DNA from: Anaerolineales bacterium
GTDB taxonomy: Bacteria; Chloroflexota; Anaerolineae; Anaerolineales; Villigracilaceae
Assembly: GCA_023382575.1 (NCBI GenBank)
Contig: JAHDWC010000009.1
Coordinates: forward strand, 1-47,369
DNA: 47,369 nucleotides
Reading direction: 5' to 3'
A program made the translations under genes and the position numbers. Shown here piece by piece: positions 1 through 47,369 of the stretch. Under the pieces are notes generated by a model. That model saw only the letters and a list, made by a program, of their open reading frames with translations, ran no database searches and had not been told where the DNA came from. The stretch's first letter is position 1; every line of letters starts with the position of its first letter.

Positions 1-1137
1 TTACTCAACGACCGATATAAGCTTGAGGAAAAACTCGGCTCTGGCGGCATGGCAGATGTCTACCTTGCTCACGATATGCTGTTGGATCGCAGGGTGGCCA
101 TCAAAGTTCTCCGCAAGGATTACTCCAAGAATGACAGCTTCCAGAATCAGTTCCGGCTAGAGGCGCGTTCCGCGGCGAATTTATCGCATCCCAACATCGT
201 CACCGTACATGATTTCGGCTTTGCAGACGGCTTGCTCTACATCGTCATGGAACTCATCCCCGGCAAAGACCTAAAGCAACTCATCCGCGACCGTGGGCGT
301 TTTTCCATCGAACAGGGCATCCCGCTCATGATCCAAGCCTGCGCAGGGGTGGGATACGCCCATCGTGCTGGGCTGGCGCATTGCGACATCAAACCGCATA
401 ACATGCTTGTTTCAAAAGATATGCGCCTCAAAGTCACAGACTTCGGCATCGCGCGCGCGTTGGCAAGCATCAAACCGGGTGAACGCGCCGACGTGGTCTG
501 GGGCTCGCCGTTGTATTTCGCCCCTGAGCAAGCCTTGGGCGAACCGCCCACGCCCGCTTCGGATGTTTACTCGCTGGGTGTGGTGATGTATGAACTGTTG
601 TGCGGTACGCCGCCCTTCACCGCTTCCACAGCTGACGAGCTGGCGCGTTTGCACATTTCTGCGCGTCCGTTGCCGATTAGCGAATACGTGCCAGATATTC
701 CCTCTGCGCTCGAGGAGATCGTGATGAAGGTCTTGTCCAAAGAACCATCGGCGCGGTATCGCACCGCCGACCAACTCGGGCGTGTGCTGCAAAAATTTGG
801 TACCCTGCCAGATTTCAAATCCGAGCCGGAGCCTGTGTCACAGCCGGTTGTTTCGCCGCCGGTTATCACGGTCAGACAGGAGATCGCGGAGCGTTTGTCA
901 CCGCCCAGTCAGCCGCGTCCTGCTGTTCAACCGGATATGCTTCCCACACAAACCTATCAGACGCCATATCCCTATCAGGCACAGCCAGAGCCTGCGTTGC
1001 GGTATGAAGCGGAAGAACCCGTCGAAAATATCGACTGGGTGGCGGTCGGACTTGGGCTGATGGCGGTCATCGCTGTGGGCGGGTTGTTCCCGTTCTGGTT
1101 GATGGTCTATCTTTCTTACTTTCCACCTGGACGATAA
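1..1137 (+). CDS. Ser/Thr protein kinase, 5' end cut by window edge
   Basis: A eukaryotic-like (Hanks-type) Ser/Thr kinase that would phosphorylate cytoplasmic or envelope proteins. The frame is open from base 1; the first ATG (base 49) lies inside the glycine-rich loop (GSGGMADVY), so the true start is outside the window. The visible 378 residues show the ATP-binding Lys in VAIKVL (about residue 35), DFG, and an APEQ activation segment. The catalytic HRD is HCD (residues 127-129), making it a non-RD kinase. A Pro/Gln-rich linker leads to one C-terminal membrane helix and only a few residues outside. No PASTA or other sensor domain is present. A terminator follows directly. Family assignment is certain; the substrate is unknown. 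Confidence 0.93.
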   Translation, partial: LLNDRYKLEEKLGSGGMADVYLAHDMLLDRRVAIKVLRKDYSKNDSFQNQFRLEARSAANLSHPNIVTVHDFGFADGLLYIVMELIPGKDLKQLIRDRGRFSIEQGIPLMIQACAGVGYAHRAGLAHCDIKPHNMLVSKDMRLKVTDFGIARALASIKPGERADVVWGSPLYFAPEQALGEPPTPASDVYSLGVVMYELLCGTPPFTASTADELARLHISARPLPISEYVPDIPSALEEIVMKVLSKEPSARYRTADQLGRVLQKFGTLPDFKSEPEPVSQPVVSPPVITVRQEIAERLSPPSQPRPAVQPDMLPTQTYQTPYPYQAQPEPALRYEAEEPVENIDWVAVGLGLMAVIAVGGLFPFWLMVYLSYFPPGR

Positions 1138-1143
1138 TTTACC

Positions 1144-1174
1144 AGACCTGACAGGTGTCAGGTCTTTTCTTCTT
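1144..1174 (+). terminator. Intrinsic terminator after the kinase
   Basis: A 9-bp GC-rich stem (AGACCTGAC / GTCAGGTCT) is followed by TTTTCTTCTT. The T-tract runs right up to the ATG of rpe, leaving no room for a Shine-Dalgarno sequence on a separate rpe leader. Confidence 0.75.
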
Positions 1175-1840
1175 ATGACCCCATACATCATTGCCCCCTC
1201 GATTAATGCCGCAGACTTTGCTCACATTGCCGATGAAGTTGTCGCCTGCGAAGCGGCCGGCGCGGACTGGTTCCATGTGGATGTGATGGACGGTCATTTC
1301 GTGCCGACCATTACCATTGGTCCGTTGTTCACCGAATCGCTCAAACGGGTTGTGAACCTTCCGCTCGACGTGCATTTGATGATCTCAGAACCGGAAAAAC
1401 ATATCGAAGATTTTGCCAGGGCTGGCGCGAACAATATCACGGTTCATGTCGAGACCTGTGAGAATCTGCCGCGCATCGTGGAGCGGATCAAGTCTCTGGG
1501 CTGTACCGCCGGGGTGACGTTGAATCCCGCCACGCCTGCTTCCGCATTAGATTCTGCTCTGCCACTGGTGGACTTGGTGCTGGTGATGAGCGTCGTGCCA
1601 GGATACTCCGGTCAGAAATTTATGCCAGAGATGATCGCCAAAGTGGAGGAGATCCGCACCAAGCTGAACGCACTCCGCTCGCCCGCACATCTCGAGGTGG
1701 ATGGCGGCATGAATGCCGAAACCATTCCGCTGATGAAGAAGGCTGGCGCGAATGCCTTTGTCACGGGGAATGCGGCGTTCAAACATCCGCAAGGCAGTGG
1801 GGCGGGGGTCAAGATGTTGAAAGCGATCATCAATTCGTAG
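1175..1840 (+). CDS. rpe: Ribulose-phosphate 3-epimerase
   Basis: Interconverts D-ribulose 5-phosphate and D-xylulose 5-phosphate in the pentose phosphate pathway. At 221 residues it has the family's usual length and TIM-barrel motifs: APSINAADF at the N-terminus, HVDVMDGHFVP (metal ligands), DVHLMI, VMSVVPGYSGQKF (phosphate loop) and EVDGGMN with the second catalytic Asp. The ATG at 1175 fits family alignments, but it abuts the T-tract of the upstream terminator and has no ribosome binding site, so translation may be leaderless or rely on read-through. It converges on rpmB. Confidence 0.95.
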   Translation: MTPYIIAPSINAADFAHIADEVVACEAAGADWFHVDVMDGHFVPTITIGPLFTESLKRVVNLPLDVHLMISEPEKHIEDFARAGANNITVHVETCENLPRIVERIKSLGCTAGVTLNPATPASALDSALPLVDLVLVMSVVPGYSGQKFMPEMIAKVEEIRTKLNALRSPAHLEVDGGMNAETIPLMKKAGANAFVTGNAAFKHPQGSGAGVKMLKAIINS

Positions 1841-1871
1841 CGGCATCCCCTGCGAATTTCTTAAAACAAAA

Positions 1872-1895
1872 ATCACGGCGCTTATGCGCCGCGAT
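1872..1895. terminator. Shared terminator between rpe and rpmB
   Basis: A 10-bp stem, ATCACGGCGC / GCGCCGCGAT, with a TTAT loop lies between two convergent genes. On the minus strand it is followed by TTTTTGTTTT, a strong signal for rpmB. On the plus strand only TCTTG follows, so it is weaker for rpe. Confidence 0.7.
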
Positions 1896-1919
1896 TCTTG
1901 AGTCGAAGTAGAGGGAACC

Positions 1920-2105
1920 TTAAGCCGCAGATTTGCCGAGTGTCTTGATGCACTTGGCGCACAGCGTCTTCTTGACCAGGCGTCCCTTCTCCATCACCGA
2001 AACCTTCTGGAGGTTGGGCTTGAACGTGCGGTTGGTAGCACGCTGAGAGAAGGAGCGGTTATGACCGAAGGTGGTTGCCTTGCCGCAGTGGTTGCACTTT
2101 GCCAT
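1920..2105 (-). CDS. rpmB: 50S ribosomal protein L28
   Basis: A structural protein of the large ribosomal subunit. The ATG at 2105 gives 61 residues beginning MAKCNHCGK, the canonical L28 start; upstream in-frame ATGs are ignored because AAAGGA lies just ahead of this one. It is the zinc-binding (C+) form, with two Cys pairs, CNHC near the N-terminus and CAKC near the C-terminus. HNRSFSQRATNRTFKPNLQ is the family signature. It is a single-gene transcript with its own promoter and terminator. Confidence 0.96.
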   Translation of the reverse strand: MAKCNHCGKATTFGHNRSFSQRATNRTFKPNLQKVSVMEKGRLVKKTLCAKCIKTLGKSAA

Positions 2106-2164
2106 GTCTGAAATCCTTTCTTTCCTTGCAAATAATACCAATTGCCCTATTTCGAAGGCACGGC

Positions 2165-2193
2165 ATTTTACCATAGAACGCAACCAACTTCAA
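2165..2193 (-). promoter_or_regulatory. Promoter for rpmB
   Basis: On the minus strand, TTGAAG (2188-2193) and TAAAAT (2165-2170) are separated by exactly 17 bp, about 60 bp upstream of the rpmB start codon. This predicts a leader of roughly 50 nt. Confidence 0.6.
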
Positions 2194-2230
2194 GATAAGA
2201 TGTTAAAATAGGAACAAAGCAACATCACCG

Positions 2231-2298
2231 GGCTTCACGGGAATTTTTTAGAAAACTCCAGCCGGCAAGCGGGCACATTCCACCCGGAAGCCTTTTTT
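2231..2298 (+). promoter_or_regulatory. Possible attenuator upstream of the Asp23-like gene
   Basis: GGCTTCACGGG (2231-2241) can pair with CCCGGAAGCC (2283-2292) with one bulge, and six T residues follow at 2293-2298. No plus-strand gene ends here, so a plain terminator makes little sense. It sits 15 bp ahead of the Asp23-like start codon and could attenuate that transcript. A possible -10 box (TAAAAT) lies at 2204-2209. Confidence 0.35.
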
Positions 2299-2312
2299 GA
2301 GAGGATACAATC

Positions 2313-2669
2313 ATGGGCGAAGAAACAACTTCCTTGGGCGGGATTCACGTCTCGCCGAACGCCGTGGCGACGTTAGCCTATCACGCCACGCTTCAATCGT
2401 ACGGGGTAGTGGGATTAGCTCCCAAGAACCTGGCAGACGGCATCGTCTCCACGATCACACGCGAACCCTCACGGGGCATTTCCGTCCAATACAAGGACGA
2501 TGAGATCCATATTGACGTTCACATCATCGTGGAATATGGCACACGCATCAATTCGGTGGCAGATAGCGTTGCCAACACCGTGCGCTTCCATGTGGAAAAA
2601 GCGCTGGGATTGCGCGTTCAATCGGTCAATGTGCATGTGGCGGGATTGCGCATCAGCAATACGGACTAG
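2313..2669 (+). CDS. Asp23/Gls24 family protein
   Basis: A small protein (118 residues) of the Asp23/Gls24 (YloU-like) family. Members are envelope-stress or membrane-associated proteins in monoderm bacteria; the precise biochemical role is not settled. The family pattern is visible: GGIHVSPNAVATLAYHATLQSYGVVGL at the front (here split by reading only its parts), then a VHIIVEYG segment and a C-terminal VNVHVAGLR strand. The start at 2313 is supported by GAGG 8 nt upstream. It lies 13 nt before the DAK2 gene, the same pairing (yloU-yloV) seen in Firmicutes, which points to a two-gene operon. Confidence 0.88.
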   Translation: MGEETTSLGGIHVSPNAVATLAYHATLQSYGVVGLAPKNLADGIVSTITREPSRGISVQYKDDEIHIDVHIIVEYGTRINSVADSVANTVRFHVEKALGLRVQSVNVHVAGLRISNTD

Positions 2670-2682
2670 GAGACGTTGACAC

Positions 2683-4350
2683 ATGGCAATTGACACCGCA
2701 CGCGTCGAGAAACTTCGCAAGCGACCCATTGATGGGCAATCGTTCAAGCGCCTGGTCGAAGCCGGGTTGACCTGGTTGCGCACCAACCAACAGATTGTGA
2801 ACGCGCTGAACGTGTTCCCGGTCCCTGATGGTGATACGGGCACGAACATGACCCTGACCCTGCAATCCGCTTGGAACGAAGTTAAAGATAAGGGGACGCG
2901 TCATCTTGGGGAGATGGCGGCGGCATTTTCAAAGGGCGCTTTGATGGGAGCGCGCGGCAACTCTGGGGTGATTACCAGCCAGATCCTGCGTGGATTTTCG
3001 CGCGGCGTACACGAAACCGACCTGCTGGATAAGGAAGCATTCGTGCGAGCCTTGGGCGAAGCGCGCGATACGGCATACAAGGGTGTGGTGAAGCCGGTCG
3101 AAGGGACGATCTTAACTGTCATCAAGGAAACGGCTCAGGCGGCAGAAGCCGCTCTCGAGTCGGCACAAGATGCGATTGAGATTTTGGAAATCGCGGTGAA
3201 GGCCGCAGATGAATCCGTGCGCCGCACACCGGAACTTCTTCCCATCTTAAAACAGGCAGGTGTGGTGGATTCGGGCGGGAAGGGTCTGTTCTTCTTTTTG
3301 GAAGGGATGTTACGACATGTCTACGGCGAATCTCTGGAAACGCCGACCATGCAGGTGCAGCCGCTTTCTTCCATGAGCCTTGAAGGTGCGCTGGAAGATG
3401 TGGAAGAGGGACAGGATTATGAAGTGGTCGTGGACTTTATGCCGAGCGGTGAGTTGGACCTGCACGGCTTTTATGGAAAATTGGAAGAGATGGGCACGTC
3501 CATTCAGGTGGGTGAGGGCGATGGCATGTATCGCATGCATATCCATGTGCCGACCGAAAAGCGTTACGAGCCAATCGATTACATTATGGGCATTGGTACG
3601 GTGACAAAGGTTGCCATCGAAAACCTGATGGCGCAGATGGACGATATTCAAAAGAGCAAGGCATCCCAGGTCTCGTTTACAGCCGTGGACCCGGGAAATA
3701 TTGCCGTGGTGGTCGTATCACCGGGTGCGGGCATCAGCCGTATTTTTGCCAGCCTTGGCGTGGCGGCAGTCGTTGCGGGCGGGCAGACCATGAACCCATC
3801 TACGCAGGATATTTTGAGCTCGTTCGAAAACCTGCCAACGGATAAAATCATCATTTTGCCGAACAATAAAAATATTGTCATGGCGGCGAATCAAGCCAAA
3901 GAGGTGACGGTCAAGAGCGTGGAAGTGGTGCCGACCCGCACCATTCCGCAAGGGTTGGCTGCCATGCTTTCCTTTGATCCGTCGGGCGATGTCTCGTCGG
4001 TGGCTGGGAAGATGAGTAAAGCCATGAGCAACGTCAAAACCGGCGAGATCACCGTCGCCACCCGTTCAGTGGAAATTGACGGAGTAACGGTCAAGGATGG
4101 GCAGGTCATCGCTTTGTTGGATGGAAAACTCGTCGCTTCTGCCGGGACCGTCGAGAGCGGTGTGATGGAACTGTTGGAGAAAGCCAACGCTGAAAGCCAT
4201 GAGATCGTCACGTTGTTCTATGGTGAAGGCATGCCGCATGCAGAAGCCAATCGCGTAGCAGATGCCATCCGCGAGAAATTCCCCAACCTTGAAGTCGAAG
4301 TGCAGGAAGGCGGACAGCCGCACTATCAATTCATCCTTTCGCTTGAATAA
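2683..4350 (+). CDS. DAK2 domain protein, FakA/YloV-like fatty acid kinase subunit
   Basis: Likely the ATP-binding catalytic subunit of a fatty acid kinase. In FakA systems it phosphorylates a fatty acid bound to a DegV-family FakB for entry into phospholipid synthesis. The protein has 555 residues. An N-terminal DhaL/DAK2 domain (about 20-215) carries FPVPDGDTGTNM (metal/ATP ligands), MGARGNSGV and the VVDSGGKGL loop; the FakA middle and C-terminal domains follow. DegV at 6858 is a plausible partner although the PadR/HAAS genes intervene. Translation is probably coupled to the Asp23-like gene. The assignment as FakA rests on family architecture; substrate is inferred. Confidence 0.9.
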   Translation: MAIDTARVEKLRKRPIDGQSFKRLVEAGLTWLRTNQQIVNALNVFPVPDGDTGTNMTLTLQSAWNEVKDKGTRHLGEMAAAFSKGALMGARGNSGVITSQILRGFSRGVHETDLLDKEAFVRALGEARDTAYKGVVKPVEGTILTVIKETAQAAEAALESAQDAIEILEIAVKAADESVRRTPELLPILKQAGVVDSGGKGLFFFLEGMLRHVYGESLETPTMQVQPLSSMSLEGALEDVEEGQDYEVVVDFMPSGELDLHGFYGKLEEMGTSIQVGEGDGMYRMHIHVPTEKRYEPIDYIMGIGTVTKVAIENLMAQMDDIQKSKASQVSFTAVDPGNIAVVVVSPGAGISRIFASLGVAAVVAGGQTMNPSTQDILSSFENLPTDKIIILPNNKNIVMAANQAKEVTVKSVEVVPTRTIPQGLAAMLSFDPSGDVSSVAGKMSKAMSNVKTGEITVATRSVEIDGVTVKDGQVIALLDGKLVASAGTVESGVMELLEKANAESHEIVTLFYGEGMPHAEANRVADAIREKFPNLEVEVQEGGQPHYQFILSLE

Positions 4351-4369
4351 ATCCAAGACGAATCAAAAA

Positions 4370-4395
4370 CGGGCGCAATCTGCGCCCGTTTTTTT
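4370..4395 (+). terminator. Intrinsic terminator after the FakA-like gene
   Basis: An 8-bp stem CGGGCGCA / TGCGCCCG with a tiny loop (ATC) is followed by seven T residues at 4389-4395. Confidence 0.9.
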
Positions 4396-4406
4396 ATTGT
4401 GTAGTT

Positions 4407-5426
4407 TTATTTCGACCGCAAGTTGAAGCGGATCAATCCGTAGATGGCTTTGATGACTTCGATGCTTTGGATGATGATGACTATTGCCAGCGAACCAGGA
4501 ACGGCATAGGTGGCAATGGTTTTGAAAATCTCCAAATGCTCCGGGGTGAAGGGCGCGTTGACGAAGGAATCTGCTGTGAAGCCGAGGATGCCTGGCGTGC
4601 GGAAGATGATGACCGTGAGTGCGAGGCTGGCAACTTCAATGAGCAGGTTGATGACGCGCGTCAGGTTGGTCCACAAGGCTTCACGCAGCAAGTAAATGTT
4701 CAGCAGGATCGTGGCAATGAGGGTGATATTGATCCACGGGACGAATTGGAAGAAGGTCTCTGAGAAAAGCGGGACGAAGAAGCTTTCCTCGCCGGAGAAG
4801 AAGAACATGCCCATCCAATGTGGATACAGGTTCAAGATGGCTAACGCGATGAAGGTGAAGACGATCTCTGCGATTAGGTCGGAGCGACTGACTGAATCAG
4901 GGTGGGGTTCCTTTGCAAGCGAGGCAGGGTCCCAGTCCTTTTCGTCATCGAAGTCGTCGATTTCCTTGTCGGGAAGGACACGCTCCAGGATGGCAAAGAC
5001 CAGCACCACGTTCCCGAAGGCGGCGATGGCGGCAGAGACTGCATCCGCAAGCCCATCCCCGACGATGTTCACGAAATCCATTCCCATCAGGGGCGTATCT
5101 GTCACCGCACGGATTCCCGCCAGCACTAACATCACGGTCACAACCACGGCGATGACGATCTTTGTCACGAAGAGGAAGAACGGAAAGAGCTTGGGACCGA
5201 TGAGATATGGTTTGGGGTTGTAGGTTGCTGCGATTTTCTGCGGCGAGCCATACTCCTTGAGCAGTTCGGCTTCCAGCGCCTCATCTCGCGGACGTCCCGT
5301 TTTTTCGACGCGGTCTTCGAGCATATCCTCAAGCGTAGACTTTAATTCTTTTTCAATATCCTCGCGTCCTCTCAGGAGCGGAAGATGCTTGCCGACTTCG
5401 GCAACATAACGATCAATAAGATTCAT
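4407..5426 (-). CDS. HAAS-domain multi-pass membrane protein
   Basis: A 339-residue membrane protein of unknown function. The N-terminal 75 residues form a HAAS-type signalling helical domain (MNLIDRYVAEVGKHLP, then LKSTLEDMLED), followed by about six hydrophobic segments. The ATG at 5426 is chosen over an upstream ATG because GGAG precedes it and the upstream extension would overlap the neighbouring gene. It is a paralogue of the next gene upstream, with the same N-terminal signature, and is co-transcribed with it and a PadR gene. HAAS proteins are typically encoded next to PadR regulators; the signal they handle is unknown. Confidence 0.8.
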   Translation of the reverse strand: MNLIDRYVAEVGKHLPLLRGREDIEKELKSTLEDMLEDRVEKTGRPRDEALEAELLKEYGSPQKIAATYNPKPYLIGPKLFPFFLFVTKIVIAVVVTVMLVLAGIRAVTDTPLMGMDFVNIVGDGLADAVSAAIAAFGNVVLVFAILERVLPDKEIDDFDDEKDWDPASLAKEPHPDSVSRSDLIAEIVFTFIALAILNLYPHWMGMFFFSGEESFFVPLFSETFFQFVPWINITLIATILLNIYLLREALWTNLTRVINLLIEVASLALTVIIFRTPGILGFTADSFVNAPFTPEHLEIFKTIATYAVPGSLAIVIIIQSIEVIKAIYGLIRFNLRSK

Positions 5427-5443
5427 GACATTCTCCTTCGCGT

Positions 5444-6403
5444 CTATTTCTTGACGGGCAGACGCTTTGCCATAATGATGGAGTTGACGATGCTCCACAG
5501 GTAGCAGCCGATGATGATGGCAACGGAAATCCAGATCGTCCACGTCACAGACTGTTGCATTTGAGCAGGTGTCTCATTTTTTAGCGCGGACATAAACGCG
5601 GGGTTGACGATATCCTGTGTGAAGACAAGCGCCAGCAAATATCCGATGGATGCCAGGCTCAACAGAATATTTGTAGCGGTCAATGCAGGCGTCCAATTAC
5701 CGATCTTGATCTTGAAAAGATCGTGGAGGAGGGTCAGCCCAGCCAGCCCAAAGAATATTGGAAGCCAGACCTTCCACAGATCAGGGTGGAGGAGGGGGAT
5801 GGCCCCATTGCCATCTTCCACGCGCAGCAGCGAGCTGGAAAATGCAACCAAGCCAATCCCGCCAAGCGTCAGGATGACATCTGTGATCCCTTCGCTGATG
5901 CTGATCTGGCGCGGCTTGGGCAACTGCGGCAGCAAGTCAGGTGACCATTCGCGCGCCTCACCGCCCAACTCGATGGGAGTTGCATTGGAATGCTCGAGAA
6001 AGACGAATACCACTGTGATCCAAAACCAGATGTGAATTCCGATGTTGAAGGTCGTGCTCGCAGACTGGATCAGGATGCGCGTCAGGTTATCGGAGTCTTC
6101 AGCGAATTTGATAAAGAACCAAACTATTAAAGAGACGGGCAAAGCAACCGAAAGGACACGCTCCAATACTTCCATATACACTTCATACCAGTGACGTCCG
6201 ATCAAATAATTTTTCTTCTGCGTATATTTCCGCGCAAGCAATTCGGGGTCTCCGAACTTCTTCAAGACCGAAACGACCTTGTCCTCACCCGAATCTTCGA
6301 TCATATCTTCCAGATTCGAGCGGATCTCCGCCTCGATGTCGGCACGTTGTTCACCGGGTAAATGCCTGCCGACTTCCGCAACATATCGATCTACTAAACT
6401 CAT
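5444..6403 (-). CDS. HAAS-domain membrane protein, paralogue
   Basis: A 319-residue protein with the same opening (MSLVDRYVAEVGRHLPGEQR) and helical HAAS domain as the gene at 4407-5426, then six or so membrane segments. It starts 12 nt after the PadR stop codon and ends 17 nt before the next HAAS gene, so the three form one operon. The two HAAS proteins probably arose by tandem duplication and then diverged. Function is unknown; the context says it is controlled by the PadR repressor. Confidence 0.8.
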   Translation of the reverse strand: MSLVDRYVAEVGRHLPGEQRADIEAEIRSNLEDMIEDSGEDKVVSVLKKFGDPELLARKYTQKKNYLIGRHWYEVYMEVLERVLSVALPVSLIVWFFIKFAEDSDNLTRILIQSASTTFNIGIHIWFWITVVFVFLEHSNATPIELGGEAREWSPDLLPQLPKPRQISISEGITDVILTLGGIGLVAFSSSLLRVEDGNGAIPLLHPDLWKVWLPIFFGLAGLTLLHDLFKIKIGNWTPALTATNILLSLASIGYLLALVFTQDIVNPAFMSALKNETPAQMQQSVTWTIWISVAIIIGCYLWSIVNSIIMAKRLPVKK

Positions 6404-6415
6404 ATTGGCTCCTTC

Positions 6416-6745
6416 CTACGCCAGCATCTTATCCATCACAGATACGATGCCAGCCCATTCCTTTTTCAATTTGGGCAGAAGTTTTTTTCCTTCTGCGCTG
6501 ATGACGTAATACCGACGCGGACGCGACTCTTCCAGCTTCCAGACCGATTCCAGCAATCCCTGCGCTTCCAACCGACGGAGCAGCGGATACAACGTCCCCT
6601 GATCCACATCCAAGCCGAGGTCGGCGAGTTTCTTCAACAGGGAATAACCGTACTCTTCGCTGCCCAGCTGGCTGAGCGCCGCGAGGACGATCACCCCGCG
6701 CCGCAGTTCCAGGACAACATTTTCGAGCGATTCAGTGTTTACCAT
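6416..6745 (-). CDS. PadR family transcriptional repressor
   Basis: A 109-residue winged-helix DNA-binding protein. It shows the PadR core: LRRGVIVLAALSQLGSEEYG, then LGLDVDQGTLYPLLRRLEAQGLL (recognition helix and wing) and the RPRRYYVIS strand. There is no extra C-terminal ligand domain beyond the short helix of the small PadR subfamily. AAAGG lies 7 nt before the ATG. It is the first gene of an operon with two HAAS genes and very likely represses its own promoter through the palindrome described at 6763-6791. Confidence 0.93.
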   Translation of the reverse strand: MVNTESLENVVLELRRGVIVLAALSQLGSEEYGYSLLKKLADLGLDVDQGTLYPLLRRLEAQGLLESVWKLEESRPRRYYVISAEGKKLLPKLKKEWAGIVSVMDKMLA

Positions 6746-6762
6746 ATCTCAACCTTTATCGC

Positions 6763-6791
6763 ATTATACTGTGTGAAATACAGTATGTCAA
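6763..6791 (-). promoter_or_regulatory. Consensus promoter with embedded palindromic PadR operator
   Basis: On the minus strand TTGACA (6786-6791) and TATAAT (6763-6768) are both perfect sigma-70 hexamers with a 17-bp spacer. The spacer is occupied by a perfect inverted repeat, ATACTGT (6766-6772), 7 bp, ACAGTAT (6780-6786). A repressor bound there would cover the whole promoter, so PadR autoregulation is the obvious reading. Confidence 0.8.
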
Positions 6792-6820
6792 GGGGAAAGT
6801 ATCAGGTGGTATTTACGTCA

Positions 6821-6850
6821 TTGCGCGGGCAAAACCATTTATGCTACACT
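6821..6850 (+). promoter_or_regulatory. Promoter of degV, leaderless type
   Basis: TTGCGC (6821-6826) and TACACT (6845-6850) are separated by 18 bp. The -10 box ends only 7 nt before the ATG at 6858 and there is no Shine-Dalgarno sequence, so the transcript probably begins at or next to the start codon. Confidence 0.5.
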
Positions 6851-6857
6851 TTGCCCT

Positions 6858-7694
6858 ATGAAACTTGGAATCGTCACCGACTCAACTGCCGATCTGCCCG
6901 CCTATCTTCTCGAGCAACATGAGATCAAAGTCGTCCCCACCATCCTTGTTTTGGATGGAAAGGAATACGCTGATGGCGCCGGCATTACCCGCGAAGAGTT
7001 TTACACGCGATTGCCTGCGCTTCACACCCCGCCGACGACGGCGGCACCCTCCATTGGAGATTTTCTCACCCCATATGAGACTCTCCTCTCGAACGGCTGT
7101 GACCATATCCTGTCCATCCATGCCGCCTCACAGTTGACCACCATTGTCAATGTTGCCAGGCAGGCAGCGGACGAATTTCCCAGCAAAGTCACCTGCATCG
7201 ACAGTGGCTCCCTGTCGTTGGGGATCGGCTTTCAGGTCCTCGCCGCGGCTGAAGCGAGTGACCTTGGACTCGATGCCGCACTTGAAGCGATCCGATCTGC
7301 CCGCCAGCGTTTACAAGTCAAAGCCGCGCTCGACACGATGGAATATCTCAAGCGCAGCGGACGCGTCCCCGGTGTGGTGGCCAACCTTGGCGGTTTGCTC
7401 TCCATCAAACCGATGATCGAATTGCGCGATGGGGAGGTGAAAGCCATTGGGGCGGTCCGCACCGCCAGGCAAGCGGACGAGAAAATTCTCAATTTCCTGC
7501 TCAACTTGGGCGAGATGGAACGACTGGCTATCATGCATACCAATGCCGCGGATCGCGCCAAACATGTCTTGTCTCTGCTGATGGAGCAGGTTCGCAAATC
7601 AGTTCCGCGTGACATTTTGTTTGTCAACGTCACAGCAGTGATCGGGACTCATTTGGGTCCGAATGGCATTGGTTTTGCAGTGGTGAAAAAGTAG
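6858..7694 (+). CDS. DegV family protein, fatty-acid-binding (FakB-like)
   Basis: A 278-residue DegV-fold protein. DegV/FakB proteins bind a single fatty acid and present it to FakA for phosphorylation. Visible motifs are VTDSTADLP at the N-terminus, SIGDF, SIHAASQL (substrate carboxylate/phosphate binding), DSGSLSLGIGF, and EYLKRSGRV with GLLSIKPMI. The length is typical. A FakA-like gene lies 2.5 kb upstream on the same strand, so the two may form a fatty acid kinase. No Shine-Dalgarno is seen; the promoter sits 7 nt upstream. Lipid specificity cannot be read from the sequence. Confidence 0.9.
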   Translation: MKLGIVTDSTADLPAYLLEQHEIKVVPTILVLDGKEYADGAGITREEFYTRLPALHTPPTTAAPSIGDFLTPYETLLSNGCDHILSIHAASQLTTIVNVARQAADEFPSKVTCIDSGSLSLGIGFQVLAAAEASDLGLDAALEAIRSARQRLQVKAALDTMEYLKRSGRVPGVVANLGGLLSIKPMIELRDGEVKAIGAVRTARQADEKILNFLLNLGEMERLAIMHTNAADRAKHVLSLLMEQVRKSVPRDILFVNVTAVIGTHLGPNGIGFAVVKK

Positions 7695-7701
7695 GAAACA
7701 A

Positions 7702-7724
7702 AAAGCGGCTTCATCAGCCGCTTT
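7702..7724. terminator. Bidirectional terminator between degV and the CPBP gene
   Basis: An 8-bp stem AAAGCGGC / GCCGCTTT with T-rich flanks on both strands (TTTTACTTTT on plus, TTTTTGTTTC on minus) lies between convergent genes. Confidence 0.8.
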
Positions 7725-7729
7725 TACTT

Positions 7730-8677
7730 TTATTGAACGGGGACTTCTTGAACGCTCCCTTGGCGTTTCCATAACAACGTGACCGCGATTCCAAGCACCA
7801 GAACAACTGTCACAGCCAACCCGCCTTCGGGACCAAACTCTCCGCCTGTCAGCCAGTCTGCGCCGATCTCCATTAAATTGAAGATCGTGCCACCATCTGC
7901 GTTCGTGCCGCTGACTTGAAAGCCGAAGAAATTTCCCTGCACCCAATTCCACACCGTGTGCAAGGCGCTGATGCCCCACAGCGAGCCTTCACGCATGGCA
8001 TACAAGCCCGCAAACACACCAAACAACGCCAGGTTAACCAAAGCAATCGCACTCAGGTTGGGATTCAATCCATGCAGGATGGCAAAGATAAGCGAAGAAA
8101 TCAGCAAGCCAATCCACGGTTTGTAGCGCGCGCTAATCACTGGCAGCACCCAGCCGCGGATCAGCACCTCTTCCGCACCGCCTTGCACCACCCAACCGAT
8201 GAGAACCAGGATCACACCGCCTAATGCGGCAAATCCCTGCTGCGACGGATTGCCCTGCTCGAATGTGACACTTCCAACCAGACTCAAAATTCCCACCGCT
8301 GTTGCAAACATCACCGCGCCGATTAAGAATCCGCGCCCGTATTGGAGGAGGATATTCTTCGCTTCCAAGCCTAACGTCCAGTAGGGGCGCTTCTCGAAAA
8401 ATCTTAGCCATGCCCACAGGAAGACGTAGATCAACCCAAAGGCTGTGATCAATTGCAGGCTCATCCAAAAACCAGATTCAAGCGCCGAGGCGCCGGGCAT
8501 GTAGCCGTCATCTCCGGGAAACCCATAGATGATCGTCATAACAATGAGCACAGGCACAGCTCCCATCTGGGAGAAAAAGGCGAACACAAATGAAAGCGGA
8601 ATGACTGCCGCGATATGAGTCAGGCGCTGACCCTGACGGGCGAGGTCGAAAAGTTTGCTATTGTGGAACCAATCCAT
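7730..8677 (-). CDS. CPBP family intramembrane metalloprotease
   Basis: A CAAX-protease/bacteriocin-processing (Rce1-like) membrane protease of 315 residues with about eight hydrophobic segments. The catalytic motifs are in order: GGAEEVLIRGW (the EExxxR motif), FAILHGLNP (metal-binding His) and SALHTVWNW (second His motif). GGAG precedes the ATG at 8677. Substrates are unknown; relatives handle prenylated or secreted peptides, or self-immunity to bacteriocins. It is divergent from recG and has its own TATAAT at 8699-8704. Confidence 0.9.
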   Translation of the reverse strand: MDWFHNSKLFDLARQGQRLTHIAAVIPLSFVFAFFSQMGAVPVLIVMTIIYGFPGDDGYMPGASALESGFWMSLQLITAFGLIYVFLWAWLRFFEKRPYWTLGLEAKNILLQYGRGFLIGAVMFATAVGILSLVGSVTFEQGNPSQQGFAALGGVILVLIGWVVQGGAEEVLIRGWVLPVISARYKPWIGLLISSLIFAILHGLNPNLSAIALVNLALFGVFAGLYAMREGSLWGISALHTVWNWVQGNFFGFQVSGTNADGGTIFNLMEIGADWLTGGEFGPEGGLAVTVVLVLGIAVTLLWKRQGSVQEVPVQ

Positions 8678-8698
8678 GAGAGAAACTCCTTTGCTGCC

Positions 8699-8764
8699 AT
8701 TATACGGAAATTAAGACGGAGCGTTGCGGGGTTCCTTCCCCTGCCCATGATAAAATTGACCATT
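8699..8764. promoter_or_regulatory. Divergent promoter region, CPBP protease and recG
   Basis: On the minus strand TATAAT (8699-8704) serves the CPBP gene. On the plus strand TAAAAT (8751-8756) lies 8 nt before ATG 8765, a leaderless arrangement for recG, with a TTGCGG (8724-8729) at a rather long 21-bp spacing. Confidence 0.4.
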
Positions 8765-11311
8765 ATGCAACCGTCTTTGGAAAAACTACGCAAATTTTTT
8801 CGACTCGAACACGAAAACAAATATCAAAATACCGCCATCATCGGCGGACTCGCCAAAATGCTCGACTATTGGGAAGGGGAAGCCCGCGCAGATAACGTCA
8901 CCGAAGAAGTGATCCAAGCTGTGGTGGCGCGTCTACGCTCGTACGAAAAGCTCAGCCCGGATGGGCGCGCGGAATCGCTCAAGGGATTGTGGAAACGCAT
9001 CGGAGAAACCTACCCGGAAGCGGGTCAAAAACCCAAAGCGCAGACTCAGCCTCAGAAACAGGACCAGCCCTCCCGTCCGCAGCGAAGCGATGACAATGGG
9101 CAGGGGAAGGCAGAAGCAGCTGAGTCCGCTCCACCGCAGAGTCAAAACCCGCAGCGTCAGCATTCCCAACAACAGCCAAAACAGCGTCAGGCTCCGCAAC
9201 GCTTTGAATCGGCGACCAGCGCCAAACACAGCCAAACGCCTGCCGCCCTTGGCGCAGAGTTGACCGTGTTACAGGGTGTGGGACCAAAGAACGCCGAGTC
9301 GCTGGCGAAGCTGGGCATGCAAACGCTGGGGGATATGCTGTATAACTTCCCGCGTCGTTACGAAGATTACACGCTGCTCAAACCGATCCAGTCGCTGATG
9401 TATAACGACGTGGTGACGGTGTTGGGCACGATCCAAAGCATTCACAACCGACCGATCCGTGGCGGCAAACAGAACATCATCGAGGTCATCATCAGTGATG
9501 GCACGGGTTCACTGCGGATTTCATTTTTCAATCAGCCGTGGTTGATGAACCGCTTCAAGCAAGGCGAGGCGATTTCCGTCTCCGGCAAGATCGATCAATA
9601 CCTGGGGCGCATTGTGATGAACAGTCCCGATTGGGAAAGTGTGGAGATGGAAAACCTGCACACTAATCGCATCGTGCCGATCTATTCGCTGACCGAACGC
9701 ATCACGCAGAAGTGGCTGCGCAACCAGATGAAGCAGGTTGTCACGTACTGGGCACCTGCCGTGGTGGATGCCCTGCCCGACACCATCAGGCGTGATGCGC
9801 GACTGGTTTCGTTGGGTGAAGCGCTGACGCAAGTTCATTTCCCTGATTCGCAAGATCGCCTCAAACTGGCGCGCGAACGTCTCGCCTTCGACGAAATCTT
9901 CTATCTGCAAATGGGAGTGCTGCGCCAGAAACGTGATTGGCAGTCGGTGGAAGGTCGCCACTTCACCGTCGCGGATGAGTGGCTGGGTGCGCGTTTAGAA
10001 AGCTTGCCCTTTACGTTGACGTCTGCTCAGCAAGAATCGCTGGACGACATCCGCAAGGATCTGGATTCGGGCAGACCGATGAATCGTCTCATTCAAGGTG
10101 ATGTTGGCTCCGGCAAGACGGTCGTCGCTGCTTTGGGTGTGAGCATGGTCGTTTCAAATGGGGCGCAAGGCGCAGTTATGGCGCCCACGTCCATTTTGGC
10201 GGAACAGCACTTCCGTAATTTCAGAAATTTGCTCACTGGCGAAAAGGGATTCTTGCAAACAGACGAGGTCCGCTTGCTGGTGGGGAACACGCCCGAGTCG
10301 GAGAAAGAAGCGATCCGTGTTGGCTTGGCAGATGGCTCGATCAAGATCGTCATCGGCACGCACGCGGTCATCGAACCGGATGTGCAGTTCAAGGATTTGC
10401 AGTTCGTCGTCATCGATGAACAGCATCGCTTCGGCGTGGAACAACGCGCCGAGCTGCGCAGTAAAGGTACGAACCCGCATCTATTGGTGATGACAGCAAC
10501 GCCCATTCCACGCTCGCTGGCGTTGACCATGTTTGGCGATCTCGACATTTCTGTGATGGATATGATGCCGGTTGGCAGGCAGCCCATCGCGACATATGTG
10601 CTGCGTCCGCAGGAACGCGAACGCGCTTACACGATGATCCGCGCACAGGTGCGCAATGGCAATCAGGCGTTCATCGTCTATCCGTTGATCGACGAGAGCG
10701 AGAAGATCAACGTCCGCGCGGCGGTGGATGATTTCGAGACGCTCTCCAAACAGGTTTTCCCTGATTTGAAACTTGGCTTGCTGCATGGACGCATGAAACC
10801 CAGTGAGAAAGACGAAGTGATGCTGAAATTCCGCGACAAGGAGTTTGACATCCTTGTTTCGACTACGGTCATCGAAGTCGGCGTGGATGTGCCCAACTCG
10901 ACGTTGATGCTGATCGAAGGCGCGGATCGCTTCGGCTTGGCGCAGCTCCATCAGCTGCGCGGACGCGTCGGACGTGGCTCGGTGGCTTCGACTTGTCTGC
11001 TGATCCCCACCCACGAAGATGCGACCGAGAACGACCGTCTGCAAGCGATGGCGACCACCAACAACGGCTTCGAACTTGCTGACCTCGATCTCAAACTGCG
11101 TGGACCGGGCGAATTCCTCGGCACACGTCAGGCAGGCTTTGCTTCGTCCTTAAAGATGGCGAGCATCACCGATGTGGCGCTGATCGAAAAAGCCCGCGAG
11201 CAGGCGAAAGCTCTCTTTGAACGTGATCCGTATTTGTCCCAGCCTGAACATGCCTTACTGGCGGAAGCCTTTGAACGCTTCTGGAAGGGGACAGCGAGCG
11301 ACGTGTCGTAA
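8765..11311 (+). CDS. recG: ATP-dependent DNA helicase RecG
   Basis: Branch-migration helicase that processes stalled replication forks and Holliday junctions. With the ATG at 8765 it has 848 residues; ATG 8747 is possible, and further upstream extension would run into the divergent CPBP gene. The first 85 residues are a helical extension, followed by a Gln/Pro-rich linker to about residue 150; both are absent from E. coli RecG. The wedge/OB domain then starts at LQGVGPKNAESLAKLG. Helicase motifs include GDVGSGKTVVAAL (Walker A), VIDEQHRFGVEQR (DExH-type), TATPIPRSLALT, STTVIEVGVDVPN and QLRGRVGRG. It is followed by a palindrome and coaD. Confidence 0.95.
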   Translation: MQPSLEKLRKFFRLEHENKYQNTAIIGGLAKMLDYWEGEARADNVTEEVIQAVVARLRSYEKLSPDGRAESLKGLWKRIGETYPEAGQKPKAQTQPQKQDQPSRPQRSDDNGQGKAEAAESAPPQSQNPQRQHSQQQPKQRQAPQRFESATSAKHSQTPAALGAELTVLQGVGPKNAESLAKLGMQTLGDMLYNFPRRYEDYTLLKPIQSLMYNDVVTVLGTIQSIHNRPIRGGKQNIIEVIISDGTGSLRISFFNQPWLMNRFKQGEAISVSGKIDQYLGRIVMNSPDWESVEMENLHTNRIVPIYSLTERITQKWLRNQMKQVVTYWAPAVVDALPDTIRRDARLVSLGEALTQVHFPDSQDRLKLARERLAFDEIFYLQMGVLRQKRDWQSVEGRHFTVADEWLGARLESLPFTLTSAQQESLDDIRKDLDSGRPMNRLIQGDVGSGKTVVAALGVSMVVSNGAQGAVMAPTSILAEQHFRNFRNLLTGEKGFLQTDEVRLLVGNTPESEKEAIRVGLADGSIKIVIGTHAVIEPDVQFKDLQFVVIDEQHRFGVEQRAELRSKGTNPHLLVMTATPIPRSLALTMFGDLDISVMDMMPVGRQPIATYVLRPQERERAYTMIRAQVRNGNQAFIVYPLIDESEKINVRAAVDDFETLSKQVFPDLKLGLLHGRMKPSEKDEVMLKFRDKEFDILVSTTVIEVGVDVPNSTLMLIEGADRFGLAQLHQLRGRVGRGSVASTCLLIPTHEDATENDRLQAMATTNNGFELADLDLKLRGPGEFLGTRQAGFASSLKMASITDVALIEKAREQAKALFERDPYLSQPEHALLAEAFERFWKGTASDVS

Positions 11312-11318
11312 ATCTGTA

Positions 11319-11345
11319 GGGGCGACGTATGCGTCGCCCCTTATA
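11319..11345 (+). terminator. Palindrome after recG, terminator or REP-like element
   Basis: GGGGCGACG (11319-11327) and CGTCGCCCC (11332-11340) form a 9-bp stem followed by TTATATT. The flank GTAGGGGCGA is shared with the longer palindrome at 23196-23250, so this may be a dispersed repeat serving as a terminator. Confidence 0.6.
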
Positions 11346-11364
11346 TTAACAACAATGGAGAAAC

Positions 11365-11883
11365 ATGGTTAGAGCACTATTCCCTGGAACATTCGACCCC
11401 ATCCACTATGGTCACATGGACATTGCTAATCGCGCCTCGAAGCTTTTCGACGAGGTCGTCATGGCAGTGTATGACAAACCTTTGAAGAACCTGATGTTTT
11501 CCCCCGAAGAACGCATGACGTTGGTCAAGGAAGCGTTCAAGGATAATTCCAAGATCAAGGTCACCGGGTACAGCGGCTTGACGATTGAATTCGCCAAGCA
11601 GATCGATGCACAGGTCATTGTGCGCGGATTGCGGGTCTTTTCCGATTTTGAGTTTGAGTTTCGCATGGCCTTGGCGAATCAACGTCTGGCCGGCGATCAT
11701 GTCGAAACTGTGGCGTTGATCACCGCCGAACAGCACACATTTCTGTCATCGTCCACAGTGCGTGAGATCGCCATGCTCAACGGCAATGTCTCCAGCATGG
11801 TCCCGCCGCATGTGGAGCACGCGCTCAAAGAGAAAGTATCCCAAATGGGGGAGCAGTCCCTGCCGAATGCATTGCGGGATTAA
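11365..11883 (+). CDS. coaD: Phosphopantetheine adenylyltransferase
   Basis: Transfers AMP from ATP to 4'-phosphopantetheine to make dephospho-CoA, the penultimate step of CoA biosynthesis. The 172 residues carry the nucleotidyltransferase signature FPGTFDPIHYGHMDI, the substrate-binding VRGLRVFSDFEFEFRMA segment and the C-terminal HTFLSSSTVREI motif (ISSS-type). GGAG lies 6 nt ahead of the ATG. The family assignment is unambiguous. The following coiled-coil gene is 42 nt downstream and may be co-transcribed. Confidence 0.97.
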   Translation: MVRALFPGTFDPIHYGHMDIANRASKLFDEVVMAVYDKPLKNLMFSPEERMTLVKEAFKDNSKIKVTGYSGLTIEFAKQIDAQVIVRGLRVFSDFEFEFRMALANQRLAGDHVETVALITAEQHTFLSSSTVREIAMLNGNVSSMVPPHVEHALKEKVSQMGEQSLPNALRD

Positions 11884-11925
11884 TGTGCTAGAATAAAGAA
11901 AATTGCTTCTTATTTGCGAGTGCCT

Positions 11926-12408
11926 ATGGACATCCTACAACTAATCGACCGTCTGGAAGAACTTTTCAACGATGCGAAGGCAGTGCCCTTCACGCATAAT
12001 GTCGTCGTGGATGAAGACAAGATGCTGGAACTGATTGACCAAATGCGCATCGCCATCCCCGAGGAAGTGAAAAAGGCCCAGCAGGTTGTGGCTCAGCGTG
12101 ACAGGGTCATGGCGCAGGCTCAAGAAGAAGCCAATCGCACCATTCAGATCGCCCGCGATAAAGCCGACCAGCTTGTGCAGAAAGACATGATTTCGCAAGA
12201 GGCACAGCGTCGCGCCGACCAAATTCTGGCGCAGGCACGCGCCGAAGCTGAAACCATCCGCGCGGACGCCGATAACTACGTTCTCGATACGCTCATGCAG
12301 TTGCAGGATCAGATCGCGAAGATGAGCAATCAGGTTGCCAACGGCATCCGCATGGTGCAGGAAGACCAAATGCGGAAAACGTCCGCTGGCGTGCCAGACG
12401 CAGACTAG
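11926..12408 (+). CDS. Hypothetical coiled-coil protein
   Basis: A 160-residue, soluble, strongly helical protein with no recognised domain. Residues 1-45 (MDILQLIDRLEELFNDAKAVP...) form a short head. From about 50 to 120 there is an Ala/Gln/Glu-rich heptad-like stretch (VAQRDRVMAQAQEEANRT, QRRADQILAQARAEAETI), reminiscent of ATP synthase subunit b or DivIVA-type helices, but no membrane anchor. The ATG at 11926 is preferred to an upstream TTG at 11914; neither has a clear ribosome binding site. A TAGAAT box lies at 11889-11894. It follows coaD and ends at a shared terminator. Function is unknown. Confidence 0.7.
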   Translation: MDILQLIDRLEELFNDAKAVPFTHNVVVDEDKMLELIDQMRIAIPEEVKKAQQVVAQRDRVMAQAQEEANRTIQIARDKADQLVQKDMISQEAQRRADQILAQARAEAETIRADADNYVLDTLMQLQDQIAKMSNQVANGIRMVQEDQMRKTSAGVPDAD

Positions 12409-12413
12409 AATCA

Positions 12414-12446
12414 AACAACCCCGTCAATTTGACGGGGTTGTTTTTT
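12414..12446. terminator. Bidirectional terminator
   Basis: A perfect stem of 13 bp, AACAACCCCGTCA / TGACGGGGTTGTT, followed by TTTTTT on the plus strand. It separates the coiled-coil gene from convergent ctaB. Confidence 0.92.
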
Positions 12447-12457
12447 ATCTTTTGGGG

Positions 12458-13330
12458 TTACATAAATCCCTGGATCGAAAGAATGATCATCGCGCTCATC
12501 ATGTAGATGGAGGCATATCGAAACAGGATAAAGTTCATTCGGTCCGTGCTGACGCGCAGGGTGGCGAAGGCCAATAACAATAAGATGGCGCTCAACACAG
12601 CCAGCAATCCCAATAATCCGGCACTTAAGTTGATCAAAATACTCGCCCAGCCAATGGAGGCTGCCGCCAGCACCGCGGACAAAGCGATCATGAAGCGCGA
12701 GGCTTGGACGCCATACGTTTCAGGGAAGGTCGGCACGCCGGCATTTTTGTAGTCTTCGCGGAATTTGATGGAATAGGTCAACGTGTGTGTGGGAATCCAG
12801 AACAGGATCGCAAACGCAAGCAAAATTCCGATCAGGTCAAAATGACCCATAGCCAACACTCGACCTGAAAGGATGGGCATTGCGCCGCTGATGCCGCCCC
12901 ATACAATGCTCCAACATGTGCGGCGTTTGAGCCACATGCTATACACAACTACATCGAAGAACAAACCTGCAAAGACGACCAGCCCATACAACCAATCGAT
13001 CAGCAGTGCCCACCCCACGCCGACGACTGAAACCGCCATGCCCAAACGGAAGACTTCTTCGCGCGTCACCAGCCCGGCAGATGTCGGACGTTTGTGCGTG
13101 CGACGCATCTTCGCGTCGATGTCTCGATCCCACCACATGTTGAGGATGGTGGAGCCGGCAATCGCAAGGAACAGGCTGGGAATCATTTGTCCAAATTCGA
13201 GCCAGTTCGCTTGCGTGTGCGCGCTGAGATAGCCCGCCACGCCAGTCAGCAAAAGCAGGCTGGTTTGCAGGGACTTGATGAGCGGCAAGTACAGTTTAAA
13301 TTTCTCTTTGATGATCGAGTGAATTGGCAT
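12458..13330 (-). CDS. ctaB: Protoheme IX farnesyltransferase (heme O synthase)
   Basis: A UbiA-superfamily membrane prenyltransferase that adds a farnesyl group to heme B to give heme O for terminal oxidases. The ATG at 13330 (AGGAGA upstream) gives 290 residues and about eight or nine membrane helices. The two Asp-rich prenyl-diphosphate motifs are seen: NMWWDRDIDAKMRRT, with HKRP following, and DYKNAGVPTFPETYG. No cytochrome oxidase gene is in the window, so the respiratory link is family knowledge only. It is transcribed toward the shared terminator at 12414-12446. Confidence 0.93.
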   Translation of the reverse strand: MPIHSIIKEKFKLYLPLIKSLQTSLLLLTGVAGYLSAHTQANWLEFGQMIPSLFLAIAGSTILNMWWDRDIDAKMRRTHKRPTSAGLVTREEVFRLGMAVSVVGVGWALLIDWLYGLVVFAGLFFDVVVYSMWLKRRTCWSIVWGGISGAMPILSGRVLAMGHFDLIGILLAFAILFWIPTHTLTYSIKFREDYKNAGVPTFPETYGVQASRFMIALSAVLAAASIGWASILINLSAGLLGLLAVLSAILLLLAFATLRVSTDRMNFILFRYASIYMMSAMIILSIQGFM

Positions 13331-13417
13331 GAAGTCTCCTCGGCGTTGGCGAAAACGGGTTATAGCGCGCAAGTATAACCGCGTCATAAAGAACCTGCCT
13401 ACCTTTTTACTTTTCTC

Positions 13418-14704
13418 TCACACATCACGCGCCAACAAATCAGCTGCTGTTTCGCGGCGTTGGATCAATTTCGCCAGCCCATCTTCAAGCCACACCACGG
13501 CCGGTCTGCGCGCGCCATTGTAATTGGACGACATACTCAAGTGATACGCCCCACTGACCGGCACAGCGATCAAATCCCCTTCTTTGAGAGGAGGCATGGG
13601 CAGATCTTCAAAAAGGACATCGCCTGATTCGCAGAACGGTCCCGCCACCGAAATGACCTCGCTTCTTTCTTCGCCGGGAGCGGATACCGCCAAACAAGAA
13701 TACCTCGCCCCGTAGAGCGCATACCGCGGATTGTCCGCCATGCCGCCATCCACCAACACCCAATTCTTGTGTGCGCGTCGCTTCACCGCGCCAACGCGAT
13801 AGATAGCCACGCCCGCCCGCGCCACCAAACTGCGTCCTGGCTCGAGGTGTAAGTGGGGGAGATTCAATCCGCGTTGTTGACAGCCTTCCAGTACGGCTTC
13901 TGCAATTCCGCGCACATAACTTTGAATGGCAGGATGCGGCAACTCATCTTCGTGATAAGCCACGCCCCAGCCGCCGCCGGGACAAAAATGCCAGTCTCCT
14001 GAAAACCCGATCTCACTGGCGAGTTCGAGCGCCAGCTCAATGGCAGGAATCAACGGCTCTGGGTCGCGGAAGTTTGAACCTTGGTGAAAGTGAAGCCCCT
14101 TGAGCGGAAGTCCATTCGCTTTGCAAAATGCCGCAGCTTCGAGCAGTTCTTCGCGCGTCATGCCGAATTTGCTGTCATGGTGTCCCGTCTGGGTGTGGGC
14201 GTGATGCGTGGTGACCGTCACGCCGGGCAGGAGTCTCAGCCAAAGGTCAGGAAATTCAGAATTGCGCCGTAAATTTTCGAGCTGCTGAAGTTCGTTGAGA
14301 TTATCGACCACAATTGTGGCGGCATGTTTGACGGCGGTTTTCAAATCGTCGTCCGATTTGTTGACACCATGCACCAGGATATTTTTTCGCGGCACGCCAC
14401 CAGCGACGGCAATGGCAATTTCACCTTCGCCTGTGCAATCGAGCATCAGGCTATGACGTTGAGTCCACTGGGCGATGGCGGTACACAAAAAGGATTTCCC
14501 GGCATAGGTCACAGTCGCCGCTGACGGGTAGAAAGAGGCGAGCGCAGATTTGTATTCCTGCACCGCCGCATCGAGCGTCGCGCGGTCATAGACATATAAA
14601 GGAGTCCGATATTTTTCTGCAAGTGCAGCGAGGACATGACCTGCAATGGTCAATTGCCCGTCTTTGATTTCAGTGGAGATGGGGAAAAGCTCAAGTTGTT
14701 TCAT
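13418..14704 (-). CDS. lysA: Diaminopimelate decarboxylase
   Basis: PLP enzyme that decarboxylates meso-diaminopimelate to L-lysine. ATG 14704 gives 428 residues; a TTG three codons upstream is possible. Motifs of the alanine-racemase-like fold are visible: TYAGKSFLC with the PLP-binding Lys, HGVNKSD, HFHQGSNFRD, CPGGGWGVAY (phosphate loop), EPGRSLVARAG, then CESGDVLFEDLPMP and GAYHLSMSSNYNG at the C-terminal barrel, where the Cys and Tyr complete the second active site of the dimer. It follows the FtsB-like gene by 36 nt on the same strand and is probably co-transcribed. Confidence 0.93.
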   Translation of the reverse strand: MKQLELFPISTEIKDGQLTIAGHVLAALAEKYRTPLYVYDRATLDAAVQEYKSALASFYPSAATVTYAGKSFLCTAIAQWTQRHSLMLDCTGEGEIAIAVAGGVPRKNILVHGVNKSDDDLKTAVKHAATIVVDNLNELQQLENLRRNSEFPDLWLRLLPGVTVTTHHAHTQTGHHDSKFGMTREELLEAAAFCKANGLPLKGLHFHQGSNFRDPEPLIPAIELALELASEIGFSGDWHFCPGGGWGVAYHEDELPHPAIQSYVRGIAEAVLEGCQQRGLNLPHLHLEPGRSLVARAGVAIYRVGAVKRRAHKNWVLVDGGMADNPRYALYGARYSCLAVSAPGEERSEVISVAGPFCESGDVLFEDLPMPPLKEGDLIAVPVSGAYHLSMSSNYNGARRPAVVWLEDGLAKLIQRRETAADLLARDV

Positions 14705-14740
14705 GGTATCCAAAGCTGATTGCCCCCATGATGAATTGGG

Positions 14741-15124
14741 TCAGTCATTGAAGAATAGCGTCCACCAGATTTGCCAGTTTTGCATGGGAGTGGCAGTAGG
14801 CACTGGTGTGTTCTCGATGACAGGGTCACTGCCTGGTACGCCGACCGGGATAACGGGCTGATCGCCTTCCTGCATGTAATGTCCTTCGGTGCGCGCCCAT
14901 TCTTCCACGGCTTCGGTTGAACTGGCGTAGGCGACCTGCGTCTGCAAAGCGACCTGCGTCTGTATGGCTTGCGTCGCCTGTGCACGAACTTCTTCGCGCT
15001 GCTCGTTCAGACGGTTGAGTTCCTCCAAACGCGAGTTGAATTCGATGACGAAAAGGATCAGCACGAAAATCCCTGCAAAAGTGACCACGCGCCGCATATT
15101 GAAGTTGACCGGAAACTTGAACAT
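14741..15124 (-). CDS. Septum formation initiator, FtsB/DivIC-like
   Basis: A 127-residue bitopic division protein. A short cytoplasmic tail is followed by one membrane helix (VVTFAGIFVLILFVIEF), a coiled coil (SRLEELNRLNEQREEVRAQ) and the EEWARTEGHYMQEGD region matching the conserved FtsB/DivIC ending, plus a Pro/Thr-rich tail. FtsB-type proteins form the FtsQLB complex that activates septal peptidoglycan synthesis. The ATG is only 6 nt past a -10 box and has no Shine-Dalgarno. It is divergent from rplI and upstream of lysA. Confidence 0.82.
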   Translation of the reverse strand: MFKFPVNFNMRRVVTFAGIFVLILFVIEFNSRLEELNRLNEQREEVRAQATQAIQTQVALQTQVAYASSTEAVEEWARTEGHYMQEGDQPVIPVGVPGSDPVIENTPVPTATPMQNWQIWWTLFFND

Positions 15125-15130
15125 GCCAAT

Positions 15131-15159
15131 ATCTTAATCGTATTCCTTCGCATTGGCAA
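15131..15159 (-). promoter_or_regulatory. Leaderless promoter of the FtsB-like gene
   Basis: On the minus strand TTGCCA (15154-15159) and TAAGAT (15131-15136) are spaced by exactly 17 bp, and the -10 box ends 6 nt before the start codon at 15124. There is no ribosome binding site. Confidence 0.6.
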
Positions 15160-15171
15160 ACCCTTTTGTGG

Positions 15172-15203
15172 TAAAATCCCGCCTCGCGGGAGACATTCCC
15201 GCA
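15172..15203 (+). promoter_or_regulatory. rplI -10 box and leader hairpin
   Basis: TAAAAT (15172-15177) precedes a stem GCGGGA (15186-15191) / TCCCGC (15197-15202) in a leader of about 75 nt. A second run, AACGGGCG, follows. Ribosomal protein leaders often carry autoregulatory structures, but nothing here proves one. Confidence 0.35.
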
Positions 15204-15259
15204 AAACGGGCGTAGTACCCTTCGCCCATCATCTCATTGCCAGAAAGGGCTTAAATAAA

Positions 15260-15805
15260 ATGAAGGTATTACTTATCAAGGACGTTTACAAACTTGGCCG
15301 CGCCGGCGACATCAAGAAAGTTGCCGATGGCTACGGACGCAACTTCCTCATCCCGCAGGGATTGGCCGTCCTCGCCACCGACGGCGCGCTCAAGCAGGTG
15401 CAGAAGATCAAGGCGCAGGCTGAGATCCGCCGCAACACCCAGAACGAAGAACTCAAGGGCGTTGCCGACCTCGTCAAGGAAGCTACGTTGATCTTCCCCG
15501 CCAAGGCTGGTGAGACCGGTAAACTCTACGGCTCGATCACCACACAGGATATCGCCACCGCGCTGACCGAAAAGATCCGCTACGAGATCAAGCGCCAGCA
15601 GGTTGACACTCAACCCATCCGCACGCTTGGTGAATTCACCGCCCATGTGCGCCTGACGATGGACCTCGTGCCCGAACTCAAGATCATCGTCCACCGCGAA
15701 GGCGAAAGCCCCGAGACGGCTGAACCTCAAAAAGCTGAGAAAGCGAAAGCTTCCGAAGCCAAGGCAGAAGAACCTGCCGCCGAAGCTCCCACAGAAGCAG
15801 CCTAA
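15260..15805 (+). CDS. rplI: 50S ribosomal protein L9
   Basis: Large-subunit protein that binds 23S rRNA near the L1 stalk base. The ATG at 15260 (AAAGG upstream) starts MKVLLIKDVYKLGRAGD, followed by the signature GYGRNFLIPQGLA. The central helix and C-terminal domain (LYGSITTQDIA, GEFTAHVRLTMDLVPELKIIV) are intact. The protein is 181 residues, about 30 longer than usual because of an Ala/Glu/Lys-rich tail of low complexity. Longer upstream in-frame starts are rejected because they would overlap the divergent FtsB-like gene. Confidence 0.97.
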   Translation: MKVLLIKDVYKLGRAGDIKKVADGYGRNFLIPQGLAVLATDGALKQVQKIKAQAEIRRNTQNEELKGVADLVKEATLIFPAKAGETGKLYGSITTQDIATALTEKIRYEIKRQQVDTQPIRTLGEFTAHVRLTMDLVPELKIIVHREGESPETAEPQKAEKAKASEAKAEEPAAEAPTEAA

Positions 15806-15816
15806 TATCAAACAAA

Positions 15817-15845
15817 AACATCACCGGCTCTCAGTCGGTGATGTT
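15817..15845 (+). terminator. Intrinsic terminator-like hairpin after rplI
   Basis: A perfect 10-bp stem, AACATCACCG / CGGTGATGTT, is followed by only a short T-run (TTTG), so termination may be partial. Confidence 0.6.
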
Positions 15846-15863
15846 TGCAAATACGGATGGAAG

Positions 15864-15869
15864 TAAAAT
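15864..15869 (+). promoter_or_regulatory. -10 box of the RodZ-like gene
   Basis: TAAAAT ends 6 nt before the ATG at 15876 and no Shine-Dalgarno is present, which suggests a leaderless transcript. No convincing -35 hexamer is seen. Confidence 0.35.
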
Positions 15870-15875
15870 AACTCC

Positions 15876-17573
15876 ATGCAGGAAACCATTGGTCAACGCC
15901 TGAAGCGCGAACGTGAAGCCCGCTTCCTCACGCTCGAACGAGCTTCCGCGGATACCCGCATCCGCACCGTCTTCCTTCAGGCTTTGGAATCAGACGATTA
16001 CTCGGTCATGCCATCTGCCGCGCAGGGACGCGGCTTTTTGCGTAACTACGCCGAGTATCTCAACTTGAACATCGACGAGCTGATCGCCGAGATTCAACGC
16101 AACGCGCCTCCGCCTGAAGTAAGCGGGCCCTTGCCACAGGTCAACCTTGTTGAGACGGAAATCCCACCGTTGACTGATTCACAGGAAGAAAAGCCCGCCT
16201 CTTTCCTGACCCGTTTGCTGTCTCGCCGCCCCAAAGTGGATTCCACTCCTGAGGTGATTCAAGAACCGACCCAACCGGTTATGAGTGAAGTTGAAACTTC
16301 GCCTTCCACTGATGAAGGGGCATTGCCCGAAGTTGTGGAAGAAACCCCAAAACCTCGTAAGGGACGCAAGAAAAAAGTCGTTGAAGAGGAAGTGGCGCAA
16401 CCTGTCGAAGGGACGGAGATAGAGCCATCAGTGGAGAGTCCGCTGGAAGGGGAGGAGCAGGTTCAAGTCCGGGAAGAGGCGCAGCCAAATCTTTTGGACA
16501 GGATCAAATCCATTTTTAAGTCCAAGCCCAAGGTGCAGGATTCACTTCCAGTGGTTGTCGTCGAAGAAAAAGATGAGACTGAGACAAAGGAAGAGCCGCC
16601 CTCGCAACCGTTGCAGCCCGCGGATATGATCTTTGCCGAGATCGGGATGCAACTGCGTGAACGGCGCGAGTTGATCAGCCTGACGATGGAGGAAGTGGAA
16701 CGACATACGCGTTTGCGCGCTGTGTTCGTGAAGGCGCTGGAAGATGGCGCGTTCGACCGTTTGCCGTCGCCGGTGCAGACGCGTGGCATGCTGGCAAATT
16801 ATGCGACCTTCCTCGACCTTGATGTAGATGCGATCTTATTGCGTTTTGCCGATGCTTTGCAGGCGCGTCGCCGCGAAAAATATGCTGAGACGCCACGCGA
16901 GAAGATTCAAACACAAGTCAAGCCGTCCATGCCATTCCTGCGGACATTCATCGCCGGAGATTTGATCTTCGGTGTGGCGATTATCACGATTTTAGTGGCG
17001 CTGGCCATTTGGGGTGTGGGACGTGTGGTCAGTTTGCAGGAGGAGCAAGCCGAGCCGACTGCGCCTTCCATTGTGGATGTACTAGGGGATGATGATCTCT
17101 TGCCGACTGCTTCGGCTGAGGTGACTTTCGTGGCTGTGGATGATCCTGCATTGGCGACGGCTGCTGCCGGTGAAGTAGAATCCTTCGTGACAGAAGTTGG
17201 CACATCCGAAGTCGCGGCGAATGTGACGGTCAGTGTTTTTGCGTTGGAGCGTGTGTTTGTGCGCATCTCAGTTGACGGTGAGATTGCCTTCGAAGGACGG
17301 ATGGCTCCGGGCGAGAATAAAGTGTTCAACGCGGAGAATCAGGTGGTGATTCTGACAGGGGATGGCTCTGCGCTGCGAATCACGTATAATGGGCGCGACC
17401 TTGGTTTGATGGGTGGCGCAGGGGAAGTGGTCAGCAGTGTGTACACGATTGCGGGTGTGGTCACGCCGACAGCGACCATCCCACCGACGCCGACGAACAC
17501 ACCGCCGACAACCCCAACCTTTACGCCCACATCTACGCCAACACCGACCGCAACGAGCACGCCGACTCCGTAG
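15876..17573 (+). CDS. RodZ-like membrane protein with two HTH domains
   Basis: A 565-residue bitopic protein related to RodZ, which links the MreB cytoskeleton to the membrane. Two HTH_25-type helix-turn-helix domains are present: one at residues 1-75 (QRLKREREARFLTLERAS, FLRNYAEYLNL) and a second at about 250-325 (MQLRERRELISLTMEEVER, MLANYATFLDL), separated by an acidic, Pro-rich linker. A membrane helix follows at about 357-385, then a DUF4115-like extracellular beta domain (VFVRISVDGEIAFEGRM) and a Thr/Pro-rich tail. RodZ normally has one HTH. rimO starts 31 nt downstream on the same strand, so the two may be co-transcribed. Confidence 0.85.
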   Translation: MQETIGQRLKREREARFLTLERASADTRIRTVFLQALESDDYSVMPSAAQGRGFLRNYAEYLNLNIDELIAEIQRNAPPPEVSGPLPQVNLVETEIPPLTDSQEEKPASFLTRLLSRRPKVDSTPEVIQEPTQPVMSEVETSPSTDEGALPEVVEETPKPRKGRKKKVVEEEVAQPVEGTEIEPSVESPLEGEEQVQVREEAQPNLLDRIKSIFKSKPKVQDSLPVVVVEEKDETETKEEPPSQPLQPADMIFAEIGMQLRERRELISLTMEEVERHTRLRAVFVKALEDGAFDRLPSPVQTRGMLANYATFLDLDVDAILLRFADALQARRREKYAETPREKIQTQVKPSMPFLRTFIAGDLIFGVAIITILVALAIWGVGRVVSLQEEQAEPTAPSIVDVLGDDDLLPTASAEVTFVAVDDPALATAAAGEVESFVTEVGTSEVAANVTVSVFALERVFVRISVDGEIAFEGRMAPGENKVFNAENQVVILTGDGSALRITYNGRDLGLMGGAGEVVSSVYTIAGVVTPTATIPPTPTNTPPTTPTFTPTSTPTPTATSTPTP

Positions 17574-17604
17574 CGGCTATCAACTTATCGTTAGGAAATT
17601 TAAC

Positions 17605-18957
17605 TTGTCTAAAAATACATTTCATCTGGTTTCGTTGGGCTGTTCAAAGAATACGGTCGATTCGGATTCGATGGCACAGTTGCTTTTGAGCGATGGGTAT
17701 CGTGCGGTTGAAGACCCGTCCAAGGCATCTGTGTTGATCGTCAATACCTGTGGGTTTATCGGACCTGCGAAGGAAGAATCCTACCGGGTGTTGGGAGAAC
17801 TCGCCGAAGCCAAGAAAAAGAATCAGGTCTTGATTGCGGCGGGATGTTTGACGCAGCGTTATGGTGTGGAAGTGGCGCAGAAAGTCCCCGGTATTGACGG
17901 CATCCTCGGCACACGCCGCTGGATGGACATTGTCCAAGTGGTGCATGAAGCCCGCAAAGGCAAACATCCCGAACCCATTTATCACTTGCCCGAAGCGCCC
18001 ACCGTTGGCTCGGATGAGCATGGCGCATTGCGCGTCAGCATGGCGGGAGCGAGTGCTTATCTCAAAATCGCGGATGGTTGTCGTCGTCCCTGCGCGTTTT
18101 GTGCGATTCCGCTCATCAAGGGAACAGCGGTTTCGCGTCCGATTGAATCCATCATCCATGAAGCGCGTGAATTGCGTGATGCTGGCGTCCGCGAGTTGAT
18201 TCTGATCGCGCAAGATTCCACTGATTATGGACACGATCTTGGAATGAAAGAAGGTCTGGCCACACTGCTTGAACAATTGACCGATGCCGTGCCAGACATG
18301 GATTGGATTCGCATCATGTATTCATTCCCCGGATATGTGACGGACAGACTGATCGAAGTGATGGCGACTCGCAAACAGCTTGTTCATTATCTCGATATTC
18401 CGCTTCAACACGCGGACCCGAAGACTCTCTACCGCATGAAGCGTCCCTCCAACATGGAGTGGGTTCACAAGACGCTCGGCAAAATGCGTAATGCGATGAG
18501 TGACTTGGCCATCCGCACAACGTTCATTGTCGGTTACCCCGGCGAGACGGACGAAGAATTCCAAGCCTTGTATGATTTTGTGAAGGAAACCCGCTTCGAC
18601 CGCGTGGGCGCCTTCCAATTCTCCTTTGAGCCGGGGACAACCTCTGCGCCATTGGGTGATCCTGTCCCAGCCGAGGTCAAACAGGAGCGTTATGAACGGC
18701 TGATGGAACTTCAGCAAGGCATCTCACTGCAAGTGAATCAATCATATGTGGGCAAGACGCTGGATGTGTTGGTGGAAGGCTATGATAATGGCATTTCCAT
18801 CGGCAGGTCATACCGTGACGCGCCTGAGATCGATGGTCTGGTTTTGGTCGAAGGGCAAGCAGAAGTAGGAGAGATCGTCCCGGTGAGAATTACCGGCGCG
18901 ATGGCGTACGATCTGACAGGTGTGTTGGCGGGACAACCTTCGTTGATAAAGTTGTAG
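17605..18957 (+). CDS. rimO: Ribosomal protein S12 methylthiotransferase RimO
   Basis: Radical-SAM enzyme that methylthiolates the conserved Asp of ribosomal protein S12. The protein has the three-part MTTase layout: an N-terminal UPF0004 domain (FHLVSLGCSKNTVDSD, VNTCGFI, AAGCLTQRY) with three cluster Cys, the radical-SAM core with DGCRRPCAFCAIP (CxxxCxxC), and a C-terminal TRAM domain from about residue 380. No ATG fits; a TTG at 17605 with AGGA 9 nt upstream gives SKNTFHLVSLG as the natural N-terminus and 450 residues. RimO rather than MiaB is favoured by the short N-terminus and the SLGCSKN motif. Confidence 0.93.
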   Translation: MSKNTFHLVSLGCSKNTVDSDSMAQLLLSDGYRAVEDPSKASVLIVNTCGFIGPAKEESYRVLGELAEAKKKNQVLIAAGCLTQRYGVEVAQKVPGIDGILGTRRWMDIVQVVHEARKGKHPEPIYHLPEAPTVGSDEHGALRVSMAGASAYLKIADGCRRPCAFCAIPLIKGTAVSRPIESIIHEARELRDAGVRELILIAQDSTDYGHDLGMKEGLATLLEQLTDAVPDMDWIRIMYSFPGYVTDRLIEVMATRKQLVHYLDIPLQHADPKTLYRMKRPSNMEWVHKTLGKMRNAMSDLAIRTTFIVGYPGETDEEFQALYDFVKETRFDRVGAFQFSFEPGTTSAPLGDPVPAEVKQERYERLMELQQGISLQVNQSYVGKTLDVLVEGYDNGISIGRSYRDAPEIDGLVLVEGQAEVGEIVPVRITGAMAYDLTGVLAGQPSLIKL

Positions 18958-18971
18958 TTGACTGTAGAATC

Positions 18972-19009
18972 AAAAAGACCACTGTCTCAAAAGCAGTGGT
19001 CTTTTTTTG
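18972..19009. terminator. Bidirectional terminator after rimO
   Basis: A stem AAAGACCACTG / CAGTGGTCTTT is followed by a T-run on the plus strand and, on the minus strand, by TTTTTGATTC. It separates convergent genes. Confidence 0.9.
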
Positions 19010-19010
19010 T

Positions 19011-19517
19011 TTACGAAACTCTTGCGAAGGCAGTCGCTCCCAAGATTAGCGCTGAGAGGACCAAGTTCACCCGCAGGATGAGCAATTCTTTCCTTTGCAG
19101 TCGGGCGAGTTCTTCCTCGCTGGCTTTGTCTTTCTTCATCAGCGTGCGCTGAATGGCTGGAAGCACTTCCCAGGTTTGAATGGCACTGACCACGACCATG
19201 ATGACGCCAAATCCGTGTTTGATGAGAAGCGCCAGCGACCATTGCGTGCTGACGGAGACAAAACCGTCATAGTGTGGGCTGGTGCTCATTTGGAACATGC
19301 CAGTCACGAGCAGCACTCCCATACAGAACCAAGCCAGCGGCTCCAGTCGCTTTTGCAAGGCGGAGATAAAACTCAACTGGTCTGCCAACTTCAAGGTCCG
19401 GGTGGAAGCGGGTAGCACGAGCAGATTGATCGCTGCCAGGCTTCCGATCCAGACGACAGTTGCCAGCATGTGCAGCCAGTAGAGAGTCGCCAGAACTGGT
19501 GTGGAAGGAGTATCCAT
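19011..19517 (-). CDS. CopD-like four-helix membrane protein
   Basis: A 168-residue membrane protein with four hydrophobic segments. The first helix (LYWLHMLATVVWIGSLA) and a later KHGFGVIMVVVSA place His residues at the membrane, as in the CopD/YozB-type and DUF4149-like families thought to bind heme or copper. No catalytic assignment is possible. ATG 19517 is used; the preceding codon is a TTG. It starts 7 nt after the stop of the TPR-like gene on the same strand, so the two are probably co-transcribed. Confidence 0.6.
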   Translation of the reverse strand: MDTPSTPVLATLYWLHMLATVVWIGSLAAINLLVLPASTRTLKLADQLSFISALQKRLEPLAWFCMGVLLVTGMFQMSTSPHYDGFVSVSTQWSLALLIKHGFGVIMVVVSAIQTWEVLPAIQRTLMKKDKASEEELARLQRKELLILRVNLVLSALILGATAFARVS

Positions 19518-19524
19518 CAAGAAA

Positions 19525-20622
19525 CTATGGAGATGGTTCAGCCGTTGGAGCTTCGGTGGGAGCTTCTGTTGGTGCTTCGGTGGGAGCCTCGGTTGTAGGT
19601 GTAATCAACGTGTTTGGGTCAACCGTCGGCGTAGCAGGGTAACACTGATTCTGTGCCTGCGAGAAGTTGTAGGCCGTTTCGTTGTCCAATTGCCCTATCG
19701 AAGAGGCGGTTTGGAAGACATCATATGCGCCACAGTATTCCTGCTTGGTATAGAGCTCATTGCCCCAATTCACCAAGGCCGTGTAATAGCGTTGACCGGC
19801 GGTCATCGTGCCATCGTAGAGCGAGGGCCAGCCTATGGCCACCTGCGAGAAGTAATTCGCGGCTTGTTCCCAGTCCAAATCCCAGAAGCTGGCGCCGGTG
19901 ATGTAAGCGCGCGCACCTTCGCGCAAGCCATTGGCGGAGTTGTCGAGCGGACCAAAACGTTCGGCAAGGGTCAGGTAATAAATGCCACCTTCGAGATTGC
20001 CTTGCTGAGTGATGAGGTTATAGCCGTGGTTGCGGAGGGCGAAGTAATACATGCCGTCCACTTGGGCAGTTTTATAGGATGGATCCAGTTTGCGGATGGA
20101 GTCCAATGCAGAGAGGGCGCCGGCCCAATCTTGTGCGCGCATAAGTTCTTGAGCGCGGGCAAACGCGCTTTCCGCGCCGCTGAAATCGGGTGTGGAAGTC
20201 GCTGTCGGGGCGGCGGTGGCGGTGGGGACAGTGCTCAGGACAAGCACTTCGGTCAGTTTTTCCTGTGCGCCGGGGAAACTCGAGTCTTTCGAGATGATAT
20301 ATTCCAAACGCTGACGCGCATTCTCGTAGCGACCAAATTGAATATCCACAAGGGCAAAGGAAAATTGTTCGGAAAGCCGTTGTGCAAGGATGGATTCCTC
20401 GGCGTTCTTACGGGCGCTGACGCCTGAGGTGTAACCGCCAAACGTGCCAAGCCCGATCAAAAGCAGGAAACCCAAAATTCCCAACAGGGTGGACTTCCAA
20501 CGGGACGGTTTTTTAACCTTAATCGGTTGTGTATCATCCTCCTTAAGAGGAGGCATATCTTGCGACGTGCCATTTTCGGTGGCAGGAATGTGTGGTTGTG
20601 TATTTTCTATTTCTTCAGACAT
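19525..20622 (-). CDS. Membrane-anchored TPR-like protein
   Basis: A 365-residue single-pass protein. The cytoplasmic head (about 45 residues, acidic) is followed by one membrane helix (STLLGILGFLLLIGLGTFGGY). The outside part is all helical with TPR-like repeats, for example AFARAQELMRAQDWAGALSAL and DWEQAANYFSQVAIG. It ends in several TEAP repeats, a low-complexity tail. It probably acts as an extracytoplasmic scaffold, but no partner is identifiable. The -10 box TATAAT lies 7 nt before the ATG, a leaderless arrangement. A long plus-strand reading frame across it is an antisense shadow. Confidence 0.7.
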   Translation of the reverse strand: MSEEIENTQPHIPATENGTSQDMPPLKEDDTQPIKVKKPSRWKSTLLGILGFLLLIGLGTFGGYTSGVSARKNAEESILAQRLSEQFSFALVDIQFGRYENARQRLEYIISKDSSFPGAQEKLTEVLVLSTVPTATAAPTATSTPDFSGAESAFARAQELMRAQDWAGALSALDSIRKLDPSYKTAQVDGMYYFALRNHGYNLITQQGNLEGGIYYLTLAERFGPLDNSANGLREGARAYITGASFWDLDWEQAANYFSQVAIGWPSLYDGTMTAGQRYYTALVNWGNELYTKQEYCGAYDVFQTASSIGQLDNETAYNFSQAQNQCYPATPTVDPNTLITPTTEAPTEAPTEAPTEAPTAEPSP

Positions 20623-20629
20623 GGCGACG

Positions 20630-20635
20630 ATTATA
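20630..20635 (-). promoter_or_regulatory. -10 box of the TPR-like gene
   Basis: A perfect TATAAT on the minus strand ends 7 nt before the ATG at 20622, with no Shine-Dalgarno between. A leaderless transcript is likely. Confidence 0.5.
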
Positions 20636-20687
20636 CATCTCTTTGAAAATTGACGTTTTTTTCTTAATTTGGACTCACGATACGCAT

Positions 20688-22193
20688 CTACAGTTTCAGG
20701 AGCAATTTCGCCTCAGACCAGACGATAGCCAACGCTGCCAACCCGCCGACGATCATCCCAATCAGCGCGGTGACAATGGCTCCGCCCGGCAAATACAACG
20801 CGAGCAGATACGTCACCACCCCGCCGACAGCAGCGGACAGCAATCCCTTGAAGATGGCGCTTTCAGTTTTGAGCGGTTCATGCGTGCGGCGCGACAACCA
20901 AACGAGCAAAATGATCGCTTCGATGAGCAGAGCAATCTCCGCAAAGGCAATGACGGGGGCGCCGATCTCTGAAAACAGCGAAACACCCAGAATGCCAATG
21001 CCAAGGAACAAAGCGAAGCGCAAAATCACGGCATAGAATGGCACCATTGGTTCTTTGCGTGCGTAAAAAGCGCGGACTGCCACCTCATGGATGACATAAC
21101 CCGTCAATGTGGCGAGATAGGCACGCGTCGTCCAGGTGATGAGGGTGGAGATTTCTTCGTTGAAGCCGAAGACGCCGCGCACGAGTGGATTGATTCCCGC
21201 CGCCATGACAGCTGCGATGGGTAGGGTCAACGCGATTAATACGCGTAGTGAACGTTCCACCGTCGCGCCGAATTCCTTCCAGTCTCGTTTGGAGGCTAGT
21301 TCTGAGAGAGTCGGCAGAAGCGCCGTGGCGAGAGCGGTTCCCAGAATCGTCTCTGGCACTTGCATGATCATCCAACCATACGTCAGTGACGTCACCGCGC
21401 CGACTTGGTCAAGCCGTGAAGCGAGATTGTCGCGCGCAATGAAGATCAGTTGAATGCCAGCCATCGTGAAGAGACGCGGTGCCATCAACTTGACCGCCTC
21501 GATCAAACCCGTGTGACGGATGTCGAGCGCAGGCGTCCAGCGGAAGCCAAATTTGAACAACATGGGAACTTGCACGAGCAAATGCAGCGCCGCGCCAATG
21601 ATGACGCCATAGACCAAGCCGTAAATACCATATCTTGGTACGAGCACCAATGCGCCAAAAATGTGACCCACGTTGTACAAACTTGGTGCAATGGCTGGCA
21701 TCAGAAAATGTTGATTGGCTTGCAGAGAAGCCATCACCAACCCGCTGATGGAAAAGATCATCGTGCCAATCAGGTTTAATCGCATCAACTCTGCCAGCAG
21801 CACGCGTTGGTCTGTGTTGAAGCCTGGCGCGATGCCGATCTCTGCATCCACGATCTGTTGGGCAAAGATGGCGACGATCAAGGCAAAGATACCTGTGACC
21901 ACAAAACCGAAATTTGCCACACGCGAGAACAAATCCCATGCGGCGGCGCGGTCTTTGGTGGTCAGATATTCTGTCAGCAATGGAATGAACGCCATCGAAA
22001 GCGCCCCACCCGAGATCAAAGCGAACAACAAATCAGGCAAGTTGTTCGCTGCGTTGAACGTATCCAACATCTGCACCTGGTCGGCATAGATGCGCGAAAC
22101 GATCATCGTTTCCACGAATGCCAACGCTTTGTTGATGAAGAAGAAGAACGCAACGATCAGCGAGTTGCGCGCCAGGGGCGATAACTTACTCAT
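20688..22193 (-). CDS. murJ: Lipid II flippase MurJ
   Basis: MOP-superfamily transporter that moves lipid II across the cytoplasmic membrane for peptidoglycan synthesis. The 501 residues contain about 14 membrane helices. MurJ landmarks are present: LARNSLIVAFFFFINKALAFVE at the N-terminus (here abbreviated in parts), DTFNAANNLPDLLFALISGGALS (helix 2, with the Asp and Arg-containing cavity nearby) and AFIPLLTEYL. It overlaps the preceding small Cys-rich gene by 8 nt (start inside the stop region), so it is translationally coupled to it. Confidence 0.92.
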   Translation of the reverse strand: MSKLSPLARNSLIVAFFFFINKALAFVETMIVSRIYADQVQMLDTFNAANNLPDLLFALISGGALSMAFIPLLTEYLTTKDRAAAWDLFSRVANFGFVVTGIFALIVAIFAQQIVDAEIGIAPGFNTDQRVLLAELMRLNLIGTMIFSISGLVMASLQANQHFLMPAIAPSLYNVGHIFGALVLVPRYGIYGLVYGVIIGAALHLLVQVPMLFKFGFRWTPALDIRHTGLIEAVKLMAPRLFTMAGIQLIFIARDNLASRLDQVGAVTSLTYGWMIMQVPETILGTALATALLPTLSELASKRDWKEFGATVERSLRVLIALTLPIAAVMAAGINPLVRGVFGFNEEISTLITWTTRAYLATLTGYVIHEVAVRAFYARKEPMVPFYAVILRFALFLGIGILGVSLFSEIGAPVIAFAEIALLIEAIILLVWLSRRTHEPLKTESAIFKGLLSAAVGGVVTYLLALYLPGGAIVTALIGMIVGGLAALAIVWSEAKLLLKL

Positions 22194-22365
22194 GCGCAGA
22201 TAATTCCATGCCGGGGAATTTTTCTGCCAGCATCGGCGTTTTGTGGATCAGCACTGGCAGGCATTGCGCGCAAATAAAATACAGTTCCCCTTTGAACGTC
22301 AACGTGATCAAAGGAGTCTGTTCATCGGTACGTTCGCAATTAACACATTTGGTTTCTGGTTTCAT
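22186..22365 (-). CDS. Small Cys-rich (zinc-ribbon-like) protein
   Basis: A 59-residue protein with two Cys pairs (CVNCER near residue 6 and CAQCLP near residue 31) that could hold one zinc ion. ATG 22365 is chosen because GGAG lies 6 nt upstream; the ATG directly before it would leave only 3 nt. Its 3' end overlaps the murJ start by 8 nt. It is too short to classify further. The link with murJ is positional only. Confidence 0.65.
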   Translation of the reverse strand: MKPETKCVNCERTDEQTPLITLTFKGELYFICAQCLPVLIHKTPMLAEKFPGMELSAHE

Positions 22366-22387
22366 CATGATCTCCAATCTTGTTTAT

Positions 22388-23179
22388 CTAAAGCGTTCCT
22401 TTATACATGCCACCGTCCACGTTTAGCATCACGCCAGTGATGTAGGAAGCGGCAGGGCTGACGAGAAATACCGCGGCATTGGCAAACTCTTCGGGCTGAC
22501 CCATCCTCCCAAACGGACTCTCCGCGGCCTGCCGCCGGGCCTCTTCCTCGACCGTGGAATTGTTCGCCGTTGCCCGAGCCGTCATCAACTCTGTGACTCG
22601 TTCCGTCTCCGTCCAACCCGGCAAGATCGAGTTGACGCGGATACCTTCCTTGCCAAGTTCCAGCGCCAGCGATTTGGTCAATCCCACTGTCCCAGCGCGG
22701 ACGCTGTTCGAGATGACCAGGTTTTGGATCGGTTGTTTCACCGACAGCGAGGTAATCGTCAAAATGCTGGGAGCCGCTGACCGTCGCAGGTGGGGAAGCG
22801 CCAATTTTATCAGGCGGACGTGAGTCAGCAGGCACAAGTCCACGCCTTTTTGCCAGTCAGCATCATCCAATGATTCGAACGAACCGGGCTTGGGTCCGCC
22901 CGTGTTGGTGATGAGAATATCCAAGCCGCCAAAGGCTTCGACCGTTTGTTGGATCAGGGTGATGGGTATGTCTGGCAGGCTGGCATCACCGACCAAGCCA
23001 ATGACCTGTGTGTTGGTTTCCTTTTTGATTTTTTCCACCGCTTGCTTTACTCGCTCTTCATCCCGCCCGTTGACGGCAACTTTGCAGCCTTCTTTGGCTA
23101 GTCCCAGTGCTGTGGCATAGCCCAGCCCCTTCGACGAGCCAGTGACGAGAGCGATTTTGTCTTTGAGTCTTAAATCCAT
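22388..23179 (-). CDS. SDR family protein lacking the usual catalytic Tyr/Lys
   Basis: A 263-residue Rossmann-fold short-chain dehydrogenase/reductase, closest in style to FabG-like reductases. The cofactor motif GSSKGLG, the NTGG motif (NNAG equivalent) and the C-terminal VDGGMY are present. At the active site, where YxxxK is expected, the sequence reads ISNSVRAG, so Tyr is Ser and Lys is Arg; the upstream Ser (ITSLS) remains. A known FabG-like subgroup deviates from the catalytic tetrad in a similar way. Activity on a carbonyl substrate is therefore uncertain. A palindromic repeat lies between it and the DUF503 gene. Confidence 0.85.
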   Translation of the reverse strand: MDLRLKDKIALVTGSSKGLGYATALGLAKEGCKVAVNGRDEERVKQAVEKIKKETNTQVIGLVGDASLPDIPITLIQQTVEAFGGLDILITNTGGPKPGSFESLDDADWQKGVDLCLLTHVRLIKLALPHLRRSAAPSILTITSLSVKQPIQNLVISNSVRAGTVGLTKSLALELGKEGIRVNSILPGWTETERVTELMTARATANNSTVEEEARRQAAESPFGRMGQPEEFANAAVFLVSPAASYITGVMLNVDGGMYKGTL

Positions 23180-23195
23180 TTGTTATGCTCCATTA

Positions 23196-23250
23196 TTCGT
23201 AGGGGCGAGGTCTCCTCGTCCCTAGTGCAGGGAAACCCTGCCCCTACGAA
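23196..23250. repeat. REP-like composite palindrome
   Basis: Outer arms TTCGTAGGGGC (23196-23206) and GCCCCTACGAA (23240-23250) are perfect. Inside lie two smaller hairpins, GAGG/CCTC and AGGG/CCCT, giving a cloverleaf-like fold. The core GTAGGGGCGA is shared with the palindrome after recG (11317 onwards). This looks like a dispersed intergenic repeat. Confidence 0.7.
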
Positions 23251-23251
23251 A

Positions 23252-23536
23252 TCATAAAATCATTTCCATCTTCGTATCCCAAACATCCCCATCTGACCAG
23301 TTGGCTTCCACCCATTTTGCCACATTTCCCAAAGCAGATTGGAGAAAACCAGCCTCGTTTCCCACCATCGCGCAGACGATGATGGCTTCATCCCATTTGT
23401 CGTGTAAAACCATCTCTGCGACAGAGACGTTGAATTCACGATGCAGGCGCGACATGAGCGGCTTGATCCGTCCGCGTTTGTCTTTAAGCGAGGTGCAGAG
23501 GGGGAGGCGTAGGTGAATGGTCAATGTGGCGAGCAT
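23252..23536 (-). CDS. DUF503 family protein (YlxP-like)
   Basis: A 94-residue protein of the DUF503 family. The pattern LTIHLRLPLCTSLKDKRGRIKPLM, then a helix and a strand with VSVAEMVLHDKWDEAIIV, is typical. B. subtilis YlxP sits in the nusA-infB-rbfA region and is associated with ribosome biogenesis, but no such neighbours occur here. It is divergent from folC across 50 bp of AT-rich sequence made of GATTT-like short repeats. Confidence 0.85.
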   Translation of the reverse strand: MLATLTIHLRLPLCTSLKDKRGRIKPLMSRLHREFNVSVAEMVLHDKWDEAIIVCAMVGNEAGFLQSALGNVAKWVEANWSDGDVWDTKMEMIL

Positions 23537-23586
23537 GAGGATTTTTTGATTTGCGATTTACGATTTTAGATTTACAATCTTCGACT

Positions 23587-24939
23587 ATGGATATTGAAAC
23601 CCGATACAACCAAGCCCTTGATTACCTGTATTCTTTCGTGGATTATAGCCTGAAACATTCGTCCGAATTGGCAAAGGCAGACTTCAACCTCGACCGCATG
23701 TTCGCATTGATGGAGTCGTTGGGGAATCCGCATACGAAATACCCGGTCATCCATGTGGCAGGGACGAAGGGGAAGGGGTCGGTTTCGGCATTGTGCGCCT
23801 CCGCTTTAAAGTTTGCAGGGTACAAGGCTGGGCTTTATACCTCGCCCCATCTTTTGGATTATGTAGAACGGATTCAAATTGACGGTGAGCCAATTTCCCA
23901 TGAACAATTAATTGACCTGGTGGATGAGATCAAACCGCATGTGGCAAAGATCGAAAAACTTACCACCTTCGAGATCACCACCGCGTTGGCGTTTCTGGCG
24001 TTCGCAAAATATGACGTCAATGCCGCAGTCTTTGAAGTCGGCTTGGGCGGCAGGTTGGATGCGACCAACGTGGTCACGCCGAAGGTTTCAGTCATCACAT
24101 CGCTTTCGTACGATCACATGGCAGTTCTTGGAAACACGCTCGCGCTCATTGCAGGGGAGAAGGCAGGCATCATCAAGGAAGGCGTACCTGTTGTCTCTGC
24201 CCCACAAAAGGATGAAGCCCTCGATGTCTTGCTTCGTATAGCCGATCAAAAGGGATGTGAATTTACTCTGGTTGGAAATGATGTAAAGTTTGAGGCGGTG
24301 GACTCATCGTTATCTGGTCAAAGGCTGAGAATTGACGATAGACGGCAGACGATGGACAACGGTCAATCGTCCATCATTGAACTTCAAATTCCGCTGCTTG
24401 GCTCGCATCAACTTGAAAATGCCACCACAGCATACGCTGCCTTGAAAGCCAGTGGGATTCCAATTAATGATGAACAAATCCAAAGCGGATTTTCTCAGGT
24501 ACAATGGCGCGCTCGCTTTGAAGTTGCGCGCCTCGACCCACCCGTGATCTTTGACTCTGCCCATAATCAGGATTCGTTCGAGAAGTTGCGCGAAACGCTC
24601 GAAACCTATTTTCCCGGCAAGAAGGTGTATCTTATCTTCGGCGCGTCGGAGGATAAGAACATTCCCGGCATGTTTGCGGAGATGAAACCGAAGATCAATA
24701 AAATTATCATCACGCGGGCAGATCATCCACGCGCTCTCAGTGTGGATCATATTCAGGGTCTCGCCGGGCAGGCTGGGGTTGAGTCTGAAGCGCTGGTTCC
24801 CGTCAAAGAGGCTTTGCGGCGGGCGCTGGAATTGTCGTCAAAAGATGGTAGCATTGTGCTATCCGCTGGTTCGATGTTCGTAACCGCGGAAGTGATGAGA
24901 GAATGGAAGTTTTTGAATGAGTCAACCAAACTGGACTGA
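23587..24939 (+). CDS. folC: Folylpolyglutamate synthase / dihydrofolate synthase
   Basis: Mur-ligase-family enzyme that adds glutamate to dihydropteroate and to folates. ATG 23587 gives 450 residues. Motifs are VAGTKGKGSVSAL (P-loop), YTSPHLLDYVERI (omega-loop region), FEVGLGGRLDATN, SYDHMAVLGNT and HQLENATTAYAAL. Residues about 250-263 are encoded by an in-frame 42-bp palindromic repeat (24334-24375) not expected in the family. The last 23 nt overlap the lon start, so the two genes are coupled. ATG 23551 upstream is rejected because it lies in the repeat-rich leader. Confidence 0.93.
   Translation: MDIETRYNQALDYLYSFVDYSLKHSSELAKADFNLDRMFALMESLGNPHTKYPVIHVAGTKGKGSVSALCASALKFAGYKAGLYTSPHLLDYVERIQIDGEPISHEQLIDLVDEIKPHVAKIEKLTTFEITTALAFLAFAKYDVNAAVFEVGLGGRLDATNVVTPKVSVITSLSYDHMAVLGNTLALIAGEKAGIIKEGVPVVSAPQKDEALDVLLRIADQKGCEFTLVGNDVKFEAVDSSLSGQRLRIDDRRQTMDNGQSSIIELQIPLLGSHQLENATTAYAALKASGIPINDEQIQSGFSQVQWRARFEVARLDPPVIFDSAHNQDSFEKLRETLETYFPGKKVYLIFGASEDKNIPGMFAEMKPKINKIIITRADHPRALSVDHIQGLAGQAGVESEALVPVKEALRRALELSSKDGSIVLSAGSMFVTAEVMREWKFLNESTKLD
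24334..24375. repeat. In-frame palindromic insert inside folC
   Basis: Forty-two bases (14 codons) of GACGATAGACGG-type sequence with the inverted pair GATGGAC (24351-24357) / GTCCATC (24369-24375). The sequence resembles intergenic GACGATAGAC repeats rather than the flanking folC coding pattern. It encodes a polar run (DDRRQTMDNGQSSI) between two beta strands, LSGQRLRI and IELQIPLLG, which normally form a short turn. Confidence 0.55.
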
Positions 24940-27385
24940 AGAAGATAATTTCGACCTGACGCTTTCTCAGCGGACAGAGGAACTGTACCGCATCCCCAAT
25001 ATGGAGCCGAAGGCGGATGGCTTGATCGAAGCGGTGGTATTGCCGCTGCGAGATATGGTCATTTTTCCGCGCATGGTCTCGCCGATCTTTGTCGGGCGCG
25101 AAGCATCGTTATTGGCGTTGGAAGAGGCGCAACAAAAAGAACAGACGGTGATCGGGCTGACGCAGCGCGACCCGGATGTGGACGATCCAACTACCGAAGA
25201 TTTCCTGCCGATTGGCGTGGAGATGGCGGTTGGGCGTTTGCTCAACATGCCGGATGGTTCGCGCTCGGCATTGGTGCAGGGACGCAGACGCGTGGAGATC
25301 GTGGAGTTCATCCGCCTCAAGCCGTACATCAAAGTGCGCGCGCGCATCATCCACGAGCCGACGACAGCCGACCGACAAACACAAGCCTTGATGCGCTCGG
25401 TGTTAAGTCTGTTCGAGCGTTGCATTCAATTGGACCGCTCGATCCCCGAAGAGTCACATGTCTTTGCGTTGAACATCTCCGAACCCGGCTGGCTGGCGGA
25501 TATGGTCGCTACATCGTTGGCGTTGACCTACGAAGCCAAATTACGCTTGTTGCTTCTGCTCGACCCAAAGGCGCGCCTCGGCCAGTTGAACAATCTGCTA
25601 GCGCAGGAAGTGGACGTGTTGGAGCTGGAAGACGAAATCCACGCGCGTGTGCAAAACGAAGTGGATAAGAGTCAGCGTGAGTTTTATCTGCGCGAACAGA
25701 TGAAGCAGATCCAAACTGAACTTGGTGAAGGGGACATCTTTTCACGCGATGCCGCCGACTTGAAGAAAAAACTGGAAACTGCGGATCTGCCCGAAGAAGC
25801 GAAGAAGGTCGCTTTCAAGGAACTGGAACGCCTCAACCAGATGCCGCCGATGGCTCCCGAAGTGGGCATCATCCGCACGTACATTGATTGGATTTTGGAC
25901 CTGCCGTGGCACAACTCTACGCCGGATAATCTTGACGTCAAGCATGCGGCGAAGATTCTGGAACGCGACCACTTTGGCTTGAAGAAAGCCAAGGAGCGCA
26001 TCCTCGAATACATTGCCGTACGTTCGCTCAAGCCGAAGAAGGAACGCCAGCCGATTTTGTGCTTTGTCGGTCCGCCCGGTGTGGGCAAGACCTCGCTCGG
26101 ACGCTCCATCGCGGATGCGCTTGGGCGCAAGTTCGTGCGCGTCTCGTTGGGTGGCGTGCGCGATGAAGCCGAAATCCGCGGACATCGCCGCACCTACATT
26201 GGCGCGCTGCCTGGTCGCATCATCCAGACAATGAAGCGAGCTGGGACATCCAATCCGCTGTTTATGTTGGATGAGATCGACAAACTGTATTCCGATTTTC
26301 GCGGCGACCCAGCCTCGGCGATGCTCGAGGTGCTCGACCCGGAACAGAATCATTCCTTCAGTGACCATTACCTTGAATTACCGTTTGACCTTTCCAAGGT
26401 CATGTTTGTGACGACGGCGAACTCGTTGAGCACCATCCCGGCGCCATTGCTCGACCGCATGGAAGTGATCGAGTTCCCCGGCTATATCGAAGAAGAAAAG
26501 ATCGAGATCGCCAACCGCTATCTCATTCCGCGCCAGATCGAAGAGAATGGCATCGAAGAACTCGGTCTGACCCTCGAGTTGCCTGCCTTGCAGCGCATCA
26601 TCCGCGAGTATACGTATGAAGCGGGCGTCCGCAACCTGGAGCGTGAGATCAGCCGCGTTTGTCGGAAAGTGGCGCGCCTCAAAGCGGAAGGGAAGAAGTA
26701 TCCCACATCCATTTCACCTGACATGATCGAAAAGTTGCTCGGTCCGCAGCAGGTCTTCCCCTCAGAAGCCGAGCGGACGGATGAAGTTGGCGTGGCCACC
26801 AGCCTGGCATGGACGGAAACCGGCGGCGAGATCATGGCGGTGGAAGTCGCCATCATCGAAGGCAAAGGCGGTTTGCAGATGACCGGTCAGATGGGTGAGG
26901 TCATGCAGGAGTCTGCGCAGGCGGCGATGACCTACATCAAATCGCGCGCAACGGCATTGAAGATCGATATGGACGTCTTTGAACGTTTCGACATTCACAT
27001 CCACATGCCCGAAGGCGGTATCCCCAAAGATGGCCCATCCGCAGGCATTACGATGGCAACGGCAATCATCTCCGCACTGACGGGGCGTCCCGTTTTCAAG
27101 CACGTCGGCATGACGGGCGAGATCACCCTGCGCGGACGTGTCCTGCCCATCGGCGGCGTGCGCGAGAAAGTCCTCGCCGCGCATCGCGCCGGACTGAAAA
27201 CGGTCATCCTACCGGAGAAGAATCTCAAAGATTTGGTGGACCTACCCAAGACCGCCAAATCGGAACTCAAGATCATCCCCGTCAAACACATGGACGATGT
27301 GCTGGATATTGCCATCGGAAAGCAGCGTGTCATCGAACCACCCAAACCGAGGAAATTGGCAAAGGACGAGGGACAGGAAGAATAA
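24917..27385 (+). CDS. lon: ATP-dependent protease Lon
   Basis: AAA+ serine protease that degrades misfolded and regulatory proteins. The 822 residues contain the N-terminal LON substrate domain (about 35-230), the AAA+ module with GPPGVGKTSLGRS (Walker A) and FMLDEIDKL (Walker B), sensor residues, and the C-terminal protease domain with the catalytic Ser708 in PKDGPSAGIT and Lys751 in REKVLAAHRAG. The size and order match bacterial LonA. The start overlaps the end of folC by 23 nt; GGAAG upstream is a modest ribosome binding site. Confidence 0.96.
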   Translation: MSQPNWTEEDNFDLTLSQRTEELYRIPNMEPKADGLIEAVVLPLRDMVIFPRMVSPIFVGREASLLALEEAQQKEQTVIGLTQRDPDVDDPTTEDFLPIGVEMAVGRLLNMPDGSRSALVQGRRRVEIVEFIRLKPYIKVRARIIHEPTTADRQTQALMRSVLSLFERCIQLDRSIPEESHVFALNISEPGWLADMVATSLALTYEAKLRLLLLLDPKARLGQLNNLLAQEVDVLELEDEIHARVQNEVDKSQREFYLREQMKQIQTELGEGDIFSRDAADLKKKLETADLPEEAKKVAFKELERLNQMPPMAPEVGIIRTYIDWILDLPWHNSTPDNLDVKHAAKILERDHFGLKKAKERILEYIAVRSLKPKKERQPILCFVGPPGVGKTSLGRSIADALGRKFVRVSLGGVRDEAEIRGHRRTYIGALPGRIIQTMKRAGTSNPLFMLDEIDKLYSDFRGDPASAMLEVLDPEQNHSFSDHYLELPFDLSKVMFVTTANSLSTIPAPLLDRMEVIEFPGYIEEEKIEIANRYLIPRQIEENGIEELGLTLELPALQRIIREYTYEAGVRNLEREISRVCRKVARLKAEGKKYPTSISPDMIEKLLGPQQVFPSEAERTDEVGVATSLAWTETGGEIMAVEVAIIEGKGGLQMTGQMGEVMQESAQAAMTYIKSRATALKIDMDVFERFDIHIHMPEGGIPKDGPSAGITMATAIISALTGRPVFKHVGMTGEITLRGRVLPIGGVREKVLAAHRAGLKTVILPEKNLKDLVDLPKTAKSELKIIPVKHMDDVLDIAIGKQRVIEPPKPRKLAKDEGQEE

Positions 27386-27414
27386 GACATACAACGTGCT
27401 ATGTGAACGATGAG

Positions 27415-27474
27415 CCGCCCAGCCTGCCGGAAGTGTGAAGAATGGAATCTTTGCAATCTTGGCAGGTTGGGCGG
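27415..27474. repeat. Long inverted repeat downstream of lon
   Basis: CCGCCCAGCCTGCC (27415-27428) pairs with GGCAGGTTGGGCGG (27461-27474), 14 bp with one G-T pair. A third partial copy, ACCGCCCAACCT, occurs at about 27543-27554 just ahead of the next promoter. It may terminate lon or be part of a dispersed repeat family; no strong T-tract follows. Confidence 0.55.
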
Positions 27475-27555
27475 TTGAATTTTAAATCGGGAAATGGTGT
27501 GACTTTCGCTGGTTTTCGTTTTAGAATTGAAATGGAACAAGACCGCCCAACCTAT

Positions 27556-27561
27556 TACAAT
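27556..27561 (+). promoter_or_regulatory. -10 box of the second SDR gene
   Basis: TACAAT ends 10 nt before the ATG at 27572, with no Shine-Dalgarno sequence, so the transcript is probably leaderless or nearly so. Confidence 0.4.
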
Positions 27562-27571
27562 AGGCTCCGTC

Positions 27572-28393
27572 ATGAACCTTTTCCCCATTTCCCTCGAAAA
27601 TAAAGTTGTCCTTATCACGGGCGCATCCTCTGGCTTTGGCGAGGACGCCGCCTGGCTGTTCGCCGAGGAAGGCTGCAAGGTCGTCCTGGCCGCCCGCCGC
27701 ATCGACCGCTTGCGCCGTTTGGCCTCCAAAATTCAAGATGCAGGCGGAGAAGCCATCGCCGTCCCAATGGATATTGTCAACCCAGACGATGTGGACAACA
27801 TGGTCAAAGCCACGCTCGACCTGTATGACCGCATCGACATCCTCTTCAACAACGCAGGCATCGGACGCGTGGGTTGGTTCGAAGAACATTCTCATGACCG
27901 CGACATTGAACTGCTGATCCAGGTCAACCTCATCGGCATGATGCGCGTCACCCGCATGGTGCTGCCGCACATGATCGCCCGTCGCGAAGGACACATCATC
28001 AACATGATCTCGGTTGCGGGTCTCATCTCCCCGCCGCTCATCTCCAGTTATTCTGCCAGCAAGTATGGCGCGCGCGCCTTCACCGACTCGTTACGCCGCG
28101 AGATCGCACCATTCGGAATCAAAGTCAGCGGCATTTATCCCGGTCCGGCCTCCACGGAATTTGGCAGCCACGTGGGGCGCAACAAAGCCTACCAATCCAT
28201 TCGCAATGTACTCAACATTCGCATGACCTCGGATTATGTCGCCCATCGCGTATTGGATGTCGCCAAACGTCCACGCCGCAGTCTGGTCATCCCGTGGTGG
28301 TTTCGCATCATGACCATCTTCGAAGCACTTTTCCCCGTCGTCGTGGATTGGATTACCTATATCTTTTCACGCTTCAAACATAAATTGAATTAG
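27572..28393 (+). CDS. SDR family oxidoreductase
   Basis: A 273-residue classical short-chain dehydrogenase. It has GASSGFG (cofactor loop), NNAGIGR, the catalytic Ser (ISVAG) and a full YSASK motif, so it should be active on NAD(P)H. The C-terminal 40 residues contain a hydrophobic segment (MTIFEALFPVVVDWITYIF) that could tether it to the membrane, as in several SDRs acting on lipids. Start 27572 is favoured over an upstream ATG by the -10 box position. The M24 peptidase gene begins 9 nt downstream. Confidence 0.88.
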   Translation: MNLFPISLENKVVLITGASSGFGEDAAWLFAEEGCKVVLAARRIDRLRRLASKIQDAGGEAIAVPMDIVNPDDVDNMVKATLDLYDRIDILFNNAGIGRVGWFEEHSHDRDIELLIQVNLIGMMRVTRMVLPHMIARREGHIINMISVAGLISPPLISSYSASKYGARAFTDSLRREIAPFGIKVSGIYPGPASTEFGSHVGRNKAYQSIRNVLNIRMTSDYVAHRVLDVAKRPRRSLVIPWWFRIMTIFEALFPVVVDWITYIFSRFKHKLN

Positions 28394-28402
28394 GAGACTT
28401 TT

Positions 28403-29509
28403 GTGACTCGTTCCCGCCTCGAAAAACTCACCGCCTCACTCCTGACCTCGAAATTGGATGCGGTTATTCTGAATCCGGGTCCCACGCTGAAATATCTCAG
28501 CGGGCTGAACTTTCATCTGATGGAACGTCCGGTCGTGCTGTTCATTGCGCTGGGCAAAGACCCGCTGCTGGTGTTACCCGAACTCGAACTTCCCAAAGTG
28601 GACTTGTTCCCGTACAAGGTTACAGCAGTGGCGTATGGCGAGAATCCCTCCGAGTGGGATGACGCTTTCAGAAAAGCGGCACAGGCTCTCAGTCTGGATG
28701 GGAAGCGCATCGGAGTCGAGCCGCGTCAACTGCGGCTGATGGAATTCCGTCACGTCAAGGCAGGTGCACCCGAAGCGGATTTCCCCGATGCTTCCGATGT
28801 ATTTGCAGATTTACGTTTGCGAAAAGACAAAGCCGAAGTGGAGTTGATGCGTGCCGCGGTGAAGATCGCGCAGGATGCGCTCGAAGCGGTCATCCCGCAG
28901 ATCAAAATCGGCATGACCGAAAAGGAAGTCGCCTCTGAGTTGGTGGTGCAATTGTTGAAGCATGGCTCTGAATCGGAGATGCCATTTGCGCCCATTGTTT
29001 CTGCTGGACCGAACGCCGCCAACCCGCATGCCTCGCCCTCTGACCGAAAGATTCAGGCGGGTGATCTGCTCGTCGTGGATTGGGGTGCGACGCATGAAGG
29101 TTACATCTCTGACCTGACCCGCACATTCGCAGTGGGTGAGGTGGACGAAGAATATAAGAAGATCCACAAGCTCGTGCAGGAAGCAAATGCCGCCGGACGC
29201 GCTGCCGCCAAGCCGGGCGTTCCTTGCGCGAATGTGGACATTGCCGCGCGAAATGTCATTGAGAAATCTGGCTATGGAAAATATTTCACGCATCGCACGG
29301 GACATGGCATCGGCATGGAAGGACACGAAGCTCCATACATGCGCGGCGATAATATGCAGATTCTCGAAGCGGGCATGGCGTTTACGGTTGAGCCGGGTAT
29401 CTATCTGACCAATCGCAATGGCGTGCGCATCGAGGATAACCTTGTCATCATCGAAGATGGCGCGGAGAGTCTCTCCGATATGCCGCGGGAGATTCGAGTG
29501 GTGGGTTAG
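28403..29509 (+). CDS. M24 family Xaa-Pro peptidase
   Basis: A 368-residue metallopeptidase of the aminopeptidase P/prolidase group. The N-terminal creatinase-like domain (1-130) precedes the pita-bread fold. The metal ligands are visible: Asp in VVDWGATHEG and SDLTRTF, His in HRTGHGIGMEGHE, Glu in FTVEPGIYL and Glu in RIEDNLVI. It starts with GTG, supported by AGGAG 8 nt upstream. The split between Xaa-Pro aminopeptidase and dipeptidase cannot be made. It sits between an SDR gene and a GNAT gene on the same strand. Confidence 0.9.
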   Translation: MTRSRLEKLTASLLTSKLDAVILNPGPTLKYLSGLNFHLMERPVVLFIALGKDPLLVLPELELPKVDLFPYKVTAVAYGENPSEWDDAFRKAAQALSLDGKRIGVEPRQLRLMEFRHVKAGAPEADFPDASDVFADLRLRKDKAEVELMRAAVKIAQDALEAVIPQIKIGMTEKEVASELVVQLLKHGSESEMPFAPIVSAGPNAANPHASPSDRKIQAGDLLVVDWGATHEGYISDLTRTFAVGEVDEEYKKIHKLVQEANAAGRAAAKPGVPCANVDIAARNVIEKSGYGKYFTHRTGHGIGMEGHEAPYMRGDNMQILEAGMAFTVEPGIYLTNRNGVRIEDNLVIIEDGAESLSDMPREIRVVG

Positions 29510-29529
29510 CGTTGATTTGAGTCAAGGTT

Positions 29530-29988
29530 ATGAAATATCTGATTATCGCAGCCGATCCTCAACATGCGGAAGTTTTGACCGAGATCGCCATCGCCGCCAA
29601 ACGTCACTGGAATTATCCTGAAGCCTGGATTCAATTTTGGATTCCACAGTTAACAATTTCTTCAGAATATATTTCTTCTAATGAAGTTTGGATGATGACC
29701 GATGAGGGAAATCCGATTGCATTTTATACCTTGAGCCAGAATGAAGAAGGTTATGAACTGGGTCACCTTTGGGTCTTGCCTGAATACATTGGACAGGGGA
29801 TTGGCAGACAATTATTCAACCATGCCCTTGAAAGATGCAGGCTTCTCCATATCTCTGCTTTGAAAATTTATGCAGACCCGAACGCCCAGGCTTTCTATGA
29901 GAAAATGGGAGCGTACAAAGTTGGCGAACACCACAGCGAAGTGGATGGACAGCCGCGCATTTTACCCGTAATGGAGATTCAACTCTGA
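29530..29988 (+). CDS. GNAT family N-acetyltransferase
   Basis: A 152-residue acetyl-CoA-dependent acetyltransferase. The acetyl-CoA motif A is visible as LGHLWVLPEYIGQGIGRQLF, followed by the ALKIYADPNAQAFYEKMGAY motif B. The substrate is unknown. Its stop codon overlaps the tag start by one base (TGATG), so GNAT and tag were an operon before the mobile element arrived. Confidence 0.88.
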   Translation: MKYLIIAADPQHAEVLTEIAIAAKRHWNYPEAWIQFWIPQLTISSEYISSNEVWMMTDEGNPIAFYTLSQNEEGYELGHLWVLPEYIGQGIGRQLFNHALERCRLLHISALKIYADPNAQAFYEKMGAYKVGEHHSEVDGQPRILPVMEIQL

Positions 29989-30452
29989 TGACCTACTGTG
30001 ATTATTGCAACGCTCACCCTGAAGATACGTTCAATAAAAATTACCACGATACTCAATATGGCTTTCCCATCGACAATGATAATCTCTTGTTCGAGCGGCT
30101 GGTGTTGGAGATCAATCAAGCCGGGCTTTCATGGATCACCATCTTGAAAAAAGCGGATAACTTCCGCAAAGCCTACGATAAATTCAAACTTGAGAAAGTG
30201 GCGAAATATACCGAAGAAGACCGCGCCCGTCTGCTTGCTGATGCAGGCATCATCCGTAATCGGTTGAAGGTTAATGCGGCGATTGTCAACGCGCAGCGAA
30301 TCCTTGAATTGAAAAAAGAATATGGTTCGTTCAAAAACTGGCTGGATGCGCATCATCCGCTGACGAAGGATGAATGGACGAAACTATTCAAGAAGAACTT
30401 AACACAATATCCTCTTCGCTATTCGGTAATTCACATGACACATGCAATTTGA
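29988..30452 (+). pseudogene. tag: tag, 3-methyladenine DNA glycosylase I, truncated by element insertion
   Basis: Tag excises 3-methyladenine from alkylated DNA. The first 136 residues are Tag-like: Cys4 (MTYC) and YHDTQYG with the N-terminal zinc ligands, LEINQAGLSWITILKK with the catalytic Glu, and DAGIIRNRLKVNAAI. After LFKK (about base 30396) the frame continues into NLTQYPLRY..., antisense to the recombinase gene, where Tag should read something like TFxFxGG and end with the second His/Cys zinc pair. Those roughly 30-40 residues, with the C-terminal zinc ligands, are missing, so the product is probably inactive. The lost part is not found in the window. Confidence 0.85.
30388..30400. 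other. Candidate left attachment site (attL core)
   Basis: The junction falls inside TCAAGAAGAACTT: Tag codons for F-K-K end here, and the reverse complement encodes the last residues and stop of the recombinase. Serine recombinases cross over at a 2-bp core, which must lie within these bases. The exact dinucleotide cannot be set without the right end or an uninterrupted tag. Confidence 0.5.
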
Positions 30453-31953
30453 TTTGATCGCCAAGGTCATGAAATAGAACTTTTACCTGGAAAAGCTCAA
30501 GCAAATCACGCATATCTTCAAAGGTTGCTGCAGGTAAATTTCCTCGTACATTTGCTGAAATTTCCAGAATTCTATTTTCTAAATTAGGACTGATTTCCAG
30601 TTTAGTCAAATCTTCCTCAAGTTTTTCTTTTTCCTCCAAAAGAAGTTTTTGCTCAGATTCTAATTGGCGTATTTTTTCTTTGATCGCTGTCTTTACAGTT
30701 TCACCTTCAAAATCGGCAAGCTCATCAACCATTCGTTGAATTTTTTCAGATGTGGTATTTAAAATTTTGACTACATATCCATAGCGTTCCCGCTTGGGTT
30801 CTAATTCTTCTTCCCTTTTTTCTGACATATCGTGCACGCCCGCTAACAGTGCTTCTTCATCCATCAATAATGAAGTAAGCCACTCCCAGACTGCCTCATC
30901 TGCTTTTTCTATTTTTACACTTCGTTTTCGGTGCCAGCAAACGGCAATCTTGTTGTTGTAACTTGCACAACGATAATATGGAACAGCTCCATCCCATTTT
31001 CGGAAGCCATACATAGCCAGTTTGCAACTTGCGCATCGGATGTGACCTACAAGGAGATATTCATGTTTTCTATTACGCTTTGCAAACTCTTGATTACGCC
31101 TTGCCCTCACCTGTGCTGCGTCAAATGTGGCTCTATCCACCAGGGCTAGATGAGGCACATCAATCGGAATCCATTCCTCTTTTGGACGTGGAACCTGCCT
31201 TCCGTCTTTGAGGATTTGAGTTTTTGCGTAGTAGTTTACGCCGGCATATGTTTCATTGATCAGAATCATGCGGATTGAATTGGGTTGCCAAACGTTTGAA
31301 GACCGGGGTTTGATACCCATTTCATCAAGGCGTTTAGCGATTGCCATCAAGGAAAGCGGACCGCCGTCCTCATGAGTGGTATACCAGCGGAAAATTAATT
31401 TTACAATTTCGGATTCGAATGGATCAATAATCATTTCTGCATCGCGTGATTTTCCAATGCGCCCATACCCATAGGGGACTTGCCCGGTCATAACAGGTTT
31501 TTTATCATCCTTGGCTTTTTTGAGCCGCCCATTTTTTGTACGGTCAAGTATCTTTAATCTTTCGGTATGGGCAAGCATTGCAAAAATGCCATCTGAGATC
31601 ATGCCTTGAAGGTCATTATGAGATTGTCCGCGATCAACAAAATGAAGTTCAATATTTTTGTCCTGCCATTTACCAATTAATGGAACATAATCATAATAAT
31701 TTCTGGAGATTCGGTCCGAAGTGTAGGCAATTACAACCTGAGCCTCACGATTGGCAAGCATGGACTCAAGTTGGGTAAAACCAGGGCGATCCAGAGTGGC
31801 GCCGGATGTGTTGTCCACTATCTCACGGATGACGTGAAATCCCATTCTGTTTGCATAAGCACGACATTCTTCCAATTGAAAAGGCAGGCTATGCCCCTTT
31901 TCCGCTTGTTCATCTGTACTAACTCTGGTGTAAATAACAGCGTATTTTTTCAT
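30388..31953 (-). CDS. Large serine recombinase (integrase)
   Basis: A 521-residue site-specific recombinase that should integrate and excise the element. The N-terminal resolvase domain has YTRVSTDEQ with the nucleophile Ser12, and YTSDRISRNYYD; the helix after it reads ERLKILDRTKNG. A recombinase domain (about 160-280, PYGYGRIGKSRD) and a zinc ribbon with CASCK and CASYNN...CWH follow, then a coiled coil (about 375-470) typical of large serine integrases. AAAGGATG precedes the ATG. Its final codons lie in the attachment site, so the stop codon TGA (30388-30390) appears to come from host tag sequence. Confidence 0.93.
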   Translation of the reverse strand: MKKYAVIYTRVSTDEQAEKGHSLPFQLEECRAYANRMGFHVIREIVDNTSGATLDRPGFTQLESMLANREAQVVIAYTSDRISRNYYDYVPLIGKWQDKNIELHFVDRGQSHNDLQGMISDGIFAMLAHTERLKILDRTKNGRLKKAKDDKKPVMTGQVPYGYGRIGKSRDAEMIIDPFESEIVKLIFRWYTTHEDGGPLSLMAIAKRLDEMGIKPRSSNVWQPNSIRMILINETYAGVNYYAKTQILKDGRQVPRPKEEWIPIDVPHLALVDRATFDAAQVRARRNQEFAKRNRKHEYLLVGHIRCASCKLAMYGFRKWDGAVPYYRCASYNNKIAVCWHRKRSVKIEKADEAVWEWLTSLLMDEEALLAGVHDMSEKREEELEPKRERYGYVVKILNTTSEKIQRMVDELADFEGETVKTAIKEKIRQLESEQKLLLEEKEKLEEDLTKLEISPNLENRILEISANVRGNLPAATFEDMRDLLELFQVKVLFHDLGDQIKLHVSCELPNSEEDIVLSSS

Positions 31954-32001
31954 TTGATCATCCTTTGGATATTTTCCCAGCCGTCCGGCCGGCTGGTTGA
32001 T

Positions 32002-32241
32002 TTAATTGTTGTGGGCAGGGGAGTGCAGGAAATCTTTTAGCTCCTGGTACAAATCAGCGCCAAGGACTTGAACCTGCTCGGTAGTTCCAAGATCAATGCC
32101 ATTGATCAGATCGGCAAGCAGCATGCCCATATTGCCGTCCACTTCGATGAGACTGTTGCTCCCAGCAGCATCCTGCCATTCATGACGAATGCGTGAAAGG
32201 GTGGAAATCAGTTGAGTACGGGGTGATGAGGGGTTGAACAT
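32002..32241 (-). CDS. Hypothetical small protein upstream of the recombinase
   Basis: A 79-residue acidic, helical protein without a recognised domain. ATG 32241 is preceded by AAAGGAG at good spacing; longer upstream starts would run into the structured leader. It ends 48 nt before the recombinase start on the same strand, so both lie on the transcript from the promoter at 32471-32498. A role in controlling recombination is possible but rests only on position. Confidence 0.6.
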   Translation of the reverse strand: MFNPSSPRTQLISTLSRIRHEWQDAAGSNSLIEVDGNMGMLLADLINGIDLGTTEQVQVLGADLYQELKDFLHSPAHNN

Positions 32242-32307
32242 GGAAATCTCCTTTGATTTTTTGTTTGGATGGCGATCTGCTTGTCCCTGTCCGGAATGGG
32301 AAAACAA

Positions 32308-32470
32308 ATCGCCCTGATGGAATCCCACCAGGGCGAATCAAAGGGGCTGTATAATCAAACCAGCCCTTCCCTCCGCTACTACCGGTGGGTTGGGTAAGGG
32401 TCGTATCGGTGCTCTAACACCAGTGCGGCCCGTTTTTCTGGCTGGTAATTTCATTGCCAGCAATGAAATT
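32308..32470 (-). promoter_or_regulatory. Structured leader RNA of the recombinase operon
   Basis: The region between promoter and first gene can fold, as minus-strand RNA, into several hairpins: 32310-32320 with 32325-32335 (11 bp, one G-U pair), 32341-32349 with 32361-32368 (GGGCTG/CAGCCC), and a small one at 32409-32422. The first stem has a G-U wobble on the minus strand but an A-C mismatch on the plus strand, which favours a minus-strand RNA. No open frame longer than a few codons with a ribosome binding site is evident. Confidence 0.5.
32447..32470. promoter_or_regulatory. Operator-like perfect inverted repeat at the transcription start
   Basis: AATTTCATTG (32447-32456), CCAG, CAATGAAATT (32461-32470): a perfect 10-bp inverted repeat that begins right after the -10 box and covers the predicted start point. 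It could be a repressor site or a 5' hairpin of the transcript. Confidence 0.65.
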
Positions 32471-32498
32471 ATTATAGCACATTTATTCTACATATCAA
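32471..32498 (-). promoter_or_regulatory. Promoter of the recombinase operon
   Basis: Minus-strand TTGATA (32493-32498) and a perfect TATAAT (32471-32476) with a 16-bp spacer. Confidence 0.7.
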
Positions 32499-32517
32499 GT
32501 CTCAGACTTTTAAACGG

Positions 32518-32730
32518 TTACTTCTTGTTTCTTGGAATGGGCTTGCGACCGCGCTTCTGCCCCTCATGTTCCCTGGTTTTCAGGAATGCCAAAAGTGAGG
32601 ATCGGCTGACCTGCCAGGATTGTCCCCACTTACGCCCCACGATCTTTTGGGCGCGCACTAATTTTCGGATGTAATCCAATTCATATCCGCTAATGCGGAC
32701 AGCTTCGTATGTGGTCAACCAATCTTCCAT
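32518..32730 (-). CDS. HTH_17/excisionase-like DNA-binding protein
   Basis: A 70-residue basic protein with a MerR-like helix-turn-helix: WLTTYEAVRISGYELDYIRKLV, then KIVGRKWGQSWQVSRSSLLAFL, the pattern of excisionase-family (HTH_17) proteins. ATG 32730 is supported by GGAGG 8 nt upstream. Next to a serine recombinase it is a candidate recombination directionality factor or operon regulator. The palindrome at 32754-32770 overlaps its -10 box, so it may regulate itself. Confidence 0.75.
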   Translation of the reverse strand: MEDWLTTYEAVRISGYELDYIRKLVRAQKIVGRKWGQSWQVSRSSLLAFLKTREHEGQKRGRKPIPRNKK

Positions 32731-32750
32731 GAAATGCGCCTCCATGTGAG

Positions 32751-32796
32751 ATTATACCCAGTGTGGGTATTCAATAATGCCTGCATGAATGGGTAT
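32751..32796. promoter_or_regulatory. Operator and -10 box of the HTH gene
   Basis: ATACCCA (32754-32760), GTG, TGGGTAT (32764-32770) is a perfect palindrome overlapping the minus-strand TATAAT (32751-32756). A third half-site TGGGTAT lies at 32790-32796, 26 bp from the second. No good -35 hexamer is seen. From 32797 to 33002 no gene or clear signal was found, apart from GAGG ahead of the next start codon. Confidence 0.6.
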
Positions 32797-33002
32797 GGAC
32801 TGGTGCTGTTACGTTGGTAAGGTTCCTGCCACTGTTTATAGCGTGCGGGGGTACGGTTTCCCTCCGGATATCTCTCCGAATTTTTCCGATGAAGGCAGAA
32901 AATGAGTTAATTCCTATCAAAATAATGCCAAATATCAGTTCCGAAAAATCCTCAAGCTTTCTAAAATACCGCGCCCTACCTTAATATTTGAGGTTAATAA
33001 CA

Positions 33003-33608
33003 ATGAATCATATTAAGAAGCTATGGGGGCATTACCTTGCGTTACTGATCCTCATTGCCGCCCTTGCTTTCCCCATCTACTGGGTTTACAAATTCTTTCA
33101 AATCAAATTCGGGGAGGAAGCTGCATTAATTGCATTGACTCTCACCATCATGGTCATTACGATTTTTATGGTTCGGGGAGCTGTGTACGCGCACAGACTA
33201 GTCCGCGACTTGAAACGGGATATTGAAAAACATGTTGGAATGAACCAACCCTCAAACCTGTCCATACTCTTGCTCTTAAGGATATTCAAGATCGATCCAT
33301 CTTTTATTAAGTATAAAAAGACTGTTGATGAGAATCGGCAGGGGACAATCGAATTCCCAAAACTCTTCGACCTTTCCCCCAACCGTCACCGCGGAAAACC
33401 ACCACGCTTCCCCAAAGAGCAAATCCGCAAAGCTGTCTTGAAGTGGGAACGCCGCGATTCCTCCATCACTGCATTAACACTCGAACAATTCCTTGCACAG
33501 GAATTTGGCAGCAGCCCGGATGGCATCCTGCTCATGGCGACCACCACCTTCTATGACTGGCGCCGGCGCATCCTGAAGGAGATCGAGACAGGCGAATACC
33601 AACAATAG
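33003..33608 (+). CDS. Hypothetical protein with two membrane helices
   Basis: A 201-residue protein: two N-terminal membrane helices (YLALLILIAALAFPIYWVY and ALIALTLTIMVITIFMV) and a basic cytoplasmic part. The C-terminal half (FPKEQIRKAVLKWERRD, LEQFLAQEFG, TTTFYDWRRRILKEI) looks like a helical DNA- or protein-binding domain common to Anaerolineae hypothetical proteins, but no family is recognised. ATG 33003 has GAGG 10 nt upstream; the in-frame TTG at 32988 is less likely. First gene of the rightward arm of the element. Confidence 0.65.
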   Translation: MNHIKKLWGHYLALLILIAALAFPIYWVYKFFQIKFGEEAALIALTLTIMVITIFMVRGAVYAHRLVRDLKRDIEKHVGMNQPSNLSILLLLRIFKIDPSFIKYKKTVDENRQGTIEFPKLFDLSPNRHRGKPPRFPKEQIRKAVLKWERRDSSITALTLEQFLAQEFGSSPDGILLMATTTFYDWRRRILKEIETGEYQQ

Positions 33609-33745
33609 CTACACAAACATGATCCCAACCCTAAGAGTCCATTCAATCATTCGGCTCCAAAACCCGGTCAAGTAACAAAGGAAAATTTTCGTAGTCATCC
33701 CGTACTTCAAACCGTAGAGATCCCGTACTCCCAGATGCTATTTAT

Positions 33746-33776
33746 ATGAGCCGCCGACAAAGCGGCTCATTTCTTT
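33746..33776 (+). terminator. Hairpin with T-tract just before the gene at 33797
   Basis: A 9-bp stem ATGAGCCGC (33746-33754) / GCGGCTCAT (33762-33770) followed by TTCTTTT. It ends 12 nt before the AGGAG of the next gene. It may end transcription from 33003-33608 or act as an attenuator for the operon. Just upstream, ATCCCGTACT occurs twice (33697 and 33720). Confidence 0.6.
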
Positions 33777-33796
33777 TCAGCATCAAAAGGAGACCT

Positions 33797-33985
33797 ATGG
33801 CTAAGATCATTGTCTATCTGGGGGATCAGGAACGCAATGCACTCCTGCAGCTCGCCCAACGGGAATTACGGCTTCCCAGGGCACAGGCTGCCCTCATCAT
33901 CCGGCAGGAACTGGAACGACAGGGAATGCTTCCCAGACCAGAATCGCAATCACCGCTTGAACTTCCATTGGGAGCTTCATCATGA
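33797..33985 (+). CDS. Small hypothetical, RHH-like
   Basis: A 62-residue protein, MAKIIVYLGDQERNALLQLA..., whose short strand followed by two helices (RNALLQLAQRELRLPRAQAALIIRQELERQG, given here in outline) resembles a ribbon-helix-helix unit. AAAGGAG precedes ATG 33797; an earlier in-frame ATG at 33746 is rejected because it is the arm of a hairpin. Its last four bases overlap the next start (ATGA). First gene of a tightly coupled train. Confidence 0.65.
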   Translation: MAKIIVYLGDQERNALLQLAQRELRLPRAQAALIIRQELERQGMLPRPESQSPLELPLGASS

Positions 33986-34170
33986 CAGCTTCAAGCACTC
34001 CAGGAAAATATACACCCGAACAACGCAGACTTCTGGGCCAGGCGTATCGCATGATCCTCAGTTGGGGAACGCGAAATAAAAAAGCGGAAAATACAACAAC
34101 GGATGCGGGGCAAGCCTCCTATAACAAACCGCCAGTCATGCCTACCCAACAAAGAGGTTCTCATGAGTGA
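33982..34170 (+). CDS. Small hypothetical protein
   Basis: A 62-residue protein of unknown function with an N-terminal helix (YTPEQRRLLGQAYRMILSW) and a disordered, polar C-terminus. It starts in an ATGA overlap with the gene before and overlaps the next one by 8 nt. Tight coupling on both sides is the main support. Confidence 0.5.
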   Translation: MTASSTPGKYTPEQRRLLGQAYRMILSWGTRNKKAENTTTDAGQASYNKPPVMPTQQRGSHE

Positions 34171-34285
34171 TACGTTGCGAGCCATCCTGATTGGAGTGAT
34201 GTTGGTTGCCGGGTCCATGTTAATAGGAGGCATCCTGTATGTGGTTATCCGGGATGCGATCAACCGCAACCTGCGCAAGGAATAG
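34163..34285 (+). CDS. Single-pass small membrane protein
   Basis: A 40-residue peptide, MSDTLRAILIGVMLVAGSML..., almost all of it one membrane helix with a short charged tail (DAINRNLRKE). GAGG lies 5-6 nt before ATG 34163. It ends 11 nt before parA. Unknown function; the size and position recall small pilus or conjugation accessory peptides, with no direct evidence. Confidence 0.55.
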   Translation: MSDTLRAILIGVMLVAGSMLIGGILYVVIRDAINRNLRKE

Positions 34286-34296
34286 GGGAGAGCACC

Positions 34297-35067
34297 ATGT
34301 CCACCAAAATCATTTGTATTGCCAATCAAAAGGGCGGTGTGGGTAAGACCACCACCGCCGTTTCCCTTGCACATGGTCTTGTCCTTAAAGGCAAACGAGT
34401 ACTGCTCATCGACCTTGACCCACAGGGACAGTCCGCCACCGCCCTGGGGCGCAGTCCGGAACCAGGAGTCTTCTACCTGCTCACAATGGGTATGTCCCAA
34501 CAGGAAACCAGCTTTATTCAATCCTGGGTGCGCTTCTCCGGGCGGGAGGGATTGCAGATCCTGCCGGGGGATCAGCAGACGATGGCAGCCCAGACTGTTT
34601 TGAATGCCCAAGACCGATCGGTCTCGGCAATAAGGCAGACGGTCAGCCGCTTCTTCAAGGACGGACCTGACTATATCCTCTTCGATACCGCTCCGAGTGT
34701 GGGCGGGATCCAGGAACGCGCGGTCTGGGCGTCAGACCTTGTCATCGTGCCGACTGCCACGGAATTTCTCTCTGCGGATGGCGTCGGCAAGGTGCTGGGC
34801 ATGATGAGCATCCTGCAATCCAAAAAGAACTGGCGCGGCAATTTGCTGGGCATCCTGCCGACCTTCTACGACGAGCAAACGAGGGAAAGCAAGGCGACCA
34901 TTGAGGATTTGAAGGCACGTTTTGCCAACAGTCTATTGCCGCCCATCCATCGCTCGACCCTGTTGCGTGAATGCGCGGCGCAGGGGCAGACCATCTTCGA
35001 GATGGATGAATTGTGCCGGGCAGCCAAGGAATATCAGGCGCTGGCGCAAATCGTCTTGAAGTACTAG
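34297..35067 (+). CDS. ParA family partition ATPase
   Basis: Walker-type ATPase that uses nucleoid DNA as a track to position plasmids or other cargo. The 256 residues show the deviant Walker A KGGVGKTTT, the LIDLDPQGQSA motif (A'), and LFDTAPSVGG (Walker B region). There is no N-terminal HTH, so it belongs to the shorter, type Ib-like or orphan group. A protein with two RHH-like units follows 9 nt later and is the likely centromere-binding partner. GGGAG precedes the ATG. Confidence 0.93.
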   Translation: MSTKIICIANQKGGVGKTTTAVSLAHGLVLKGKRVLLIDLDPQGQSATALGRSPEPGVFYLLTMGMSQQETSFIQSWVRFSGREGLQILPGDQQTMAAQTVLNAQDRSVSAIRQTVSRFFKDGPDYILFDTAPSVGGIQERAVWASDLVIVPTATEFLSADGVGKVLGMMSILQSKKNWRGNLLGILPTFYDEQTRESKATIEDLKARFANSLLPPIHRSTLLRECAAQGQTIFEMDELCRAAKEYQALAQIVLKY

Positions 35068-35076
35068 GAGGACAGA

Positions 35077-35682
35077 ATGAGTAAACGCCGTTCCCCGTTT
35101 GAAACTTCCAATGAAACTCTGCCCGTTGTGGCAGCGCCACCGGACCTATACGAATCCCTGCGCGTGGCCGAACCCAGAAAACGAAACCGTCACTGGGAAA
35201 AGCAGCATCAAAGCCACAAAGCCGTCTATCGCGGGGTCGATCCCAAACTATCTTTGCAGGTCAAATCCATTGCCAGCGATCTGTGCGTGCCGGAAGGTGA
35301 AGTCGCACGCGCGATCATCGAACACGCCCTGCGTTGTTATGAACGTGGCGAGTTCGATCTCAACCCACAACCCAATCCATATCGTTTGCGTATGACCTTA
35401 TTTCCAACGCATGACTCTCTTTCCATGCCAACACGTTCCAGAAGTTCCAAACAAAAACCCGAAGCACTGTGGCGGGTGATCACCACCTGGCGCGGTTTCC
35501 CGCCTGAACTCAAACGCGAACTGTCTGCCCTGGCATCCGAGGATGGATTGCATGTGCCAATTGGCGAACTGATCACCGCCTTATTACGGTTCGGCTTGAA
35601 GGAATACCAACACAAGCGATTGACCCTCACACCGATCCAAAAACGGACATCTTTCACATTGTCTCTGGATGGTGCAAAATGA
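35077..35682 (+). CDS. Protein with two RHH-like repeats, probable ParB-type partner
   Basis: A 201-residue basic protein with an internal duplication. Residues about 45-90 (YRGVDPKLSLQVKSIASDL, EVARAIIEHALRCYERGEF, LNPQP) match about 140-190 (WRGFPPELKRELSALASED, GELITALLRFGLKEYQHKR, LTPIQ): a strand, two helices and an L-x-P tail in each. This is a ribbon-helix-helix-like layout as a single-chain pseudodimer. Directly after parA, it is the natural candidate for the centromere-binding protein, though no family is recognised. AGGAGG precedes the ATG. Confidence 0.65.
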   Translation: MSKRRSPFETSNETLPVVAAPPDLYESLRVAEPRKRNRHWEKQHQSHKAVYRGVDPKLSLQVKSIASDLCVPEGEVARAIIEHALRCYERGEFDLNPQPNPYRLRMTLFPTHDSLSMPTRSRSSKQKPEALWRVITTWRGFPPELKRELSALASEDGLHVPIGELITALLRFGLKEYQHKRLTLTPIQKRTSFTLSLDGAK

Positions 35683-35726
35683 GTTTCCACCAAAAACGAA
35701 AAAATAAAATCGAACATGAAATCAAG

Positions 35727-35755
35727 GCAGGCGGCACGGACTACGTGCCGCCTGC
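35727..35755. repeat. Perfect 12-bp inverted repeat before the Rep-like gene
   Basis: GCAGGCGGCACG (35727-35738), GACTA, CGTGCCGCCTGC (35744-35755). It is followed by a run of CGCCCACG / CGCCTGCG / CGCCTACG near-repeats to about 35802. The stretch 35683-35899 is otherwise without a convincing gene; a 75-codon frame starting at 35679 (ATGA overlap with the previous stop) crosses it but its composition is poor. It may hold a partition site, an operator or a terminator. Confidence 0.55.
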
Positions 35756-35899
35756 GCTTTGTCCACGTCCCGCCCACGTTTCCGCCTGCGTGCCCGCCTA
35801 CGCCAACGGCACAGGAAAGGCTGGGAGGCGTTCCGCCTTCCATATGCGATGTGTGCGACCCTGGGTGGGAAATCACCCGATTTTGACTTGGGAGGCAGC

Positions 35900-37822
35900 A
35901 TGCTGAATCTCGAAGACATTTGGAGTCAGGTGCTACATCAGCTTCAACTGGATATGCCGAAAGCCTCCTATGAAACCTGGGCAAAAGACACCCAGGCGCT
36001 CTCCCTAGAAAAGAATGTCCTGACGATCTGCGCGCGCAATGCCTATGCCAAAGACTGGCTGGAATCGCGCATGACGTCAATCATCCAGAACATCCTGAAA
36101 GGCATCCTTGATCATCCGGTGTCGGTGCGTTTTGTTTCGAGTGAAAATCCGACAATGGTGGATGAGGTGGATGGGGAACCAGCCGATGAAGAGAGCGAGT
36201 TGGACATCGAGCCCGTGCAGTGGCTGGATTACGACCGCATCGTGCAACCGCATAAACAGGTTGTGGTGAAGGGTTATTTGAGAAGACTAGGGATGGAGAT
36301 TGGACCCAAAGCCATCTGGCTGTATGTTGGGTTTCATCAAGCCGCCTGGCGGGCGCAGGAACAAAACCCATCCGGGATCAAGACGTTGCACAGCCAGGAT
36401 GTGCTGCGCTTCAGCGGCTTGAGCAATGGCGCCTTCTGGCGGTTACTCAAACATACCGTGGTTCAGGGAAGCCTGCAGGGTTTGGTACAACGCGCCGAAA
36501 AACAGGACGCCCGCCGCTTCCGACGTGGGCGCGATGGTCGTCCGCATCGCGCCCCGATCCGTTATCAGGTCTTCATGACTCCGCGCCTGACTCGCGCCGA
36601 CGCAACTGCGGTACATGCAAGGATGAAGGCGCTGCTTGAAAAACACAATTCCATCACCAACGTCCTGCAGGAGATGTTGGGTGTCAGTAATGTCATGGAA
36701 CTGCTTGCTCCCTTGGATGTGAAGTTATCCCATCCCCCGTTGAACACCGTGATGGACATGGCGCAGATGGAAACAGGCTCAACCTTTTCACCTGAAAACG
36801 AGCGTCTGGCACAGCAACTGCACCGCCGCATCATCAGCGCGCTGGGGGATATCCACATTCCCCATTACTTCATCACGCAAACCATCCGGCGCCATAACCT
36901 GACCCCGGCGCAAGCCTGGCTGATCACCGTCTCGCGTGACATGGCATTCATCAACTCACGTACTGGAGAAAGACGGGACATCGTAACCTTCAAGCGCGGC
37001 TATCTGGAAATGGCGGAACTGATCGGTTCGGGTCGTTACAAGACCGTGCAAGCCTGGTTGAACCCGCACTGGAATGAGCAACGCGGCGGGAACCTGTCGC
37101 GCTTTCTGATGGAGATGCCCATGCCTGATTCCAATCCGGATATCGATCTGCGGGTCGAGTCGATGCCGCGCGCGTTTCGGGTGCTATTGGAGGAACCGTT
37201 GGACGCAAATGGGGGCATTAGGCTGGACGCAAATGGGAGTCATATGGCAGACGCAGATGGGAGTATTAGTTGGACGCAAATGGGGGCATTCGTGGACGCA
37301 AATGGGAGTCATATGGTGGACGCAAATGGGAGTGCTTTAAACACTTTAAAACACGCACCCAACACTGATAAGAAAAACACTTCCACCACCCAACACAAGA
37401 AAAAAGCGGAGGAGGCGGTGCCGTCGTTTTGGGAACTTGAGGCGCTGCTTGGACAAAATGACGTGCATCCCAAAGTCCAGAAGGAACTACTCGACGTGCA
37501 AGCCTCCGTGCATGCCTTTGTCTCGTGGGTGCTGTATGTCGCCAGTCCGAAAAGTGGAAATCTTTCCGATCCGCTCGGCTATGCCCTCAGCCGTCTGCGC
37601 GAACATCCCCTGCGCGAGGCACGCGGCGTCTTCCGGCAATTTGCCGACCTGTCGCCAGCGGAATTGCTGCTCCTGATGGAGTCGACGCCGCACAGTTCCT
37701 ATGCCCTGCCGGGACAAGTGGAGCATCCCCTGGCACGCGCATGGAAAAAGGCAATGGGATCGCACAATCCCATGATGCCGCAAGTCTACAAAATTCTCTT
37801 TGGGAACGAAGGGGAGGGATGA
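35900..37822 (+). CDS. DnaA domain-I protein without AAA+ motor, probable replication initiator
   Basis: A 640-residue protein. Residues 1-80 (IWSQVLHQLQLDMPKASYETW, TICARNAYAKDWLESRM) are a DnaA N-terminal domain (domain I), which in DnaA binds the DnaB helicase and DiaA/HobA-like factors. No Walker A/B and no DnaA domain IV follow. Residues about 115-245 (LRRLGMEIGPKAIWLYVGFH, DVLRFSGLSNGAFWRLLKH) look like a winged-helix DNA-binding region as in Rep proteins; the middle is helical. Codons about 434-479 hold the DNA repeats listed at 37200-37337. GGGAGG precedes ATG 35900; the upstream in-frame ATG at 35759 is rejected. Confidence 0.8.
   Translation: MLNLEDIWSQVLHQLQLDMPKASYETWAKDTQALSLEKNVLTICARNAYAKDWLESRMTSIIQNILKGILDHPVSVRFVSSENPTMVDEVDGEPADEESELDIEPVQWLDYDRIVQPHKQVVVKGYLRRLGMEIGPKAIWLYVGFHQAAWRAQEQNPSGIKTLHSQDVLRFSGLSNGAFWRLLKHTVVQGSLQGLVQRAEKQDARRFRRGRDGRPHRAPIRYQVFMTPRLTRADATAVHARMKALLEKHNSITNVLQEMLGVSNVMELLAPLDVKLSHPPLNTVMDMAQMETGSTFSPENERLAQQLHRRIISALGDIHIPHYFITQTIRRHNLTPAQAWLITVSRDMAFINSRTGERRDIVTFKRGYLEMAELIGSGRYKTVQAWLNPHWNEQRGGNLSRFLMEMPMPDSNPDIDLRVESMPRAFRVLLEEPLDANGGIRLDANGSHMADADGSISWTQMGAFVDANGSHMVDANGSALNTLKHAPNTDKKNTSTTQHKKKAEEAVPSFWELEALLGQNDVHPKVQKELLDVQASVHAFVSWVLYVASPKSGNLSDPLGYALSRLREHPLREARGVFRQFADLSPAELLLLMESTPHSSYALPGQVEHPLARAWKKAMGSHNPMMPQVYKILFGNEGEG
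37200..37337 (+). repeat. Six iteron-like repeats inside the Rep-like gene
   Basis: Copies start at 37200, 37224, 37248, 37271, 37293 and 37317, consensus TGGACGCAAATGGGAGT plus a weaker CATA/ATTA end. Spacings are 24, 24, 23, 22 and 24 bp, about two helical turns. Copies 1, 2, 3, 5 and 6 are read as DANG/DADG; copy 4 is read in another frame as WTQMGAF. The DNA is kept while the protein is not, so selection is on the DNA. An A-rich stretch with CTTTAAACACTTTAAAACAC (37335-37354) follows. Confidence 0.85.
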
Positions 37823-37823
37823 C

Positions 37824-38954
37824 ATGCAGCTACATTTTCTGATCACCTCCGAGCAACGCGCCACAGGCGCGATGTTCATGGAGTCGTTGAATGACACGGT
37901 GTTGGCGTTCATCTATCCTTCAGATGGCGCGCGCACCTTCCATACCTTCTTCTGTCCGCCCATGCGCATCATCGCCCTGAACGCCGAGGGACAGGTAGTC
38001 TTCGATGAAGTTATCGACAAATGGAAATGGGTGCGATTACCGGTATGTCGGTATGTGATCGAGACGGGGCCGAAGGTGGAGTACCGGCCGTTCATGAACA
38101 CCATCCTTTCCCTTTCCCCTGAACTGCCCCAAGTTGGGGCCCTTGAACCCGGCACCGGCATGGACCAACTCCTGTTCTCGCTGCTGGCAGAAGCCGTCGC
38201 CGACATGCGCCGCATCCGTGAAGTGCATCGAAACAAGATCGACCCAAAGATCCAACGCTGGCACTTTGAAGCCTGGGAACGCGGGCAAATTGTAAGTTCG
38301 GCGGGTTTCATTCTGGATTTTTCCGAAGCCTGCGATCTGCCAAACGGCGCGGTGAAGCTTTCCTATTCGGTCTTGAAAGCCGAGGAGCCCTACATCGACG
38401 AGATCGTGGCGGCTTCAGTGGGCGGCATCCCCTGGCGGCATGAATTTCCCAGTCACTGTATGCGCTGCGGCAAGCGGGCTTCCTGGCGACCGATCCTCAC
38501 GCCAGCATCCAGATCCCCGGTGGAAATTCTGTGGCGCTACCAGCGACCGGAGAACGCCATTCCGATCTGTCATCACTGCACGGCAACTCTGCGCATTCTA
38601 CGAGAGGAGTCCGTGCGGATCGAGTTGGGCTGGGGTTTGTGGGGACCACGTTTCGAGGCGTTATGGCAGTGGCATCGCGCAAGAAGGAATAAGAGCCTGC
38701 CAACGAACTGGGATCTGTACACCCATCCGCTCTGGCCGCGGGAGTATGGAGGTGAGAGTTGGGAAACTGGCAGCGGTGCATTGAAATTCGCCGAACCGCG
38801 ACCTCCCCATCAGGTCCTGCGCAGTGAACAACAGATGCAGACTCTGCGCCGGGTCTTGTACAGCAGGTTATTCCGCGGGCGACAGCCAAACGAGGCCCCT
38901 CTGCAGAAATTAGTAGACTTTCGGCATGACATTTCAAAAGGAGACTCTCGATGA
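37824..38954 (+). CDS. DUF192-like/zinc-ribbon protein
   Basis: A 376-residue protein of unknown function. The first 85 residues match the DUF192 pattern: SEQRATGAMFMESLNDTVLA (compare RxxGLM...L), PSDGARTFHTFFCPPMRIIAL and LNAEGQVVFDEVIDKW. The middle is helical. At about 215-260 two Cys pairs, HCMRCGK and ICHHCTA, form a probable zinc ribbon. GGGGAGGG precedes ATG 37824, one base after the Rep-like stop, and the 3' end overlaps the next gene by 4 nt (ATGA). The DUF192 match is by eye. Confidence 0.6.
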   Translation: MQLHFLITSEQRATGAMFMESLNDTVLAFIYPSDGARTFHTFFCPPMRIIALNAEGQVVFDEVIDKWKWVRLPVCRYVIETGPKVEYRPFMNTILSLSPELPQVGALEPGTGMDQLLFSLLAEAVADMRRIREVHRNKIDPKIQRWHFEAWERGQIVSSAGFILDFSEACDLPNGAVKLSYSVLKAEEPYIDEIVAASVGGIPWRHEFPSHCMRCGKRASWRPILTPASRSPVEILWRYQRPENAIPICHHCTATLRILREESVRIELGWGLWGPRFEALWQWHRARRNKSLPTNWDLYTHPLWPREYGGESWETGSGALKFAEPRPPHQVLRSEQQMQTLRRVLYSRLFRGRQPNEAPLQKLVDFRHDISKGDSR

Positions 38955-39832
38955 ATTTCTTTGCATTCCTGGGCGCATTGAGTTTGAGCGTAGTGGCGTT
39001 CGAACTCTTGAGCACGTTTCAATCCGCCTTCAGCACCTTTGGTGGCAACCGCCTGAGCAACTTCACTGCACAACCCCAAGCCAAACGCCGCTCCACATGG
39101 GCCGCGTTATTGGTGGCGATACTACCTGGTCGCTTCGATCCGGACCAGGCAAAGAACATGAGCGATGTGATTAGCCTGCTCAGACGAGCTGGCTATCCCT
39201 ATGATACGCCCGGCGAATTCTATGCTGCCGCGATCCGCGACTTCTCGACTTTCCTCTTCGTAGGCGGGATGCTTGCAGGTGCAATGGCGGCGCTGAACAT
39301 GCTGATGGCAGCGCCGGTGATCGCCCTGATCTTTATCTTCCTGGGCATGCGCCGTCCCTATGTACGCATGAAGACCCTGGCGAAGAAACGCGCCGAGTCG
39401 CTGCGCAATAACATGCTGATCGGATTGTCGGTATTGAGTTCGTTATTGTCATCCGGGGTCGGCGTGCAGGAAGCCCTGCGGCGAGCCTCGACCGTGGGCG
39501 GTCCGTTCTGTAATCTGCTTGGCTTGCTTGTAGCACGCATGGAGGTCGAGGATTTCACCAAAGCCATTGACGTGACCCGTGCTCACCTGCCCGATCCCAG
39601 GGATGTGGAAGCCAATCTCTTCCTGCGCGACATCCATGACTTCTTTGCCAACAACCGCCCGGTCCTGTCCAGCGTGCAAGGTTTACAGGAGTCGGTGCAT
39701 CGTTCCGTGGTGGAAGCGACTGAGGAACGCGCGGCGCTGGTGCGCCAGCGTGCCGGCTTGTTCGGCGTGATGGCGGTGCTGGGGCTGGTGCTGGCAATCA
39801 TCGCACCCTTCATGGGCTCAGGATTGATGTAA
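38951..39832 (+). CDS. TadB/TadC-like pilus assembly membrane protein
   Basis: A 293-residue protein of the type II secretion F (T2SSF) fold used as the inner membrane platform of Tad/Flp pili. It has one N-terminal helix, a pair near 95-130 (FLFVGGMLAGAMAALNMLM, PVIALIFIFLGM), the cytoplasmic helical T2SSF domain (RAESLRNNMLIGLSVLSSLL, SGVGVQEALRRAS) and a C-terminal helix. Such proteins work with a TadA ATPase and Flp pilin; an Flp pilin gene lies at 47169, the ATPase is not in view. It overlaps its neighbours by 4 and 1 nt. Confidence 0.75.
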   Translation: MNFFAFLGALSLSVVAFELLSTFQSAFSTFGGNRLSNFTAQPQAKRRSTWAALLVAILPGRFDPDQAKNMSDVISLLRRAGYPYDTPGEFYAAAIRDFSTFLFVGGMLAGAMAALNMLMAAPVIALIFIFLGMRRPYVRMKTLAKKRAESLRNNMLIGLSVLSSLLSSGVGVQEALRRASTVGGPFCNLLGLLVARMEVEDFTKAIDVTRAHLPDPRDVEANLFLRDIHDFFANNRPVLSSVQGLQESVHRSVVEATEERAALVRQRAGLFGVMAVLGLVLAIIAPFMGSGLM

Positions 39833-41274
39833 TGCCCGGCTCGCGCTATCCAAATGGATTTCATTCCCTCTGGCGTTCGCTTGCGTACTGGATCTTTGTC
39901 ACGTTGGCAGTGATCGCTGCCTTTATCCTTGTTCGCAAGTTAACCCTATGTTGGACTCTGACTCACCTGCCAGGCATCCCCACGGCAGAGTGCGCCATTC
40001 AAACCAACCCAACGTCCGAACTGCCGGCAGCCCTCGATGAAATAGATTCCAATGCCGTATTGATCAAACCCTCTGTTCCTGAGTTGGAGCTACCCAAATG
40101 GGATGGCGCCAGCCGGATCAATATTGCCATGTTTGGCTTGCGCGGCGATGAGCAGGATAGCTGCCCAAACTGCACCGATACGATCATGATCCTGACCGTC
40201 GACCCGCTCACAAAGACCGCCGGGATGCTGTCCATCCCGCGCGATATATGGGTCCATATTCCAGGGACAGGGTATGGGCGCATCAACACCGCCTGGGCAA
40301 TTGGCGAGAATGCCAAGCTGCCGGGCGGTGGACCGGAACTGGCAATGCAGACTGTCTCTCAATTTATCGGGGTTCCGATCCACTATTATGTGCAGGTGGA
40401 TTTTGGGACATTTGTATCTTTCATCAACCTGATCGGTGGTATCGATGTCTATGTGGAAGAACGCATGGTGCTCGACCCGGAAGGTGAAGGAGCGGATCAT
40501 TTCGTTTTGAAGCCAGGAGATTACCGCCATCTGACTGGCAAGCGCGCCCTGGCGTATGCGCGCTGCCGGCATGAATCACAGGGTTGTTCGGGCGGGGATG
40601 TGGGACGCGCCAAACGGCAACAGCAGGTCATCCTCGCGATCCGGGATAAGGTGCTGCAACCGGAAACCTTTGCCAGCCTGATCTCCCAAGCCCCGCATCT
40701 CTATGCCGAATTTTCCTCCGGGGTTCGCACCAACCTGCCACTGGAAGATGCGCTCCGAATGGCGGTACTTGCAAAGGATATCCATGTGGAGGACATCCAG
40801 CAGGGCGTGATCGATACTACAATGGCGATCCCAACCGATACGACCATCAATGGTGTGCCTGCCAATGTGCTGCGTCCGGTTCCCGATCTGATCCGCATCC
40901 TGCGCGATGAGATATTCGTGCCCGGTGGACCCTTGAGCCCAATGGCGCAGGGCGATGCCGTGACGTTGATGCAATCTGATGAGGCAAAGATACGATTGGT
41001 CAACAACACTTACACTGTTGACCTTGAACAACGCGTAGCTGCTTTTCTGAACACCCAGGGTATGCAGGTGGTGGAGTTTGGTGGGACGACCGGATATTCC
41101 AGCCATACAAAGGTGACCTTATATACGTCCAAGTTATATGCCCTAAAGTATTTGAAGGAATTATTTGGATTGGAGAGTTCACAGATCGTGATCCAGCCTG
41201 ACCCGTCATCCAAAGTGGATTTGGAGATACGACTCGGGGAGGGCTGGCTGGGCAGACACCCGGCGGGGTATTAG
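39832..41274 (+). CDS. LytR-CpsA-Psr (LCP) family protein
   Basis: LCP enzymes transfer polyprenyl-phosphate-linked glycopolymers to peptidoglycan or proteins outside the cell. The 480 residues show one N-terminal membrane helix (LAYWIFVTLAVIAAFILV), the LCP domain with RGDEQDSCPNCTDTIMILTV, SIPRDIWV, RINTAWAIG, GGIDVYVEE and YARCRHESQGCSGGDVGRAKRQQ (conserved Arg/Asp for the pyrophosphate), and a C-terminal LytR_C domain (about 385-465). Extra Cys pairs could form disulfides. The start overlaps the TadC-like stop (TAATG). In a mobile element it may decorate or open the cell wall for a pilus. Confidence 0.9.
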   Translation: MPGSRYPNGFHSLWRSLAYWIFVTLAVIAAFILVRKLTLCWTLTHLPGIPTAECAIQTNPTSELPAALDEIDSNAVLIKPSVPELELPKWDGASRINIAMFGLRGDEQDSCPNCTDTIMILTVDPLTKTAGMLSIPRDIWVHIPGTGYGRINTAWAIGENAKLPGGGPELAMQTVSQFIGVPIHYYVQVDFGTFVSFINLIGGIDVYVEERMVLDPEGEGADHFVLKPGDYRHLTGKRALAYARCRHESQGCSGGDVGRAKRQQQVILAIRDKVLQPETFASLISQAPHLYAEFSSGVRTNLPLEDALRMAVLAKDIHVEDIQQGVIDTTMAIPTDTTINGVPANVLRPVPDLIRILRDEIFVPGGPLSPMAQGDAVTLMQSDEAKIRLVNNTYTVDLEQRVAAFLNTQGMQVVEFGGTTGYSSHTKVTLYTSKLYALKYLKELFGLESSQIVIQPDPSSKVDLEIRLGEGWLGRHPAGY

Positions 41275-41293
41275 TGGAAAATCCAATCACCGA

Positions 41294-41309
41294 TGGGTAT
41301 GCGATACCC
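41294..41309. promoter_or_regulatory. Palindrome with TGGGTAT half-site
   Basis: TGGGTAT (41294-41300), GCG, ATACCC (41304-41309) uses the same half-site as the operator at 32754-32770 but with the halves turned around. It lies between the LCP gene and the AT-rich cargo. Confidence 0.35.
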
Positions 41310-41403
41310 TAAGATAGATAGGATACATCCTCCCGCTGCCCAATCCTTATCCCTTACCCGTTTGGGTTGTCAAATTAATGTATAACACAGAACAAATGTC
41401 CGC

Positions 41404-41409
41404 TATAAT
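41404..41409 (+). promoter_or_regulatory. -10 box of the cargo pair
   Basis: A perfect TATAAT lies 14 nt before ATG 41424 with no Shine-Dalgarno, implying a leader of under 10 nt. No clear -35 hexamer is seen. Confidence 0.5.
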
Positions 41410-41423
41410 AGTTATATAACGCT

Positions 41424-42305
41424 ATGTACTACCGAAGGAAAATACTCCTTGCCTTGATAGAAGTTTTCGGTGGCAGTCTGCAAAGCACGGACTGTGAAAA
41501 ACTTCTATTTAACTTCTGCCAGCAGACAGGCAAGAATCATTACGACTTTTTTCCCTACAAGTTCGGACCTTTCAGTTTTCTCTCGTATTATGACAAGCGA
41601 AGAATGATTGATTTAGGTCTACTGAAACAAGCGGACGATTTCCAACTCAGCACCAAGCATTCATACCTAAACGAACTCACTCCAGCGGACAAAACCGCAC
41701 TGCTGAAATTCAAAGCACAAATTGGCGATTTGCGCGGCGATAAACTCGTCAAGAAAATTTATCGTGAGTTCCCCCAATATACTTCCCGAAGCAAAATCGC
41801 GGGCAGACATTTCACCGCAGACGAAATCCGTCAACTTCAATTCGCATGGAATACAGACACCAAGCCTGGCGTGTTTTCCATCGGCTACGAAGGCTTGACC
41901 ATTGACTCCTTCCTGCACAAACTTATCGCCAATAACATCACCATTGTCGTGGACGTTCGCAATAATCCACAATCCATGAAATATGGATTTTCCAAGAAGA
42001 GTTTCAAGCAATACATCGAAAGCGCAGGGATGAGATACATCCATATTCCCGAACTTGGAATCCCATCCTCCATGCGCAAGGGACTTGGCGAAAGCGTTTC
42101 ACATAAAGCCTTATTCAAGGCATACGAAAGCAAACTTTTGCCAAATCACGAAACTGAAATCAAGCAATTAATTGACTTGACCAACCAAAACGAGCGGATT
42201 GCACTGGTCTGTTTTGAAGCCGACCATAATTTCTGCCATCGCCACACATTGATCGAACATTTGCAAGAGAATAAATCATTCAAGCGAGCCGTTATTCACT
42301 TATAA
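41424..42305 (+). CDS. Panacea-like domain fused to DUF488
   Basis: A 293-residue two-part protein. The front (about 1-140: RRKILLALIEVFGGSLQSTD, KLLFNFCQQ, FFPYKFGPFSFLSYYD, IDLGLL) resembles Panacea/DUF4065-type antitoxin domains (compare the KLLYFA...YGP pattern). The back (about 145-293) is DUF488: VFSIGYEGLTIDSFLHKL, VVDVRNNPQS, HIPELGIPS and LVCFEADHNFCHR with conserved Cys/His. DUF488 proteins are small, often near nucleic-acid enzymes, of unsettled function. It is AT-richer than the element core, with the OB-like partner 18 nt downstream. Confidence 0.75.
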   Translation: MYYRRKILLALIEVFGGSLQSTDCEKLLFNFCQQTGKNHYDFFPYKFGPFSFLSYYDKRRMIDLGLLKQADDFQLSTKHSYLNELTPADKTALLKFKAQIGDLRGDKLVKKIYREFPQYTSRSKIAGRHFTADEIRQLQFAWNTDTKPGVFSIGYEGLTIDSFLHKLIANNITIVVDVRNNPQSMKYGFSKKSFKQYIESAGMRYIHIPELGIPSSMRKGLGESVSHKALFKAYESKLLPNHETEIKQLIDLTNQNERIALVCFEADHNFCHRHTLIEHLQENKSFKRAVIHL

Positions 42306-42323
42306 ACCCACAAGGGGGAATAT

Positions 42324-43169
42324 ATGACTTACCTTCCCGACGAACTTCCGAACGCCAGAGTATTGATTACCGTAAAAACGTATCCTCTGCCGTCACGCAG
42401 TTACACGGAATTGGTTTGCACAGCAGGGTTGTTGGACGGCGAAAAATGGATACGGATGTATCCAATCCCATTTCGATTTCTACAAGATGACCAGAAGAAA
42501 TACCCGAAGTATTCATGGGTGAATATAAACTTAACGCGCAAGAAAGATGACTTCCGTCCTGAAAGTTACAGCCCTAAACTCGGCGTGGACGAACCAATAA
42601 ATGTTGGGCAACATATAGGCACAGATAATGATTGGGCGGCGCGGAAAAGTTATGTTCTCAAAGAAGTTTTCACTTCGATGAATGAACTGATTGCGCTTGC
42701 CAAAGACCCAAACCACAGAAAATCACTTGCCACCCTAAAACCTGCCCGCATTGTGGATTTTGTAATTGAAGAAGATGAACGTGAGTGGAAACAGGAATGG
42801 CAAGACCAACTCAAGCAATTCAATATGTTTGAACTACCAACTCAACAGGGGCATAAGAAACTTGTCAAGAAACTGCCTTACAAATTCTCGTATCGCTTTT
42901 TCTCCGAAGGCGATAAAGAACCACGCAAGATGATGATCGAAGATTGGGAAATCGGGGCGTTATTCTGGAATTCTTTGTACAGAAAAGATGGCAATGAACA
43001 AGCTGCTTTGGAAGATGTCAAAAAGAAATATCTCGAAGAGTTTACTGAAAAAGATTTACACTTCTTCGTTGGTACAACCCTGAAATTTCACGCTATGTCA
43101 GCACCAAACCCATTTGTGATTATTGGCGTATTCTATCCACCCAGGACCGATCAACTTTCATTGTTATAA
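42324..43169 (+). CDS. Dual-OB-like protein, partner of DUF488
   Basis: A 281-residue protein. The opening (ARVLITVKTYPLPSRSYTEL, CTAGLLDGEKWIRMYPIPFR, SWVNINLTRKKDDFRPESY) is the pattern of the dual OB-fold family commonly seen next to DUF488 genes. The C-terminal half (RFFSEGDKEPRKMMIEDWEI, FFVGTTLKFHAM, PFVIIGVFYPP) is also conserved-looking. OB folds suggest nucleic-acid or nucleotide binding. AAGGGGG precedes the ATG. Function unknown; part of a two-gene cassette. Confidence 0.7.
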   Translation: MTYLPDELPNARVLITVKTYPLPSRSYTELVCTAGLLDGEKWIRMYPIPFRFLQDDQKKYPKYSWVNINLTRKKDDFRPESYSPKLGVDEPINVGQHIGTDNDWAARKSYVLKEVFTSMNELIALAKDPNHRKSLATLKPARIVDFVIEEDEREWKQEWQDQLKQFNMFELPTQQGHKKLVKKLPYKFSYRFFSEGDKEPRKMMIEDWEIGALFWNSLYRKDGNEQAALEDVKKKYLEEFTEKDLHFFVGTTLKFHAMSAPNPFVIIGVFYPPRTDQLSLL

Positions 43170-43318
43170 ACCAACTTTTTATAGAAAACCGTACAGTTCT
43201 CAGACTAAATAATACTCACATCTATCCTCTTTACAAAGCTTTTTAGGTCTTCATGCCTTCAATTCATTTTAAGCCCAAGGCCTTTTATTTTGAACTAATC
43301 CATAAAGGTATATAACCC

Positions 43319-45523
43319 ATGAATACAAAAAAAAATTTATTTATCACAGTTGTAGTTAGTTTGTCTTTGGCGTGTTCCACTATAACGTCTCTCGTTTCAC
43401 CCGAAGAAACAAAAGAAGTTAAGAATATCAATTTGGAACTTGTGGGGAATATTGGAGGTATAAACAACGCTATTCAAGTGCAAGAAAATCTTGCTTATAT
43501 TGGCGAAGGGCTTAGTATGGCAATTATAGACTTCACAGACCCGCAAAAGCCAGTTTTCGTCAGTAAAACAGACGGCTCAAGTGATGTCGTGAGCGACATA
43601 GGCTTATCCGATTGCTGCGCGTTTGTTGCTAATGCAAGAGGTGGATTATTTGTATATGACATAACCAATCCCCAGGAAACAAATCTAATTTCTAACTGGG
43701 GCAACGGAGAAGATATTCAAAAAATCTCCGTTCACAACGACGTTGCATTGATTGAATACAATGAAAACAAATATAAGCTACTTGATATTTCTGACCCTAC
43801 TAAAATTTCATTACTGGCGGAACTTCCAGTCCAATATTTAAGTTCATTTGCCTTTATTGAAAACTATTTATATACATCTTCAACTGAAGACATGTTAAGA
43901 ATTTACGATTTATCAAATTTACCAGAAGTAAAAGACCTTGGCACAACAAAAATCACTGGCGCAGTGTCATTTTCTCGTATGATTTTAACTGAAAACCTTG
44001 CATTACTGGTATCAGAAGTTAATGCGCCAATAGAGCAGAAACCTGAGGATTTACCTGGCTACCACTCTTCCACAATCTATTTGCTTGATATAACTAACAA
44101 AGAAAACCCCTTACTGGTTGGCAGTATCGACGCTGTAGAATCTGACCCTAATCATGATCAATGGACTACGTGGACAAAAAACCTAGTGTTACAAAATGGG
44201 TTTGTTTTTGCAATAGCAGACCTTGCAAAATCCATGTATGCGATTGACTTAAACAATCCACAAAAACCTATAGTGACAGATGTGCTAGAACTAGGCAGTT
44301 ATGGGCAAATAGTTGCAGGCGTTCAATCTGATAACAAAAATGTTTATGTAGCGTGGTCTGGCGGAGAAGTTACAGCCATTGACATAAGTGATCCGAGTGA
44401 TTTGACTGTGTCTGGAGTTTACTATGGCGCAAGCGTAGTACAGGATTTTACTCTTAACGATAACTTCGCATACATGACCTCAGACAACAGCGGTTTTCGA
44501 GTTGTTGATCTAAGTGATCCAAGTAAGCCAATTATAGTTGGCTCCATACTTGGCGCAGGCGAAAGTTACGGAAAAATAACGAGTAAATTAGATAAGTATT
44601 TATACATTGAGAATTATTTTGACGGCACAATCATTGTCGACATTTCAAATCCCACACAACCGATTCAGGCTGCTTTCTGGAATGATATAGATCCACCATT
44701 AGTAATTGAAGAAAACATTGGCTATGTTTTATATGATGACGAACGAATCTTCCAGGTAATAAATTTAAATAACCCTCTTGAACGTCCTGTTTCTAACAAC
44801 ATATCTTCTCTTAGTATAAAAACTGATGACTATCCACGTAATCTGCAAATAAAAGACGAGTATGTATATATAGCTACCAACTACGATATTTATATAGCAG
44901 GCTACCAATATCGCGAACCACCCTCGTATATGTTCCGAGTGGGGCATCTTAACTATGATGCTTCTGATGAAATTAAAGACTTTACAATAGTTAGAAATTA
45001 CGGATATATATTCAAAAAAGATAATCTAAACGCAGGGATTACAAAGATACTTGATATATCTTCTCCTCGTGACCCAGAAATAATTCAAGAATATGGTTTT
45101 GGAAGAGGGATAGTCAGCTTAGATCAATTCAACAATGATTTCGCTCTATATGACACAAAATTATCATACACAATTTCTGATGCAAATTATTTTTCAAGTC
45201 AATATATTGATATATACAATATTAGCAACCCACTAAAAATAAGACTGTCAGAGCACTACATTCTTGATTATTATCATGACGTTGAAAGGCTATATGTTCA
45301 CAACAATTACTTTTATGTAAGTTCAATTCAGGCAGGATTGATGATATATAAGCCGCAGGAGTATCCCATCTCGCAGCCCGTAACACCATCCGCTAATAAT
45401 AATGAAACAAAAGAGAGTGATGATAAATTTTCGAGCAGAATCTTAATAATAGTTTTATCATTTGTAATATCTACATTCTTTTTTATTTCTTTTGTTCGGA
45501 AAGCTAAAAGGTCTCGAAAATGA
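43319..45523 (+). CDS. LVIVD-repeat lipoprotein with C-terminal membrane helix
   Basis: A 734-residue exported protein. A signal peptide ends in the lipobox LSLAC (Cys19). The body is made of LVIVD-type beta-propeller blades, for example AIIDFTDPQKPVFV, LLDISDPTKISLL, AIDISDPSDLTVS, VVDLSDPSKPIIV, ILDISSPRDPEII; roughly a dozen are seen. A membrane helix (ILIIVLSFVISTFFFISFV) and a basic tail end the protein, an unusual pairing with a lipid anchor. Very AT-rich. It overlaps the next gene by 4 nt. Probably a surface adhesion or binding protein. The 149 bp before it hold nothing recognisable. Confidence 0.85.
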   Translation: MNTKKNLFITVVVSLSLACSTITSLVSPEETKEVKNINLELVGNIGGINNAIQVQENLAYIGEGLSMAIIDFTDPQKPVFVSKTDGSSDVVSDIGLSDCCAFVANARGGLFVYDITNPQETNLISNWGNGEDIQKISVHNDVALIEYNENKYKLLDISDPTKISLLAELPVQYLSSFAFIENYLYTSSTEDMLRIYDLSNLPEVKDLGTTKITGAVSFSRMILTENLALLVSEVNAPIEQKPEDLPGYHSSTIYLLDITNKENPLLVGSIDAVESDPNHDQWTTWTKNLVLQNGFVFAIADLAKSMYAIDLNNPQKPIVTDVLELGSYGQIVAGVQSDNKNVYVAWSGGEVTAIDISDPSDLTVSGVYYGASVVQDFTLNDNFAYMTSDNSGFRVVDLSDPSKPIIVGSILGAGESYGKITSKLDKYLYIENYFDGTIIVDISNPTQPIQAAFWNDIDPPLVIEENIGYVLYDDERIFQVINLNNPLERPVSNNISSLSIKTDDYPRNLQIKDEYVYIATNYDIYIAGYQYREPPSYMFRVGHLNYDASDEIKDFTIVRNYGYIFKKDNLNAGITKILDISSPRDPEIIQEYGFGRGIVSLDQFNNDFALYDTKLSYTISDANYFSSQYIDIYNISNPLKIRLSEHYILDYYHDVERLYVHNNYFYVSSIQAGLMIYKPQEYPISQPVTPSANNNETKESDDKFSSRILIIVLSFVISTFFFISFVRKAKRSRK

Positions 45524-46644
45524 ATAAACTTTCTGAATGGTTTCAAAAAATACCGACATGGATAACAGGTGCTATTAGCTTTTTGAGCGCGATAATCGGT
45601 TTCTTTGTGCTCATACAAGAAAACTATTATATTGGAATTACTGTCTTAACCTGCACAATAGCTGTTACGCTGCTTTTAATTGGCTTTTATATCAGATTCG
45701 CAAAGACGCCACCATTAATTGAAGGCGGAAAAGGGGTGTACCTATACCCTAAGTATCGCGCCATAGGATTATCTATTTTAATCTTAATGCCAATATTTTT
45801 TTTGTTGTTACTCACCTCAAAACAAGCTCAAAATGTAATGGCTTATGCTATATATGGGACACCTACAGCAACATCATTGGCAACAACAAGCCCACATGTT
45901 ACTATGTTACCAATGACGTTAACTGCAAGTCCAAACGCTATTGATATAACAAATACACCATTTGCGACTCCTGCTATAGCCCCAACGATCTCCTCAGAGT
46001 TTATCAATGTAACTTCTTTTTTTCCAAAGGCAATTGAACCTGAAGCGAATAATGGTTTTTTATGCCATCACTATATGATCCTAAATGAAAATGAGAGTTT
46101 TACTGATTTTGAATCTTTACCAGAAAACTTCTTTACAATTTTGGAACAACATGATTTATTCAACGAAAAACCTATGGAGATTATGGTTTCAAATAATGAT
46201 GAAAACGATTCTATTAGGATAGAGAATAAATTACTAATAAAAATTATCAGCTTTCAACCACTTAAGCAATTGCGCGCTATTGGCGCACGATGTAACGAAG
46301 GAGGAGGAAATCTTGTTGACATTGGTGTAATAAGGAATTTTCCTGATCTATCCATAAACCAATCAACAGAAAACGAAACCTATGTAACGAGAATGGCTGA
46401 ATATCCTTTTTTTGTAATTAAGCCTGGTGAATTTGAAGTTTTCAATTTGGTCGTTAGGGCAAAGCAACCAGGAATATACAAATTCCAACTAGGATTTGAA
46501 TCCACACAAAAAGAAACAGATATTGTATGGCTACCTGAAAACTATGCTTTATTTTCCCCCGAGATATTAGAAATATTCCTTGTAGATACCCGTCAGACTA
46601 AAACAATGGTCTTCAAAGATGGCAATTGGGAATATGAAAAATGA
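45520..46644 (+). CDS. Hypothetical membrane protein with outer domain
   Basis: A 374-residue protein with three N-terminal hydrophobic segments (WITGAISFLSAIIGFFVLI, IGITVLTCTIAVTLLLIGF, IGLSILILMPIFFLLLL), a Thr/Pro-rich linker and a C-terminal extracellular beta domain of about 200 residues (including PGIYKFQLGFES). No family is recognised. It starts inside the stop of the LVIVD gene (ATGA), so the two proteins are probably made together and may interact at the cell surface. Strongly AT-rich like its partner. Confidence 0.7.
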   Translation: MNKLSEWFQKIPTWITGAISFLSAIIGFFVLIQENYYIGITVLTCTIAVTLLLIGFYIRFAKTPPLIEGGKGVYLYPKYRAIGLSILILMPIFFLLLLTSKQAQNVMAYAIYGTPTATSLATTSPHVTMLPMTLTASPNAIDITNTPFATPAIAPTISSEFINVTSFFPKAIEPEANNGFLCHHYMILNENESFTDFESLPENFFTILEQHDLFNEKPMEIMVSNNDENDSIRIENKLLIKIISFQPLKQLRAIGARCNEGGGNLVDIGVIRNFPDLSINQSTENETYVTRMAEYPFFVIKPGEFEVFNLVVRAKQPGIYKFQLGFESTQKETDIVWLPENYALFSPEILEIFLVDTRQTKTMVFKDGNWEYEK

Positions 46645-47168
46645 TTGCGTCACAAAAAAACTTTTCAGTTCTTTTTAATAAATAGTTTCACAATATCCCG
46701 ATTTGGATAACATGTTAATGCGAATCGAGGGAGAATCGACAAAAATCAGCGCTCCTAAAACTTCGTGTACTTTGTGGTTATAAAACAATTACCGTGTAAA
46801 TACCGCTGCTGTGAGTAACGAAACCACAAAAATCATCTACTCCATGAACAAAGTTGGGTGCATTATTCTACCCAACTTACAGATTCTGCGAGATTCCCTC
46901 GGTATCTCCAACGTCACCAAGATCATCGTGTTCAGCCAAGGTGCGCGGATATATCATTTTATTCTAAGACGGTATGTACCAACGTCGGCTGTGCGAGGAG
47001 TGAAATTAGTCAATCACCGCACTTAATGGTGATCATAGGATATTGGTTCGATATTCTATGATCATGGGGCTACAAGCGACACGAACCGATATCCCCCTTT
47101 TGAATTTCTTTATGATCCCGGCTGACAGTTCAACTGTCAGCCGATTTTTTATTTCATAAGGAGATCCC
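46645..47168 (+). promoter_or_regulatory. Structured non-coding region upstream of the pilin gene
   Basis: About 520 bp without a convincing gene. Inverted repeats: TTTGTGGTT (46771-46779)/AACCACAAA (46822-46830), AAGTTGGGT (46851-46859)/ACCCAACTT (46870-46878), TGATCATAG (47030-47038)/CTATGATCA (47056-47064), and GGATATTGGTTCG (47038-47050)/CGAACCGATATCC (47082-47094, one G-U). The last two share bases, so they are mutually exclusive. The region ends in the terminator at 47119-47150. It marks the border between AT-rich cargo and the GC-rich pilin gene. Confidence 0.55.
47119..47150 (+). terminator. Terminator-like hairpin before the Flp pilin gene
   Basis: CGGCTGACAGTT (47119-47130) / AACTGTCAGCCG (47132-47143), realistically a 10-bp stem, followed by ATTTTTTATTT. 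It sits directly ahead of the pilin ribosome binding site (AAGGAG), so it either ends an upstream transcript or attenuates the pilin. Confidence 0.8.
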
Positions 47169-47348
47169 ATGTTCAAGTTACTACAACGTTTCATCCGCGA
47201 AGAAGATGGTCAGGACTTTGCAGAATACGCCCTGATCCTGGGCGCCATTGGCGTGGTCGCGATTGCCGTGATCGCCCGCTATCGCAACGAACTGATCGCC
47301 GCCTTCGAAGCCGGCATCGAAGCCCTGCGCATGGCGCGAGGCGGATAG
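47169..47348 (+). CDS. Flp/Fap-type pilin
   Basis: A 59-residue type IVb pilin, starting MFKLLQRFIREEDGQDFAEY and continuing ALILGAIGVVAIAVIARY. The Gly-x-x-x-x-Glu-Tyr arrangement after the basic leader is the Flp processing site, with the Glu at mature position about 5, followed by a hydrophobic helix. AAGGAG precedes the ATG. It is GC-rich like the TadB/C-like gene at 38951 and would be its pilus subunit. It is shorter than most gene-finder cut-offs. Confidence 0.85.
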   Translation: MFKLLQRFIREEDGQDFAEYALILGAIGVVAIAVIARYRNELIAAFEAGIEALRMARGG

Positions 47349-47351
47349 AGA

Positions 47352-47369
47352 TGTTCCGCTGGAAGGAAA
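47352..47369 (+). CDS. Start of a further gene, cut by the window edge
   Basis: An ATG three bases after the pilin stop opens a frame reading MFRWKE. A TadE-like or other pilus gene would be expected here, but six codons cannot identify it. Confidence 0.3.

Follow-up and report, generated by a model that had tools for sequence, protein, structure and literature searches.

The window (the whole 47,369-nucleotide stretch of Anaerolineales DNA analyzed here) carries an integrated element with a partition gene and an initiator-like gene, rep, that contains an array of six direct repeats (Table 1). The element was inserted into the chromosomal tag gene by a serine recombinase. Homology to congeners with an intact tag breaks off at positions 30379 to 30400 in 7/7 loci compared, and the remainder of the tag open reading frame (ORF), up to 30452, is element sequence. 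The missing 3′ part of tag lies at G000:C25:9076-9222 (88% identical to the query), immediately preceded by a complete, divergent tag at G000:C25:8486-9034 (L151). These tag pieces suggest that the opposite end of the element is on contig C25. The element seems to bring its own full tag copy at that far end and thereby to replace the function of its target. Beside this presumed right end (L151, 489 to 7935) is a pPIWI_RE three-gene island (REase, Z protein, and pPIWI protein) that is likely defense cargo.

The backbone of the element (34297 to 41274) recurs in relatives and is then followed by variable cargo and, in L010, by Tad-type pilin genes. Pilus-type genes of the TadC-like, TadE/G-like, and Flp-like kinds (the TadC and Flp matches being weak) occur at 37824 to 47369 of the window and at 18504 to 19734 of L010, and the DNA of the pilin stretch is kept in several relatives. 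The LytR-CpsA-Psr gene adjoins the replication module. The region between the recombinase and parA, parts of which are kept in relatives, contains two 12-bp arms that form a perfect inverted repeat around a 2-bp gap (32446 to 32471) and a 17-bp sequence that occurs twice, at a distance of 23 bp (33690 to 33729). The 201-amino-acid (aa) protein encoded between parA and rep had no match in Pfam, NCBIfam, or PHROG; our guess that it is ParB-like comes from its position and two stretches resembling ribbon-helix-helix motifs. A search of 29.5 to 47.4 kb with Rfam gave no match at gathering scores.

Table 1. Coordinates of the features of the element and its insertion site in the window
Feature	Position	Strand	Basis
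Interrupted chromosomal tag (DNA-3-methyladenine glycosylase), 5′ part	29988..30402	+	DNA homology to uninterrupted tag
Large serine recombinase, left end of element	30388..31953	-	Pfam Resolvase, Recombinase, Zn_ribbon_recom
ParA-type partition ATPase	34297..35067	+	Pfam AAA_31 5.9e-35; PHROG ParA-like 5.5e-53
201-aa protein between parA and rep	35077..35682	+	Position; two ribbon-helix-helix-like stretches by eye
rep, initiator-like protein, 640 aa, contains the array	35900..37822	+	ORF, homologues
DnaA domain I (aa 6-67)	35915..36100	+	Pfam DnaA_N 2e-11; model match to 4tps
Central domain (aa 105-432), proposed iteron-binding	36212..37195	+	Inferred; model of moderate to low confidence
Iteron 1	37202..37216	+	GACGCARATGGGRGY match
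Iteron 2	37226..37240	+	GACGCARATGGGRGY match
Iteron 3	37250..37264	+	GACGCARATGGGRGY match
Iteron 4	37273..37287	+	GACGCARATGGGRGY match, other reading frame
Iteron 5	37295..37309	+	GACGCARATGGGRGY match
Iteron 6	37319..37333	+	GACGCARATGGGRGY match
AT-rich stretch, CTTTAAACAC/CTTTAAAACAC repeats, proposed unwinding element	37335..37399	+	Synonymous identity 0.913 (aa 480-500); contains rep's most AT-rich 40-mer
C-terminal helical domain (aa 512-635)	37433..37804	+	AlphaFold blocks mostly pLDDT 76-89
Conserved element backbone: 376-aa protein, T2SSF/TadC-like protein (weak match), LytR-CpsA-Psr protein	37824..41274	+	Conservation in relatives
Flp/Fap-like pilin at contig end	47169..47348	+	Pfam Flp_Fap E 0.0086, below its cutoff

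An array of direct repeats inside rep

The array lies near two thirds of the length of rep, about 1.3 kb into the gene. An earlier note, made from the letters of the sequence, had described six copies roughly 22 to 24 bp apart, the fourth shifted and read as WTQMGAF, followed straight away by A-rich repeats, and our analysis agrees on each point. The six matches to GACGCARATGGGRGY, which has no other copy in the window, are direct repeats with spacings of 24, 24, 23, 22, and 24 bp; copy 4 is out of frame with the other five, giving the WTQMGAF peptide, and CTTTAAACAC and CTTTAAAACAC repeats begin at 37335, directly after the array. Six copies were reached in 0/100 dinucleotide shuffles (mean, 0.01), which rules out a chance origin. 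The range given earlier, 37200 to 37354, suits the repeat block but not the limit of constraint, which reaches ∼37399 (see below). GC skew, proposed at the same time as support for an origin, shows no clear switch. DnaA boxes (TTWTNCACA) occur three times in the window, which is the chance level, and none is near the array.

DnaA domain I at the N or C terminus of Rep family members

The host protein had been said to contain a DnaA domain I, and this was confirmed: in the whole Rep protein, the single Pfam match at an E value of 0.01 is DnaA_N (residues 6 to 67; E = 2e-11). In the structural model of Rep (13 sequences; mean pLDDT, 61), residues 1 to 81 match the DnaA domain I of 4tps (Z = 15.9; rmsd, 1.4; 81 residues aligned). 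Over residues 2 to 95, this domain shares 40% identity with a DnaA-like ORF encoded by the same genome, and Rep as a whole scores 37.8 bits against NCBIfam DnaA, under the cutoff of 343.9.

For the remainder of the protein, residues 370 to 509, which include the array-coded part, have a pLDDT of <50, and the array-coded segment is probably disordered, judging from the model. In the same model, of moderate to low confidence here, helices and hairpins at residues 121 to 225 and helices at 317 to 430 look, by eye, like winged-helix folds. The central domain modeled alone (mean pLDDT, 57.0) gave no Foldseek match at an E value of 0.001, at this low model confidence, and the matches from a whole-protein structure search were filled by domain I. 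The central domain of the window member also had no Pfam match; at an E value of 1, HTH_23 was found in 2/8 central domains of a wider set (A2, described below), with a best E value of 0.0033. No known fold was assigned to the C-terminal domain (residues 512 to 635). We infer that it is the central domain that binds DNA.

The position of domain I differs between members. Among 28 genes, it is N-terminal in 11, C-terminal in 12 (L086, L088 to L092, L094 to L096, L099, L100, and L108), and not found in 5, one of which (L097) is truncated by a contig end; for the other four, no separate DnaA_N ORF was found in their loci. In locus L123, which holds gene L088, the Pfam DnaA_N match falls at residues 758 to 816 of 834 and is hence C-terminal; L088 may carry two DnaA domain I copies in tandem (residues 666 to 739, and 758 to 816 of the fuller ORF). 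In an unrooted maximum-likelihood tree of 28 genes, the nine C-terminal members included and L097 are separated from the rest by a branch with support of 100/98. The L086 row used for this tree extended beyond the domain. In bacteria that have been studied well, the helicase is contacted by DnaA domain I, and a domain I that works from either end of the protein fits a tether that recruits another protein.

The array is constrained as DNA in close homologues

A scan of genome contigs yielded 16 loci with close homologues of rep. The exact 24/24/23/22/24 spacing, including the shifted copy 4, is present in 14/16 of these loci. Of the remaining two, L015 is on a contig that runs out ahead of the block, and L018 (39% identical) has a different array. 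Four public contigs (L012, L013, L014, and L015) all stop no more than about 100 bp from the array. This is the pattern expected if several element copies share the array DNA, as if assembly had failed at the repeat.

As a measure of constraint on synonymous sites, we calculated the share of same codons at identical residues in the 15 nonidentical close genes. This share was 0.947 over the array (aa 434 to 479) and 0.913 over aa 480 to 500, compared with 0.679 (aa 1 to 433) and 0.709 (aa 501 to 640) outside the block, where the top 46-aa window reached 0.765. In comparisons across the two clades, one of which includes the window, the share was 0.933 for the array and 0.857 for the AT-rich stretch versus 0.544 and 0.561 elsewhere. 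Synonymous codons are thus frozen over both the array and the AT-rich stretch, which indicates selection on the DNA as DNA, up to ∼37399. The two clades differ at 29.8% of aligned residues over aa 1 to 433 yet have the same repeat spacing; the duplication is therefore not recent.

Arrays recur in distant homologues with other units and frames

Distant homologues were found with a profile of the central domain from which DnaA domain I was excluded (A2). At an E value of 1e-5, the profile had matches in 34/396 genomes of the class and in 27/400 genomes of a phylum sample, of which the 13 newly found were weak and partial. We scanned 24 genes for arrays, leaving out most window-type near-copies, fragments, and weak partial matches. 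The scan ran over the part of each ORF between 42% and 86% of its length, or over the final 40% in the case of L097. At least four closely spaced copies of a 13-mer (two mismatches) are present in 19/24 genes, and the copies are in mixed frames in 14/19; four of these 14 are closely related to each other, namely, the window, L052, L075, and L079 (the copy counts for the window and L090 contain one stray copy beyond the array). The other five arrays (L055, L084, L085, L086, and L097) are wholly in frame.

The repeat units vary by lineage at the same place in the gene. A GCRAATG-like core is common to the window and the nearer L018, L051, and L055; by eye, it is missing from the remote units TGGCGCTACTTGC (L082), AACCGCCAAAAGG (L096), and GAAAAGGAAACCG (L092). 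Spacings vary as well, with 23 and 31 bp in L096 and 31 to 33 and 42 bp in L092; in L051, spacings of 23 and 22 bp take turns, which places neighboring copies in alternating frames.

Synonymous shuffles (60 per gene) never reached the observed copy number in 15/24 genes, including L091, where the copies are widely spread and do not form an array. Elsewhere, the numbers of shuffles reaching the observed count were 45 for L053, 1 for L056, 6 each for L084 and L085, 3 for L086, 29 for L087, 40 for L089, 9 for L094, and 27 for L095. In a control set of 20 dnaA-like genes (445 to 582 codons with a DnaA_N match), at most three copies were found, all within the range of the shuffles, which rules out that such arrays are a general trait of genes with DnaA domain I. 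The array is real, resides at the DNA level, and is recurrent in the class.

These comparisons bear on whether the repeats function in the protein. The earlier note had held that the DNA rather than the reading frame is conserved and had suggested aligning homologues; in that alignment, the array persists as DNA while unit, frame, and encoded peptides differ between homologues and synonymous sites are frozen, and no case of retained protein repeats with diverged DNA, which had been named as a refutation, was seen among the close family. A repeat functioning as protein (DANG/WTQMG), its DNA likeness due to recent duplication, would agree with the shared frame of 5/6 copies in the window and with the distant members that are fully in frame. 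This explanation has next to no probability in our view: the mixed frames, the frozen synonymous sites, the differing peptides, the low-confidence model of the segment, and the spacing conserved across the two divergent clades all speak against it, and we rejected it on frames, synonymous sites, and shuffles.

Repeat spacing follows the helix and the array adjoins an AT-rich stretch

For helical phasing, we used 16 lineages, obtained from the 24 genes by dropping six near-duplicates and also L089 and L091, in which no array is present. The 45 distinct spacings of ≤70 bp gave a vector strength of 0.72 with a peak at a period of 10.5 to 11 bp, a strength reached by 0/5,000 random sets and 0/5,000 sets of codon multiples. 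Across all 79 spacings of the 16 lineages, 37 are not divisible by 3. Repeat spacing follows helix turns, not codons. According to a review (PMC5043065), plasmid iterons are generally helically phased, and upsetting the phase can inactivate an origin.

We ranked the best 40-mer starting no more than 60 bp after each array against the whole gene. This 40-mer was the most AT-rich of the gene in 12/16 lineages and was within the top 0.7 to 3.1% of the gene in the remaining four (L018, L056, L082, and L088). By eye, the AT-rich stretches of homologues have TTAAAC-like and CTCTTAAAAC-like repeats in common.

The hallmarks of an origin inside an initiator gene, DNA-conserved tandem repeats within the gene and an adjacent AT-rich stretch, are both present in rep. 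In the explanation that we favor and consider probable, an integrated plasmid-like element would replicate from an origin made up of the array and the AT-rich stretch, inside the gene for its own initiator. The main rival to an origin is a partition site (centromere) that is bound by the 201-aa protein together with ParA and lies within rep by accident. The genes for ParA and the 201-aa protein are just upstream of rep and conserved alongside it in many loci, and helix-phased direct repeats also suit the centromeres of small ParB-type proteins. However, the ParA of the window is unmatched in 8/38 loci, mostly contig-limited, and 6/8 of these have an array: L018, L121, L123, L125, L130, and L131 (the last five with genes L086, L088, L090, L096, and L097). 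The widest of the loci without a ParA match are L123 (9.6 kb upstream and 7.8 kb downstream) and L018 (10 kb upstream); in L130, a short CbiA match 3.5 kb from rep means that a ParA may have been missed. An AT-rich neighbor is also unexpected for a centromere. The six array loci without a match to the window ParA weaken the partition reading, and we regard it as improbable.

The repeats could instead act mainly as an operator or roadblock for Rep transcription or copy number control, with the origin elsewhere. Iteron arrays often double in control and initiation, and this array is inside a transcribed gene. Its position ∼1.3 kb into rep is, however, remote from the start of the gene, the constrained AT-rich stretch that follows is as found in origins, and the region from 31.9 to 36.0 kb contains no repeat family of more than three copies. 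A purely regulatory role is, in our judgment, very improbable.

Chromosomal copies and a plasmid-borne relative

The queries used found no full-length member of the Rep family, and hence no free replicon carrying one, among 72,556 plasmid and 50,697 phage records or in IMG/VR; plasmid-like replication of the element is thus a proposal. A phage origin of the family accordingly has no support in the phage records or IMG/VR, where single-protein scans reach close relatives only. The members that we found are on long contigs. Genome G027, which consists of a single contig, carries a divergent copy in its chromosome in addition to two of the window type; therefore, the proposed origins would be tolerated or silent there. 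In two large relatives, G278 and G304, where the member might be on a secondary replicon, it is on a contig other than that of the best dnaA-length DnaA_N match (C1) and is ∼2.6 kb from a ParA-type gene.

A short relative is carried by a natural plasmid of the same class, the 212-kb AP024711 of Leptolinea sp. strain HRD-7. Its product, hrd7_34450, resembles the window Rep in having DnaA domain I and, in addition, a partial central domain (profile positions 203 to 289 of 309; E = 5.2e-13), with a Soj/ParA gene ∼6 kb away, but it has 295 aa and no internal array. Just before hrd7_34450 is a 27-bp repeat with 2.2 copies (L059, 8896 to 8955), possibly the plasmid's own origin. No replication gene is annotated in AP024711 among the genes listed in positions 1 to 206291 of 212187, in a table described as incomplete.

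Comparison with known origins inside initiator genes

The plan of an origin within an initiator gene is known; the protein family is without a Pfam name. The earlier note had likened the locus to phage lambda, and the likeness stands for repeats inside an initiator gene followed by an AT-rich stretch but not for their orientation. According to PMC5043065, the lambda origin lies in the O gene, with repeats beside a 40-bp A+T-rich region that opens. The lambda repeats are inverted and bind dimers. The repeats in the window, by contrast, are direct, and no inverted repeats were found in 36900 to 37900. No relation to lambda O emerged from the domain searches either, with DnaA_N being the only Pfam match (E value of 0.01) and the sole PHROG match to Rep spanning residues 6 to 79.

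Because the lambda repeats are inverted and those of the window direct, the RepA_N initiator Rep of pSK41 is at least as close a parallel. As portrayed in a review (PMC5703833), the origin repeats of pSK41 are central in rep, which encodes a DNA-binding domain, an origin-coded linker that is dispensable as protein, and a C-terminal domain; that text also names the pT181-family rolling-circle plasmids as having the origin inside the initiator gene. The window Rep resembles the RepA_N initiators in its central repeats and domain-linker-domain order and differs from them in its fused DnaA domain I, its mixed-frame repeats, and its Chloroflexota lineage. RepA_N (PF06970) was found neither in Rep (Pfam at an E value of 0.01) nor in the eight central domains of A2 (Pfam at an E value of 1). 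By analogy, then, the element would work like pSK41 Rep and lambda O while standing outside both families by the domain and repeat tests made.

In Rep_3-type plasmids, the iterons are mostly outside the rep gene. Iteron plasmids of this and similar types, as treated in PMC5043065, share with the element helix-phased direct repeats beside an AT-rich region, whereas the window Rep has no Rep_3 match in Pfam and the array no nearby DnaA box. The likeness to chromosomal DnaA is confined to domain I; unlike DnaA, Rep has no AAA+ or DnaA DNA-binding domain (Pfam at an E value of 0.01).

Proposed mechanism and significance

If the array and its neighbor are an origin, the most likely mechanism is that Rep copies bind the six iterons via the central domain. 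Helical phasing would place all bound copies on the same side of the DNA, and the strain from their stacking would melt the AT-rich stretch; the fused DnaA domain I would then recruit the replicative helicase, allowing the excised element to replicate. As the recruiting domain is fused to Rep, full-length host DnaA may be dispensable. The origin-coded segment of the protein may be a mere disordered linker, in which case the DNA would be free to evolve as binding sites. We put at even odds the broader proposal that Rep represents an undescribed class of Chloroflexota initiators, whose members join the helicase-recruiting domain I of DnaA to one end or the other of an iteron-binding core; such initiators would open an origin in their own gene and load the helicase without host DnaA.

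In the literature searched (open-licence only), we did not find this Rep family, a DnaA domain I at either end of an initiator, or phased iterons that drift across frames. By title or abstract, no paper on the family was present among the matches listed for Anaerolineae/Chloroflexota integrative elements, plasmids, and iterons, for the DnaA N-terminal domain, and for serine recombinases.

The locus offers a clean natural case of DNA binding sites that evolve across coding sequence, constrained by the turns of the helix and not by codons. The combination of frame-mixed, helix-phased repeats and a frozen AT-rich stretch is a signature for origins and initiators in lineages without known replicons. 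With its movable DnaA domain I, the family also lends itself to testing whether that domain alone suffices for helicase recruitment. To our knowledge, few replicons are available for genetic tools in Chloroflexota, and the family may provide such replicons.
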